DNA of 40,013 bases from a virus. Shown one piece after another: positions 1-40,013 of this stretch. The stretch spans positions 1 to 40,013 of the IMG/VR virus record IMGVR_UViG_3300021438_000030, one strand, 5' to 3'. The notes beneath the pieces are model-generated. The model saw nothing but the letters and a program-made list of their open reading frames with translations, did no database searches and was not told where the DNA came from. Within the stretch, counting starts at the first letter, position 1, and each line of letters opens with the position of its first letter. The position numbers and the translations under genes were made by a program.

Positions 1-326
1 CTCCCGACCGCATCTGCACCTTTTTAGTTCTTAATCGGCGCGTTTTGCGTCCTCGGTGCGTCGATTTGAACACGAAGGCACTACAAATTGAGCGAATCGA
101 ACGCATCGAGGCATCGAAAACGGGTCAATTAGGTGCGATTAGGTCACAAATCGAAAACGTGAAAACGCCCAATTTGCCATAATTGAGCGAATTAGTATTC
201 GATTTGGGGGCGACGCGCAGGGATGCCCGAGGCGATGCGGCCTCGATGGGGGTGGGATGGGGTTCGGGCGCAGGGAATAGGCGCAGGGCGCGGCCTAGGG
301 GCGCAGGGCGAGGCGGTGGGAGTGGG
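1..326. other. gene-free left end with short direct repeats
   Basis: No convincing gene is seen; the small open frame at 183-422 runs into the opposite-strand HNH gene and has no family resemblance. The stretch carries clustered short direct repeats: AATTGAGCGAAT at 86-97 and 181-192, ATCGAAAACG at 113-122 and 150-159, and ATTAGGT at 128-134 and 138-144. It lies downstream of the leftward HNH gene and, if the genome is circular, upstream of the small terminase gene. That is where a cos or terminase-binding site would be expected, but this role is inference. Confidence 0.4.
86..192. repeat. cluster of short direct repeats, possible terminase-binding or cos region
   Basis: Three repeat pairs lie within 107 bases: a 12-mer (86-97, 181-192), a 10-mer (113-122, 150-159) and a 7-mer spaced by ten bases (128-134, 138-144). 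Spacing near one helical turn is typical of protein-binding arrays. The function is not shown. Confidence 0.4.
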
Positions 327-755
327 CTATTCGCCGAGAACTATGCGCCGATAATCGCTCGCCCCGTATTCAATGGGGCCGTGTTCGGTATAGCGCAGGA
401 AAACGCCTCGACGTTCGATTGAGGTTTTCAGCGAGTGACACGGGGCGCAGAGTGAGGCGAATAAATTTCGGTGGAATGATTCGCCCCCAATGACGGCCCA
501 CGGGAAAACGTGGTCAACGTGGGCGGCCTGCGTAATGATGCCCTCAGATTTGCACCGTTCGCATAATGGGGCGCGGGATAGCTGCGCGGCCCTTATCTGC
601 GCCCACGCCCTCGATTTGTAGGCCGCATTATGGGAATGGCGCTCAATACTAATTTTCCTGCGCCCCCCGTGGGCCTCGCAGTAAGCTGACCCCTCGACCC
701 TCGCATCGGCGCAGCGCAGCGCCTCGCATTTGTTGTTTTTTGGTAACGTGGGCAT
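327..755 (-). CDS. HNH endonuclease (phage packaging-associated type)
   Basis: A 142-residue protein with an HNH nuclease fold. Residues 9-29 hold Cys and His that may form an extra zinc site (CEALRC, CEAHGG). The core follows with CERCKSEG, then the catalytic-type AAHVDHVFPW and a second Cys pair CAPCHS. HNH proteins of this size commonly sit just upstream of the terminase genes in HK97-type cos phages and assist DNA cleavage during packaging. Here the gene points leftward, so with joined ends it would precede the small terminase. All lysines I checked use AAA, and the base composition matches the rest of the left segment rather than the late operon. A free-standing homing nuclease is the alternative. 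Confidence 0.8.
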   Translation of the reverse strand: MPTLPKNNKCEALRCADARVEGSAYCEAHGGRRKISIERHSHNAAYKSRAWAQIRAAQLSRAPLCERCKSEGIITQAAHVDHVFPWAVIGGESFHRNLFASLCAPCHSLKTSIERRGVFLRYTEHGPIEYGASDYRRIVLGE

Positions 756-785
756 CTTTTTTTATCCTATTAGGGTTTGTCCTAG

Positions 786-801
786 GTTGAGAATGCTCAA
801 C
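786..801. promoter_or_regulatory. 16-bp operator-like dyad upstream of the left operon
   Basis: GTTGAG-AATG-CTCAAC is a perfect 6-bp inverted repeat with a 4-bp centre. It lies in the divergent intergenic region (756-868) between the leftward HNH gene and the rightward small-gene operon. A near copy, GTTGAG-ATAT-ATCAAC, lies at 3463-3478 beyond the operon terminator. Two similar sites flanking one operon suggest a common regulator, but no cognate repressor is evident in this segment. Confidence 0.4.
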
Positions 802-868
802 TATGCGTTATTATTCTTTTCAGGTTGACGCGATGGGCGTTGACCAAATCGTAAAAAAGGGGTTTTTT

Positions 869-955
869 ATGTCGCAAATTTTCGCTTATGTCGCTTCGCT
901 CTGCGTGGTTCTATTGTTCGCAGGGTTCATTCTCTCAATCGCCGAATCCAAATAA
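869..955 (+). CDS. 28-residue membrane micropeptide
   Basis: A short frame starts at ATG 869 after a purine-rich AAAAAAGGGG leader and encodes 28 residues. Residues 5-23 form one hydrophobic helix (YVASLCVVLLFAGFILSI), followed by a polar tail AESK. It is the first frame of the rightward left-segment operon and is followed within 8 bases by a second membrane micropeptide. Function unknown. A good ribosome binding site and a continuous hydrophobic helix support translation. Confidence 0.5.
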   Translation: MSQIFAYVASLCVVLLFAGFILSIAESK

Positions 956-962
956 GGGGCTA

Positions 963-1061
963 ATGATGAAAAACCAAATCCTCGACATCTTCGCGGCCCT
1001 CGTCGTCGCCTCCGCTCTCATTGTAGGTGCTCTCGCCTATTTCGACATTCTCACCAAATAA
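963..1061 (+). CDS. 32-residue membrane micropeptide
   Basis: The frame begins with tandem ATGs at 963 and 966, preceded by AAGGGGCTA, and encodes 31 or 32 residues. One predicted transmembrane helix (IFAALVVASALIVGALAYF) is flanked by a short Lys/Asn head and a DILTK tail. It sits between the 28-residue peptide and the acidic 109-residue gene, with about 8-10 bases between genes and the same AAGGGG ribosome binding signal before each. Function not recognised. Confidence 0.5.
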   Translation: MMKNQILDIFAALVVASALIVGALAYFDILTK

Positions 1062-1071
1062 GGGGCCACTA

Positions 1072-1401
1072 ATGAAAAAAGAAATTAACGTCTATCAATT
1101 CCGCGACGAATTCCGCGCCCATGGGCGAGGCGAACAATTCTCATATGAGGCGCTCGGATGGCTTTTCGCGTGGTTCGAGGACTATGCGGAATCGACGGGG
1201 GTTGAGGTTGACCTCGATGTCGTCGCGATTTGCTGCGACTTTTCCGAGGATTCGTTCGAGGATGTCGCCGAGAACTATTCCATCGACCTCAGCGAATGCG
1301 AGGACGACGACGAAAAACGCGAAGCCGTTCTCGAATTCCTGAATGACCATTCCATCGTGGTCGGTCACGATGATGATTCCGTGGTTTATCAAATTTTTTA
1401 A
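1072..1401 (+). CDS. small acidic phage protein (FSYEAL family)
   Basis: A 109-residue, strongly acidic protein. The start at 1072 is preferred over the upstream in-frame start at 1027 because it follows AAGGGGCCACTA directly. Visible features are QFSYEALGWLFAWFEDYAES (residues 21-40) and LDVVAICCDFSED, then an acidic linker and a C-terminal VVYQIF. I recognise this pattern from a family scattered through unrelated phages, often in early regions, without a known function. Its acidity would fit a protein-protein or DNA-mimic role, which is speculation. Confidence 0.6.
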   Translation: MKKEINVYQFRDEFRAHGRGEQFSYEALGWLFAWFEDYAESTGVEVDLDVVAICCDFSEDSFEDVAENYSIDLSECEDDDEKREAVLEFLNDHSIVVGHDDDSVVYQIF

Positions 1402-1411
1402 GGGGTTAAAA

Positions 1412-1678
1412 ATGAAATTTCCCGTTCTATCAATCGAGGCGTGGGCCGAGGGCGAATCTTCGTGGGTCTGGAATTCGTGGCATCGGGTCGGGTGGGTCGA
1501 GATTCCCGACTTTGCAAAATTCCCGAATGAGTCGGCCCTCGACCTGCTTTTCGCTGAGGGTTATCTCACAAAAACGGAGGGGGGCGAAGTCGAGGACGAT
1601 GGCCACAATTTGGTCATCCTCGACGAATCGACGCGCGAACCACTATTCGCGATTGAATACGGAAACCACATTTTTTAA
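1412..1678 (+). CDS. small phage protein of unknown function
   Basis: Encodes 88 residues from ATG 1412, preceded by TTAAGGGGTTAAAA, the same leader that precedes the next gene. Tryptophan-rich N-terminal part (SSWVWNSWHRVGWVEIP) and a C-terminal part ending LFAIEYGNHIF. Similar short proteins occur beside the neighbouring families in other phages and plasmids. No function is known to me. It is co-oriented and tightly spaced with genes on both sides. Confidence 0.55.
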   Translation: MKFPVLSIEAWAEGESSWVWNSWHRVGWVEIPDFAKFPNESALDLLFAEGYLTKTEGGEVEDDGHNLVILDESTREPLFAIEYGNHIF

Positions 1679-1688
1679 GGGGTTAAAA

Positions 1689-2162
1689 ATGCGAGTCATT
1701 GAGAAAACAATTTATACGTTCGACGAATTGAGCGATTCAGCAAAAGAAAACGCGCGGGAATGGATGAGGGTCGGGCTTGAATACCCGTGGTTCAATGAGG
1801 CGCGGGATTCGCTTCGCGCGTTCTGCGACGAATTTGGGATTCGCGTTCTCGATTATTCCCTCGGAGATTATCGAGGATTCGTGAAAACTGATGCCTCCGC
1901 CTCAAATTTCAGGGGACGCAAATTGTCCCAATTCGACCGCGAAGTGATGCCGACCGGATTTTGCTTTGATTGTTCGCTGCGATATACGTTCGCGGACGAA
2001 TGGAAAAAAACGGGGGACGCGCTCGAATCGTTCAAAAATGCCCTCGAATCGTTGGTTTGCGAGGTTGAGCGGGACGTTGATTTTTATTTCTCGGACGAAT
2101 CAATTGACGAATCCATAATCGCGAACGGTCACGAATTCGACGAACACGGGGGCGCAGAATGA
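1689..2162 (+). CDS. phage accessory protein resembling those annotated as toxin-antitoxin antitoxins
   Basis: A 157-residue protein from ATG 1689 (leader AAGGGGTTAAAA). The N-terminus IEKTIYTFDELSDSAKENAR followed by EW (residues 3-24) matches a widespread pattern of phage and plasmid proteins sometimes labelled antitoxin of a toxin-antitoxin stability system. The remainder includes an aromatic region (YPWFNEARDSLRAFCDEFGI) and an acidic C-terminus. No adjacent toxin is recognisable, so the antitoxin label should be treated as a family name only. Its stop overlaps the next start (ATGA, 2159-2162), indicating translational coupling. Confidence 0.6.
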   Translation: MRVIEKTIYTFDELSDSAKENAREWMRVGLEYPWFNEARDSLRAFCDEFGIRVLDYSLGDYRGFVKTDASASNFRGRKLSQFDREVMPTGFCFDCSLRYTFADEWKKTGDALESFKNALESLVCEVERDVDFYFSDESIDESIIANGHEFDEHGGAE

Positions 2163-2650
2163 AAAACCTCGAACACCTCGAAAACCTCCGCGCCCTCGAA
2201 CGATGGACGATGCCCGATTCGTATTTCGGCGAGGAATGGCCCGAATACTTCGTTTTTTTGTCTCAATGCCGAGATTCCGATGCGTTGACCCGTTCTAATT
2301 TTGAATGCGGCCTCCGCGCCCTAGGGGGTGAGTCCGATTCCGTTCTAGTCGTTCGCGAACGTCATTGGGCGGTCGGGTGGGTCGAATGGATAGCTATTCA
2401 CGAAGCGAACGTCGAGGCGATTCTCTCCGCCGATGAGATGTCCTGCGCGTTGAGCGATTATCCCGTCCTCGATGAGTCGCATTTTTCCGAATTGGAATGG
2501 GCCGAGGCCGAACAATATTGGGAATCGCTGCGACTGCGCGAACGGGTCGAACTATGCGCCGAGGCGGGGGTTTCCATCTTCGCAGCGAGGCGGGACTACA
2601 TTCCGAGCGATGACTCGGGTTTTATTTACGAACGCTGCGCGGGGGTCTAA
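2159..2650 (+). CDS. conserved phage protein of unknown function
   Basis: A 163-residue acidic protein overlapping the preceding gene by ATGA. A central motif RERHWAVGWVEWIAIH (residues 67-82) and a following DYPVLDESHFSELEWAEAEQ are typical of a family that recurs in phages and mobile elements beside the other families of this operon. No catalytic motif is visible. The context (short co-directional genes, strong terminator downstream) suggests an early accessory cassette. Confidence 0.55.
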   Translation: MKNLEHLENLRALERWTMPDSYFGEEWPEYFVFLSQCRDSDALTRSNFECGLRALGGESDSVLVVRERHWAVGWVEWIAIHEANVEAILSADEMSCALSDYPVLDESHFSELEWAEAEQYWESLRLRERVELCAEAGVSIFAARRDYIPSDDSGFIYERCAGV

Positions 2651-2652
2651 AA

Positions 2653-2913
2653 ATGCAAAAAACCGACATTCAAAATTTCATTCGTTCGGGTGGGTGGGCG
2701 TGGCCGGGGGGTTATCCCTGCGCCCTACTAATGAGGGATGGCGAGGTCATCGACGCGCAGGCCGCGCGGGAGAATTACAAATTGATTCGCAGGGAATCGG
2801 GGCGCGAATGGACTCCCGAGGCCGTTTTCGTTCATTGGGAGGGCGATTCCCTAATCTGCGCCCATTCGGGTCGAATCATCGAATCAGCCTATGGGGGCGA
2901 CGATGAAAATTGA
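2653..2913 (+). CDS. conserved small phage protein
   Basis: Encodes 86 residues beginning two bases after the preceding stop. The motif AWPGGYPCALLMRDGEVIDA (residues 16-35), followed by RENYKLI and a C-terminal LICAHSGRIIESAYG, resembles small proteins common in phage early regions that often carry a CxxC pair. Here the Cys pair is not obvious, so zinc binding is not supported. Function unknown. Confidence 0.55.
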   Translation: MQKTDIQNFIRSGGWAWPGGYPCALLMRDGEVIDAQAARENYKLIRRESGREWTPEAVFVHWEGDSLICAHSGRIIESAYGGDDEN

Positions 2914-3136
2914 GATTCGATTTGAACAAATCAACGGGGCCGACCGTCCCGTCCTATTTTTTCCCGATGAACTAGAACGGGACAAATCAATCGGCGCATA
3001 TTCCGAGGCCGAGGGCCACGTTTCAGCGTCCCGCGCTTATATGAGGGGCTGCAAAAAACCCGAGTCACCCACCGAACGCGCGGAGGCGTGGGCCGTTCTA
3101 GAACGATATTCGAGGTTTGCCAAATCCCACGAATGA
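2903..3136 (+). CDS. small hypothetical protein
   Basis: Encodes 77 residues from ATG 2903, overlapping the previous gene by 11 bases. An alternative in-frame start at 2891 would add four residues; 2903 is preferred because GGGGGCG lies just upstream. I do not recognise a family. It is the last gene of the rightward operon and ends 47 bases before the terminator hairpin. Confidence 0.5.
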   Translation: MKIEIRFEQINGADRPVLFFPDELERDKSIGAYSEAEGHVSASRAYMRGCKKPESPTERAEAWAVLERYSRFAKSHE

Positions 3137-3183
3137 ACGTCTAAAAATCTGAGGTTTCCCGCTAATCCATAAAAAGCGAATAG

Positions 3184-3232
3184 ACCTAGGGGTCGATTGA
3201 GAGTCAAATCTCGGTCGGCCCCTAGGTTTTTT
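3184..3232 (+). terminator. rho-independent terminator of the left operon
   Basis: The arms ACCTAGGGGTCGATTGAGA and TCTCGGTCGGCCCCTAGGT pair almost throughout, with G-U pairs, one unpaired base and a six-base loop, and are followed by TTTTTT. It lies 47 bases after the last rightward gene. Two of the six CCTAGG words of the left segment form the base of this stem. Confidence 0.85.
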
Positions 3233-3460
3233 CGTTTTCGGTTTCCGTTTTTGGCCCTTATGGGTCGGGAATGCGCTCGCCCCTAGGGGATGGGCCGACT
3301 AATTCGCAGCGATTCAGCCCCGTTTTCAGCGTTTCCCGTTCTATTCAGGCGCAGGGCGCAGGGATGGGCGAATCGGTCGGGATTGACTGATTTTCGGGTT
3401 TTCGGTTCTAATCGGGGCCGATTTTGAGGGGATGGAAAAACGGCCTAGAACAGCCTCGGG

Positions 3461-3480
3461 GGGTTGAGATATATCAACCC
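3461..3480. promoter_or_regulatory. second operator-like palindrome
   Basis: GGGTTGAGATATATCAACCC has 7-bp arms (GGGTTGA / TCAACCC) and an AT-rich centre. Its core matches the dyad at 786-801 in both half-sites except one base. It lies downstream of the left terminator. Confidence 0.4.
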
Positions 3481-3585
3481 ATTAGGACGGGTTTATCTCA
3501 CCTTATTCGCCCGATTTGACCCATTCCCGAGGATGTCGGGTCGGGATTGTGGGCGTTCTAGGCGCTTGGGGTGAGTGAATAATTC

Positions 3586-3651
3586 CCCTATTCCCGACAC
3601 GGACATTGGGTTAAATCGCCCTATATCCGACTCGGAAATAGGGTTGATGGT
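3586..3651. repeat. two tandem 33-bp units, each with a dyad
   Basis: The unit starting CCCTAT is repeated exactly once with a 33-base period (3586-3618 and 3619-3651); 23 of the first 29 positions match. The second copy contains a 25-bp dyad: CCCTATATCCGA, a central C, then TCGGAAATAGGG, with 11 of 12 pairs complementary. The first copy keeps 8 of 12 pairs. A three-turn spacing of dyads is what one expects of an operator pair or initiator-binding iterons. No binding protein is known. Confidence 0.5.
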
Positions 3652-3709
3652 GGTTATTTTTACGACCCCCCACCCTAGATTTTTAAAAAAAAATTTTGGG
3701 TCGGCTTTT

Positions 3710-3883
3710 TTATTTTGGAAACCGTTTTTCCAGAATCAGCGGCTCAGATTTCTTTTTGTCATCACTCTCTCCCTTGTATCCATTTGCGTAAGCCGCGCGA
3801 GCCACTGACAATGCTTTGGCCTTTGATGGGAATGGGCCTTTGCTTCCCCACATCCATCCGGCTTTTGTGTGACGTAATGGCAT
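3710..3883 (-). CDS. 57-residue basic phage protein (KGPFPSKAKA type)
   Basis: This frame encodes 57 residues from ATG 3883 to TAA 3710. The sequence GWMWGSKGPFPSKAKALSVA (residues 9-28) matches a pattern I know from many small phage proteins of the form GPFxSKAKAxxxxRAAYA. The rest is a Lys-rich tail. It is the last gene of the leftward early operon, starting two bases after the stop of the DUF5856 gene. The function of the family is unknown to me. Confidence 0.6.
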   Translation of the reverse strand: MPLRHTKAGWMWGSKGPFPSKAKALSVARAAYANGYKGESDDKKKSEPLILEKRFPK

Positions 3884-3885
3884 GA

Positions 3886-4290
3886 TTATTTGAGGAAGCG
3901 GAGCTTATACAAGGTTGAGTCGATCAGTTGAGCGATCTCATCGGTGATGTTTTGCAGTTCAGAATCCTGTGGAAACTGTGGTGCTTTACGCAATGTCGCC
4001 ACTTCATCTTTCAGGTAGTTCATGTAATCAATAGGATTGCTTGGCAAAGCATAGTCAGCCTTGTAGTCAGTCAGCAAACCATATTTACCTTGGAACGCCT
4101 CAACAAAGTCGTCAACATGATCGCCTATTTCGGTGTAAAAATTTTCCAACGCTTTATGGGCGGCGTAGCTGGTCGTTGACAGGTGGAGGATGTGAGCATT
4201 GGTCACGCTATGCAACAGGCACATAACGAATGTCATCACAGGGTCAGCACCCTTGTGCTGCGCCTCAATGCTGGCTGTATATTTCTTCAT
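3886..4290 (-). CDS. DUF5856-like (ferritin/Dps-like helical) protein
   Basis: A 134-residue, mostly helical protein. The start at 4290 is chosen because GAGGAAATCTGGA precedes it; an upstream in-frame ATG at 4317 would overlap the HNH gene further. Residues include HSVTNAHILHLSTTSYAAHK followed by a long helix with HVDDFVEAFQGKYG, the arrangement of DUF5856 proteins, which resemble the Dps/ferritin-like fold and occur in many phages. Whether it binds metal or DNA is unknown. It overlaps the YbcO-like gene by 26 bases. Confidence 0.6.
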   Translation of the reverse strand: MKKYTASIEAQHKGADPVMTFVMCLLHSVTNAHILHLSTTSYAAHKALENFYTEIGDHVDDFVEAFQGKYGLLTDYKADYALPSNPIDYMNYLKDEVATLRKAPQFPQDSELQNITDEIAQLIDSTLYKLRFLK

Positions 4291-4630
4291 TCCAGATTTC
4301 CTCATAGAGTGGGTCAAATGGGACTGGCACTTCGCTTGGCCATTGTCCCGACATAACCAATTTTCTCACGGTTCGGTAATGTGCCACAACCCACAGCTTC
4401 ATCCGTTGTTCACGGCTTAACAGGTGGCCTTGGTCAATGGCGTGGTGACAAGTTGGGCAGAGTGCTGCAATGTGATTGTCGTCAGCCTTGATTGACCGGC
4501 CTTTGCCTCCACCCCAATTGGAATGAGCCGCCTGCACCCCGTAGTCTGCGCCACAGGATTGACAGGACAGCCCCCTCACTGCTTTCAACAGCTTGGGGCT
4601 ACGGACGTATTCGTGTTTTGGAAGCATCAT
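4265..4630 (-). CDS. YbcO/DUF1364-like HNH nuclease
   Basis: A 121-residue protein starting YVRSPKLLKAVRGLSCQSC, with CQSC (near residue 23), the central AAHSNWGGGKG and CPTCHHAIDQG. This is the layout of the YbcO/DUF1364 HNH family found in lambdoid recombination regions near RusA and NinB homologues. It probably cuts branched or recombination-intermediate DNA. Its start overlaps the preceding stop by ATGA. RusA and NinB homologues lie upstream in the same operon, supporting a recombination role. Confidence 0.7.
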   Translation of the reverse strand: MMLPKHEYVRSPKLLKAVRGLSCQSCGADYGVQAAHSNWGGGKGRSIKADDNHIAALCPTCHHAIDQGHLLSREQRMKLWVVAHYRTVRKLVMSGQWPSEVPVPFDPLYEEIWNEEIYSQH

Positions 4631-4926
4631 GCTTCACCTCTTGCTCTGATTGCTTCGGCGCAGTTGCTTGCCCCAAGTTCTTTGCCTGTCATGTAAAGAA
4701 TTGGCTCCTCACTTCTGTCGTCTGCCATTGCAGTGTGATAACCATTGGCGCGTTCAGATATGCCATCACACACCTTTGCACACGCCTCACGCTCTTTAGC
4801 TGCACCAAACGCAGCGGCCACACCAAACAATCGAATGGCTGCCGTTTCATCGCAAGCGTTATGGAATTGATCGCCAACGCGAAAGCCTGCTTGTCGAACA
4901 ATGCTTATGATTTCATCTTGTGTCAT
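4627..4926 (-). CDS. small phage protein (EREACAKVC type)
   Basis: A 99-residue protein with KEREACAKVCDGISERANGY in the middle and CAEAIRARGEA at the C-terminus. This combination is very common in small early proteins of Burkholderiales and related phages and supports that host range. The function is unknown. It lies four bases after the previous gene and overlaps the next by ATGA. Confidence 0.6.
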   Translation of the reverse strand: MTQDEIISIVRQAGFRVGDQFHNACDETAAIRLFGVAAAFGAAKEREACAKVCDGISERANGYHTAMADDRSEEPILYMTGKELGASNCAEAIRARGEA

Positions 4927-4929
4927 GGT

Positions 4930-5391
4930 TTACTCAATGTGCGTCACATACTTACCATGCGACTTTAGGTAGTTACGGGTCTTCTCGATCATCTGCTGGT
5001 ACTTTGCCCTTGAGACACTGGTTCTTTGTAGGTCATGGTATTCCATGATGTCGGCCAGAGCTTTCAGACCTTCGCCAGACAATCCCATTCGCTTTGTGGC
5101 TTGGTATCGTTTGGCAGCGCGGTGCAAGGCATCATTGGCAATTTCACAATGCTCCAAGACTTCCGGCCCAATACCGTTTCTGCCCATTGTTTCAGCAATG
5201 TTCATCATGTCCACAAGGATTTGCCATTCCTGAACACCAGCCTCGCCTGTTTTCATGGCTTCCAATGAACGGACTTCACCAACCCGAAGCTCATTCAGTG
5301 AGCCTGAGTCAGTGATACAAGCGCCAGCAATGGCATGAGCAATTGGGTTGATTTCTGTTGACCACACACGGCGGCGGCAGCGTTTACGCAT
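4930..5391 (-). CDS. conserved Burkholderiales-phage hypothetical protein
   Basis: A 153-residue helical protein from ATG 5391 (leader AAGGAAAAGAACA), starting MRKRCRRRVWSTEINPIAHA. The basic head followed by INPIAHAIAGA, then a helical region with MMNIAETMGRNGIGPE, is a pattern I associate with early proteins of betaproteobacterial phages. No catalytic motif is visible. It overlaps the upstream gene by 8 bases. Confidence 0.6.
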   Translation of the reverse strand: MRKRCRRRVWSTEINPIAHAIAGACITDSGSLNELRVGEVRSLEAMKTGEAGVQEWQILVDMMNIAETMGRNGIGPEVLEHCEIANDALHRAAKRYQATKRMGLSGEGLKALADIMEYHDLQRTSVSRAKYQQMIEKTRNYLKSHGKYVTHIE

Positions 5392-5818
5392 TGTTCTTTT
5401 CCTTGAGTTTGGCTTCGACTGCGTCAACAACGTCTTCATAGCTCATAACAAGACCGCTTTTACTAAAAAGACAATCTTCTTTTTCACCATCCGTCAGCCC
5501 AACCCATGTGCGTTGTTGTGGTGTGGTGTAGAGCTTGTCGCCCATTTTTGCAATATACCCATCAGTCCATTGAAGTATTGGGTAATTACCGTATGGTGAT
5601 TGAACAAACCCACCCACAGGCTCACCCTGCTCTTGCTTGGCTAGTGCTTCTTCTAGGTCACAAAATGCGTAAAAGCATTTACGCAAATCAGACACGGAAA
5701 TCTGGCAGTGGATGTTTGCTTCCGTAATGCCGCCTTCATGCCGCGCTTCTACTTCTCTAAACATTCGCTTAAATGGCTCCAACGCCTCAAGCGCCAGCTT
5801 CATTGCTTCTTTACTCAT
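5384..5818 (-). CDS. small phage protein with LYTTPPQR-like motif
   Basis: A 144-residue protein. The start at 5818 (MSKEAMKLALEALEPF) is preferred to the longer frame from 5869, which would run into the next gene. The helical N-terminus and a later segment ending KLYTTPQQRTWVGLTDGE are characteristic of a modular family found in many proteobacterial phages, often in several copies. Function unknown. ATGA overlap with the upstream gene. Confidence 0.6.
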   Translation of the reverse strand: MSKEAMKLALEALEPFKRMFREVEARHEGGITEANIHCQISVSDLRKCFYAFCDLEEALAKQEQGEPVGGFVQSPYGNYPILQWTDGYIAKMGDKLYTTPQQRTWVGLTDGEKEDCLFSKSGLVMSYEDVVDAVEAKLKEKNNA

Positions 5819-6066
5819 AGCTTTATGCACTCCATGCCTTCCCATTTGCACACGGGATTTTCTTTGCACATGATGACAAACCCTTCAATTTCTTCATCGC
5901 CGCCAACGCTTTGGATTTCGTAACCATAGTCGCCAATTTGAATAACAACAGGAGCATTTGGATTAATCATGTCGTCAATGTTTCTGTCTTTTTGTGTGAG
6001 CCATACGTTTTCCGTATCAATCATGGCTTGCATAACGTCAATCATTGTTTGAGATTTGATTTTCAT
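5815..6066 (-). CDS. small hypothetical protein
   Basis: Encodes 83 residues from ATG 6066 (MKIKSQTMIDVMQAMIDTEN). It has a hydrophobic beta-like segment around VVIQIGDYGYEI and two cysteines near the C-terminus (IMCKENPVCKWEGMECIKL). Family not recognised. Its start overlaps the 34-residue frame by ATGA and its end overlaps the next gene by four bases, so it is embedded in a coupled string of genes. Confidence 0.5.
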   Translation of the reverse strand: MKIKSQTMIDVMQAMIDTENVWLTQKDRNIDDMINPNAPVVIQIGDYGYEIQSVGGDEEIEGFVIMCKENPVCKWEGMECIKL

Positions 6067-6167
6067 AAAGGGCTTTCTGGCAGTTGTGCGCGTTGCGCTT
6101 GGTTGTACGCTTGTTCTTGGGCTTTTGTCCACGGGATTGGTGGATAGGGTGGGAATGGCCAGTTCAT
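6063..6167 (-). CDS. 34-residue proline-rich peptide
   Basis: A short frame from ATG 6167 to TGA 6063. The sequence begins MNWPFPPYPPIPWTKAQEQA, followed by a Gln/Ala-rich helix. Short proline-tryptophan peptides of this type recur in phage early operons. Stop and next start overlap as ATGA, which supports real translation. Confidence 0.5.
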   Translation of the reverse strand: MNWPFPPYPPIPWTKAQEQAYNQAQRAQLPESPL

Positions 6168-6174
6168 GTTTACC

Positions 6175-6372
6175 TTAACGAGTTAATTTGCAAGCAATTA
6201 AAACGCTACAAGTTCCAGCCATTGCACTGAAATACGCATAAGCGCCTCTGGATAAATCCCACATAATTTCGCTATATTGATGGTTAAACCAAAACCAAAA
6301 AGTAAGGTCAACAACACCTAGCAGAGCGGGCAAAAAACAACCCAATCCAATTAAAAATAAAACTACATTCAT
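6175..6372 (-). CDS. small two-helix membrane protein
   Basis: A 65-residue hydrophobic protein with two probable transmembrane helices (VVLFLIGLGCFLPALLGVV, and AYFSAMAGTCSVLIAC) separated by an aromatic loop. The start at 6372 follows GAAAGGACAAGAT. It is preceded by a 52-base gap containing two inverted repeats. Position in an early operon argues against a holin; superinfection exclusion is a possibility only by analogy. Confidence 0.5.
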   Translation of the reverse strand: MNVVLFLIGLGCFLPALLGVVDLTFWFWFNHQYSEIMWDLSRGAYAYFSAMAGTCSVLIACKLTR

Positions 6373-6391
6373 ATCTTGTCCTTTCTTGTTT

Positions 6392-6406
6392 AACTCATTC
6401 CGAGTT
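6392..6406. repeat. short inverted repeat AACTC-5-GAGTT
   Basis: Perfect 5-bp arms with a 5-base centre between the NinB gene and the small membrane protein gene. It is immediately next to the larger palindrome at 6410-6428. Confidence 0.35.
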
Positions 6407-6409
6407 GAG

Positions 6410-6428
6410 ATAACTATACCATAGTTAT
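6410..6428. promoter_or_regulatory. perfect 19-bp palindrome, possible internal operator
   Basis: ATAACTAT-ACC-ATAGTTAT has perfect 8-bp arms. It covers the stop codon of the NinB gene and lies upstream of the small membrane protein gene. Its core CTATACCA is shared with the palindrome at 9520-9535 near the Cro-like gene, suggesting the same regulator, although the half-site spacing differs. There is no T-tract, so a terminator is less likely. Confidence 0.4.
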
Positions 6429-6844
6429 TGCCAGTCAGGTTCTTTGATGTCGATTCCGTTGGTTGCAGACCACATCAAGAGCCATTCGATGAACTCAGCG
6501 CCCTCGGCTTTGGTGAACTTTCGGCTTTGGATTCCAAGTTGAATGACATCCCCTCCATCCAATGAAGCGACCAAATCTCCTCGGTTACGGCCAGAATCTT
6601 TTGCCCATTGGTCAATGAGAAGACGTTTCCACGCTTCAACGTCCCATTTCGAGCCAACGTGTTCTGCCTGCTTCGCAATCTGACCAATGATGGCGTGGAA
6701 CTTTTTGTTTTGGGGGTCGCTGCGATGCTCCTCAGTGATCTCCAATATGACTTTCTTGCCGCCATAGATTGATTCCTTCACAATGTTCCACACCGCCAAC
6801 ATGGTGGCGTGGGCTTGTTTTTCTTCGTAGAGCTTGTACTTCAC
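6425..6844 (-). CDS. ninB: NinB-like recombination protein
   Basis: About 139 residues. The segment ILEITEEHRSDPQNKKFHAI (basic, near residue 34) followed by IAKQAEHVGSKWDVEAWKRL and a C-terminal TKAEGAEFIEWL matches lambda NinB (Orf), which binds ssDNA and SSB and helps load recombinases. The start is uncertain: GTG at 6844 overlaps the preceding stop as GTGA, while GTG at 6862 would extend it by six residues. It lies in one operon with RusA and a YbcO-like nuclease, all recombination-module functions. Confidence 0.8.
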   Translation of the reverse strand: MKYKLYEEKQAHATMLAVWNIVKESIYGGKKVILEITEEHRSDPQNKKFHAIIGQIAKQAEHVGSKWDVEAWKRLLIDQWAKDSGRNRGDLVASLDGGDVIQLGIQSRKFTKAEGAEFIEWLLMWSATNGIDIKEPDWQ

Positions 6845-7089
6845 AGGCGTTCCGCAGCGCACTCAGCGTAGCCAGAGATGTCATGCCAATGGTCATGGTA
6901 GTCTGGATTGCCATTCAGTACACGCGCAATTTTGTGAGCAATCATCTCCAACGCTTCAATCTGGTCTGGAGCCAGCTCAAGCAGGCCATGCTCACGCATC
7001 ACGGCTTTGAGTTGTTGACTGATAACCGCATGGGTTGCGAAATTGCCGTGTGTCTTTTGACGGGCTTTGAGAGTCTTCTGTATTGTCAT
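6841..7089 (-). CDS. DUF6378-like small protein
   Basis: An 82-residue protein with KTHGNFATHAVISQQLKAVM, a central QIEALEMIAHKIARVLNGNP and a C-terminal HDHWHDISGYAECA. These are the conserved features of DUF6378, a small phage family. The family recalls nucleotide-pyrophosphatase-like helical proteins, but no activity is established to my knowledge. It overlaps RusA upstream and NinB downstream by four bases each. Confidence 0.7.
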   Translation of the reverse strand: MTIQKTLKARQKTHGNFATHAVISQQLKAVMREHGLLELAPDQIEALEMIAHKIARVLNGNPDYHDHWHDISGYAECAAERL

Positions 7090-7439
7090 GCTATCTCCAC
7101 AATAAGTTTACGGGTTGATTTATCGCCAAATTGACGATGGATTTCGATGGGTTGGAAGAACTTGTCATTCACCATCAAGGCATCTGACAGTCCATCCAAC
7201 GCACCTTTCGCTGCCGCTAGGCAGTTATCAGCATCACGCATCCGTTTGTCGGGCATGATGAATGTCAGCTTGAGGCGAATGTCTTTGCCGTCATGCTTCC
7301 AATCTTTGATCTGGTGTTTTGCAAGGAAGGTTGAGTTGTCGCGGTAGTCACTGCGGACTTGGTACAGCTTGGCCCAATGCGTTCCTTTTGCGCGGTTTGG
7401 GAATAGTTCGGCAGGAGGGAAATCGAGTTCAATTCGCAT
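7086..7439 (-). CDS. rusA: RusA-like Holliday junction resolvase
   Basis: A 117-residue protein, the usual RusA length. The catalytic acidic residues are visible as D69 and D71 (RMRDADN) and D92 (MVNDKFF), matching the three essential aspartates of RusA. Lys and Arg are frequent around them. RusA dimers cleave four-way DNA junctions symmetrically, here probably resolving replication or recombination intermediates before packaging. It overlaps the upstream gene by 11 bases. Confidence 0.9.
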   Translation of the reverse strand: MRIELDFPPAELFPNRAKGTHWAKLYQVRSDYRDNSTFLAKHQIKDWKHDGKDIRLKLTFIMPDKRMRDADNCLAAAKGALDGLSDALMVNDKFFQPIEIHRQFGDKSTRKLIVEIA

Positions 7440-7725
7440 TCTTTGCTTTCTTCTGTTGTTCAGTCATGCGCCGCCTCAAATCCAAAGTAGCGGACTCGCC
7501 TCTGATTTTTACCATTACCGTTAAGTGGTCTTGCCACCAGTTTGCAGCACCAGTCGCACCAATCGTCCGGGCTTTTTCCTTGTAGCGTTTTATCCACTCT
7601 CGGGCTTCGCAGTCCCTCATGTGTTCGATTTCCTCTGCGCTGATTCCCCCCTTGTAATTCTTTGGGCGCTCCAGTGGTGGCCCAAACAGTCTTGGGGCTT
7701 CCTTGGGTTTTCGTTTCGTTGCCAA
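7429..7725 (-). CDS. basic hypothetical protein
   Basis: A 98-residue Lys/Arg-rich protein starting at a TTG codon (7725) preceded by the strong ribosome site GGGAGGA within the end of the upstream gene. Its N-terminus is basic and proline-rich (KRKPKEAPRLFGPPLERP), the rest helical, ending MTEQQKKAKNAN. The family is not recognised. Tight spacing to RusA and to the upstream gene supports an operon role. Confidence 0.5.
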   Translation of the reverse strand: MATKRKPKEAPRLFGPPLERPKNYKGGISAEEIEHMRDCEAREWIKRYKEKARTIGATGAANWWQDHLTVMVKIRGESATLDLRRRMTEQQKKAKNAN

Positions 7726-7956
7726 TCATTCCTCCCTCGCTTTCAGCATTGCGTCTGCCATCTTGTAACACCACGCAGCCGCCTCATTGCAAACTTCATC
7801 GCTGGTGTCGTAGAAGGTGGCTGCAATAGGCATAGCCTTGGCAGCAAAGTAGTCGCGTAATGTCATGCCATTAAAGTCACAACTATCTTGAACCCATTTA
7901 CCTTCATGGTTCCAACCGCTAGGTGTTGGAAATGCTGGCCCACCTGTGTTTTTCAT
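7726..7956 (-). CDS. small phage protein (GGPAFP...GMTLRDYFAAKAM family)
   Basis: A 76-residue protein with GGPAFPTPSGW near the start, GMTLRDYFAAKAMPIA in the middle and a helical C-terminus. This is one of the commonest small families in proteobacterial phage early regions. Its function is unknown. The start overlaps the preceding stop by four bases. Confidence 0.65.
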   Translation of the reverse strand: MKNTGGPAFPTPSGWNHEGKWVQDSCDFNGMTLRDYFAAKAMPIAATFYDTSDEVCNEAAAWCYKMADAMLKAREE

Positions 7957-8735
7957 ACCTTCATCCCCTTTGTCAATTCAGCCATCTTTGCCTTGATGTC
8001 GGCAGGCATTGGCACAGCCTTCTTTCGGTCTTCCTCGATCTTGCGCAGTGCAGCGTCTTGGTTTGGCGGAGTGGGTGTAGTGACATGCGCTACATCAAAC
8101 TTGTTGGCCACCTTGTCGTGGATTTCAAAAACATCCTGCCAGCCAGAAGTGATTGACTTCTCCAAGACCTTTTTGACATCCTGCCCATTCGCCTTGAACT
8201 TCGTGAGTTTGTCGATCAAGAGCTTGATGGCGTACTCGGTTGGCGGTTTCTTGATTTTCTTGCGCATCGCCAAATACGCTTCCCAAGTCTCCAAAGGAAT
8301 CCAATCTGGCAAAACAACGGGAGCGACAGCGACCTTCTCTTTTATTTGTTTCTTGTTTATTGTTTCTTGTTTATTGTTTGGTTGAACGTCCGTTGGAACG
8401 TCCGTTGAACGTCCGTTAGACCTGCGTTCAGCGGATGCTTTACCCGCGCGTGACGCTTGTTCAATTTTGGAATGGTAATGAGCAATTTCCTTGTCTGCTC
8501 TGCTGTTGACGTACCCCTCATCGGTCTTTTCAAAGAACTCATTGAGGACATCACGAACAATTGATGCGTCATCTCTCATGCCAATCTGCTTGGCAACGAG
8601 CGTTGCATCGCCGTTCAACGGGCGTTCATGGAGGTAGTAGAGGTCAAGAATCCTGCGATATGCCAAGTCTTCCAGCAAATCGAGATGCCGAGTGTGACTG
8701 GCGTAATCGCCAATGTTGAATTGGTAGTAGTGCAT
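7953..8735 (-). CDS. DUF1376 (YdaU-like) replication-region protein
   Basis: About 260 residues from ATG 8735. The N-terminal domain begins MHYYQFNIGDYASHTRHLDL and continues LEDLAYRRILDLYYLHERPL, the signature of DUF1376/YdaU proteins that sit at the replication-initiator position in many phages. A Ser/Arg-rich linker with QTINKK follows, then a helical C-terminal domain (from about residue 140) with PLETWEAYLAMRKKIKK. No helicase or polymerase gene is present, so replication likely relies on host enzymes. A longer frame from 8834 is disfavoured because the domain starts exactly at 8735. Confidence 0.8.
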   Translation of the reverse strand: MHYYQFNIGDYASHTRHLDLLEDLAYRRILDLYYLHERPLNGDATLVAKQIGMRDDASIVRDVLNEFFEKTDEGYVNSRADKEIAHYHSKIEQASRAGKASAERRSNGRSTDVPTDVQPNNKQETINKKQIKEKVAVAPVVLPDWIPLETWEAYLAMRKKIKKPPTEYAIKLLIDKLTKFKANGQDVKKVLEKSITSGWQDVFEIHDKVANKFDVAHVTTPTPPNQDAALRKIEEDRKKAVPMPADIKAKMAELTKGMKV

Positions 8736-8842
8736 ACCCGCCTTCGTGCGCCCCTTGAGAAAGAAACAATCGGCAGGAGAAGGGGGTAACTCTTTTCGGT
8801 CGGGGAGCAAATCCCAACCTAGCCGCTGTTTCAAAAACTATA

Positions 8843-9148
8843 TCACACTTCTTTGACGAAGATGCCTTCCTCGTTCATGTATCCCTTGCGGTCTTTGATT
8901 TCGCCATAGGCAACAGCCAAACATTCGACCAAATCAATGTCCAGAAGGGCGCAAATATTGATGAGGCATACCACGGTATCACCCACGCCATCAATGGCCA
9001 ATGCAAGGTCGTTTTCCATGATTGCATCGCGCAGTTCTTCCATCTCCTCCATGCCCTTTTTCCATTGGGCAATAGGGGTGCTGTTCGGAATAATCTTACG
9101 AGCTTCCGACCACTGGATGACTTTCATTTCTAATTCCGAGTAACTCAT
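8843..9148 (-). CDS. MazG-like nucleotide pyrophosphohydrolase
   Basis: A 101-residue all-alpha protein with the MazG metal-binding pattern: E34, E35, E37 and E38 in MEEMEEL and D53, D57 in AIDGVGDTVV. Such enzymes hydrolyse (d)NTPs to NMPs and pyrophosphate and in phages may tune nucleotide or ppGpp pools. The start overlaps the previous stop by ATGA. It is among the first genes expressed after the Cro-like repressor. Confidence 0.75.
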   Translation of the reverse strand: MSYSELEMKVIQWSEARKIIPNSTPIAQWKKGMEEMEELRDAIMENDLALAIDGVGDTVVCLINICALLDIDLVECLAVAYGEIKDRKGYMNEEGIFVKEV

Positions 9149-9330
9149 TTTTTCTCCTGTAAAAAATCATCGCAGACACGCTTCCAGCCCCATACTCCCA
9201 TGTGAACTTGAGAATATGTTTTTGGTTCGTAAAAACGTGGTTTGTGTTTCAAATCGCAAGCATAGAACGGCTTTTCATCTTTGAAAGAGAAATGTTTGCA
9301 TTCATCGCACCAGCTTGCTGGCTTGCTCAT
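9145..9330 (-). CDS. small cysteine-rich protein
   Basis: A 61-residue protein from ATG 9330 (MSKPASWCDECKHFSFKDEK). Cysteines in CDEC, YACDLKHKP and RVCDDF suggest one small zinc site. It overlaps the Cro-like gene stop by ATGA. Similar short CxxC proteins are common in phage operons, with no defined role. Confidence 0.55.
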   Translation of the reverse strand: MSKPASWCDECKHFSFKDEKPFYACDLKHKPRFYEPKTYSQVHMGVWGWKRVCDDFLQEKK

Positions 9331-9497
9331 TTCTTTTCCTCTGTCACGAACCATTCGGGTTTAATGTATCGTAATTCATACTCTCGACCCTTTGGGATGT
9401 CTTCACCCCAATGGGACACAGCTCCCTTTGTGATACCGAGAATCTTGGCGAGTTTGATGGCACTGCCAGCCAACTTGATTGCATCTTCTTTTTTCAT
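9327..9497 (-). CDS. Cro-like helix-turn-helix repressor
   Basis: A 56-residue protein from ATG 9497 to TGA 9327. The helix-turn-helix is clear: LAGSAIKLAKILGITKGAVS (residues 9-28), then HWGEDIPKGREYEL. This matches short lambdoid Cro proteins, where dimers bind operators and turn down early promoters. It is the first gene of the leftward early operon, and a perfect palindrome lies 23-38 bases upstream, consistent with autoregulation. No CI-like partner is present in the window. Confidence 0.8.
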   Translation of the reverse strand: MKKEDAIKLAGSAIKLAKILGITKGAVSHWGEDIPKGREYELRYIKPEWFVTEEKK

Positions 9498-9504
9498 GCC
9501 TTGG

Positions 9505-9533
9505 ATTATAGTTGATTTCTCTATACCAGTATA
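9505..9533 (-). promoter_or_regulatory. leftward early promoter before the Cro-like gene
   Basis: On the minus strand a perfect TATAAT (9510-9505) is preceded 17 bases upstream by TATACT (9533-9528), a poor -35 match at 3 of 6. The predicted start would be at or close to the ATG, implying a leaderless or near-leaderless transcript unless another promoter is used. Confidence 0.45.
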
Positions 9534-9535
9534 GA
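9520..9535. promoter_or_regulatory. perfect palindromic operator for the Cro-like protein
   Basis: TCTATAC-CA-GTATAGA has perfect 7-bp arms. It covers the -35 and spacer of the proposed leftward promoter, a position suited to autorepression. Related TATACTAT sequence occurs at the -10 of the rightward promoter (9581-9588), so one protein could control both directions. Confidence 0.6.
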
Positions 9536-9558
9536 CCCTTCAACTTAGTCGGGATTAC

Positions 9559-9586
9559 TTTACTCGACTGTTTAGTTGTGTATACT
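9559..9586 (+). promoter_or_regulatory. rightward early promoter
   Basis: TTTACT (9559-9564), a 16-base spacer, and TATACT (9581-9586) form a good sigma70-like promoter. The expected start near 9593 would give a leader of about 30 bases carrying AGGAAAC before ATG 9624. Confidence 0.6.
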
Positions 9587-9623
9587 ATGCTTGTCCGATA
9601 GGGACGACAACATAGGAAACAAC

Positions 9624-10094
9624 ATGAGAATCAGTAAATGGGATAAACAAGCAATCGTAAAAGCGGTCATGGCCGATGTACCAATGCCGGACAAAAAGAA
9701 ACGCAAAGAAGAACTGCAAGCCGCTGTCGTCAAGGCAATGTCACCCGAGTCGCGCAAACTATACAAAAATCACCCCAAGGCGTTGCGAACATATTGCATT
9801 GGTGAGTTAATTTATGACGGCACATGGGGTTCACGCGACATTATTGTTGGCGATGTAGATGAAGACACCATCAAAGAGTTGAAAAATAAATATCAACTCG
9901 AAGACGACAAAATTTCCGATGCGCGTTACGCCCTAAAAAGCGCAATCGAAGCGTGTACTACGCTGAAACAATTGAACGACCGTTTGCCAGAGTTCAAAAA
10001 ATATTTTCCAACACAAGAAAAACCTGTTGCCAACTTACCAGCATTGGCTAACGTGGTTGCTGACTTGACAAAATTGGGATGGCCCAAGAAATGA
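9624..10094 (+). CDS. Nmad5-like protein (tentative)
   Basis: A 156-residue protein from ATG 9624 with AGGAAAC upstream; an in-frame start at 9576 would overlap the promoter. The N-terminus MRISKWDKQAIVKAVMADVP, followed by a helix and LYKNHPKALRTYCIGELI, resembles the nucleotide modification associated domain 5 (Nmad5) pattern. That family was proposed from context to act with DNA-base modification systems and has no proven activity. No modification enzyme is adjacent here. It is the first gene of the rightward operon. Confidence 0.4.
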   Translation: MRISKWDKQAIVKAVMADVPMPDKKKRKEELQAAVVKAMSPESRKLYKNHPKALRTYCIGELIYDGTWGSRDIIVGDVDEDTIKELKNKYQLEDDKISDARYALKSAIEACTTLKQLNDRLPEFKKYFPTQEKPVANLPALANVVADLTKLGWPKK

Positions 10095-10342
10095 AAAATC
10101 TAACCAGCAGCTTCATTCATTACCTCGATGAATGGTCAACAGAAACACACCCTGACGTTTTGGTGAACTACGAGTTTTCAAAAGGCGACAAGTCGGTTGG
10201 TGAACAAGACCAGTTTGAAATTAGCGTAATCCGTGATAAAAAAGATATTTGGGATTTGCTTACTCCTTCTGAGCAGGATGAGATTGAGCAATACTGTGAA
10301 CTTGACATGAAACGAGTCATAGAAGAATGGAACCAGCCATGA
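10091..10342 (+). CDS. small hypothetical protein
   Basis: Encodes 83 residues from ATG 10091, which overlaps the previous stop as ATGA; ATG 10079 is an alternative. Acidic, with SVIRDKKDIWDLLTPSEQDE in the middle. Family not recognised. The next gene again begins in an ATGA overlap. Confidence 0.5.
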   Translation: MKNLTSSFIHYLDEWSTETHPDVLVNYEFSKGDKSVGEQDQFEISVIRDKKDIWDLLTPSEQDEIEQYCELDMKRVIEEWNQP

Positions 10343-10530
10343 ACCACACTACCCGTATGTTTCCGCGCACAATGGACGATGCGTTTCCCAACACAGTCCA
10401 GCATAACGCAATGCTTGAGCGAGCCATCTGGTTTGAGCCACATCAACCTAAAGAGATTGGTTATCAGTTCTGGGGTTACGTTGCTCTTTCTTTCTTTGCT
10501 GGCTATCTTGTCTTCAAGATTTGGGGGTAA
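10339..10530 (+). CDS. small membrane-anchored phage protein (FPRTMDDAFP type)
   Basis: A 63-residue protein starting MNHTTRMFPRTMDDAFPNTV, followed by a polar stretch and a C-terminal transmembrane helix (FWGYVALSFFAGYLVFKIWG). N-terminal FPRTxxxAF with a C-terminal helix is a recurring small phage family; its function is unknown. ATGA overlap with the upstream gene. Confidence 0.6.
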   Translation: MNHTTRMFPRTMDDAFPNTVQHNAMLERAIWFEPHQPKEIGYQFWGYVALSFFAGYLVFKIWG

Positions 10531-10531
10531 T

Positions 10532-10738
10532 ATGGATGCCCAGATTTTGTTAGACAACGCGAGAATTGCATCTCAAAACCATTCAGGTGACTCGCGCGAC
10601 AGACTTGCATTCAGGGTTGGATACCTTGAACAAACAATCAAACAGCTTGTGAATTTGCTTTCAGATACCGAAGAAATAATGTACCGACAACGCGCATTGA
10701 TTGAGCAGATGAAAAAAGGTCATTCCGCAGACCTGTAA
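10532..10738 (+). CDS. small coiled-coil protein
   Basis: A 68-residue protein from ATG 10532. The part from residue 26 on (FRVGYLEQTIKQLVNLLSDT) is a likely coiled coil with heptad leucines. It begins one base after the previous stop. Function unknown. Confidence 0.5.
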   Translation: MDAQILLDNARIASQNHSGDSRDRLAFRVGYLEQTIKQLVNLLSDTEEIMYRQRALIEQMKKGHSADL

Positions 10739-10764
10739 TTGCGGTTTTTAAACGAAAGAAGAAA

Positions 10765-11367
10765 ATGGGATTTATTGCAAAAAACAATGGTGGAGGCGAC
10801 TTCAAACGCATTCCGCCCGGCTCGTACATTGCTCGCTGCTACCTTTTGGTGGATATGGGTGAGCAGTTGTCAGATGGCAAATATGGCCAAACCATACAAC
10901 ACAAAATCCGTTTGGGTTGGGAAGTGTTTGGAGAAGACGAAACAGGCGAGCCATTGACGGTTGAATACGAAGGCGTACAGCGTCAAATGACGATTGGTAA
11001 GACCTACACCCTATCCCTGAGTGAAAAAGCCGGTCTACGCAAGGATTTGACATCTTGGCGCGGTCGTGATTTCACAGCCGAGGAGTTGGAAGGTTTCGAC
11101 ATCACGAACATTCTGAATGTTTACTGTATGTTGAACATCACCACCAGCGAAAAAGACGGCAAGACTTACACCAATATTTCTGCCATCACTCCATTGCCAT
11201 CGGCTTTGAAGAATGCCAAGCCAGCTCCAGACCATGAGCCAGTTATGTTCAACCTCGATGAACCAGATTGGCAAGTGTTTGAGGCTTTGCCTGAATGGTT
11301 GTCTGACACCATCAAAAAGTCCCCACAGTACGCAGAGCTGGCTGCAATGCCGCGCGAAGGGTTCTAA
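10765..11367 (+). CDS. phage single-stranded DNA-binding-like protein
   Basis: A 200-residue protein beginning MGFIAKNNGGGDFKRIPPGS, followed by YIARCYLLVDMG, a central IGKTYTLSLSEKAGLRKDLT, then SWRGRDFTAEELEGFDITNI and GKTYTNISAITPLP. This layout (beta-rich body, acidic C-terminus with FNLDEPDW) is that of phage proteins often annotated as ssDNA-binding proteins of the recombination module. The next gene, Gp157, is the usual neighbour. No RecT or Erf recombinase is seen. Confidence 0.65.
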   Translation: MGFIAKNNGGGDFKRIPPGSYIARCYLLVDMGEQLSDGKYGQTIQHKIRLGWEVFGEDETGEPLTVEYEGVQRQMTIGKTYTLSLSEKAGLRKDLTSWRGRDFTAEELEGFDITNILNVYCMLNITTSEKDGKTYTNISAITPLPSALKNAKPAPDHEPVMFNLDEPDWQVFEALPEWLSDTIKKSPQYAELAAMPREGF

Positions 11368-11859
11368 ATGACATCCCTCTATCAGCTCACACATGAGTTT
11401 CGCAATCAACTCGACGACCTGTTCGACGAGGATGGCGTAGCCAAACCTGAGTTTGAGGAGTTCCGTGTTCAGCTTGGCAGCAAGATCACACAGGTTGCCG
11501 CCTATGTGCTGAACACTGAGCTAGAGGCAGAACAAGCCAGCATCGCCATCAAGCGTATCAAGGCTCTCCAATCATCAAGGGAAAACAAGGCCAAGCGGCT
11601 GCGTGAGTACCTTGCTGACAACATGAAAATCTCTGGCATCACTGAAATTAAAGCCGATGATGGCTCCTTTGAGGTGAAGCTGTATGTTGACCGAGACACT
11701 TCGGTTGAGATTCAGGAGGGGGCAACCTTTCCACCCGAGCTTTGCAGCGACCCAAAACCACCAGAGCCAAGCAAAACCAAGATCAAAAATGCGATCTTGG
11801 CTGGCGAAGCTATTGGCGGCGCACAGATTGTTCGCAAAGACCGTTTAACCATCAAATAG
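11368..11859 (+). CDS. Siphovirus Gp157-family protein
   Basis: A 163-residue protein directly after the SSB-like gene. The N-terminal LYQLTHEFRNQLDDLFDEDG, the coiled-coil region (about residues 45-90, with KRIKALQSSRENKAKRLREY), and the following GITEIKADDGSFEVKL match Siphovirus Gp157. The family is linked by context to recombination or phage resistance; no biochemical role is settled. The C-terminal KPPEPSKTKIKNAILAGEAI is typical too. Confidence 0.8.
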   Translation: MTSLYQLTHEFRNQLDDLFDEDGVAKPEFEEFRVQLGSKITQVAAYVLNTELEAEQASIAIKRIKALQSSRENKAKRLREYLADNMKISGITEIKADDGSFEVKLYVDRDTSVEIQEGATFPPELCSDPKPPEPSKTKIKNAILAGEAIGGAQIVRKDRLTIK

Positions 11860-11867
11860 GACATCAC

Positions 11868-11996
11868 ATGAAAAAACTCATTGCTATCGCTCTCTTGGTC
11901 GCCTCCGGTGTGGCCGCTGCCTCTTGCCCTGCTTATGCTCCATATCGCTGTGTCGTTCTTATGAACGGCAAGCAAATGTGCGGCTGTGGGATGTAA
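11868..11996 (+). CDS. 42-residue secreted cysteine-rich peptide
   Basis: Begins MKKLIAIALLVASGVAAASC, a clear signal peptide (two Lys, 15-residue hydrophobic core, small residues before Cys20). Cleavage could be by signal peptidase I at AAA-S, or, less well, as a lipoprotein at Cys20. The mature part is about 22 residues with four cysteines (CPAYAPYRC and CGCGM). Eight bases after Gp157. Similar CPAYAPYRC peptides occur in betaproteobacterial phages, function unknown. Confidence 0.6.
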   Translation: MKKLIAIALLVASGVAAASCPAYAPYRCVVLMNGKQMCGCGM

Positions 11997-11998
11997 TC

Positions 11999-12217
11999 AT
12001 GGCAACACAACGCATCTACCTCGTAGGCACTCCAAGCGGTGACATTCGTTTGGTCAAAGCAAGTGTTCGCTCACAGGCTTTGTCTCATGTTGCAAACTCT
12101 ATGCTAACTCTCCGTGTGGCAACACAGGACGATTTGGTTGAGGCAATCAGCAAAGGATGTTCGGTCGAGAACGCAAAGTCTCCAGACCAGATGGATTTGC
12201 TCGAAGAAACTAAGTAA
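11999..12217 (+). CDS. small conserved Burkholderiales-phage protein
   Basis: A 72-residue protein starting two bases after the previous stop. The pattern YLVGTPSGDIRLVKASVRSQ followed by ALSHVANSM and a C-terminal VEAISKGCSVENA is one I associate with small phage and prophage proteins of Burkholderiales. No function known. Confidence 0.55.
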   Translation: MATQRIYLVGTPSGDIRLVKASVRSQALSHVANSMLTLRVATQDDLVEAISKGCSVENAKSPDQMDLLEETK

Positions 12218-12345
12218 GTTTCGAGGGGAAAGCGGATTCTGCAACGTACATCAAACGGCCTTTGGCCTACGGGGGTTAAAAAGTGGATTGGCCTCCCGCC
12301 CAACGCAGTGCAGCGAGTACCCTCACCCATAAAACAGGACAAGAT

Positions 12346-12615
12346 ATGACACAACATGAATTTGATGACTGGATTGCGGAAAACCCGCAGATATTTAAAG
12401 CATTCTGTGATGAAGCAATCAAAGCTGCATTAAAAGGTTTCAAGCATTACTCAGCAAGGACAATCATTGAGTTTTTGCGCCACCACACAAACTTGCGCGA
12501 AGCCTCCGGAGGGTTCAAGATCAACAACGATGCCGTCCCATACATGGCTCGTTTGTTTAAAGAAAACCACCCTCATTTGGGCAACTTTTTTGAGTACCGG
12601 AGCAAAGCAAAATGA
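12346..12615 (+). CDS. conserved phage protein (FKINNDAVPYMARLF type)
   Basis: An 89-residue protein from ATG 12346 following GGACAAGAT. The features FDDWIAENPQIFKAFCDEAI and FKINNDAVPYMARLFKENHP match a small phage family often found near replication or resolvase genes; no function is established. The upstream 128 bases (12218-12345) carry no gene I can support. Confidence 0.6.
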   Translation: MTQHEFDDWIAENPQIFKAFCDEAIKAALKGFKHYSARTIIEFLRHHTNLREASGGFKINNDAVPYMARLFKENHPHLGNFFEYRSKAK

Positions 12616-12689
12616 TCGACATAACTGACACCCACATTTTGTTTGGAATGATTTTTTTTGCTGTTGTTGTAGATTGGATTTTCTGGTGA
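12612..12689 (+). CDS. 25-residue membrane micropeptide
   Basis: A short frame whose ATG (12612) overlaps the preceding stop as ATGA and whose end overlaps the next GTG start as GTGA. The peptide MIDITDTHILFGMIFFAVVV is followed by DWIFW and is one hydrophobic helix. Coupling on both sides makes translation plausible. Confidence 0.45.
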   Translation: MIDITDTHILFGMIFFAVVVDWIFW

Positions 12690-12877
12690 TTAACGCATTT
12701 CATCCCGCATACGTTCAGACGTATATGCCTCAATTTCTGTCAACAATACGGAAAGAGGCCGAACAAAAAGCCAACGGCCAACGATCAGGATCATTGGCTC
12801 GATCACGACAGCCCTCAATCGAGGTGACTGAATTCCATGTTTATTCAAAGGCAGGAATGCCAAAGGTGAAAAAATGA
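12686..12877 (+). CDS. small hypothetical protein
   Basis: About 63 residues, probably from GTG 12686 in a GTGA overlap. It has INAFHPAYVQTYMPQFLSTI near the start and a basic C-terminus. Unrecognised. The next start (12874) overlaps its stop. Confidence 0.45.
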   Translation: MINAFHPAYVQTYMPQFLSTIRKEAEQKANGQRSGSLARSRQPSIEVTEFHVYSKAGMPKVKK

Positions 12878-13071
12878 GTGACGGAGGAAAAGGCAGCGCA
12901 CCGCGCCCATTCAGTGTTGGCCATGACACATTTGCAAAACAATTTGAGGCAATCTTTGGAAAGAAAAATGAAAACAGTCCTAGCACCGAACGCACCGTGG
13001 CCGAATCCGGAGGTCAAACTGGAGAAGAAAGCCTCGGGTTGGAGGAAAAGGGGAGCAAAGATAAAATTTAG
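12874..13071 (+). CDS. small phage protein (GGKGSAPRPFSV type)
   Basis: Starts MSDGGKGSAPRPFSVGHDTF and continues AKQFEAIFGKK, a pattern very common in small phage proteins, which usually end soon after IFG. Here the frame runs on for about 34 more polar residues that overlap the next gene out of frame by 104 bases. This suggests a C-terminal extension or a lost stop. Function unknown. Confidence 0.55.
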   Translation: MSDGGKGSAPRPFSVGHDTFAKQFEAIFGKKNENSPSTERTVAESGGQTGEESLGLEEKGSKDKI

Positions 13072-13195
13072 TCCAGAACTAGATTACTTTGCCGAAACCC
13101 GTGAACAAATCCAATCCATCAAAAACGCCAAAAAACCTAGAGCGCGTGATGTCACTACGGGGCGATTCAAGGGTGATAACAGGCTATCAGGGTAG
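12968..13195 (+). CDS. basic hypothetical protein overlapping its neighbours
   Basis: A 75-residue basic protein from ATG 12968 (MKTVLAPNAPWPNPEVKLEK), ending in TTGRFKGDNRLSG. It overlaps the preceding gene by 104 bases and the zinc-finger gene by 47 bases, both in different frames. Family not recognised, and one of the overlapping frames may be spurious. Long overlaps are unusual in this operon. Confidence 0.4.
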   Translation: MKTVLAPNAPWPNPEVKLEKKASGWRKRGAKIKFSPELDYFAETREQIQSIKNAKKPRARDVTTGRFKGDNRLSG

Positions 13196-13310
13196 AGATC
13201 AGAACCTTGCAAAAGTCACAAGACAAGTCCTGTGGCATTGCAAGGTCTGCGATCAATATTTTGAGACATTAGGCGAAGCAAAGGAGCATTCAATTGGAAA
13301 ACGTCATTAA
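13149..13310 (+). CDS. small C2H2-like zinc-finger protein
   Basis: About 53 residues from ATG 13149; a frame start at 13089 is also possible. The C-terminal half carries WHCKVCDQYFETLGEAKEHS followed by IGKRH, giving a C-x2-C-x12-H-x5-H site, a probable single zinc finger. Preceded by a basic segment, so nucleic acid binding is plausible but unproven. Confidence 0.55.
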   Translation: MSLRGDSRVITGYQGRDQNLAKVTRQVLWHCKVCDQYFETLGEAKEHSIGKRH

Positions 13311-13389
13311 CTTAATCTGTTTCATGTTCGTAATCGTCGTCTGCTTTTTGATTTCGTTTATCTTCGCGCTCAAGTTTCTTTCTCGATAG
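13294..13389 (+). CDS. 31-residue membrane micropeptide
   Basis: A TTG-start frame with a strong ribosome site AAAGGAG eight bases upstream, encoding MENVINLICFMFVIVVCFLI and a short basic tail KFLSR. Nearly the whole peptide is a transmembrane helix. Its 3' end overlaps the 3' end of the convergent endolysin gene by 20 bases, with no terminator between, so read-through would give antisense RNA. Confidence 0.5.
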   Translation: MENVINLICFMFVIVVCFLISFIFALKFLSR

Positions 13390-13891
13390 AAGTCTCAAAA
13401 AGCTGGCGCTCGGCAGTGCGACGAAGCACAAGGCCACGCAGCTCTTTCCCGCCAGCCTTTGTCCAACTCATAAACGCTTCGGCGGCGGCCTCCCACTCCT
13501 CTCTACCAATCTTCATCCGAATAGTAGACCGTTGAAAATTCCCCAATCCGACATTGAAGGAAAATGCAACGCAAGCGTCGAAAGCACCCTGACGACCAGC
13601 CAGATTGGGAGCAAGTCTAAGAACACCAGATTCAAAAGATCGGATGTCTTTTCGGAATATCTCTTTGAGTTCATCTTTGCTCCATACTCTGTTGTCTTCT
13701 GGTTTTAAGGGGTACTCGGGTCTGAGCATCCCTGTGTAACCTTCTTTGCGAACAATGGGGTATTTGATCTGATCTTGGTAGATCACATGGCCCCACCCAA
13801 TCGTCCACATCGAGGCGCTGCACTGGTAGGGCTTGTCACGATAGCCCTCAAACTTGTGCATCAGCTCAACACCTTTGTCGCTGGTAATCAT
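13370..13891 (-). CDS. GH24 lysozyme endolysin
   Basis: A 173-residue glycoside hydrolase family 24 muramidase that cuts the peptidoglycan glycan at the end of infection. The catalytic pattern E-8aa-(D/C)-5aa-T is present as E15, C24 and T30, with TIGWGH following. Cys replaces the more usual Asp, an accepted variant. Between GWGH and WSKDEL lies an insertion of roughly 30 residues (QDQIKYPIVRKEGYTGMLRP and on) longer than in typical members. No signal peptide, so a holin is needed. It overlaps the upstream holin-like gene by ATGA. Confidence 0.9.
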   Translation of the reverse strand: MITSDKGVELMHKFEGYRDKPYQCSASMWTIGWGHVIYQDQIKYPIVRKEGYTGMLRPEYPLKPEDNRVWSKDELKEIFRKDIRSFESGVLRLAPNLAGRQGAFDACVAFSFNVGLGNFQRSTIRMKIGREEWEAAAEAFMSWTKAGGKELRGLVLRRTAERQLFETSIEKET

Positions 13892-14394
13892 TTCTTGGAG
13901 TTCCCGCGAGAACCGAACCAGTAACCAATGATGCCGCCCAACATGGCCATCTCATCGTCGCTGAAAATCTCATTGCCAATACGGATGAGATCGTCAACGC
14001 TCTTAATCATCTCTGGGTGCGTCCACACATAGTAACCAAGGCCGCAGTTGATGAACAGAAGTTCTAAAACGAATAGGTAGGTCACGATGGGGCGCACAGT
14101 GCCAACAAAGGTCGATACCCACGGCGCAGCCTTCTCCAGTACCTTTGCCTCATGCAAATAAGCTGCCTGAGTCATGGCGGCATCGGCCTGAATAGAGACT
14201 TGATCGGTACGCAGTTCCTCGACTTTAGCTTGAGCAGCAAAGCCAGCCGCAGCCAATTGCAACTCGCGCTCAGTCTGGATACGAGCCAGTTCAGCTTCGT
14301 GCTTTTGATCGTTTCGGTTTTGAAACAGGTCAATCAGTTTTGGGAACATGGACAGCAGCAGGCCGCCAAGTGTTGAGAATAAAGATAGCATCAT
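13888..14394 (-). CDS. 3TM-type holin-like protein
   Basis: A 168-residue protein with a short amphipathic or membrane N-terminus (MLSLFSTLGGLLLSMFPKLI), a long charged coiled coil (residues 25-90), and a C-terminal pair of hydrophobic segments (VGTVRPIVTYLFVLELLFIN, and MLGGIIGYWFGSRG). The GxVRPxxTY motif and the terminal GYWFGSR match the GTA/3TM holin family. It lies directly upstream of the endolysin, supporting a role in lysis. Confidence 0.75.
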   Translation of the reverse strand: MMLSLFSTLGGLLLSMFPKLIDLFQNRNDQKHEAELARIQTERELQLAAAGFAAQAKVEELRTDQVSIQADAAMTQAAYLHEAKVLEKAAPWVSTFVGTVRPIVTYLFVLELLFINCGLGYYVWTHPEMIKSVDDLIRIGNEIFSDDEMAMLGGIIGYWFGSRGNSKK

Positions 14395-14585
14395 TCGCCT
14401 TTCGGTAGTTCGGGTTGTTCAAACTGTTCTATCTTTTTCTGTAACTGCTTTTCCAATTCGGCCATGCGTTTGTCGCGCCTGTCCATTTCAATGAACATCT
14501 TGGTCAAAATGGGTGTCACGATCAGCACAATTGCCAATATCAGGCAGGCCAATCCAACAATCAATCTGTAAATGAGTTTATCCAT
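14391..14585 (-). CDS. small membrane-anchored coiled-coil protein (possible i-spanin)
   Basis: A 64-residue protein from ATG 14585 with one N-terminal transmembrane helix (LIVGLACLILAIVLIVTPIL) and a periplasmic-style coiled coil (MDRRDKRMAELEKQLQKKIE) ending in a polar tail. The topology and position in the lysis block fit an inner-membrane spanin, though a matching outer-membrane lipoprotein is not obvious. It overlaps the upstream gene by 25 bases and the next by four. Confidence 0.45.
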   Translation of the reverse strand: MDKLIYRLIVGLACLILAIVLIVTPILTKMFIEMDRRDKRMAELEKQLQKKIEQFEQPELPKGE

Positions 14586-15289
14586 ACGGCCCACAGCTCC
14601 AGAACGAACAGCAACGTAAGGAATACTGCCATTGCTAGTTCTACCCTTTCCAGATGCTCCTCCTCGCGTAGCCATGAATCTTGCTGCTTTCTGATACGTT
14701 CGCGCTCACGACGAGCCGCTTGCTTCTCTTTAGCATTTTCGTATATTGCATTAAAGTTGTCCCACAATGGCCCAAGTTGGGGCGGAACATGAGCGCCGCG
14801 CATCATGCCACTGAGCTTCATATACGCACCGTCAAGCTCATGCCTGATCTGAGACAAAATCAGGATGTCCCGAGGGTCTGGCCTATCCATAGCGTAGACC
14901 TCCTCAGATTTCGTGTCGTATAGCTCCGACAGTTCGCGGTGATGGTGGTAAAAGTCACCAATGTGCGTCACAAACTGCTGGACGATTTCAGCCTCGGTTG
15001 GAATGTGCTTGATGAACACTTCCTTGGGCTTGGGTTTGACAGGCTCACTAGGTGAGCTTGTTGTGACTGCTGGCTGCTCAACCTTTGGCGCGGGTTTCCC
15101 AAATAGCCCACGAACAATGCTCCAAATGCCCTTGACCTCTTTTACGATGGCTTGGGCATCTTCCGCTGCTTTCTTTATTTTTTGTACCTGTACCTTGCCG
15201 TCTGACAAGGCTTCGCAACAGTATTGGATGCCGCTGAAAGCACCCTGCATTGCTTTAATAGCTAACCCGATAGAGATTGGGTCAAGCAC
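14561..15289 (-). CDS. environmental-phage protein, C-terminal membrane anchor
   Basis: A 242-residue protein starting MLDPISIGLAIKAMQGAFSG. A proline-rich linker (residues 68-95) follows, then a helical region and a C-terminal transmembrane helix (LAMAVFLTLLFVLELWAVWI). The MLDPxSIxLAxxAxxxAF start and helical body occur in a family common in marine and freshwater phages. Its role is unknown; its place among lysis genes and its membrane anchor hint at an envelope function. Confidence 0.55.
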   Translation of the reverse strand: MLDPISIGLAIKAMQGAFSGIQYCCEALSDGKVQVQKIKKAAEDAQAIVKEVKGIWSIVRGLFGKPAPKVEQPAVTTSSPSEPVKPKPKEVFIKHIPTEAEIVQQFVTHIGDFYHHHRELSELYDTKSEEVYAMDRPDPRDILILSQIRHELDGAYMKLSGMMRGAHVPPQLGPLWDNFNAIYENAKEKQAARRERERIRKQQDSWLREEEHLERVELAMAVFLTLLFVLELWAVWINSFTD

Positions 15290-15290
15290 A

Positions 15291-15482
15291 TCACTCGTCT
15301 TTTATTTCTTTAATGATCTGCCAAGTTTTGTGGCCAATCATCAGAACGGTGTAAATCAAAGTTGCCCAAAGAACCAGCTCACTTACCTGAACACCGGCAA
15401 CGGTTGCTAGAGATACCGTTGCTGGAGGCGCTACCTTTGCCACCACTGCTGTCACCGTTTCTGTTGAATGATCTGCTGCCAT
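15291..15482 (-). CDS. holin-like protein
   Basis: A 63-residue protein. The segment VAKVAPPATVSLATVAGVQV followed by the transmembrane helix LVLWATLIYTVLMIGHKTWQ is the pattern of small phage holins with APPA followed by WxTLxYTxL. It is the first gene of the lysis block, just downstream of the sugar-transferase genes. With the 3TM-type holin downstream, the phage has two holin candidates. Confidence 0.6.
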   Translation of the reverse strand: MAADHSTETVTAVVAKVAPPATVSLATVAGVQVSELVLWATLIYTVLMIGHKTWQIIKEIKDE

Positions 15483-15513
15483 GCTTTACCCCGAAAATGT
15501 TGGGCAAAGTATA

Positions 15514-15942
15514 TCAAAGGTGCTTTAAAACAACATCTGGCTTTACAAATCTATCAGCGTCAAATTCATAGGCTTCCCACCAAAGAAACTGATTGGGAGC
15601 CAGATATTCGCGGCCTTTTAAAAGGTTCACGTTCTCTGGATGGCCATAGATCAACGGGTCTGAAATCCCCCACAAGACAATCCCCGGTTTGCCCTCAGAC
15701 CATGCCAAATGCTGAAAGAAGCTATCGCAGCCAATCCATGTTCGGCAGGCTTGAAGCAGCATTTTTAGGTCGTCTAATGATAAATTTTGACGAAAATCTG
15801 TGCAAATTTGCGTTTCACCAGTGATTCCGACCTGTATTACAGGCTCATCAATCATGGACAAAAGCTCTTTCCAATACGGATAATTCTTTGGGTTTTCCTT
15901 GCCGTTGGTCAGCTTTTTGGAGTACGGTGAAATCAGAATCAC
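15514..15942 (-). CDS. C-terminal half of a GT9-like (heptosyltransferase-fold) glycosyltransferase
   Basis: A 142-residue protein starting at GTG 15942 in a GTGA overlap with the previous stop. It begins MILISPYSKKLTNGKENPKN, then WKELLSMI, and contains LKMLLQACRTWIGCDSFFQH, which correspond to the second Rossmann domain of GT-B enzymes of the GT9 type (nucleotide-sugar-binding half). It lacks the N-terminal acceptor domain, which appears at the C-terminus of the upstream gene. Coupled translation could produce two chains that assemble. A split or decayed gene is the alternative. Confidence 0.6.
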   Translation of the reverse strand: MILISPYSKKLTNGKENPKNYPYWKELLSMIDEPVIQVGITGETQICTDFRQNLSLDDLKMLLQACRTWIGCDSFFQHLAWSEGKPGIVLWGISDPLIYGHPENVNLLKGREYLAPNQFLWWEAYEFDADRFVKPDVVLKHL

Positions 15943-16907
15943 AGGTACATCCTTTCAAACGCCTTCTCAATGCTCTCAGTCCATTTCCATGCGTCCATCT
16001 TCTTGTAGATGTTCCACTGGTCGATGTCACCAAATAGCGACTGAGCTTCGGCAATAGATCGGCCCGGCACAACCTCTGGATAGCAAGTAAATACTATAGG
16101 GTTTTTGATCTTAGGCAGAATCTTAGAAAACACAATGTGATCGCCTAACCCGCAGTTCAACACAACAATGGTCTTGTCTTTGTGTTCCACAAAGTTGCGG
16201 AAGATGCGCTCGTCATGCTCATACATTTCTTGGCCAACTTCACTACGGATTCCACCCGTGGGGCTTTTGAGATGCCATGTCATAGCATCAGGCACAACAA
16301 ACAAATCGTAGCCTTTTTTGTGCAAACCATAGGTAAAAAGCGTTTCCTCTCGATGAGCCACACGCGATAAGCCAAGATTGAAGTCATGTACGCCAGCACG
16401 ATACAGAAATGAGCAATATAAATGCTCAACCATTTTTACTTCATCAATCAAGCCCCATTGAATATTTGGCTCTGAGTAAATATTTTTAATCAGCCCAGAT
16501 GAACCAAGACATTCTGGCTTGTGAGGCGGGTTCATAACCGTACCGCCAACAGCTCCAACATTTCCAAGGGCGTATGCGGAAAGCGTATCTAGAACATTTG
16601 GTTCTGGGATTGCATCATCATCAACGCGCCACACCCAATCAAACCCCCATGTGTTTGCCATTTGGTGAATGTGGTGCTGACCTTTCTTGGGGGCGTAGAC
16701 CCATTCCCAATCTAAGCCCTTGCAGTGCATGACGTAGAACAGGTTTTGATACAGCGGCTCGTTCCGCATATCTTGCGGCTCGTCGTTGTCATCAAAGATG
16801 ATGAGTTTGTCAGGCAGTCTGGACTGATTCAGAATTGCTTGAATCACCAACGGCAGAGTGGTGAAGTAGCGGCCACGGGTCGCTACCGAACAAAGAATCT
16901 TGCTCAT
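15939..16907 (-). CDS. GT2-type glycosyltransferase fused to a GT9 N-terminal half
   Basis: A 322-residue protein. Residues 1-240 form a GT-A glycosyltransferase: LCSVATRGR near the start, LIIFDDND, and the metal-binding DDD at 96-98 (WRVDDDAIPEPN). Residues 245-322 look different and carry IVVLNCGLGDHIVFSKILPK, the glycine-rich start of a GT9 N-terminal domain. The chain ends exactly where a GT-B enzyme would cross to its second domain, which is the next gene. Such phage enzymes may glycosylate virion proteins or host surface sugars; the target is unknown. Confidence 0.75.
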   Translation of the reverse strand: MSKILCSVATRGRYFTTLPLVIQAILNQSRLPDKLIIFDDNDEPQDMRNEPLYQNLFYVMHCKGLDWEWVYAPKKGQHHIHQMANTWGFDWVWRVDDDAIPEPNVLDTLSAYALGNVGAVGGTVMNPPHKPECLGSSGLIKNIYSEPNIQWGLIDEVKMVEHLYCSFLYRAGVHDFNLGLSRVAHREETLFTYGLHKKGYDLFVVPDAMTWHLKSPTGGIRSEVGQEMYEHDERIFRNFVEHKDKTIVVLNCGLGDHIVFSKILPKIKNPIVFTCYPEVVPGRSIAEAQSLFGDIDQWNIYKKMDAWKWTESIEKAFERMYL

Positions 16908-17578
16908 TGGTCAAACCTGCACAGCATCAGATTGAACTTGTTTGCATCACTGACAGGAATCATCTGCTCAGTCAGATAGCCATGCTCAGAAACGTATGCG
17001 AACTGTGCGCCGGGAAAGTTCTGCTCAGTCAGCCCGTGTAGTTTGTGATGCTCACCCCAAAAACCAACAGGTTCGTTGTGAGGGACGCTAATCAGAAGAC
17101 GATGGCAATTTTTCTTGAGTTTCTCGACGACTTCAAGACCATTGTGTAAATGCTCGATTACCTCAAAAGCAATGATGGTGTCTTGATTGCTTATGTTGTG
17201 ATGGTTAATGTCAAGACATTTAAAGAATCGGTTTAAGCCCCATCCCTGTTCGTGGGCAACATCAATGATGATTGGGTCGTAATCCAGACCAAAATACTCA
17301 ATGGAGTTTGGCAGGAATTGACTTCCGTATCCTGTCGAGCAACCAACCTCTAAAACTCGCTCGCCCAACAGATGATGATTGGCCCAAAGGTATCGAGTTG
17401 TCTCACGCGCATGAACAGGGTCGCCCTTTAAGAACACCGCCCTTTCATAGTTGTTGGTCAATCTCCAACGATACCAATCGGGGTGATGTTCTTTGGCGAG
17501 CTTTAGGGCATGAATCTCAAGGATTTTTTCCCATTGCGTGTTGATGTCGAGTCCGTATAGTGTCTTGTTTTGTGTCAT
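16904..17578 (-). CDS. class I SAM-dependent methyltransferase
   Basis: A 224-residue protein with motif I RVLEVGCSTGYGSQ (residues 74-87), an acidic loop FGLDYDP, and the post-motif EVIEHL (139-144). No DNA-methylase DPPY or NPPF motif is present, so a small-molecule or sugar acceptor is likelier than DNA. It lies between the fibre gene and the glycosyltransferases, overlapping the GT2 gene by ATGA, suggesting methylation of a glycan in the same pathway. Confidence 0.8.
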   Translation of the reverse strand: MTQNKTLYGLDINTQWEKILEIHALKLAKEHHPDWYRWRLTNNYERAVFLKGDPVHARETTRYLWANHHLLGERVLEVGCSTGYGSQFLPNSIEYFGLDYDPIIIDVAHEQGWGLNRFFKCLDINHHNISNQDTIIAFEVIEHLHNGLEVVEKLKKNCHRLLISVPHNEPVGFWGEHHKLHGLTEQNFPGAQFAYVSEHGYLTEQMIPVSDANKFNLMLCRFDQ

Positions 17579-17581
17579 GTC

Positions 17582-20014
17582 TTATTCCAGTTTCTTCTCC
17601 AGCTCAAGCACTCGCTCTGCCAACTCAATGGCAATCACAAGAGCCGCTGGCCCATAGTTTACCGACAAAAAGCCGTTCTCGTTTTCAAGCACTGCCTCTG
17701 CCAAGGCTAAAAGCATTGACTGAGCAGATACACCAACGTGCTTGCCTTCAACGTCCACGCGCTCATAGATACCGCGCTTGACTTGAACGACTCGCTCCAA
17801 CAATCCGTCAGGCAGCTCTGTCCAATTCTTTTTCAATCGGTCATCAGATGAGCCAGTCACCGTTACGGCTGTCAATGCTCCTGTTGACGGCAGGAATGAA
17901 ACAGGGCTTGTTGTCGAAACAATTGGAGTTTGGTTTGAGCCAGATGCGGCAACACCAACAATGTATTGAGTTGTTGCTGCGGTACTTGCCGTTGCGTTGA
18001 TTGCAGTTGATGGGCCAGCTCCGCCAGCGGCTCCAGAATATCCAGAATAGCCTGAATATCCGCTAGTTCCAGTTGAGCCATTGGCTCCGCTATAACCACT
18101 GAAACCGGATGTTCCTGTTGCGCCTGTTGCTCCCGAATAGCCACTGAAACCTGACGTTCCAGTTGCACCTGTTGCACCAGAATAGCCGCTGAAACCAGAT
18201 GCTCCAGTTGCTCCTGTAGCTCCAGAATAACCAGAGAAGCCGCTTGTGCCGTTTGTTCCGTTTGTGCCAGAGTATCCAGAGAAGCCAGATGCACCAGTTG
18301 CGCCTGTAGCCCCCGAGTAACCAGAGAAACCGCTGGCTCCAGTTGCCCCGTTTGTGCCTGAATATCCACTGAATCCAGAGATGCCAGACCAACCAGAAAT
18401 TCCAGAATATCCAGAGAAGCCACTTGCGCCGTTTGAACCTGTTACACCAGAGTAGCCACTGATACCTGAGAAGCCAGAGTATCCAGAGATTCCACTGAAA
18501 CCAGAGATTCCGCTGAATCCAGAAGCACCAGAGAAACCACTGTAGCCTGATTGGGTATACATCACCTGAGTTGCGGTCACAATGACGGAAGGACTGCGTG
18601 GACTGACTGGTGATGTACCCGCTGCCAATGTGTCCATTTGCACTTGAGTGCTGTCAGCGGCCCAGTACAACTGCAAATAGTCACCAGCCGCAAGGGTCAA
18701 AACATAGTTGACACTTGGAACCAAAGCGCCGTTTGTGCCGCCATGTTTGTTTGGAACGCTGAATGTGCTGTTTGAATCTACAACGTCAGTTCCATTTTTA
18801 CGCAGCCAAACTTGAGCATCGTGAATCTGAGTGTCGGTGTTGATTAACTGAGCAGTCCAAGTGACGCTGTATGTTCCAGCATTGGCAAACGTGATTTGAT
18901 TGCCGCCAACAATGCTTACACCATTGGCTTCATCGGTGATGCCAATGTTGATTGGTTGCGCCGTTGTCGTGTTTGGCAAAGTCTGATTGGTCGCATCTTG
19001 GAAAGCGCCATAAAAGCCTTGAGCGCCACCGCCGCCGTTCTGACCGCTAAAGCCAGAGAAGCCGGATGTTCCGCTGAATCCTGAGATTCCTGAGAAACCA
19101 GAGATGCCGCTGTAGCCACTGAACCCAGAAATGCCAGAGAAGCCACTGATACCGGAATACCCAGACCACCCGCTTACACCGGAGCCAGAGAAACCCGAGA
19201 TGCCGGAGAAGCCGGAGTAGCCAGAGATTCCAGAGTAACCGGAGATACCTGAAAAACCAGAGATGCCCGAGTAACCGCTGAAACCGGAGATGCCGGAAAA
19301 ACCAGAGATGCCAGACCATCCAGAGGTTCCACTAAAACCCGAGATGCCTGAATATCCCGAGTAACCACTGATACCAGAAAAGCCAGAAATGCCCGAGAAA
19401 CCAGAATATCCAGAAATTCCAGAGTACCCAGAGATGCCTGAGAAGCCAGAGATGCCTGAGTAACCGCTAAAACCGGAGATGCCAGAGAAACCAGACTCGC
19501 CAGACCACCCTGAAATTCCGCTGAATCCAGAAATGCCTGACGCTCCTGAATATCCGCTAATACCCGAAAATCCGCTGATACCAGACCAGCCAGAAGCGCC
19601 ACTGATACCAGACCAACCAGAGATACCAGAGAAGCCGCTTGCGCCGCTGATACCCGACCATCCAGACGTTCCAGAGAACCCGCTGATACCAGAGTAGCCT
19701 GAGTAGCCGGAGATGCCTGAAAAGCCCGATGCGCCACTCCAGCCAGAAATTCCAGAGAATCCGCTGAACCCAGAAATACCCGAATATCCGGAAAAGCCTG
19801 AATAGCCACTTATGCCAGACGAGCCAGATGCGCCTACGCCGCTGTAACCGCTGTACCCAGAATAGCCGGAGAAGCCGCTTGCACCATACAAACCACGGTC
19901 AACTTTGATCGTGTTGTTTGGCGGAGTAGTGATATTGATGTTCTGACGCGCTGGCGGCTGAACAACAATCTCGACATTGTTTTGATTAACAACCTTGACT
20001 GAAATATCTGCCAT
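17582..20014 (-). CDS. collagen-like Gly-X-Ser tail fibre with C1q-like and S74 chaperone domains
   Basis: An 810-residue fibre. Residues 1-42 are a probable attachment head. Residues about 43-325 are Gly-X-Y triplets, nearly all GFS, GIS, GYS, GWS or GAS, with Ser at Y and no proline. Residues about 330-490 form a C1q-like jelly-roll (GFYGAFQDATNQTLPN and so on). A second array (about 490-660) mixes GFSGYSG with GATGATG. The C-terminal 89 residues start SSDDRLKKNW, the S74 intramolecular chaperone with its Ser-Asp cleavage site, and end in a coiled coil. It probably forms a trimeric receptor-binding fibre. Confidence 0.9.
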   Translation of the reverse strand: MADISVKVVNQNNVEIVVQPPARQNINITTPPNNTIKVDRGLYGASGFSGYSGYSGYSGVGASGSSGISGYSGFSGYSGISGFSGFSGISGWSGASGFSGISGYSGYSGISGFSGTSGWSGISGASGFSGISGWSGISGASGWSGISGFSGISGYSGASGISGFSGISGWSGESGFSGISGFSGYSGISGFSGISGYSGISGYSGFSGISGFSGISGYSGYSGISGFSGTSGWSGISGFSGISGFSGYSGISGFSGISGYSGISGYSGFSGISGFSGSGVSGWSGYSGISGFSGISGFSGYSGISGFSGISGFSGTSGFSGFSGQNGGGGAQGFYGAFQDATNQTLPNTTTAQPINIGITDEANGVSIVGGNQITFANAGTYSVTWTAQLINTDTQIHDAQVWLRKNGTDVVDSNSTFSVPNKHGGTNGALVPSVNYVLTLAAGDYLQLYWAADSTQVQMDTLAAGTSPVSPRSPSVIVTATQVMYTQSGYSGFSGASGFSGISGFSGISGYSGFSGISGYSGVTGSNGASGFSGYSGISGWSGISGFSGYSGTNGATGASGFSGYSGATGATGASGFSGYSGTNGTNGTSGFSGYSGATGATGASGFSGYSGATGATGTSGFSGYSGATGATGTSGFSGYSGANGSTGTSGYSGYSGYSGAAGGAGPSTAINATASTAATTQYIVGVAASGSNQTPIVSTTSPVSFLPSTGALTAVTVTGSSDDRLKKNWTELPDGLLERVVQVKRGIYERVDVEGKHVGVSAQSMLLALAEAVLENENGFLSVNYGPAALVIAIELAERVLELEKKLE
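18030..18550 (-). repeat. nucleotide repeats coding for the second Gly-X-Y array
   Basis: Imperfect tandem repeats in multiples of nine bases within the fibre gene, coding GFSGYSGAT-type units. Such arrays expand or contract by slippage, so the copy number is likely to vary between strains. Limits are approximate. Confidence 0.8.
19040..19885 (-). repeat. nucleotide repeats coding for the first Gly-X-Ser array
   Basis: About 850 bases of imperfect nine-base repeats encoding GFSGISGYSG-type units, roughly 94 triplets. Synonymous codons are varied between copies, which would slow homologous slippage. Limits are approximate. Confidence 0.85.
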
Positions 20015-20019
20015 GATTC

Positions 20020-20508
20020 TTACTCCACAACGATGCCGTCAGAGCGAACCAAGAAAAGCAAGAAGATAATGTAGTCATTAGCTGGATTGGAGCCAGCGGT
20101 AGGGAAACTGATTTTGATGCGACCAGAAAAGCCTACGCAGTCTTGTGCATTGATGTCCAACTCTGGGTCTGAATCAATCAAACCCCATGCCGAGTCATCA
20201 ATCACTAATGTGAACAGGCCAGCGGCATTGGAACGATTGGTGATTGTCAATGAGACTGGTGATGGTGTCGGAGAATAATTGGCAATGTCAAACGACAAAC
20301 CGTTGCGCGTGTCTTGAATGTTTGAAATTGCTCGACGAATTATTTGCGCGTCAATCGTTGCGCCAGTCAAGTCGAGGGGAGTCACATTGTCAGAGGCTTT
20401 GATTGCCAAGTTCCAATATGTTTGCTGTTCCCAAACGAGTTCACCAGCAATGATTGGGTTGTCGAAGCCGCTTACTTGCGTAAGGGTATTTTGATTAAAG
20501 ATTGCCAT
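20020..20508 (-). CDS. putative structural protein before the fibre
   Basis: A 162-residue beta-rich protein (ELVWEQQTYWNLAIKASDNV, LTGATIDAQIIRRAI, CVGFSGRIKISFPT). The LTGATIxAQI-type segment resembles N-terminal domains of baseplate or tail proteins that hold fibres. It sits five bases upstream of the fibre gene, supporting an adaptor role. Specific family not certain. Confidence 0.5.
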   Translation of the reverse strand: MAIFNQNTLTQVSGFDNPIIAGELVWEQQTYWNLAIKASDNVTPLDLTGATIDAQIIRRAISNIQDTRNGLSFDIANYSPTPSPVSLTITNRSNAAGLFTLVIDDSAWGLIDSDPELDINAQDCVGFSGRIKISFPTAGSNPANDYIIFLLFLVRSDGIVVE

Positions 20509-20595
20509 TTCCGATTCCCTGATCTCAGGTTGTGACGCTCCCTATGCACTCACAGGGCTACGATTCTTGTATTGTCTCAGAGAACCAAAATTGCC
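20509..20595 (-). promoter_or_regulatory. possible internal promoter before the fibre block
   Basis: This 87-base gap is one of the few gaps in the late operon. On the minus strand TTGAGG and GACAAT are spaced by 17 bases, matching the sigma70 consensus at 4 of 6 each. It could boost fibre and glycan genes, but the match is weak. Confidence 0.25.
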
Positions 20596-20877
20596 TCAAT
20601 ACTTGCCTTCTGCAAACACATTCACAAACACAGTTCCATCTTCCAAGGCTTCAAGCTCGTGCCATTCATTTGCCACAAGGTTTACTGGTTTAGTGTCTTT
20701 GGTCATTGTGAGGGACTTGCCTTCTTTGGTGACTAAAACTGAACCGGCATGAACCATTGTTAAATGGGAATAAGCGTGTTGATGACGAGGCAACCCTTCA
20801 CCTTTGTTTGGATGAAAAACATATAAAGACGCACCGTCATAAGTGACGGTGTGCTTCGCCTCTACGCGAATCGTCAT
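20596..20877 (-). CDS. small cupin-fold protein
   Basis: A 93-residue single-domain cupin. Motif 1 is visible as LPRHQHAYSHLTMVHAGSVL (two His of the metal site) and motif 2 as NEWHELEALEDGTVFVNVF. Small cupins near tail fibre genes are common in environmental phages, where they may be structural or sugar-related; an enzymatic role is not shown. It overlaps the upstream gene by ATGA. Confidence 0.7.
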   Translation of the reverse strand: MTIRVEAKHTVTYDGASLYVFHPNKGEGLPRHQHAYSHLTMVHAGSVLVTKEGKSLTMTKDTKPVNLVANEWHELEALEDGTVFVNVFAEGKY

Positions 20878-21197
20878 AAGGTTTGAGCACCTTGAACAAT
20901 CGGTTGATTTTCAGCGGCTTCTTGATATGTGTTAATAGGTTCAACATAGGCGGCAACAGCGCCCCATTGACCTGCTACGCACTCATCAAAAATTTGTTTC
21001 GAATAAGGCATAAAGTCGTTTGGGTCTGCGCAGAAAGGTGTCCATTCTTCAAAGCCAACGTGTTTAAAGTTGACTTCACACGCAATCACAGTGTTCGCCG
21101 CATTTGCCCATACTGGGTTCCGCACTGCAACGTAAAAATCAGGCGCAAAAGACTGAACAGCATTGAGCAATTCTTCTTTGTTGAAAGGTGTTTCCAT
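20874..21197 (-). CDS. hypothetical protein in the fibre region
   Basis: A 107-residue protein with FYVAVRNPVWANAANTVIAC in the centre. No motif is recognised. Position between a fibre-like gene and the cupin suggests a fibre accessory or assembly protein. Start at ATG 21197 after AAGGAAAAAC. Confidence 0.4.
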   Translation of the reverse strand: METPFNKEELLNAVQSFAPDFYVAVRNPVWANAANTVIACEVNFKHVGFEEWTPFCADPNDFMPYSKQIFDECVAGQWGAVAAYVEPINTYQEAAENQPIVQGAQTL

Positions 21198-21215
21198 GTT
21201 TTTCCTTAAATTTAA

Positions 21216-21788
21216 TTACGCGTATCGTTGCCAATAAACAATATTCCAAACCCCATTTGGTGAAGAACCACAAATAGATGGGAACATCGTGACGTTAAAC
21301 GGAGAAAGTGATTGCCATGAACCACTTAAAGTGGAATAAGAGATTGATCCGTTAGAACCAGTGTACCCTGCGGCATTACCAACGTAAATATACATTGCCG
21401 AGCTAGTCCCTACAGCGGAGCCGCTTCCGGGGAAGGCAAAAGATGTTTCACTACCATTAATGTGTGATCGCCCAATATATCCTGACGTAGTGCCTCGAAG
21501 CGTTCCTGAGGAAAATGAACCGCCAAAAGAACTGGTGCATGAAATCGAAAAGTTGTAACCGATGCTACTACCTGCGATAGTTGTTCCTTGTGCGTAACTA
21601 TTAATACCGTTTTGCCCGCTTGCAGTTGGTGTGTTAACAAGGTAAATACCCGCAACGATTGAACCCAAGTTACCAAGAGTTGTTGGATTAACTGCTCCTG
21701 TTTGCCCGATGAAAGACGTTACGGGTTGAGTTGAAAGTGTGGTTGCATCACTAAATGTGATACCTGTTCCATTAAGACTTGAAGCCAT
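21216..21788 (-). CDS. tail fibre or tip-associated receptor-binding protein
   Basis: A 190-residue Ser/Thr/Gly-rich, beta-type protein starting MASSLNGTGITFSDATTLST. The Gly/Ser-rich sequence with few charges and the aromatic C-terminus (NGVWNIVYWQRYA) are typical of phage fibre tips. It follows the short fibre gene and precedes the cupin gene. The exact role is inferred. Confidence 0.55.
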   Translation of the reverse strand: MASSLNGTGITFSDATTLSTQPVTSFIGQTGAVNPTTLGNLGSIVAGIYLVNTPTASGQNGINSYAQGTTIAGSSIGYNFSISCTSSFGGSFSSGTLRGTTSGYIGRSHINGSETSFAFPGSGSAVGTSSAMYIYVGNAAGYTGSNGSISYSTLSGSWQSLSPFNVTMFPSICGSSPNGVWNIVYWQRYA

Positions 21789-21798
21789 TTATTTCTCC

Positions 21799-22149
21799 TT
21801 ACGGCATTGAGGTGATAACACCAGTGGATGTGATTTGTGCAACAACTGCGCCATTGTATTTAATGACAAGATTTGAGCCAGATTGTTCGATTGAAAAATT
21901 GGTTGTTGTGAATGAGGTGGCAGCAGAGGCGGTTGCGGCATTGCCTGATATGTTGATAGGCCAAGTTCCAGTTGCGCCAGTTCCATCATCAGCAGGAACA
22001 CCAAGGTTTCCACGGGCCGCAGAAGCAGTGCTTGCTCCTGTACCGCCATTGGCAACTGGAACAGCGTTTACTAATCCATCGGTCGCATCAAGTTGACCAG
22101 ACGAATTAAGGTTGTTGGCTAGTTGTGAAAGGTTAAAAGCCTGAGTCAT
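21799..22149 (-). CDS. short tail fibre protein
   Basis: A 116-residue protein carrying VPVANGGTGASTASAARGNL (residues 30-49), the common phage-fibre motif, followed by a beta-rich tail. It lies next to the J-like tip gene and probably forms or extends a side fibre. Confidence 0.7.
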   Translation of the reverse strand: MTQAFNLSQLANNLNSSGQLDATDGLVNAVPVANGGTGASTASAARGNLGVPADDGTGATGTWPINISGNAATASAATSFTTTNFSIEQSGSNLVIKYNGAVVAQITSTGVITSMP

Positions 22150-22158
22150 AGTTTTCCT

Positions 22159-25100
22159 TTAGGCAGCGCCTATTCTCGCAAAAGTTTGCTGATTGAGCAA
22201 GGTGATATTGTTGCTGAAAGGCGTAGTCAGCACCCAACTTGCAGCATAGGCGTTGTAATCATACGTCTTAGTCAACAAACAACCATTGGCATATACCTCC
22301 ATCGACAGCGGGTTGCTGTTGAATGGATAAGTTGATTGACCAGAAACAGAATATGCAGGGTTGTTTGCAATGTTACTGGCTGGAACGGCAAGGTTGTTTG
22401 GAGTGAACTGAATGATTGTCAAACGACCAGTCAAAGGCGCTGGAAATCCATCAATTGCATTTGTTGTCGGATTGACGTTGTAATCAATCTCACTGATTTG
22501 CACACCGTTTACAAAGATGAATTCAAATCCATTTCTTACTTGATAAGTGGTCGGCAAGAAACTGGTGATTGCAGTCACATCTTGATCGTATCGAGTAAAC
22601 GGAGCGTAGTCGGAGCCAGCGGCGCGATAACGATACAAAGTCAATCCAGCAGTTGCGCCAGAGATTGACGTTGTGAACGTAATGACTTTTGTTGTCTGGT
22701 TGACAGAGGCAACTGTGTATTGCGTTGGAGAACCTGTGTTTGCAAACGTGATCTTGTCGCCAGCCGCAATTTGGTTCCAAGGCAATCCAGCATACGTCAC
22801 GGTGTTTGAGCCGTTTGAGGCAATCGTGATATTTAATGGCTCATAGTATTCGCTGGTGCTGTTGCCGCGCATATAAATGATGACGATTTTCTCGTTCACC
22901 ACACAGGCAATGTTCATCACAACAGTAGAACTTGTTTCCGTGTACTCAGATGGGTCAAGCAACTCGCCATTACGGAATACTAAAACCCAACCGACAGTGT
23001 GTGTGATGCTGAAACTGGTTTGACCAGCCGTGGCATTGAACACATCTTCTGTGTAATAGAAGTTGTCAGCCTCAGAGAATCCAACCACACGGCCGTAAAC
23101 GTCAACAGTCAAAGTTGCAGCATTGAAAGACTTGGTATAGACGCCAGCACCAAAGTTCAAGAAGTCATGCAAGTTGACCTTCATTGAACCGTCAGTATTG
23201 TTGGTAACAGCCAAGAATCCATCGTTCACGTTGTTGCCAGTTGCGCCAGCAATTGTGAGTTGACCAGTACGAACGTCCAAGTCAATGAAACTTTGATTTG
23301 TTCCAATTGGGTCTAGCAATGCAGACCATTGAGTTGAGTCATACACCGAAGTGTCACTTGGCACGAATGCGCCGCCCAAATTCAGGTAGCCAGCATTGCC
23401 TACGTTAAAGCTGAACTTTCGGTTCTGTCGGTTCGTGTAGAGCAAATAATTTGCAGAGCCAAACGATGTTGTTGCTTGATACCAAGTGTATAAAGCAGGA
23501 TTCGTTCCGCCGTTTGCGGTTGTGTTGTTAAACAGTCCGTAGTAGGCTTTTCCGCGAGGACTGTAGCTGAATCCGCTTGTTCCATCTGCGTTGTCTGCAT
23601 AAGCAATTGCCAGATAACGATTCGTGTATTGGAATGTTGTTGGCTTCCAATTGAACGAAGATGACGCTGGAGAATAAATGCTTGATGCAAGGTTGTTGAC
23701 CATGCGAACAAAAAAGTACCAAGTTCCGTTTGGAATGTTGTAAAGATTCACAACGCCCATCACCGCGCCGGGCGTATATGGGTTTCCAGCGGGGTTCACG
23801 TCCGTTGTGCCAGCAAAGAACAACTGAGAGCTTGTTGGGTTTGAGTATGCGCTATACCAAACTTCCGCATACTGCGTAATGCCGTTTGAGCTGCAAGTTA
23901 CCTGAACACCGAAGTAAGGTACGTTTGCAAAAGGCGCTGTAGCAGTAACAGATGGAGCATAGACAACACCAAAGAATGTTGGGTCGCCAATGCCTGTATT
24001 GTCAGCAGGAACAAACTGAGTCACATCGGCATCGCTGTAAACGGTTGCGTTGTATTCAGTCAGGTTCAACTGAGCCGTGATGTTGCCATCGCCGCCGTAA
24101 ATTTCTGTGACTTTAATCACACGGAATGGCTTTGCTGTCCAACCATAGTTGGCATTGGTCACGGTAACAACGTCACCAGCCTCAAGCTGAATGCCGGAAT
24201 AATTTGTCTGACACTGAATCTGCAAATCTTCTCGCGCAGCTTTCAGAAATCGGTTTGCCAAGAGTTGAACGCGAACATCATTGTTTACCAAGTTCAAATT
24301 GATGGACTGTTTGTTGACAGGCTCATTGTTGAACAGCAATGAAGGGTCAATCTGAGCCAAGTCGTATGTGACTGAGTTGAATGAATCCTTGACTGTTCCA
24401 TCTGGATATTTACATTCAACAATGTTGTAGCTGTTGCTGACATCCATCGGGGTGACGCTAATGCTAGACACCATGTTGGAATCATTGATGTCCATTACAA
24501 CGTCTGTCGAATTCTTCTGAATGACAACGCCCCATTCGCTCTTGATTTCGTTGTACTTCAACAGACAGTCGCAGCAAGCAGACATGATCTGCAAGTTCTG
24601 CATGATGGTCTGGGTTGTGTCAACCGTACCGTCAAATTTGAATCGAGATTGAGTTGCGGTTGAGCCGTTGTACTCATGGAAAGTGACGACCTCATTGCCA
24701 TAGGCATTTAACGCAGTCAGGCTTGCTGTATTGATTTGAGCCAATGGAATCGCAGCGCCATAGCGAGTCGATGTCATGTAGTCAAGGAAACAATCGCCAA
24801 TGTCTGTGCGAGAATTTGTCAATTGGAATCGAGTCTGAGAAAGTCCTGTCAGACTTGCAGTCTGGCTGTAAACCAACTTGACAATTGCAAAAGCGCAATT
24901 GCTCATCAGCTTGTCGCCATCCCATTGGTATGTCAGACCCGAAGACTGCATCACCTGAATGGCACTTAAAGATGTGTTTGTGCCGCTGTTTGAGCCATTG
25001 TTGTATGTGTAGAAAAACAGCTTTCCATCAACCGATGTATCAATAACTCCTGTTGATTCATCGAGCAAAGAAACAACGCGAGTGTGATCTGTGCCATCAA

Positions 25101-25479
25101 AGTTACACAGCTTGCCACCCCAATAAATATTTCCGAATGTGATTGTGTCTGGGGTTCCGCCTGATTCGGTGTTAGTCACTTCCGACAAGGCAATGACGTA
25201 ATACAGATTTTGGTTGTCTTCTGTAATGCTCAAGTCAGTAATGATGCCACCAACATAAGCGGAGCCATACACCACAGGAAGTTTGTTGCTTCCAGCAGGA
25301 GGAACTTGGGCGCGAGAGCCGGGGTTTTGCTGACTTGGAAAAGTTCCGCCAAGTGATTGGCTATTTAATTGTTGACTAACAATTGCAGATGCAGTGATTA
25401 CAGTAGCATAAGCAAGAGTTGTTGCAAGCGCACCTTCGCCAACATATTCAGCAAAAAATGGAACTATAGCTTCAGCCAT
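22159..25479 (-). CDS. tail tip / host-specificity protein (lambda J-like)
   Basis: A 1106-residue protein at the J position, after the distal tail genes. The N-terminal part (KLPVVYGSAYVGGIITDLSI, near residue 65) has the pattern of phage tail tip proteins, the middle third includes QIQCQTNYSGIQLEAGDVVT and fibronectin-like domains, and the C-terminal third is beta-rich with DVYGRVVGFSEADN. It forms the central tip that contacts the receptor and guides DNA ejection. It is followed by fibre genes. Confidence 0.85.
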   Translation of the reverse strand: MAEAIVPFFAEYVGEGALATTLAYATVITASAIVSQQLNSQSLGGTFPSQQNPGSRAQVPPAGSNKLPVVYGSAYVGGIITDLSITEDNQNLYYVIALSEVTNTESGGTPDTITFGNIYWGGKLCNFDGTDHTRVVSLLDESTGVIDTSVDGKLFFYTYNNGSNSGTNTSLSAIQVMQSSGLTYQWDGDKLMSNCAFAIVKLVYSQTASLTGLSQTRFQLTNSRTDIGDCFLDYMTSTRYGAAIPLAQINTASLTALNAYGNEVVTFHEYNGSTATQSRFKFDGTVDTTQTIMQNLQIMSACCDCLLKYNEIKSEWGVVIQKNSTDVVMDINDSNMVSSISVTPMDVSNSYNIVECKYPDGTVKDSFNSVTYDLAQIDPSLLFNNEPVNKQSINLNLVNNDVRVQLLANRFLKAAREDLQIQCQTNYSGIQLEAGDVVTVTNANYGWTAKPFRVIKVTEIYGGDGNITAQLNLTEYNATVYSDADVTQFVPADNTGIGDPTFFGVVYAPSVTATAPFANVPYFGVQVTCSSNGITQYAEVWYSAYSNPTSSQLFFAGTTDVNPAGNPYTPGAVMGVVNLYNIPNGTWYFFVRMVNNLASSIYSPASSSFNWKPTTFQYTNRYLAIAYADNADGTSGFSYSPRGKAYYGLFNNTTANGGTNPALYTWYQATTSFGSANYLLYTNRQNRKFSFNVGNAGYLNLGGAFVPSDTSVYDSTQWSALLDPIGTNQSFIDLDVRTGQLTIAGATGNNVNDGFLAVTNNTDGSMKVNLHDFLNFGAGVYTKSFNAATLTVDVYGRVVGFSEADNFYYTEDVFNATAGQTSFSITHTVGWVLVFRNGELLDPSEYTETSSTVVMNIACVVNEKIVIIYMRGNSTSEYYEPLNITIASNGSNTVTYAGLPWNQIAAGDKITFANTGSPTQYTVASVNQTTKVITFTTSISGATAGLTLYRYRAAGSDYAPFTRYDQDVTAITSFLPTTYQVRNGFEFIFVNGVQISEIDYNVNPTTNAIDGFPAPLTGRLTIIQFTPNNLAVPASNIANNPAYSVSGQSTYPFNSNPLSMEVYANGCLLTKTYDYNAYAASWVLTTPFSNNITLLNQQTFARIGAA

Positions 25480-25903
25480 GATTCACGCCCCATGTTGTAT
25501 TGATTCGTTTCATCTGGTGTCTTTCAAAGTCTGCGTTCCCATAAGTGCTGAAATAGAAATCAGACACCTTTTCTTCATCCACCCATTGTCTCGCAATTTT
25601 GAAATACTCACGCAACAATTCGACCTTCACTCTGTCATTCCGGCCATGCCACATGGCTTCTTGAAGGGTAAAAACGTCTGGAATCCATAGGCATGGACAT
25701 TTAACCGCCACAAGCAGCCCCGTCACATCCTCATCCACAAGCACAAAGCCTCTGCCTGCGTAAATCTGAGCCAGAACCTTGTCAATGTGTTCCATTGACC
25801 ATTTACTCATGTCTGAGGATAAAGGGTGCTGGTAGGACTTGTGAAAGTGAACTAGAAGCTCTTTTATCTTGTCGTTGTCGTGTGGGTTGGCTAGTCGAAT
25901 CAT
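25472..25903 (-). CDS. GNAT-like acetyltransferase in the tail module
   Basis: A 143-residue protein starting MIRLANPHDNDKIKELLVHF and containing GFVLVDEDVTGLLVAVKCPC, a probable GNAT fold (N-acyltransferase). It overlaps the tip gene by eight bases and the upstream tail gene by one. Phages quite often carry a GNAT-like gene at this position, but its substrate is unknown. It replaces the NlpC-type peptidase seen there in lambda. Confidence 0.55.
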   Translation of the reverse strand: MIRLANPHDNDKIKELLVHFHKSYQHPLSSDMSKWSMEHIDKVLAQIYAGRGFVLVDEDVTGLLVAVKCPCLWIPDVFTLQEAMWHGRNDRVKVELLREYFKIARQWVDEEKVSDFYFSTYGNADFERHQMKRINTTWGVNHG

Positions 25904-26508
25904 CAGCTATTTGGGCTTGCGCCTTTACCGAATGGATAGTTGATGGATTCTAAATACGGGACGCGAGCCATGCTGGTGTCACCGGGATTAAAGAATTGCC
26001 ATGAATTGTCGTTGGTAAACCGTCCAGCCGTTCTGTTTTGCAGAATGAGCTGAATTGACGAGGCGCTGACCGTAATCACACCAAGGTATGTTTTATGGTC
26101 TTCGTCCCATGTTTCGCTGATCTGGAAACTGGTCACGTTGCCAGTGAAGAATTTATAGAGGCCACCTGTTCCACCAGAGGTAAGTAACTGGTCATCAGTA
26201 TTGAAGAACCCATGCCACATCTCGATCTTGGAACCTTTGATGTTTTGGCCAAGCACCCAACCTAACAGGGCGGTATCAATACCCACCAGAGTCACAGTGG
26301 TTTCGTTGGCTGTACTCTTGATGTCTCGGGTCGCATCTCCAATGGCCACAAGCTGACTCAGGCCACTGAAAGGCTGCGAGTCAACCGCAGATACCGTAAT
26401 AGCATAAGGAGCCGTAGAAAAGCGATATACACCAGATGCCGTTGTCACACGAACAAACTCAGCATGACGGATATTCGTCGTTCCATCAACAGGAGCAATC
26501 ACGTTCAT
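25903..26508 (-). CDS. distal tail / tip-associated protein (minor tail L-like)
   Basis: A 201-residue protein between the Dit-like gene and the GNAT gene. Beta-rich, with the ending YLGVITVSASSIQLILQNRT and FNPGDTSMARVPYLESI, similar in layout to minor tail proteins that bind the tip hub. Start overlaps the upstream gene by ATGA. Probable ring around the tail tip; the exact family is not certain. Confidence 0.55.
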   Translation of the reverse strand: MNVIAPVDGTTNIRHAEFVRVTTASGVYRFSTAPYAITVSAVDSQPFSGLSQLVAIGDATRDIKSTANETTVTLVGIDTALLGWVLGQNIKGSKIEMWHGFFNTDDQLLTSGGTGGLYKFFTGNVTSFQISETWDEDHKTYLGVITVSASSIQLILQNRTAGRFTNDNSWQFFNPGDTSMARVPYLESINYPFGKGASPNS

Positions 26509-27185
26509 AGTACGGACTCCATTGCCTTAAAGATTCCTGACCACTGGATGTATGAATCATTGGTCATGGGAATCAATGTGTATGTAGGGTATTCCCTGAG
26601 AATCACAGGGAAAGTCACGCCAGTGTACGAAGTCCCACCAAGGCTAACCGTATTCCCAAATTCACCAATCACAGCCACCGTAGCCACGGTCACAGGCGCG
26701 AGCAAAGAGCGATGGACTGGAATGTTCACAGTCGTTCCAGAGCCGCGCAAAACGTCAGCCGTGGCAATGTAAGAGTAGCGTCCAACCTGACAGAAATCAC
26801 CAGCCTTGACGATGTATTTTGTCGATGGGATTGAAGGCAAGGAGCCAAGCACCAATGTCTTGTTGGCGCTGGATGTTTGCCATCTGCAAGCCTCGATTTG
26901 AGGCTGAGTCATGTCGCCCTGATATTGGATGTAGTTCACCCAACCAGTCGATGAGAAGTTCAGGAATTGCTCCAGAGCTTTGTCAGGAATACGCAAGCTG
27001 TTCAGCAAAGCCCTGCTCTTGGAATAGAGCAGATAGTTCATTGGACGCATCTCAAAGATGAATGGCACAACAGTCAGCACCTCAGATGTTGTGATCTTCT
27101 GGTTCCGGCTGATTGATTGGCCAATGAATCGTTGGTCATTGATGCCAACTGACTCGCTGTTTTTCAGGATTTCTGTGAGAGCCAT
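26505..27185 (-). CDS. distal tail (Dit-like) protein
   Basis: A 226-residue protein from ATG 27185 (MALTEILKNSESVGINDQRF), two bases after the tape measure stop; the longer frame from 27236 would overlap the tape measure gene. Position directly after the tape measure and a beta-rich sequence (IPVHRSLLAPVTVATVAVIG) agree with the distal tail or minor tail M position. Confidence 0.6.
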   Translation of the reverse strand: MALTEILKNSESVGINDQRFIGQSISRNQKITTSEVLTVVPFIFEMRPMNYLLYSKSRALLNSLRIPDKALEQFLNFSSTGWVNYIQYQGDMTQPQIEACRWQTSSANKTLVLGSLPSIPSTKYIVKAGDFCQVGRYSYIATADVLRGSGTTVNIPVHRSLLAPVTVATVAVIGEFGNTVSLGGTSYTGVTFPVILREYPTYTLIPMTNDSYIQWSGIFKAMESVL

Positions 27186-27187
27186 GA

Positions 27188-29587
27188 TTACCTCGACGAT
27201 GGAACAGAACGGCCTGCGCTCTGGTTGGCTGACCACACAGCCATCTTGTTCTTAGCCAAGAATTGAGTTGCAGACTGTGTGTCAATCGCGCTCATGCTGG
27301 CAATGTATGGGCCATTGTATTGAATGGTTGGGCCTACCTGCTGTTGCATAGAGCCAACTTGACCGTTTGGAATGATCGTTCCAGAGCCTTGAGGAATGAA
27401 TATTTCTGGGCCTTGTTCGCCAACAAGATAAGGAGTGCCGCCAGTGATGGGGCCACCGTTTGCCTTGCCTGCTCCAAAATATTGAGAGACAGTCATGCCA
27501 GACATCTCACCATCAATCGCCACCTGACCGCCAGAGCCAGATGCGGCAGCGGCAAACCCAAACAGATTACCAAGACCTGTCGTCATCTTGACGGCCATTG
27601 CGCGAATCTGAATGTTGATGAGTTCATTGATGATGCCAGTTGCAAAATCTTTAAACGACAACTTTCCTGTCTGAACAAAGTTTTGCAAAGCTGTAGTCAT
27701 GTTTGCATAAACAGCCTGATTTACCTCTTGCAACATCTTTAAAGTTTCAGCCTGCTTAATAAGAGCTTCTTGCTCTTTACCAAGCCATTCAGCACGTTGC
27801 TTGGCTTCATCCTTGTCGGATTGCTTCATGTCTTTTTGCTTGTCGATGTCAGCAAGTTTTTGCTGAACAGCAAGACGATTCAAAGCCAAGTCCAAATCTT
27901 CTTTGGATGTAAAGACGTTGGCTTTATAGATTTCAAGACGCTCGCGTTCTTTGTCAATTGCATCTTGTTCAGCTTTTTGAGAGTCGCGGAATTTATCTCT
28001 TGATGCCTTATAGAGATTTTCCTCGTCCATCAAGCCTTTGGCTTTGATCTGCTTGATCTGCTCTGCAAGTAATCGTTCACGCTCTAATGAATGACTGAAT
28101 TTTTCGTCAGCATTGGCACGAGCTTGTTCCGCTTCTGCTTTAGCAATTTCAAATTCAACGCGCTTTCTGATCTGTGCAGTTTTCTCAAGACCAACGGATT
28201 CGGCTTCATATCTAGCCTCTGCAATCATTGTGGCGCGTTGGGCCGCTAATTGCCTGTCCTTTGAAGCGCCACCAGAGCCTTCATACGCATCAATCTTTGC
28301 CTTCTCTTTGGCGGCTTGAACTGAGGCTGCATCAGCATCGGCAGATTGCTTATTGAGCTTTTCCGCAAGAGCAAGATACTCCTGCATCTTTTGAATTGTG
28401 CGAATGTCACCAGAACCCCAAGCCTTTGTGTAGGCTTCGGCTTCTTTGGCGGCTTGTCGAATCTGGCTCGATAAATCATCTTTGCCAAGTTCTTTCGCAG
28501 TCTGCCAATACTCAGACATCGTATTGGTAACAGACTTCCACATCTTTTCAAGATAGCCAAGGCTTTCAGTCTGCTTGGCCAAGTTTTGAGACATCAAATC
28601 AGCGGTGTACCTTACAGCTTCTTGCTGACGGCCTTGTTGATTCAACTGCTCAATGTACTTGTATTGAGTCAGAGTCAAGAAGTGATATTGGTCATTCAGC
28701 TTTTTGGCAGAAGCGGCGCTTCCATCAAGCGATGGAATCAAATTCTTCGCAACAACATCTGACGATTCGCCCGTCAGTTTGGAGATGCGAGAAACAACTT
28801 CTGCAACGGCAGATAAAGACGTTTGAGTAAATTGTCCGCTTGCAACAAGCTCTTGCAATCCAGCCTTTGCATCACCAAGAGAAGTTCCAAACTTTGAGCT
28901 GATTGATTTTGCTGTCTCATCAAAACGCAACTTTGTCATTGCGGCATAGTTGCCAGTCAATGTCAAAGCATTCTGGAATAGCTTTTGTTCTTCATAGCCT
29001 TTGTAGAAGGCCAATCCAAGACCTCCAACAGCAGCAGCAACGCCAGTAATAGCAACGCCAACCGGCGTAATGGCAGCAGCAAGACCAGCAAACATTGGAC
29101 GAAGACCGCCAAATTGGTCTTTCAACTGACCGCCTTGCTGCATCAAAACCATCAATGGATTCTGCCCACCCATCAAACTTGTCACAGTATCAGTCGTCTG
29201 ATACATGATGGCCTGACGCTGGAAGTTTGTCAGACCCTTGCCGCCATTCATCATCTCAGCTTCGGAGGCGGCTTTGGCTGCTTGTGCAACTTTGTCATAG
29301 GCTGCGGCTTTGGCTTTCAGCGCGTTGACGATTACATCAGGTTGGTTTTTGTACTTGCCAAGTTCGATCTGTTGGTTGATTTTCTCAACCTCAGTCAGAG
29401 TCTTACCGTAGTTCTTTGTGGCGTACTCAAGACGCACAATTTCTTTGGCGGCATCTTCACTATCGCGCTTGATCTGAGCCTTGAATTGACCGAACTTTTG
29501 TTGAGCTTCGGTAATTTTGGTGACGAGTTCAGCAGAGTCCAGTCCTAGAACAATACCAAGTCGAGCGATGTTTTGTGATGCTGCCAT
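27188..29587 (-). CDS. tail tape measure protein
   Basis: A 799-residue lambda-type tape measure. The N-terminal part is a coiled coil. Residues about 125-220 hold YQTTDTVTSLMGGQNPLMVL and a hydrophobic stretch (AAITPVGVAITGVAAAVGGL), the TMP_2 signature. A long Lys/Glu coiled coil follows. The C-terminal NFVQTGKLSFKDFATGIINE matches the lambda H C-terminal domain. At about 0.15 nm per residue it implies a tail near 120 nm. Confidence 0.95.
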   Translation of the reverse strand: MAASQNIARLGIVLGLDSAELVTKITEAQQKFGQFKAQIKRDSEDAAKEIVRLEYATKNYGKTLTEVEKINQQIELGKYKNQPDVIVNALKAKAAAYDKVAQAAKAASEAEMMNGGKGLTNFQRQAIMYQTTDTVTSLMGGQNPLMVLMQQGGQLKDQFGGLRPMFAGLAAAITPVGVAITGVAAAVGGLGLAFYKGYEEQKLFQNALTLTGNYAAMTKLRFDETAKSISSKFGTSLGDAKAGLQELVASGQFTQTSLSAVAEVVSRISKLTGESSDVVAKNLIPSLDGSAASAKKLNDQYHFLTLTQYKYIEQLNQQGRQQEAVRYTADLMSQNLAKQTESLGYLEKMWKSVTNTMSEYWQTAKELGKDDLSSQIRQAAKEAEAYTKAWGSGDIRTIQKMQEYLALAEKLNKQSADADAASVQAAKEKAKIDAYEGSGGASKDRQLAAQRATMIAEARYEAESVGLEKTAQIRKRVEFEIAKAEAEQARANADEKFSHSLERERLLAEQIKQIKAKGLMDEENLYKASRDKFRDSQKAEQDAIDKERERLEIYKANVFTSKEDLDLALNRLAVQQKLADIDKQKDMKQSDKDEAKQRAEWLGKEQEALIKQAETLKMLQEVNQAVYANMTTALQNFVQTGKLSFKDFATGIINELINIQIRAMAVKMTTGLGNLFGFAAAASGSGGQVAIDGEMSGMTVSQYFGAGKANGGPITGGTPYLVGEQGPEIFIPQGSGTIIPNGQVGSMQQQVGPTIQYNGPYIASMSAIDTQSATQFLAKNKMAVWSANQSAGRSVPSSR

Positions 29588-29588
29588 G

Positions 29589-30059
29589 TCAAATCCTTCG
29601 TTTGGCTAACTTTGCGGCGTAATCCGGAATGCTGGTAGCCAGTTCAGATTTTAGTATGTTGATGATATTGTCGCGGTTACTTTCTAGAGAAACTCGCAAG
29701 TAAGGTTGAGGCGATGTTCTGGCGTTGCCAAACTCTTGAGACAATGAAACGGCACTCTTTTTTACAGACACAACGCCAATAACAGCATCGGTCTGAGAAA
29801 CATACTCAGACTTCCTGTCCGCCGCAGTTGGGATGCGAGCATCCAACCTTGCTGTGTCTCTCAAATGGATTGGGCCAGTGTTATTTTCATCGTATGGCGC
29901 TCTAGCTTGAACGCTTGCCAATACAGGCTCCAAGGCTGATTTGACAGCCTTTGTCACCGTATTCCTCATCACCAAGTCGCCACGGAAGCCATTGGCAAGC
30001 TGGATGAGCTGGTCATTTAGCTCCTCAAACCCTTCGGCCTTAAAGATTTCGACGGTCAT
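29589..30059 (-). CDS. HK97 gp10-like tail-completion protein
   Basis: A 156-residue protein. The pattern MTVEIFKAEGFEELNDQLIQ, a central VQARAPYDENNTGPIHLRDT and the C-terminal FGNARTSPQPYLRVSLESNR matches HK97 gp10 family proteins, which act at the head-tail joint. In most phages this gene lies between the head closure and terminator genes. Here it is between the chaperone extension and the tape measure, an unusual place. Confidence 0.75.
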   Translation of the reverse strand: MTVEIFKAEGFEELNDQLIQLANGFRGDLVMRNTVTKAVKSALEPVLASVQARAPYDENNTGPIHLRDTARLDARIPTAADRKSEYVSQTDAVIGVVSVKKSAVSLSQEFGNARTSPQPYLRVSLESNRDNIINILKSELATSIPDYAAKLAKRRI

Positions 30060-30873
30060 TTAATAGCCTCCGTAATGATTGATGGAACATTGGGAGCCAA
30101 GGCCAAGAAGGACATCAATTTCTTGCTGTTCTCAGCGGCCTTCTGTTCGTCCGAAAGCGGAGGAACAATGTAATCATGCGCGGATGGCAGAACGTGATTG
30201 ATCGTGAACGGTGTAGAACCTTGCTTCAACTTGGAATTAAGATTGCCAGTCGTCAAGGTACTCAAGGCGAGAAGAACCGCCTTGTTCCCGATTAACCCGT
30301 CACTGAACATGATCTCGATGTTCTGCATCTCATTCGCTGGTATGTTGTCGGGACAACCACCATGCGCCCAAACATAAGCTCGGGCCTGCTGACGGTTATC
30401 CCTTATGAGTTTTTTCGAGTGTCCTTGTATCCCGGCTGAATGGCATCATTGATCTTGTCAATGATTTCCATCTGCACTGACAGCGGCCATTCTTCCTCAA
30501 TCTCATCGTATGTGATGTCATCAAGAGTGCCGCTTACAGGAATCAAAAGTCGGATGTACTCAATCACTCGCTGTTCCATCATTAGAACAGCTTTTGCTAA
30601 TTCAAGGGTAGATTTTCCGTCGATGATTACGTCATTCTCGGTAATGTCAACGCCAACTCGTTCGCTTGTGCGAAGGTCTTTCGTCATGGACTCAAAGCGA
30701 GCTTTTACCTTTTCTTCATCGACTTTTGCAATGCGCTCTTGCATTGCGTTCATCTCGGCGGTCAATGGAATACGAACTTTGAATTCATGTCCGCCGATTG
30801 AAAATGTTTTGGTACGAATCTGCGCGACTGCGCTTTCGTACTTCTTGCCAAAGGCAGAAGACAACTTGCTCAT
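30056..30873 (-). CDS. frameshifted tail assembly chaperone (gpG-T fusion)
   Basis: Joining the 156-residue chaperone to the -1 frame at the A AAA AAC site gives a continuous product. After TRK the -1 frame reads LIRDNRQQARAYVWAHGGCP without a stop until it meets the frame at 30328-30056 (MQNIEIMFSDGLIGNKAVLL). The extension carries VWAHGGCPDNIPANE and MFSDGLIGN, features of chaperone extensions. By analogy with lambda G and G-T, the long form helps thread the tape measure. Confidence 0.85.
30403..30873 (-). CDS. tail assembly chaperone, short form (gpG-like)
   Basis: A 156-residue acidic helical protein between the tail tube and tape measure genes. It begins MSKLSSAFGKKYESAVAQIR, carries FKVRIPLTAEMNAM, and ends YKDTRKNS, its stop falling six bases after the slippery sequence. 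By position and frameshift it is the analogue of lambda gpG. Most ribosomes are expected to stop here. Confidence 0.85.
   Translation of the reverse strand: MSKLSSAFGKKYESAVAQIRTKTFSIGGHEFKVRIPLTAEMNAMQERIAKVDEEKVKARFESMTKDLRTSERVGVDITENDVIIDGKSTLELAKAVLMMEQRVIEYIRLLIPVSGTLDDITYDEIEEEWPLSVQMEIIDKINDAIQPGYKDTRKNS
30409..30415 (-). promoter_or_regulatory. slippery heptamer A AAA AAC, programmed -1 frameshift site
   Basis: In the zero frame the codons read CGA AAA AAC TCA TAA, so A AAA AAC fits X XXY YYZ exactly. Slipping back one base enters an open frame that runs through 30404-30329 into the second ORF. The position between the two halves of a tail chaperone is the conserved site of such frameshifts. 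Confidence 0.9.
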
Positions 30874-30880
30874 AAGAATC

Positions 30881-31108
30881 CTATCGTGTGGTTTTGATAA
30901 TCTTGTGATAAATCTCCTCGTTCAAACTAAGTGCGTATTGCACCGCTTGAGCTGGAGTTAATTTGTCGGCGTGATTGCGAGCAATATCATGCGCCAAAGC
31001 AACCGCTGTCAGACGTTGCTGAGTAAACCCAAACCAATCCTTGCGAGAATCGGCTTGGGTTACTAAGAAGTTCAGGAGGTCGCTATTGTCTTTTACTGTA
31101 ACTGTCAT
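30881..31108 (-). CDS. small tail-module protein
   Basis: A 75-residue protein with DWFGFTQQRLTAVALAHDIA, located between the tail tube and the chaperone gene. Helical, charged; no family recognised. Possibly a minor tail assembly factor by position. Confidence 0.45.
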   Translation of the reverse strand: MTVTVKDNSDLLNFLVTQADSRKDWFGFTQQRLTAVALAHDIARNHADKLTPAQAVQYALSLNEEIYHKIIKTTR

Positions 31109-31119
31109 GTGGTTTCGTA

Positions 31120-31644
31120 TTAAGTGTTGTTAGACCAACCGTAGCTGTTGCCGCCAACGGGGTGGATAGCAAACTGGTACTTGCCTTCGGCAGCAGGAGA
31201 CATATCCCACTTCAAGCCGCCAATGCGAGCATTGAAAGCGTAGGCAACAGTGTCAGTGCCGTCATATACAGCGATGACATAGGTACGGATGGTTGTTCCG
31301 TTGTAACCGTCTTCACGAATCAACAACTGAGCAGGGTCAGCAGGGTTCCATGCAGATGTGACGTTCAGGGAAGTCACTTGGTTTTGAGTGGTGATCTTTG
31401 CACCAGTGCGAGCGCCAGCCACAGAGTAAGCAGCCACAGCATCGTCAGAACCGAATGCAGGCACAGCTTCCACGGGGATAAGCAAACCGCCGCCGCCAGT
31501 ACCACCAGCCTCAGTGCCGATGATGTCAGCAACTTGACCTGTCCATGTGGCCAATTGAGCGTCAGTCAATGGAGTGGGAGAAGCGCCTTCTTGCATCCAG
31601 ATCGTTGCAACGTAACCGGGTAAGACTTTATTGATGAGAGCCAT
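31120..31644 (-). CDS. major tail tube protein
   Basis: A 174-residue protein starting MALINKVLPGYVATIWMQEG at ATG 31644; the frame from 31704 would overlap upstream sequence without need. Small, Ala/Gly/Thr-rich and beta-strand-like (RTYVIAVYDGTDTVAYAFNA). Its place after the terminator gene and before the chaperone is that of the tail tube gene in siphophages. Confidence 0.75.
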   Translation of the reverse strand: MALINKVLPGYVATIWMQEGASPTPLTDAQLATWTGQVADIIGTEAGGTGGGGLLIPVEAVPAFGSDDAVAAYSVAGARTGAKITTQNQVTSLNVTSAWNPADPAQLLIREDGYNGTTIRTYVIAVYDGTDTVAYAFNARIGGLKWDMSPAAEGKYQFAIHPVGGNSYGWSNNT

Positions 31645-31679
31645 TTTGATTTCCTTTGAAAAGAGTTGATGTAACTGTC

Positions 31680-32099
31680 TTATGCTGGAACATCTATTGT
31701 GCAATCCAAGAAGACTTGCGCCAAATTCTGCTCGTTGTCATAGCTGTTGTATAGCCAAACCACATCGGCCTTCGCAATGAAGAACCCATCGGACGGACTA
31801 CCAAATTGACCACTATAACCGTGTAGGGATTGTAGTACCTGATTGGAAATAGTGAAACCTTCTTCAATCTTCTGAGTGAAGATGGAGATTTGAAAAACAG
31901 GGCGGTCAATGCCCTTATTGTTCTGCTGCTGTCCAGTGTAGACAGGCTGGTGAACATTACGCAGTTGCCATGTGAGGAACTTCGGCTCTGTCGCAAAATT
32001 GCGGTTGAACGAAGCGTACACAGGGATGGGCGTGACAATGTTCGCCAGTTGATACTGGATTGCCTTGCCGTATAGGACTGGATTGAGCTGTGTCGTCAT
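31680..32099 (-). CDS. tail terminator protein (DUF3168-like)
   Basis: A 139-residue protein from ATG 32099, overlapping the preceding gene by ATGA. The N-terminal helix (PVLYGKAIQYQLANIVT) followed by PVFQISIFTQKIEEGF fits tail terminator proteins that cap the tail tube. The position after head closure and before the tail tube supports this. Confidence 0.65.
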   Translation of the reverse strand: MTTQLNPVLYGKAIQYQLANIVTPIPVYASFNRNFATEPKFLTWQLRNVHQPVYTGQQQNNKGIDRPVFQISIFTQKIEEGFTISNQVLQSLHGYSGQFGSPSDGFFIAKADVVWLYNSYDNEQNLAQVFLDCTIDVPA

Positions 32100-32440
32100 A
32101 CCGAGGTCTGTGGGTCTGTTCGATAGCACATCAACAGCACTGTCATGCGGTCATTGGCCTCTCGGACATCAGTTATACGCCAGTCTGCACCACGCCAAGT
32201 AATCGAGAACAAGTTTTGAGCGTCCACGATTTGCTTGATGTTCGGGGTGTAGTTCAATGTGAAGTTGGTCAAATCTTGATACAGACGGTATTTATCTGAA
32301 ATCTTGAGACTGTTCGCAACATCAGTCACGCGAGCGCGGGTGTCGAACCACTTGGTCTGAGTGGTGCTTTGTTCGCCAAAGTCACTCTCGCCAAAAGTCA
32401 GGTTGTTGACCGTGATCTGCTCAAAACGTGCAATTGCCAT
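32096..32440 (-). CDS. head closure / head-tail stopper protein
   Basis: A 114-residue beta-rich protein with KWFDTRARVTDVANSLKISD and a C-terminal ITWRGADWRITDVREANDRM. This is the common layout of head-tail adaptor proteins of the SPP1 gp16/HK97 type, which plug the filled head. It is between the connector and the tail terminator. Confidence 0.65.
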   Translation of the reverse strand: MAIARFEQITVNNLTFGESDFGEQSTTQTKWFDTRARVTDVANSLKISDKYRLYQDLTNFTLNYTPNIKQIVDAQNLFSITWRGADWRITDVREANDRMTVLLMCYRTDPQTSV

Positions 32441-33112
32441 TTACATCACCAATGGTTTGTAAGGGCGCAGCAACATCTGGACACCCCAAGGAATGTTGTG
32501 CTGGATTGGGCCGGTAGTGTCACTACGGTTGTTGTAAAGGTGGGTCAACAACAACAAACCAGCCTGTTTGATTACGGGGTAAGCCGCCAAGGGGTTTGCT
32601 GCTGTTGTGTAGTCACAGATTACAGGCGAAGTCATCGAAGTGTTTAGGTTCGTTGGCAGATTCGCAATGACAACTTTGTTGCCGGATTCGTCGTAGTAAT
32701 ACTGGCCAACATCCACCGTGATTAACTCAGGTGGGTTGTTGTCATTCCAATACCGCACAGCGTCCACGGTAACGCCCGTCAGCAGGGGGTCTGAGTTCTG
32801 GCTAACCTCTGGCAAGTCCAACGCCAAAGGAGTGCCATACAAGCTCGCAGCGTTGTAATACACACGATATGACGTTGGGAAGATGGACAGACCAAGGAAA
32901 TCCTCAATCGCCATCCGAACAGCAAGTTCAAGGCCAGACAGGTATGTGTCTTGGCTTTCGTCACCAAACAAGTTCAACTGATTGGTGATTTCATCCAGAG
33001 TCAACCAAGCGGTCGAAATGTCACGACTGATTTGCTCCGTCTTTGCGTAGTTGAACGGATTGCGCGTGGGCGCACCGTAATTCAAATAACCGAGTTGGGA
33101 ATCAACGGACAT
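32441..33112 (-). CDS. head-tail connector (phage gp6-like)
   Basis: A 223-residue protein. The segment WLTLDEITNQLNLFGDESQD, then a helical region with LELAVRMAIEDFLGLSIFPT and a C-terminal LLLLTHLYNNRSDT, is the standard gp6/phiE125 gp8 adaptor pattern. It forms the ring below the portal. The next gene follows directly. Confidence 0.75.
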   Translation of the reverse strand: MSVDSQLGYLNYGAPTRNPFNYAKTEQISRDISTAWLTLDEITNQLNLFGDESQDTYLSGLELAVRMAIEDFLGLSIFPTSYRVYYNAASLYGTPLALDLPEVSQNSDPLLTGVTVDAVRYWNDNNPPELITVDVGQYYYDESGNKVVIANLPTNLNTSMTSPVICDYTTAANPLAAYPVIKQAGLLLLTHLYNNRSDTTGPIQHNIPWGVQMLLRPYKPLVM

Positions 33113-33122
33113 TTTTTACCTC

Positions 33123-34139
33123 TTAGGCTGCGCTCATACGAACACCCGCGAACGGGTCACGCACCGACGATACCATACGTTTTTCAGCGTATAGAGTGAT
33201 GAAGCCGGGCTGAGTTTGTTCATACATCTGAACATTCATCTGCTCGGTGTCACCGATTGTCAAAAAGCGATTCCAGTTTGCCAAGTAGACAGGGAAATCA
33301 GCAGACAGGTATGGGTTTGGAATCACAGGCCAGCCGAATACGCGACCAACAGCAGCGCCGTCAGCATCACCGATTTCCAAGAATAGAGGCATACCAGAGC
33401 TGTCTTTCAACTCACGCAGAGCCAAGATCATTGCTGGACTCATGTGCCAAGCTGTACCTTCCAAAGACCAATACTGAGCAGGCAGAGCGTTTGCTGTTGC
33501 CACGATCTCGTTGTAGGTCACAGGAGAGCCATCCATAGAGATGGTGGCAATAGAGTGCAAGCCATCGGTGATTGCAGTACCGCTGGAGCCATATGCGCTT
33601 GTGGAGGCAGATGGATAGCTGTCCAAACCGCGCAGACCCAACTCGCCACCTGTGGAAGTGGTTGTTGTGCCAGATTGGTCATTGTTCAGAACCATCGACT
33701 GACCTTCTAATTGGGCAAATTCCAAGGCCAAATCTTCGACGATTGCTGTGTCCAAAGCGTTCACATCCGACAAAACGGCGGAGCGAACTGGAAGTTGAGC
33801 AACCAGTACACGAACTGGCAATTGCCAAATCGTTGTATCAACATCAGGAGAGCCTGAGTTGGGAGTGAATTCATAACCCCAAGGGTTTGTTGCATCAGCG
33901 GCGTTACCAGTCTTGGCAACGAGCTGGAAGTCAGAGCCAATTACAGGCACTTGACGAGAGCCTTGACGCAAAGGGTTTGCTTGGCGCAAAGCAGCAAAAG
34001 CGTCATCAAAGACAACATTACCACCAACACCCGAGCCAGAGCCAGTCAATGCCGAGGCTTCTTTCAGGTCAATGGTGACAGAGCCACCTTCGGTAATTGC
34101 TTGCTTGATGCCGTTCAGGATTTTTTCGGTGATAGTCAT
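33123..34139 (-). CDS. second HK97-fold major capsid protein paralogue, no delta domain
   Basis: A 338-residue capsid protein from ATG 34139 (GGAAT upstream), starting MTITEKILNGIKQAITEGGS. It lacks the long N-terminal scaffold region of the first capsid gene but shares the body in order: EASALTG, ANPLR, KTGNA, PWGYEF, TTIWQLPV, LNNDQSG, ELGLRGLD and a C-terminal VRDPFAGVRMSA. Tandem paralogues may be hexamer and pentamer proteins, a minor capsid protein, or a spare copy. Confidence 0.85.
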   Translation of the reverse strand: MTITEKILNGIKQAITEGGSVTIDLKEASALTGSGSGVGGNVVFDDAFAALRQANPLRQGSRQVPVIGSDFQLVAKTGNAADATNPWGYEFTPNSGSPDVDTTIWQLPVRVLVAQLPVRSAVLSDVNALDTAIVEDLALEFAQLEGQSMVLNNDQSGTTTTSTGGELGLRGLDSYPSASTSAYGSSGTAITDGLHSIATISMDGSPVTYNEIVATANALPAQYWSLEGTAWHMSPAMILALRELKDSSGMPLFLEIGDADGAAVGRVFGWPVIPNPYLSADFPVYLANWNRFLTIGDTEQMNVQMYEQTQPGFITLYAEKRMVSSVRDPFAGVRMSAA

Positions 34140-34158
34140 AGTTATTCCAATGAAAGTT

Positions 34159-34185
34159 AAAAAGATGGGGAGCGAACTCCCCATC
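34159..34185 (-). terminator. intrinsic terminator between the two capsid genes
   Basis: On the minus strand GATGGGGAG, loop TTCG, CTCCCCATC, then TTTTT: a perfect 9-bp stem with a UUCG tetraloop and a U-tract. It lies 12 bases after the first capsid stop and 20 bases before the second capsid start. It would lower expression of the second capsid gene and all downstream tail genes relative to the first capsid. Confidence 0.9.
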
Positions 34186-34196
34186 CAAGGCAACTA

Positions 34197-35543
34197 TCAG
34201 GTTGCAGTAGCAGTTGAGCGATAACGCACACCTGCAAACGGGTCACGCACAGATGTTGCCAAACGCTTCTCACCGAAGAAGGTGATGTAGCCGGGCAATG
34301 TCTGGTCGTAACGGCGCATAACCATGTTCAGACGGTCAACGGTCGTGTGGAAACGCGACCAATCAGCGAAGTACATTGGGAACAAGTTGGTTGTACCAGC
34401 AGAACCAGTAGTAGTCTGGTTAGGAGTGTCCAAATACTTGTTAACCACAACGTCAAAGCCAGCCAAACGACCGACGATGCCGGGAGTGCTTTCCAATGGA
34501 GACATACGCTCGAACACAGGAGTGCCGTTGGTGTCTGTCAAGCCACGGATTGCAGCCAACATAAATGGGTTCACCATGATCTTTGCATCTGGTGTCCAGT
34601 ATTGTTGTGGCAAAGCGTACAAGAAGTTGATAACGTCTTTGTAGGTCACGTTGTTGGTAGTCACGCTGTTGGTGTTTGAAGTCAACTGGTCGTAAGTAGC
34701 CAAGCTATGCAAACCGCTAGTAGAACCAGTACCAGAGCTACCGAAAGCAGCAGTAGTAGTTTGGCCACCAGAGTAAGAACCAGCAGAACCAGCATATTGG
34801 TTCAAGCCGCGCAGACCGTTAGAGCCGCCGTATGGCAAGCTGGTAGAGCCTTGGTCGTTGTTCTGAATCATGCCCAGAGCTTCTGCTTGAGCGAATTCAG
34901 CCAACATATCGTCAACCACGTTTGCTTCCAAGCCGTCGATGTCGTCCAGAGCAGCGGTACGGATTGGGAACTGAACGTTCAAATCTTGCAAAACGAGTTG
35001 CCAGATTGAAGTGTTTTCAGTTGTTGCCGAACCGTTGTTTTGGATGCCGTAGCCCCAAGCAGCGCCAGCGTTGCCGGTCTTCACACGGAATTGATAGCTA
35101 GAACCATCAGTTGCAACAGTGCGAGTGATACCGCGCAATGGGTTGTTCAAACGCAGAGCGACGAACACAGGGTCATACGCAGTACGACCACCTTTGCCAT
35201 CACCGCCACCAGTCAATGCTGAGGCTTCGGCCAAGTATGCAGCGTGTTGAGCTTCATCAGCAAACACTTGCAGTTCTTTTTCGACGTTGCGGCCACCTTT
35301 ATAGAAGGCAGACAACTGCTCGCGCACATGACGGTTTACGTCTTGACGAGTAGTCTTAGCCAAAGGCTTGATGATCGCGGGGGCAGGGATAGCGGCAACT
35401 TTGGCTTCCAAAGATGCAACCATTTCGCTGAATTCAGCTTTGACAGCTTCAACAGCAGCGGGGATTTTTGCTTCAACAGCTTGGATGGCTTCGACTTGTT
35501 TAGTTTCGATAGCGTCCAATTTTTCAAGGATGACTTGAGACAT
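34197..35543 (-). CDS. major capsid protein with N-terminal delta scaffold domain
   Basis: A 448-residue HK97-fold capsid protein. Residues 1-60 form a coiled-coil scaffold (LEKLDAIETKQVEAIQAVEA), likely removed by the S78 protease encoded just upstream. The mature body starts around residue 100 with EASALTGGGDGKGG and includes LNNPLRGITRTVAT, KTGNAGAAWGYG, TSIWQLVLQDLNVQ, NNDQGSTS, SNGLRGLNQY and FGEKRLATSVRDPFAGVRYR. It directly follows the protease gene. Confidence 0.95.
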   Translation of the reverse strand: MSQVILEKLDAIETKQVEAIQAVEAKIPAAVEAVKAEFSEMVASLEAKVAAIPAPAIIKPLAKTTRQDVNRHVREQLSAFYKGGRNVEKELQVFADEAQHAAYLAEASALTGGGDGKGGRTAYDPVFVALRLNNPLRGITRTVATDGSSYQFRVKTGNAGAAWGYGIQNNGSATTENTSIWQLVLQDLNVQFPIRTAALDDIDGLEANVVDDMLAEFAQAEALGMIQNNDQGSTSLPYGGSNGLRGLNQYAGSAGSYSGGQTTTAAFGSSGTGSTSGLHSLATYDQLTSNTNSVTTNNVTYKDVINFLYALPQQYWTPDAKIMVNPFMLAAIRGLTDTNGTPVFERMSPLESTPGIVGRLAGFDVVVNKYLDTPNQTTTGSAGTTNLFPMYFADWSRFHTTVDRLNMVMRRYDQTLPGYITFFGEKRLATSVRDPFAGVRYRSTATAT

Positions 35544-35545
35544 GA

Positions 35546-36349
35546 TTAACCTTTCAGGCGTTTGTCGAGGAGTTTGAGGAGTTCGCGTTGCTCAAGAGCA
35601 GCGAGAATTTCCGCTTCTTTGGTTGCTTCCACATCAGAATCACTCTGCTGAGTTGCATTTTCAGTCTGGTCATCTTGTGCATCACGCATTTCGATAACCT
35701 TCTTGAAGACAGATGCAGCAGCAACCGCATCTTTTCGGATTAGCCCTGCATCCCGCAGTGCTTGTTCCAAAACTTTCAGGTCAGCAGTGCCATCAGCGCG
35801 GAAATATTCCAGCTTTTGCACTTCTGCCATTGGATTGTTTGGGTACATCACGACAGACACTTCACGCAGACCGCCCTTGGTGATCTGGAAGTAGCCATCT
35901 TCGTATGGATTGTCAGAACCAACGGTCATTGGAGTGCCGTCTTCTTTAGTCCACTGATATTCTTCTGCGTATGCGCCAACAGAAACGCCACCAAACATAT
36001 TTGGCGACTCGCTCATCACTTGATACAAGTCAGAGCCTTGTGTGGTGTTCACATACAAGCGACCACAAGCCGTCATGCCTTTGTCGTCAAACTCAAACGA
36101 TGTCCACTCGCCCACAGGGATAGAGTCAGCATCGTGGTTCACGAACATTGGGAGAGGACGACCAGCTTTGCTGAATGCCTCTGCCCATTGCATGAATGCT
36201 TCGGGTTGATAGTTGAACTTGCGGCCATCAGCGCCTTCGCGTGGCCCCCAAGTTGTGACAACGGCTTCAATATTGCCTGTTGGCTCTGCGTTGTCTGCCT
36301 TTTCGAGTACCAGCTTGGCCTCGCACACCATCATCAAGTTTTGCGTCAT
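35546..36349 (-). CDS. prohead protease (S78, HK97 gp4-like)
   Basis: A 267-residue serine protease of the HK97 prohead type. Candidate catalytic residues are H72 (MFVNHDAD) and S123 (GGVSVGAY), with the core strand LREVSVVMYPNNP also typical. The C-terminal region is a charged coiled coil (residues 200-267), perhaps a scaffold part. It cleaves the capsid delta domain during maturation. Two bases separate it from the capsid gene. Confidence 0.9.
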   Translation of the reverse strand: MTQNLMMVCEAKLVLEKADNAEPTGNIEAVVTTWGPREGADGRKFNYQPEAFMQWAEAFSKAGRPLPMFVNHDADSIPVGEWTSFEFDDKGMTACGRLYVNTTQGSDLYQVMSESPNMFGGVSVGAYAEEYQWTKEDGTPMTVGSDNPYEDGYFQITKGGLREVSVVMYPNNPMAEVQKLEYFRADGTADLKVLEQALRDAGLIRKDAVAAASVFKKVIEMRDAQDDQTENATQQSDSDVEATKEAEILAALEQRELLKLLDKRLKG

Positions 36350-36482
36350 GGATTACCTCATCGACTTTGGATAAATCAATGTCGTGTATTATTTTTGGTG
36401 GCCTGCCGCGCTTTGGAGGCGGCGGAACCGTTGGTCTATTTGCTACCAACGATGCTACCATAATCTTAAAAATCAACGACAT
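36267..36482 (-). CDS. possible small AT-hook protein (doubtful)
   Basis: A 71-residue frame filling the 133-base gap between portal and protease genes and overlapping the protease start by 83 bases in another frame. It has VPPPPKRGRPPKIIHDIDLS, an AT-hook-like PKRGRPPK, also seen as RGRPKK in the small terminase. There is no good ribosome site. The overlap makes this uncertain. Confidence 0.3.
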   Translation of the reverse strand: MSLIFKIMVASLVANRPTVPPPPKRGRPPKIIHDIDLSKVDEVIHDAKLDDGVRGQAGTRKGRQRRANRQY

Positions 36483-37880
36483 TTATTTGCCGATGTTTGC
36501 TTTATTCCGTTGATTACCACCACCACCGCCAGTGTCTTGTGGGCTTGAACCTGCAATTGGGTCGGTTGCTTTTGTGTCTTGCTTCAATTCATCGCCGCCA
36601 TCAATCTTGGCTTTGCCCAAGTATTCACGCGCTTCATTGGGAGTCAAGATGCCAGAATCAACAGCAGCTTTCACATAGTTCATCTGGTCAAGCGGAGCGC
36701 CCTTCAAGAAGTCCGATGTGTCAAACTCAATCGAAAGAGATGGATAGCCATTGAGCAATTGCTGCTTCAATTTCTCTTGGATGTTCACAACTGTTGGATA
36801 CATCGTTCCCTTATAGAACTCATCCAACAATGTTTGCGTGTTGTTGTACTTCTGATCTGCAATGCCAACCATTGCAGGAGGCACACCGAACAAACCACAG
36901 ATACGCTTCATGGTTTGAATCTTCAAATCATGCGCTTGAGTATCTTGCAGTGTCAGGATGTTGATTGGCGTGTACTTCATGCCCTGATCGAGCAACATAC
37001 CTTGGCCGGGCTTTGACTCGTCAGTGCGCTGGCTACCAGTCATGTTTGACCAAGCCTCTTTCAGACGCGCAGCCAATTCTTTGTACTTGCCATCAGGGAT
37101 GACTTGCTCGGTCGTGAACATACCCGTTGGCTTCGCGCCATTGAGCATGATGAAGTTGGCATAAACGTCGATGTCTTGATCGAGCGTCACCAACTCAGCA
37201 GCCAAGATGCCTTTGTTGAAACCGGCAGAACCTTGCCATGCTGCCTCTTTAATGTGCATCACTTGATGCGCGGCCAGAGGCTCATCTTTGCTGAAACCGT
37301 ATGAAGGCGTGGACAAACGGTACGAAGGGTAACGAGCAGGATTGATCGTGACGGCAATCAGCGTCGAGTCCAACACATACATTTCAATCGGAGTCTGTGA
37401 AGGATTCTTCTGGTCTTCTCTCCACCATAAGGTAAAGGCTTCGCCAGACAATTCGTACCACATGAGCCACTGATACCAGAACTCATATTTCGATTGGAAA
37501 TTGTTTGGGCTATTTAGCAGGCGAGAAACTTGCTTGGCTTTATTCTTGTCACGCGCACCAACTGATTTGTCGCTGACGGCATCTAGAAAGACTCCATCAT
37601 CTTGCTGAGACATGATTTTAATGGGGAGCTGTGCAAGTGCGCGAGCTTTAACGCCAACACAAGCCATGACGGTGCTGTTGCGCGTCAACAGACTCATGTC
37701 GATTGGACGACCAGCAGTATTCGTGCTGGATGTTGTCACATAAAGGACTTGAGTATTTACCGTGGGGCGCGTATTGCTGCCCGAGTAGATGATGTTGTTG
37801 CCAAGAGCCGTTTGACCAAAAAGCGTGTTGCTTTCGTTGGCTTGCGTTGGTTTGCGTTTAAGAAAATCGAAAATAGCCAT
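36483..37880 (-). CDS. portal protein (HK97 gp3-like)
   Basis: A 465-residue portal protein from ATG 37880, preceded by AGGAGCTGAT. Starts MAIFDFLKRK. Key features: TRNSTVMACVGVKARALAQL, a middle LWWREDQKNP, KRICGLFGVPPAMVGIADQK (residues around 330-350), and the helical LDQMNYVKAAVDSGILTPNE with REYLG. The C-terminus is Gly/Asn-rich. It forms the dodecameric ring at one capsid vertex where terminase docks. Confidence 0.95.
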   Translation of the reverse strand: MAIFDFLKRKPTQANESNTLFGQTALGNNIIYSGSNTRPTVNTQVLYVTTSSTNTAGRPIDMSLLTRNSTVMACVGVKARALAQLPIKIMSQQDDGVFLDAVSDKSVGARDKNKAKQVSRLLNSPNNFQSKYEFWYQWLMWYELSGEAFTLWWREDQKNPSQTPIEMYVLDSTLIAVTINPARYPSYRLSTPSYGFSKDEPLAAHQVMHIKEAAWQGSAGFNKGILAAELVTLDQDIDVYANFIMLNGAKPTGMFTTEQVIPDGKYKELAARLKEAWSNMTGSQRTDESKPGQGMLLDQGMKYTPINILTLQDTQAHDLKIQTMKRICGLFGVPPAMVGIADQKYNNTQTLLDEFYKGTMYPTVVNIQEKLKQQLLNGYPSLSIEFDTSDFLKGAPLDQMNYVKAAVDSGILTPNEAREYLGKAKIDGGDELKQDTKATDPIAGSSPQDTGGGGGNQRNKANIGK

Positions 37881-37910
37881 ATCAGCTCCTAGTTTCCGTG
37901 ATGTTATCAC

Positions 37911-39584
37911 TCAAAATAATCGAAGTCCATAAGAGTCTGAAACGAAAACATTGTCTAGATGGCAATGCAAAGCCATAATCATTGCGATGATTCCGTCCAC
38001 TTTGGCAGATGGGTCGGCTTCGTTTTTTCTCACTTTTACGTTACCGTTTACGTCCGTGTAGACCTCACAGTTGCCCAACTGCCATCCCACAAACGGATTT
38101 CCGTCATGCTTGATGGCTTTTTTGAGGATAAGCTGTTCTGCCGTTTTCGACGGGTTTGAAAGGACGGCCATACCTTGTCCAACCTTTTTGACTGGAAGGC
38201 CATAGGAGAACAAGTTGGCCACCAAAGCAGCAGCGTTATAAGGGTCGTAACCAATTTCCTTGACTTCATACAGCTCTGCCTCTTGTCGAATATAGGACTC
38301 AATCTCGTTTAGATCGGTCACGTTGCCCGGTGTCAGGTGCAATATGCCAGATGCCACAGCCTGACTGAAAATTGACTTGTAATGGTTTGGAATCAGCTCA
38401 ATCGACTCCTCGGGCAAGAAGAACTTGAATTTGGCGTACAGGTCTTCCTCGGCATATCGGTGAAGCGTCACCACGGCATTCAAATCTCGGCTGTGGGCCA
38501 AGTCGAATCCGATGAACGTGGCCTCTGGCTTGTCAGTGGGCAACGGAGCCACAGATTCATCCCAATATCGGCGGTCAACCCACGCAGCGTTTGAGCTGAC
38601 GTAAATGTTGAGCTGCTTGCACAAGAATTCGTTGAGGGATGCAGGCTTGCTCTTGGCTTCGTCGGCCATGTGCTGAATCGCCTCAGTCGTCACCGACACA
38701 CCCAACATTGGGTTGGCTTTGCCCCATACAGAAGGGTCAGACCATTCGTCGCCGGGGTCTACGGAGTACAGCAGGCCAAACCAACGGAACGAATCTTCCG
38801 CAGCGCCACGCAGCACAGCACGAAAGTGATTCAAGTCCTCGTAGAACTTTGTCTCTTTGGTGAAGCTGGCCGTTGTCAGATACATCCTCAAAGGATTCTT
38901 ACGCGCAGCCATACCTGAGTGCAAGACCTCGATGGAACCACGCTCAGTGATCTGCGCGGCCTCGTCGATCATGGCACATGACGGGTTTTTACCGTCACCA
39001 GTTTTACGGTTCTCGCGGGACAGGGCGCGGTAGGTAGATGTGGAATCGCCAGCCTTTTTCAGCTCACTTCGGAACGGAATGAATCGGCTTTGCAATTCAG
39101 GAGCCATGCTTTCCATGATGGCCTTGGACGAATCGAAGCAAATTGATGCCTGCTCACGGTTGGTCGCCAGCGTGAACACTTCGGGGCCAGCCTCGCCAAA
39201 CAGCAATTCATACAGGGCAATGATGGACGCAAGCGTGGTCTTTCCAGACTTTCGTGGCACAAACAGGATAACGTCCGTCACCCATCGGTTGCTGTGATCT
39301 GATTTATTGCGGAATCCATATACGGCCGCGAGGAATAGAACCTGAAATCCCTCAAGCTCAATCGACTTGCCTGCATCTGGCCCTTTGACGTGGCGGCAGA
39401 ACTTGGCGAACTTGAGGATGTGTTCAGCCTTGGCCGGGACGAATTCGTAGGGCGCATCCTTGCGCTCAACCATGTCCAAGAATCGCTGGCAAGCAATCTT
39501 GACATCCTCGCAAGCGAGTTGGTCGCCGCGAACTACGGCAGTGGCGTACTTAAACGCAGGCTCAAGCAGTGTTGAATAGCTCAT
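37911..39584 (-). CDS. terL: large terminase subunit (Terminase_1 type)
   Basis: A 557-residue packaging motor. The ATPase has Walker A PRKSGKTT (110-117) and Walker B CAMIDEA (203-209). The C-terminal nuclease has GFDLAHSRDLNAVV (about residue 350), IGYDPYNAAALV and KVDGIIAMIMAL. This Terminase_1 type is typical of HK97-like phages, many of them cos packagers. It overlaps the small terminase gene by 23 bases. Confidence 0.95.
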   Translation of the reverse strand: MSYSTLLEPAFKYATAVVRGDQLACEDVKIACQRFLDMVERKDAPYEFVPAKAEHILKFAKFCRHVKGPDAGKSIELEGFQVLFLAAVYGFRNKSDHSNRWVTDVILFVPRKSGKTTLASIIALYELLFGEAGPEVFTLATNREQASICFDSSKAIMESMAPELQSRFIPFRSELKKAGDSTSTYRALSRENRKTGDGKNPSCAMIDEAAQITERGSIEVLHSGMAARKNPLRMYLTTASFTKETKFYEDLNHFRAVLRGAAEDSFRWFGLLYSVDPGDEWSDPSVWGKANPMLGVSVTTEAIQHMADEAKSKPASLNEFLCKQLNIYVSSNAAWVDRRYWDESVAPLPTDKPEATFIGFDLAHSRDLNAVVTLHRYAEEDLYAKFKFFLPEESIELIPNHYKSIFSQAVASGILHLTPGNVTDLNEIESYIRQEAELYEVKEIGYDPYNAAALVANLFSYGLPVKKVGQGMAVLSNPSKTAEQLILKKAIKHDGNPFVGWQLGNCEVYTDVNGNVKVRKNEADPSAKVDGIIAMIMALHCHLDNVFVSDSYGLRLF

Positions 39585-39933
39585 CTATGGCAGTGGGTGT
39601 TGATGTCTTCTTGGGGCGACCACGGGCCACAAGCGCAAGCTCGGCCAGAATCTTGATTGCTTTGTCGAGACATTCGGTTCTTATCTTGTAGTACGGAGAT
39701 GTGGCAGGGCCAGAGTTGTAATGCTCGATCATGCCTTGCGTCTGGATGATCTTCTCGGCATCAATCAAACTTTGCATGGTCATCACCAACATTCCCACCA
39801 GCGTTTCATCGCTGGCCGTCAAAGCACCAGTTGAGCTTTCAACTTCATTACGAATCTGAGTCTCAAAAGCAGTCGCGTCCCATGTGTCAGGTTCACGAAT
39901 GTAATTGATGATGTGTTTAGGTGCTTTTTTCAT
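39562..39933 (-). CDS. terS: small terminase subunit
   Basis: A 123-residue protein from ATG 39933 (AAGGGAATTCCC upstream), starting MKKAPKHIINYIREPDTWDA. Helical, with a middle IEHYNSGPATSPYYKIRTEC and a basic RGRPKKTSTP tail near the C-terminus. This composition and its place before the large subunit match the P27-like small terminase. It recognises the packaging site; with a circular map the left-end HNH gene would precede it. Confidence 0.8.
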   Translation of the reverse strand: MKKAPKHIINYIREPDTWDATAFETQIRNEVESSTGALTASDETLVGMLVMTMQSLIDAEKIIQTQGMIEHYNSGPATSPYYKIRTECLDKAIKILAELALVARGRPKKTSTPTAIDELFNTA

Positions 39934-40013
39934 GGGAATTCCCTTAAATCCTGTCAAGTAGTATAGCTTACTCCCCCTGTTGAGTTACCTATCCTACGAA
40001 ATTGACAAATCGG
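39934..40013 (-). other. right-end leader upstream of the small terminase
   Basis: Eighty bases without a gene. GGGAATTCCC (39934-39943), a palindrome, is next to the terminase start codon. TATACT occurs on the minus strand without a good -35. If the ends join, this and 1-326 form a stretch of about 400 bases that could hold the cos site. Confidence 0.35.

Follow-up and report, generated by a model that had tools for sequence, protein, structure and literature searches.

A probable exchangeable terminal module with block-specific word usage at the HNH-side end of a linear cos phage genome

The first 3.6 kb of the window (the whole 40,013-nucleotide stretch analysed here, IMG/VR record IMGVR_UViG_3300021438_000030) is probably an exchangeable module at one terminus of a linear cos phage genome, with a word-usage dialect specific to the block and, by position, a possible early role at the leading end of the genome. 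The module, hereafter the island, extends from the cos end on the HNH side to a fixed inner boundary at about 3613-3660 and comprises a noncoding terminus, an HNH gene and, in divergent orientation, an operon of small open reading frames (ORFs) with a candidate promoter and terminator. Its parts and the flanking features are as follows, relatives being designated by G numbers.

1-326, no strand: terminal noncoding DNA at the HNH-side cos end, located by contig-end comparison; carries the dialect
327-755, minus strand: HNH endonuclease gene, upstream of the terminase across cos (phrog_144, E 2e-20; PF01844, E 1e-8)
787-814, plus strand: candidate sigma-70-like promoter, TTGAGA-16-TATTAT, the sole match within 1-4400
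869-955, plus strand: 28-aa hydrophobic peptide, MSQIFAYVASLCVVLLFAGFILSIAESK, SD-preceded
963-1061, plus strand: 32-aa transmembrane-like peptide ending ALAYFDILTK, a conserved marker of these operons
1072-1401, plus strand: acidic 109-aa protein, 30 D/E and 7 K/R (phrog_9974)
1412-1678, plus strand: 88-aa protein of no family, 91% identical in G001
1689-2162, plus strand: 157-aa protein (phrog_10310 / phrog_5162)
2159-2650, plus strand: 163-aa protein (weak phrog_4313 / phrog_3906)
2653-2913, plus strand: 86-aa protein with homologues in the islands of G001, G002 and G035
2903-3136, plus strand: 77-aa protein with homologues in six other islands
3182-3229, plus strand: predicted hairpin terminator, 20 pairs followed by a T-run
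3613-3660, no strand: inner boundary of the exchanged block, where relatives with other dialects begin to align
3710-3883, minus strand: 57-aa conserved small ORF on the core-like side, just inside the boundary, with a homologue in 15 island relatives; its window position was taken from the sequence
3886-4317, minus strand: DUF5856 gene, the first core gene, without the dialect (PF19174, E 5e-21)
37911-39584, minus strand: terminase large subunit (TerL)
39562-39957, minus strand: terminase small subunit (TerS), on the other physical end (Terminase_4, E 7e-7)

The first-pass annotation had described a left segment lacking GATC, rich in CCTAGG, TCGA and GGGG and nearly confined to AAA for lysine, and word counts over the window bear this out. 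The first GATC falls at 3922 and the second at 3934, with none upstream; CCTAGG occurs six times (294, 781, 2320, 3185, 3221 and 3282) and never in the remainder of the 40 kb; TCGA is found 46 times in the first 4 kb and 109 times across the following 36 kb, the corresponding counts for GGGG being 46 and 50; and lysine is encoded by AAA at 21 of 21 codons in island ORFs (6 of 6 in HNH) versus 49% in the rest. A maximal-order Markov model predicts about 14-16 GATC in the left segment where none is observed (P ~6e-7, and 0.002 even if scaled to the core depletion, O/E 0.43). Dinucleotide relative abundances diverge likewise between island and rest: 0.71 versus 1.32 for CA/TG, 1.51 versus 0.86 for CG, 0.61 versus 0.91 for AG/CT and 0.67 versus 0.92 for AC/GT, which together give a delta* of 0.32 for 1-3.65 kb against the rest, the highest value among 63 further equal-sized windows being 0.128. 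The dialect is present in noncoding as well as coding DNA of the island when composition is taken by interval, and it is strand-symmetric, acting at the DNA level. The edge, previously drawn at 3912, has to be moved, as composition and alignments both put it at about 3613-3660.

The window covers nearly all of a cos phage genome, the ends of the contig lying at the cos site between the HNH and terminase genes, and the odd segment is the final 3.6 kb at the HNH-side physical end. HNH and TerS lie next to the two physical ends, in the HNH-cos-terminase order of HK97-like cos-type phages, and independent contigs share the end base at the junction. The left end stops exactly at ...CGGGAG, where relatives spanning that point read GGGAG followed by CAGGCGCGGGGTCAATT, and the right end, compared with the same kind of spanning relatives, resumes at GTCAATTTCG. 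The window, G018, G020 and G022 terminate at an identical position (GGGAG or a close variant), G002, G017 and G021 read through it via CAGGCGCGGGGTCAATT, and contigs spanning the GGGAG-like end position continue CAGGCGCGGGG; about 10 nt (CAGGCGCGGG) are missing from the linear contig, which is no more than suggestive of a cohesive single-stranded overhang. Some two dozen of the 80 contigs with TerL start 390-450 bp before that gene. A DNA search of cultured phages returned no match, and the sole TerL relative in the genome collection lay in an uncultured gammaproteobacterial MAG (60%).

Two origins had been proposed for the segment, a different source or a chimeric contig. That the window is an assembly chimera of two phages would fit the sudden shift in word usage at about 3.65 kb, but we regard this as next to impossible, because the junction is spanned in unbroken alignments to two independent contigs (window 965-4651 against G001 838-4538 in a single 3742-column alignment at 78%, and window 1686-4630 against G015 in a single alignment at 77%) and the same architecture recurs in many metagenomes. 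The proposal of a different source survives in altered form: related phages trade the block, always at one boundary, and it therefore has its own lineage.

Alignments of the window to relatives with other dialects begin only at 3613 (G024), 3652 (G025) and 3655 (G017) and continue inward, showing that everything from DUF5856 to cos is exchanged together, with a fixed inner boundary at about 3613-3655. In 13 of the 29 genomes with both flanking genes, no segment is more anomalous in dinucleotide composition than the DUF5856-to-cos interval (delta* 0.17-0.34), and differing dialects occur at the same place in phages whose TerL are at least 94% identical. The anomaly is absent in seven genomes where DUF5856 and HNH abut; blocks at the same position in G011, G030 and G031 are only CpG-poor, with no strong dialect, and those in G039 and G042 hold late-strand genes, with no operon and no anomaly. 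Dinucleotide anomaly exceeds every null window at 22 of 52 HNH loci, and among the 29 operons that encode the YFDILTK peptide 13 have a dialect, several of them in phages with no detectable relation to the window phage. We found no description of such a terminal dialect block in the literature searched, subscription journals lying outside its coverage.

In 19 genomes the HNH gene matches its own operon in dialect (cosine 0.84 versus 0.36 for others, p=0.0002); the terminal noncoding DNA also matches its own operon (0.71 versus 0.40, p=0.0002), whereas DUF5856 does not match the neighbouring operon (p=0.41). Because HNH and the noncoding terminus are covered and DUF5856 is not, the dialect is a property of the DNA segment and not of its genes or strand. 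A tie to particular gene families was rejected, homologues of the proteins encoded at 1689 and 1072 being found in dialect-free blocks (G009, G011 and G013), and so was a general trait of terminal DNA, since blocks of late-strand genes and model phages show none.

The compositional contrast, together with a drift of recent substitutions toward core-like words, would fit a single recent insertion from an unrelated foreign donor, not yet ameliorated. We nevertheless consider such an insertion improbable: the block is common to four relatives at 74-81% DNA identity, and its synonymous-site divergence is about that of core genes, so the shared block is old. Nor did any record of at least 9 kb among 281 come close to a matching dialect throughout, a result that also counts against a 'donor pool'. 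Equally hard to sustain is a local mutational process making the dialect in situ on the terminal block. A DNA-level, strand-symmetric bias that includes noncoding DNA would be expected of it, but opposite dialects (GA/TC 1.31 versus 0.45) occur in phages with TerL at least 97% identical, same-place blocks lacking the operon (G039 and G042) show nothing, and recent island substitutions lead away from the dialect (gain/loss 42/20 for AG, 35/15 for CA and 21/62 for CC), the AG, CA and CC shifts exceeding a stationary simulation.

Selection against GATC, as first proposed, is not specific to the segment, since sister phages avoid GATC genome-wide: their cores contain 5 against 119 expected in G002, 1 against 112 in G015 and none in G021/G022. 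The window core, with 69 against 161 expected, has partly regained GATC, which is why its contrast with the island looks sharper than in relatives. Palindrome avoidance is also genome-wide (4-mer O/E 0.82 in the island versus 0.79 in the core; 6-mer 0.48 versus 0.31); since it is no stronger in the island, avoidance of Type II palindromes was rejected as the cause of the dialect.

A broader form of selection has a minority claim on the data: the leading end may be limited to few distinct short words, which would reduce the number of host recognition systems that see it, restriction and other systems being evaded until early proteins are made and the dialect mirroring each lineage's host defences. 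In 12 of 12 islands, sites are present for fewer of 604 known restriction specificities than in any equal-sized window of their own core (307 versus 334-394 in the window and 248 versus 336-386 in G024), although low word diversity may produce this pattern incidentally and the total number of sites is about equal in islands and core windows. Relative to the island's own dinucleotide Markov model, 6-mer richness is reduced by 4-12 sd, versus 3-7 sd for core windows; noncoding DNA shares the dialect; and the window island kept zero GATC while its core regained the word. However, any strong bias yields low richness, avoidance of the classic Type II kind is no greater in the island than in the core (the 6-mer ratios above), the words missing specifically from islands are very many and mostly non-palindromic, and CCTAGG and GGGG multiply there. 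It is more doubtful still that, in phages of this environmental group, a restricted, lineage-specific vocabulary of the first-entering DNA acts as a passive shield until early proteins take effect, with whole terminal blocks swapped to match changing host defences.

We favour the exchangeable terminal module, in which the dialect would be inherited along with the block and the block would evolve in a pool of such modules, largely apart from the core genome. Such inheritance is the likeliest origin of the dialect, which selection on the DNA entering first may have sharpened. If packaging starts at the terminase side, as the analogy with lambda and HK97 suggests, the HNH-side end would be the first into the next host, and a host-type candidate promoter could permit immediate reading of the operon on entry.

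The operon, divergent from HNH, comprises the candidate promoter at 787-814, about eight small ORFs and the hairpin at 3182-3229. Promoter-like sites recur at a matching offset, 31-34 nt from the HNH start, in seven islands. Two of the six CCTAGG sites form the arms of the hairpin, which is also present in G001, G002 and G015. The 28-aa peptide has a close relative in G024 (MSPILCYIASLCVVLLFVGFILQLAEAK), and the 32-aa ALAYFDILTK peptide is found in 35 IMG/VR contigs, with its final codons conserved at the DNA level. Family profiles, and a PDB search of two proteins, linked no island protein to a known function or fold: AF2 models of the 109-aa (pLDDT 88) and 157-aa (pLDDT 89) proteins gave no PDB match, at E<=0.001 for the former. 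The 109-aa protein was looked for in plasmids and not found, Pfam, PHROGs and NCBIfam gave no relevant match to recognised anti-defence families, and the PADLOC defence library returned only E 0.014. Such small, often acidic, fast-exchanged proteins might act early against host functions or defences; the terminal operon is a promising place to seek early host-takeover or anti-defence proteins.

Like the window, HK97 and lambda have HNH at one physical end and TerS and TerL at the other, with cos between (TerS 50-535 and HNH 39054-39413 in HK97), but they have neither a divergent terminal operon nor a compositional anomaly there: delta* reaches at most 0.10 anywhere in lambda, HK97 and T7, and the last window gives 0.061 in HK97 and 0.040 in lambda. 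The island is thus a fixed-position segment whose word usage lies further from its own genome than anything in these three phages. Early genes lie on the first-entering end in T5 first-step-transfer DNA and in the T7 early region, but the latter shows only a weak anomaly (0.10), unlike the window block. The closest cultured relative by TerL (60.9%), Methylophilaceae phage P19250A (KX815270), has the same HNH and DUF5856 genes, but they are separated by a gap of 5 bp, with no terminal operon and no dialect. In many environmental phages, composition alone marks out a terminal accessory operon rich in small, uncharacterised proteins, and a dialect that covers genes and noncoding DNA and changes block-wise between close relatives amounts to a natural experiment on DNA composition. 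Leading regions of conjugative plasmids carry anti-defence genes, and the abstract describing them mentions no word-usage dialect (PMC11541004); the window block differs in having no known anti-defence family, and its order of entry would follow only by analogy. Both nevertheless group small, exchangeable genes at the presumed first-entering end.

The first-pass annotation had described the left end of the window as free of GATC, rich in TCGA and GGGG, marked by six CCTAGG sites seen nowhere else and encoding lysine almost only as AAA, and the word usage is indeed distinct. Whole-window counts place the first GATC at 3922, with none before it where a maximal-order Markov model expects 14–16, and all six CCTAGG within the first 3.3 kb; TCGA and GGGG are enriched several-fold, and 21 of 21 lysine codons in the island ORFs are AAA (49% in the rest), alongside shifted shares of Gly GGG (39% versus 4%), Pro CCC (65% versus 14%) and Leu CTA (23% versus 5%). 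Dinucleotide relative abundance is the deepest description of this usage (segment versus rest: CA/TG 0.71 versus 1.32, CG 1.51 versus 0.86, AG/CT 0.61 versus 0.91, AC/GT 0.67 versus 0.92, AT 1.34 versus 0.96). The bias runs through every sub-interval to about 3660, coding and noncoding alike, giving a dinucleotide-signature difference (delta*) of 0.32, against at most 0.128 in 63 other windows.

A chimeric contig, one explanation offered earlier, is contradicted by alignments to related phages that run across the junction: 965–4651 aligns with 838–4538 of G001 in a single 78% alignment of 3,742 columns, and 1686–4630 aligns with G015 at 77%. Moreover, G001, G002 and G015 show the same dialect at the same place. 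The contig end of G015 (L113 16150–16874), whose final ~700 bases are GC-rich and without relation to G015's relatives, may itself be an assembly chimera. The other explanation was a different source under selection against GATC; avoidance of GATC is, however, not particular to the segment, since sister phages lack GATC genome-wide (observed/expected 5/119 in G002 and 1/112 in G015; none in G021 and G022). With 69 of 161 expected sites, the window's core has partly regained GATC. TerL (terminase large subunit) has no site in G002, G015, G024 and G025, but the window's copy has 4 and that of G017 has 14. GGACC is missing from the window's island and core both. Restriction-like avoidance is therefore genome-wide, and words missing from the island only are mostly non-palindromic. 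Within the core, 12000–16000 is dense in GATC (19 sites per 4 kb versus about 3 per 2 kb elsewhere), which suggests that this stretch derives from a lineage that does not avoid GATC.

The window is a virus record 40,013 bases long, and its minus strand carries terminase, portal and large tail-type genes. Features of the window are as follows.

327–755, HNH endonuclease, at one contig end, opposite TerS
787–814, promoter-like site TTGAGA-16-TATTAT, the only such site in 1–4400
3182–3229, hairpin of 20 pairs followed by T's, a terminator candidate, its arms being two of the six CCTAGG
3886–4317, minus strand, DUF5856 gene, first core gene beside the block
8752–8829, minus strand, int-alpA RNA family hit (RF02996; 38 bits against a cut-off of 35.8)
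17582–20014, minus strand, putative fibre-like protein of 810 aa with long GFSGYSGISG-type repeats
39562–39957, terminase small subunit (TerS), at the contig end opposite HNH

HNH and TerS are contiguous in G002, G017 and G021, with ...GGGAGCAGGCGCGGGGTCAATT... between them (CGGAGCAGGCGCGGGGTCAATT in G017). The window, G018, G020 and G022 stop exactly at this junction point, the window's other end restarting at GTCAATT, and about two dozen of 80 TerL contigs start 390–450 bp before TerL. We read this recurrent point as physical cos ends, the roughly 10 nt absent there presumably being the cos overhang. The window's last seven bases (40007–40013; CCGATTT on the minus strand) do not match the relatives that span the cos junction and are probably an artefact of the contig end.

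In 13 of the 29 profiled genomes that carry both flanking genes, no other part is as anomalous as the DUF5856–HNH interval (delta* 0.17–0.34 in the interval; at most ~0.15 outside it, or 0.21 in G022). The two genes abut in seven genomes, with no anomaly there; three others (G011, G030, G031) have a segment that is merely CpG-poor, and in G039 and G042 the interval is occupied by late-strand genes, again without anomaly. In a survey of 52 HNH loci, 22 were more anomalous than any of 148 null windows. We interpret the segment with good confidence as a positional module.

This module comes in several dialects, even among phages with TerL at least 94% identical: GA/TC is 1.31 in the window, 0.47 in G024 and 0.43 in G026, and AG/CT is 0.40 in G027. 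Common tendencies are raised AA, CC and CG and lowered CA and CAG. The G027 island (in contig L219) has no CATC/GATG versus 26 expected, a sharp non-palindromic avoidance of a word over-represented in its core (1.39). The exchanged block has the same inner edge, since the alignments of G024, G025 and G017 to the window begin only at 3613, 3652 and 3655 and extend inward from there. Both the HNH ortholog (mean cosine 0.84 versus 0.36, p = 0.0002) and the noncoding terminus (0.71 versus 0.40, p = 0.0002) match their own operon's dialect, whereas DUF5856 shows no such match (p = 0.41). The dialect thus belongs to the block of DNA itself.

Between the promoter and hairpin candidates, which are supported by fixed position and conservation in relatives (the hairpin recurs in G001, G002 and G015) and not by the consensus scan, which as a whole did not exceed shuffles, lie about eight small plus-strand ORFs. 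Two of them encode hydrophobic peptides, of which the second ends in ALAYFDILTK, and others encode uncharacterised proteins, one of them strongly acidic. AlphaFold models of a 109-aa and a 157-aa protein are confident (pLDDT 88 and 89), with no solved-fold match for either. We infer that the operon is expressed early and may have an anti-host function. The ALAYFDILTK peptide occurs in 35 contigs, and 13 of the 29 testable ones, several of these 13 without detectable relation to the window phage, have delta* of at least 0.17; it is a marker of such operons beyond the window's relatives. Its end codons and the next bases (1039–1065; GACATTCTCACAAAATAAGGGG) are near-invariant in DNA across otherwise diverged operons (contigs L147, L325, L330, L331, L335, L341, L348, L351, L354 and others), keeping CTC even where the operon avoids it elsewhere, possibly as a nucleic-acid signal. 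The block's 163-aa protein has homologues in phages with no other relation to this one (contigs L271, about 751–2750, and L298, about 9501–11500), and these too lie in local composition anomalies that point the same way as the island's (AA and CG raised, AG and CA lowered).

A simple foreign origin of the block is difficult to reconcile with its divergence among relatives, which is about that of the core, and with the finding of such a signature in no record of 9 kb or more among 281. As candidate causes of the dialect, we consider selection on leading DNA and block history. Selection is supported by the observation that fewer of 604 known specificities cut the block than cut any equal core window (12 of 12 blocks), and by 6-mer richness well under the block's own Markov expectation, a larger shortfall than in the core; however, palindromes are no rarer in the block than in the core. 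Block history is supported by the exchange of the block as a unit. For AG, CA and CC, recent substitutions in the block run counter to the dialect by more than a stationary simulation predicts, which does not hold for CG and AT; the substitution test is therefore mixed.

In lambda, HK97 and T7, as in parts of two further phages, delta* nowhere rises above 0.10–0.14, and in P19250A, the closest cultured relative (TerL 60.9%) and one of the seven genomes in which DUF5856 and HNH abut, the anomaly is absent. HK97 shares the window's HNH/TerS end layout; if the window phage behaves like lambda and HK97, its HNH end would be packaged last and enter first.

Follow-up and report, generated by a model that had tools for sequence, protein, structure and literature searches.

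The head module and its two capsid genes

The window, the whole 40,013-nucleotide stretch of viral DNA analysed here, carries on its minus strand a siphophage head module in the standard gene order. Two capsid genes, MCP1 and MCP2, lie between the genes for the protease and the head-tail adaptor:

39562..39957, minus strand: terminase small subunit (Pfam PF05119, E 6.8e-07)
37911..39584, minus strand: terminase large subunit (phrog_9, E 3.1e-132)
36483..37910, minus strand: portal protein (Pfam PF04860, E 5.2e-62)
35546..36349, minus strand: HK97 gp4-type prohead maturation protease (Peptidase_S78; Pfam PF04586, E 1.9e-10)
34197..35543, minus strand: MCP1, HK97-type major capsid protein precursor with an N-terminal scaffold (delta-like) region, 448 aa (PF05065, E 3.6e-24)
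35235..35543, minus strand: scaffold (delta-like) region, MCP1 residues 1-103 (from the alignment of MCP1, MCP2 and HK97 gp5 and from model secondary structure)
34158..34186, minus strand: intrinsic terminator-like hairpin and T-run in the MCP1/MCP2 spacer, GGATGGGGAGTTCGCTCCCCATCTTTTT
33123..34139, minus strand: MCP2, second HK97-type capsid protein, 338 aa, ATG start (PF05065, E 7.8e-21)
32441..33112, minus strand: head-tail adaptor (Ad1-like), directly after MCP2 (phrog_40, E 6.6e-10)

The protease is about 30% identical to HK97 gp4, and its NCBIfam score of 41.1 bits lies below the cut-off of 59. Elsewhere on the same strand, 31120-31647 is a possible major tail protein gene; of the window genes compared, it comes nearest to MCP1 in codon usage. 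Its start codon is provisional, the range used ending on AAA. A tail-fibre-like gene (17582-20014, minus strand) matches many PHROG tail families, some of them collagen-like.

A sequence-only reading of the window had claimed two tandem capsid paralogues at this locus. Both open reading frames are where it placed them, and the alignment of the two proteins that it had proposed gives 41% identity across the capsid core (MCP1 residues 104-440 against MCP2 residues 25-334; BLASTP, 221 bits, E 5e-73). The conserved segments it had named (EASALTG, NPLR, KTGNA and others) are present in both proteins, and profile-profile comparison relates MCP1 to MCP2 with a probability of 100% (E 2.4e-81). Both proteins score above the curated cut-offs of Pfam Phage_capsid PF05065 (86.1 bits for MCP1 and 75.1 bits for MCP2; cut-off 24.2) and of NCBIfam TIGR01554 major_cap_HK97 (92.5 and 76.1 bits; cut-off 27.5). 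By sequence homology, MCP1 and MCP2 are thus confirmed as tandem paralogues of the HK97-type major capsid protein.

PF05065 is the sole Pfam match for the pair, which places neither protein in the T4 gp23/gp24 sequence family, and the matches to capsid PHROGs are phrog_10, 15928 and, for MCP2 alone, 617; we therefore do not file MCP2 as a gp24 homologue. With the MCP1 family profile, a sequence search finds the Rhodobacter GTA capsid (E 3.8e-08). HK97 gp5 itself aligns to the two family profiles with low probability (hhalign, 11% and 22%); Pfam and NCBIfam therefore carry the family assignment, supported by Foldseek. Since the alignments are shallow, confidence in the AlphaFold2 models is low (mean pLDDT 48 and 43.5); they were built without the phage P19250A sequences (see below) and serve as weak support only. 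The MCP2 model nevertheless retrieves HK97-fold shells of the PDB in Foldseek, namely the EcCI2 PICI capsid (E 1.2e-08), the Rhodobacter GTA capsid (4.4e-07) and HK97 (2.0e-05), and the MCP1 model gives no more than a partial match to HK97-fold capsids.

We place the start of MCP2 at ATG 34139, as the aligned start codon is a methionine in each of the 137 relatives whose MCP2 is complete. The frame first proposed for MCP2 (33123-34193) has to be shortened accordingly: its TTG start at 34193 falls within the intergenic hairpin region, and the conserved codon is the ATG.

The same reading held that MCP2 lacks a 100-residue scaffold. Most of the scaffold is indeed gone, about 79 N-terminal residues being missing, but a 25-residue segment is kept, which is probably helical according to the alignment with MCP1 and HK97 gp5. 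HK97 gp5, a protein of 385 aa, is cleaved at about residue 103/104. On the 385-position TIGR01554 model, MCP1 matches 10-381 and MCP2 matches 104-381; the MCP2 match thus begins where the mature HK97 subunit begins, and MCP2 therefore lacks most of the scaffolding (delta) domain. The remaining length difference is made up by three segments of about 8-13 residues each that the alignment with HK97 gp5 finds in MCP1 only (MCP1 ~253-261, 288-295 and 375-387). In MCP1, where the TIGR01554 match runs from position 10 and a protease gene lies upstream, the scaffold region is mostly helical in the model (helices 2-51 and 65-83); only its last part has a counterpart in MCP2. By analogy with HK97, MCP1 would be cleaved near residues 104-110.

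A protein without most of the scaffold domain, encoded beside the head-tail adaptor gene, might act as an assembly factor, namely an initiator, size-setting or portal-nucleating subunit missing from the virion or rare in it. However, the HK97-type core of MCP2 is conserved throughout its length, and we regard a role of this kind as quite unlikely.

Distribution and evolution of the pair

Among the genomes of the phage collection, a good match was found only in Methylophilaceae phage P19250A (KX815270), which has the same two genes in the same order (P19250A_0005 and P19250A_0006), separated by a hairpin-bearing spacer. Identity to the window is 62% for MCP1 and 56% for MCP2. The two P19250A genes are annotated as 'gene transfer agent capsid protein' and 'hypothetical protein', and the pair goes unremarked both in that annotation and in the capsid passages of the literature that was text-searched.

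In IMG/VR, relatives are encoded on hundreds of contigs, and the pair is present in at least 239 of the loci retrieved by capsid sequence. To avoid the circularity of capsid-based retrieval, we also retrieved loci by portal and by protease. Among the best 80 matches of each scan, MCP1 is followed by MCP2 in every informative locus, that is, in 52 of 52 retrieved by portal and 51 of 51 retrieved by protease; a more distant portal gave 37 of 37 among its best 80. These counts are of loci, not all of which lie on distinct contigs. The remaining loci have no capsid match, or one of the two, as the contig ends within or beside the head module. Four bacterial MAG contigs carry relatives, all with the pair. 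The capsid pair is a clade-wide trait.

We found no relative with a single capsid gene; every member given by the viral-contig scans (best 80 matches each) has the pair. Nor did the search of bacterial genomes turn up a single-gene ancestor: the next homologues there are remote, scoring 43 bits at best where the paralogues score about 250 with each other. A light test of the sequence-only reading's statement that few siphophages have adjacent capsid genes used 300 genomes from a single bacterial order; PF05065 matches occurred in 54 of them and showed no other adjacent pair. This pair count is a lower bound, because in several records the first-look filter overlooked even the known MCP2.

Individual loci depart from the common arrangement. 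MCP2 is split by a frameshift in L144 (5889-6865) and L209 (5821-6752), in both of which MCP1 is intact; these may be sequencing or assembly errors or a real loss. In L116, a 180-codon open reading frame (5704-6246, plus strand; start MFYTYIHFRQDDGIPFYVGKGKG) is inserted between the terminator hairpin and MCP2. It resembles a GIY-YIG homing endonuclease by eye and has no Pfam match at E 0.001.

To reconstruct the history of the pair, we built a tree in which 76 representatives were joined by HK97 gp5 and by nine capsid proteins encoded in bacterial genomes. MCP1 (support 0.82), MCP2 (1.0) and the two together (0.995) are each monophyletic, indicating a single duplication before the clade diversified, and the tree gives no sign of gene conversion between the two lineages. 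MCP2 has evolved 1.6 to 1.9 times faster than MCP1. Median dN/dS over 980 pairs is 0.138 and 0.137 for the two capsid genes, so that both are under purifying selection. Judged by this selection and by the conservation of the pair across the clade, the second copy is shown to be functional and not a relic. The two frameshift-broken metagenomic copies would be expected if MCP2 were a decaying duplicate or an assembly artefact; yet MCP2 is intact in 197 unique pairs at a dN/dS of about 0.14, and it is present in the genome of the isolate P19250A. We give this explanation almost no credence, and regard it as ruled out by conservation and dN/dS.

The spacer hairpin and expression signals

The spacer between MCP1 and MCP2 is 56-90 nt long in 139 of the 140 relatives measured. 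In the window it holds a hairpin (34158..34186) of 10 pairs, 6 of them G-C, which ranks first among the terminator-like sites of the region by pairs and G-C pairs. A terminator-like hairpin occupies the spacer in 196 of 197 unique pairs; in the lone exception, L308, the hairpin is present and its T-run is interrupted. At control positions, such sites occur in 8 of 196 cases (80 nt after MCP2) and 2 of 195 (80 nt before MCP1). Folding energy averages -21.2 kcal/mol for the spacers and -11.2 kcal/mol for shuffled spacers, and two-sided changes that keep the pairing are seen at seven of nine pairs of the stem. With its GC-rich hairpin of conserved structure and the T-run that follows, the spacer is predicted to hold an intrinsic terminator. 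No promoter-like site was found in the spacer, and the simplest reading is that expression of MCP2 relies on read-through of the hairpin. As far as we have searched the literature, this conserved regulatory element has not been reported before.

The coding sequences differ in expression signals as well. Among 27 window genes that were compared, MCP1 is the most strongly codon-biased (Nc 37.0; the next gene has 39.3), and the bias of MCP2 is moderate (Nc 42.7). The effective number of codons is lower for MCP1 than for MCP2 in 69 of 76 representatives, and Shine-Dalgarno matches are longer for MCP1. Codon bias, ribosome-binding sites and the predicted terminator together suggest indirectly that MCP2 is probably made in lower amount than MCP1. 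This pattern speaks for an abundant MCP1 in the shell, alongside a conserved subunit from the same family, MCP2, that is probably scarcer.

The moderate codon bias of MCP2 and the 41% identity over the whole core would also suit reversed or shared roles, with both paralogues abundant and interchangeable and heads built from a variable mixture. Against such interchange stand the separate monophyly of the two lineages, the lack of any sign of gene conversion in the tree and the expression signals, the last of which favour MCP1; we consider reversed or shared roles very unlikely.

A terminator also follows gene 10 of T7, and the HK97 module has a putative one after its capsid gene. Such an arrangement is not unusual for a capsid gene, so the hairpin points to high expression of MCP1 and is no proof that MCP2 occupies the vertices. 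Hairpin, weaker codon bias and weaker ribosome-binding sites fit a scarce vertex subunit and any other minor shell component equally well.

Candidate roles of MCP2 and related systems

The head module resembles that of HK97 (gp5/gp4) in its protease, its capsid precursor with fused scaffold, its putative terminator and its adaptor genes, and the capsid proteins belong to the same Pfam and NCBIfam families. HK97, however, builds hexamers and pentamers from one capsid gene, whereas here MCP2 sits just beyond the terminator slot. T7 likewise has two forms of its major capsid protein, gp10A and gp10B, but its minor form arises by frameshift from one gene. MCP2 is encoded by a gene apart: a stop codon and a spacer precede its own start, which rules out a frameshift variant of the 10A/10B type.

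A further parallel is T4, in which eleven of the twelve vertices consist of gp24, a protein believed to have arisen through duplication of gp23; the two are about 20% identical, and their propeptides are 10 (gp24) and 65 (gp23) residues long (PMC9958956). In T4 as here, two paralogues of the HK97 kind (by sequence family in our case) are paired and the minor one has a much shorter N-terminal part, and MCP2, like gp24-type vertex proteins, is a paralogue of the major capsid protein. The systems differ in paralogue identity (about 20% versus 41%) and in scaffolding, T4 being a myovirus with a separate scaffold core and MCP1 having a fused scaffold region. By analogy with gp24, MCP2 may occupy the vertices.

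We propose the following model. An ancestor of this siphophage clade would have duplicated its HK97-type capsid gene, and the downstream copy, without most of the scaffold domain and without the three internal segments, would have become a dedicated minor shell subunit. The abundant subunit, which forms the hexamers, would be MCP1 with the scaffold domain that it carries itself. Transcription reaching the end of MCP1 would mostly halt at the conserved hairpin, so that MCP2 would be made only from transcripts that run through. MCP2 would then co-assemble on the MCP1 lattice by way of the MCP1 scaffold domains and would most likely form eleven vertex pentamers, as T4 gp24 does. For a T=7 head holding a genome of roughly 40 kb, this would correspond to 55 copies of MCP2 versus 360 of MCP1. 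The lower abundance of MCP2, its co-assembly, its vertex position and the T number are all inferred, and we put the chances of the model as a whole, with MCP1 as hexamer subunit and MCP2 as minor shell subunit, most likely the vertex pentamer, at about even.

Most of the probability outside the vertex model goes to other minor-shell roles. MCP2 could be a non-vertex subunit that takes one quasi-equivalent position in mixed hexamers or lies around the portal vertex. The low-expression signals fit this as they fit any minor component, and in a regional comparison of divergence the N-arm and P-domain segments of MCP1 and MCP2 are still alike. However, segments around and within the A domain, which meets its counterparts inside a capsomer, differ in length between the paralogues, and we know of no mixed HK97-fold hexamers of two paralogues in tailed phages. 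We regard a non-vertex position as unlikely.

In that comparison the A domain, at the centre of the capsomer, first stood out as divergent between the paralogues, as would be predicted of a vertex protein. After log-scale correction for the rate within each paralogue, its ratio of cross to within log-identity (about 2.6) does not exceed those of the E-loop (about 3.2) and of the P-domain strands at the C-terminus (about 2.9), and we therefore dropped the A-domain argument for a vertex position.

HK97-fold capsid paralogue pairs are already known from T4-like phages; a clade-wide siphophage pair with a conserved hairpin is, as far as we could find, new, and no description of the MCP1/MCP2 pair was found in the literature searched. 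Bacillus phage B450T, a siphovirus, has adjacent open reading frames, ORF6 and ORF7, that are annotated as 'two distinct major capsid proteins' (PMC12786184). Its head is elongated, and the likeness of ORF6 and ORF7 to our pair is one of annotation.

How one fold gives both hexamers and pentamers is central to the study of capsid assembly, and the textbook example in which two genes share the task is T4. If the vertex model holds, the clade would add another example: a small siphophage whose scaffold is fused to the capsid protein, with 41% identity between the paralogues and a cultured member, P19250A. Such a system, simpler than T4 for testing how capsid labour is divided, would help to show whether splits of this kind are recurrent and what advantage they bring. 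The conserved terminator suggests how the dose of a minor subunit may be set. That a large, uncharacterised clade of aquatic siphophages arrived independently of T4 at such a division of labour, with the dose of the vertex subunit set by a conserved terminator, has in our estimate slightly less than an even chance of being correct.

For P19250A, the annotation can be corrected now: the label 'hypothetical protein' of P19250A_0006 (6066-7124) should be changed to second capsid gene.
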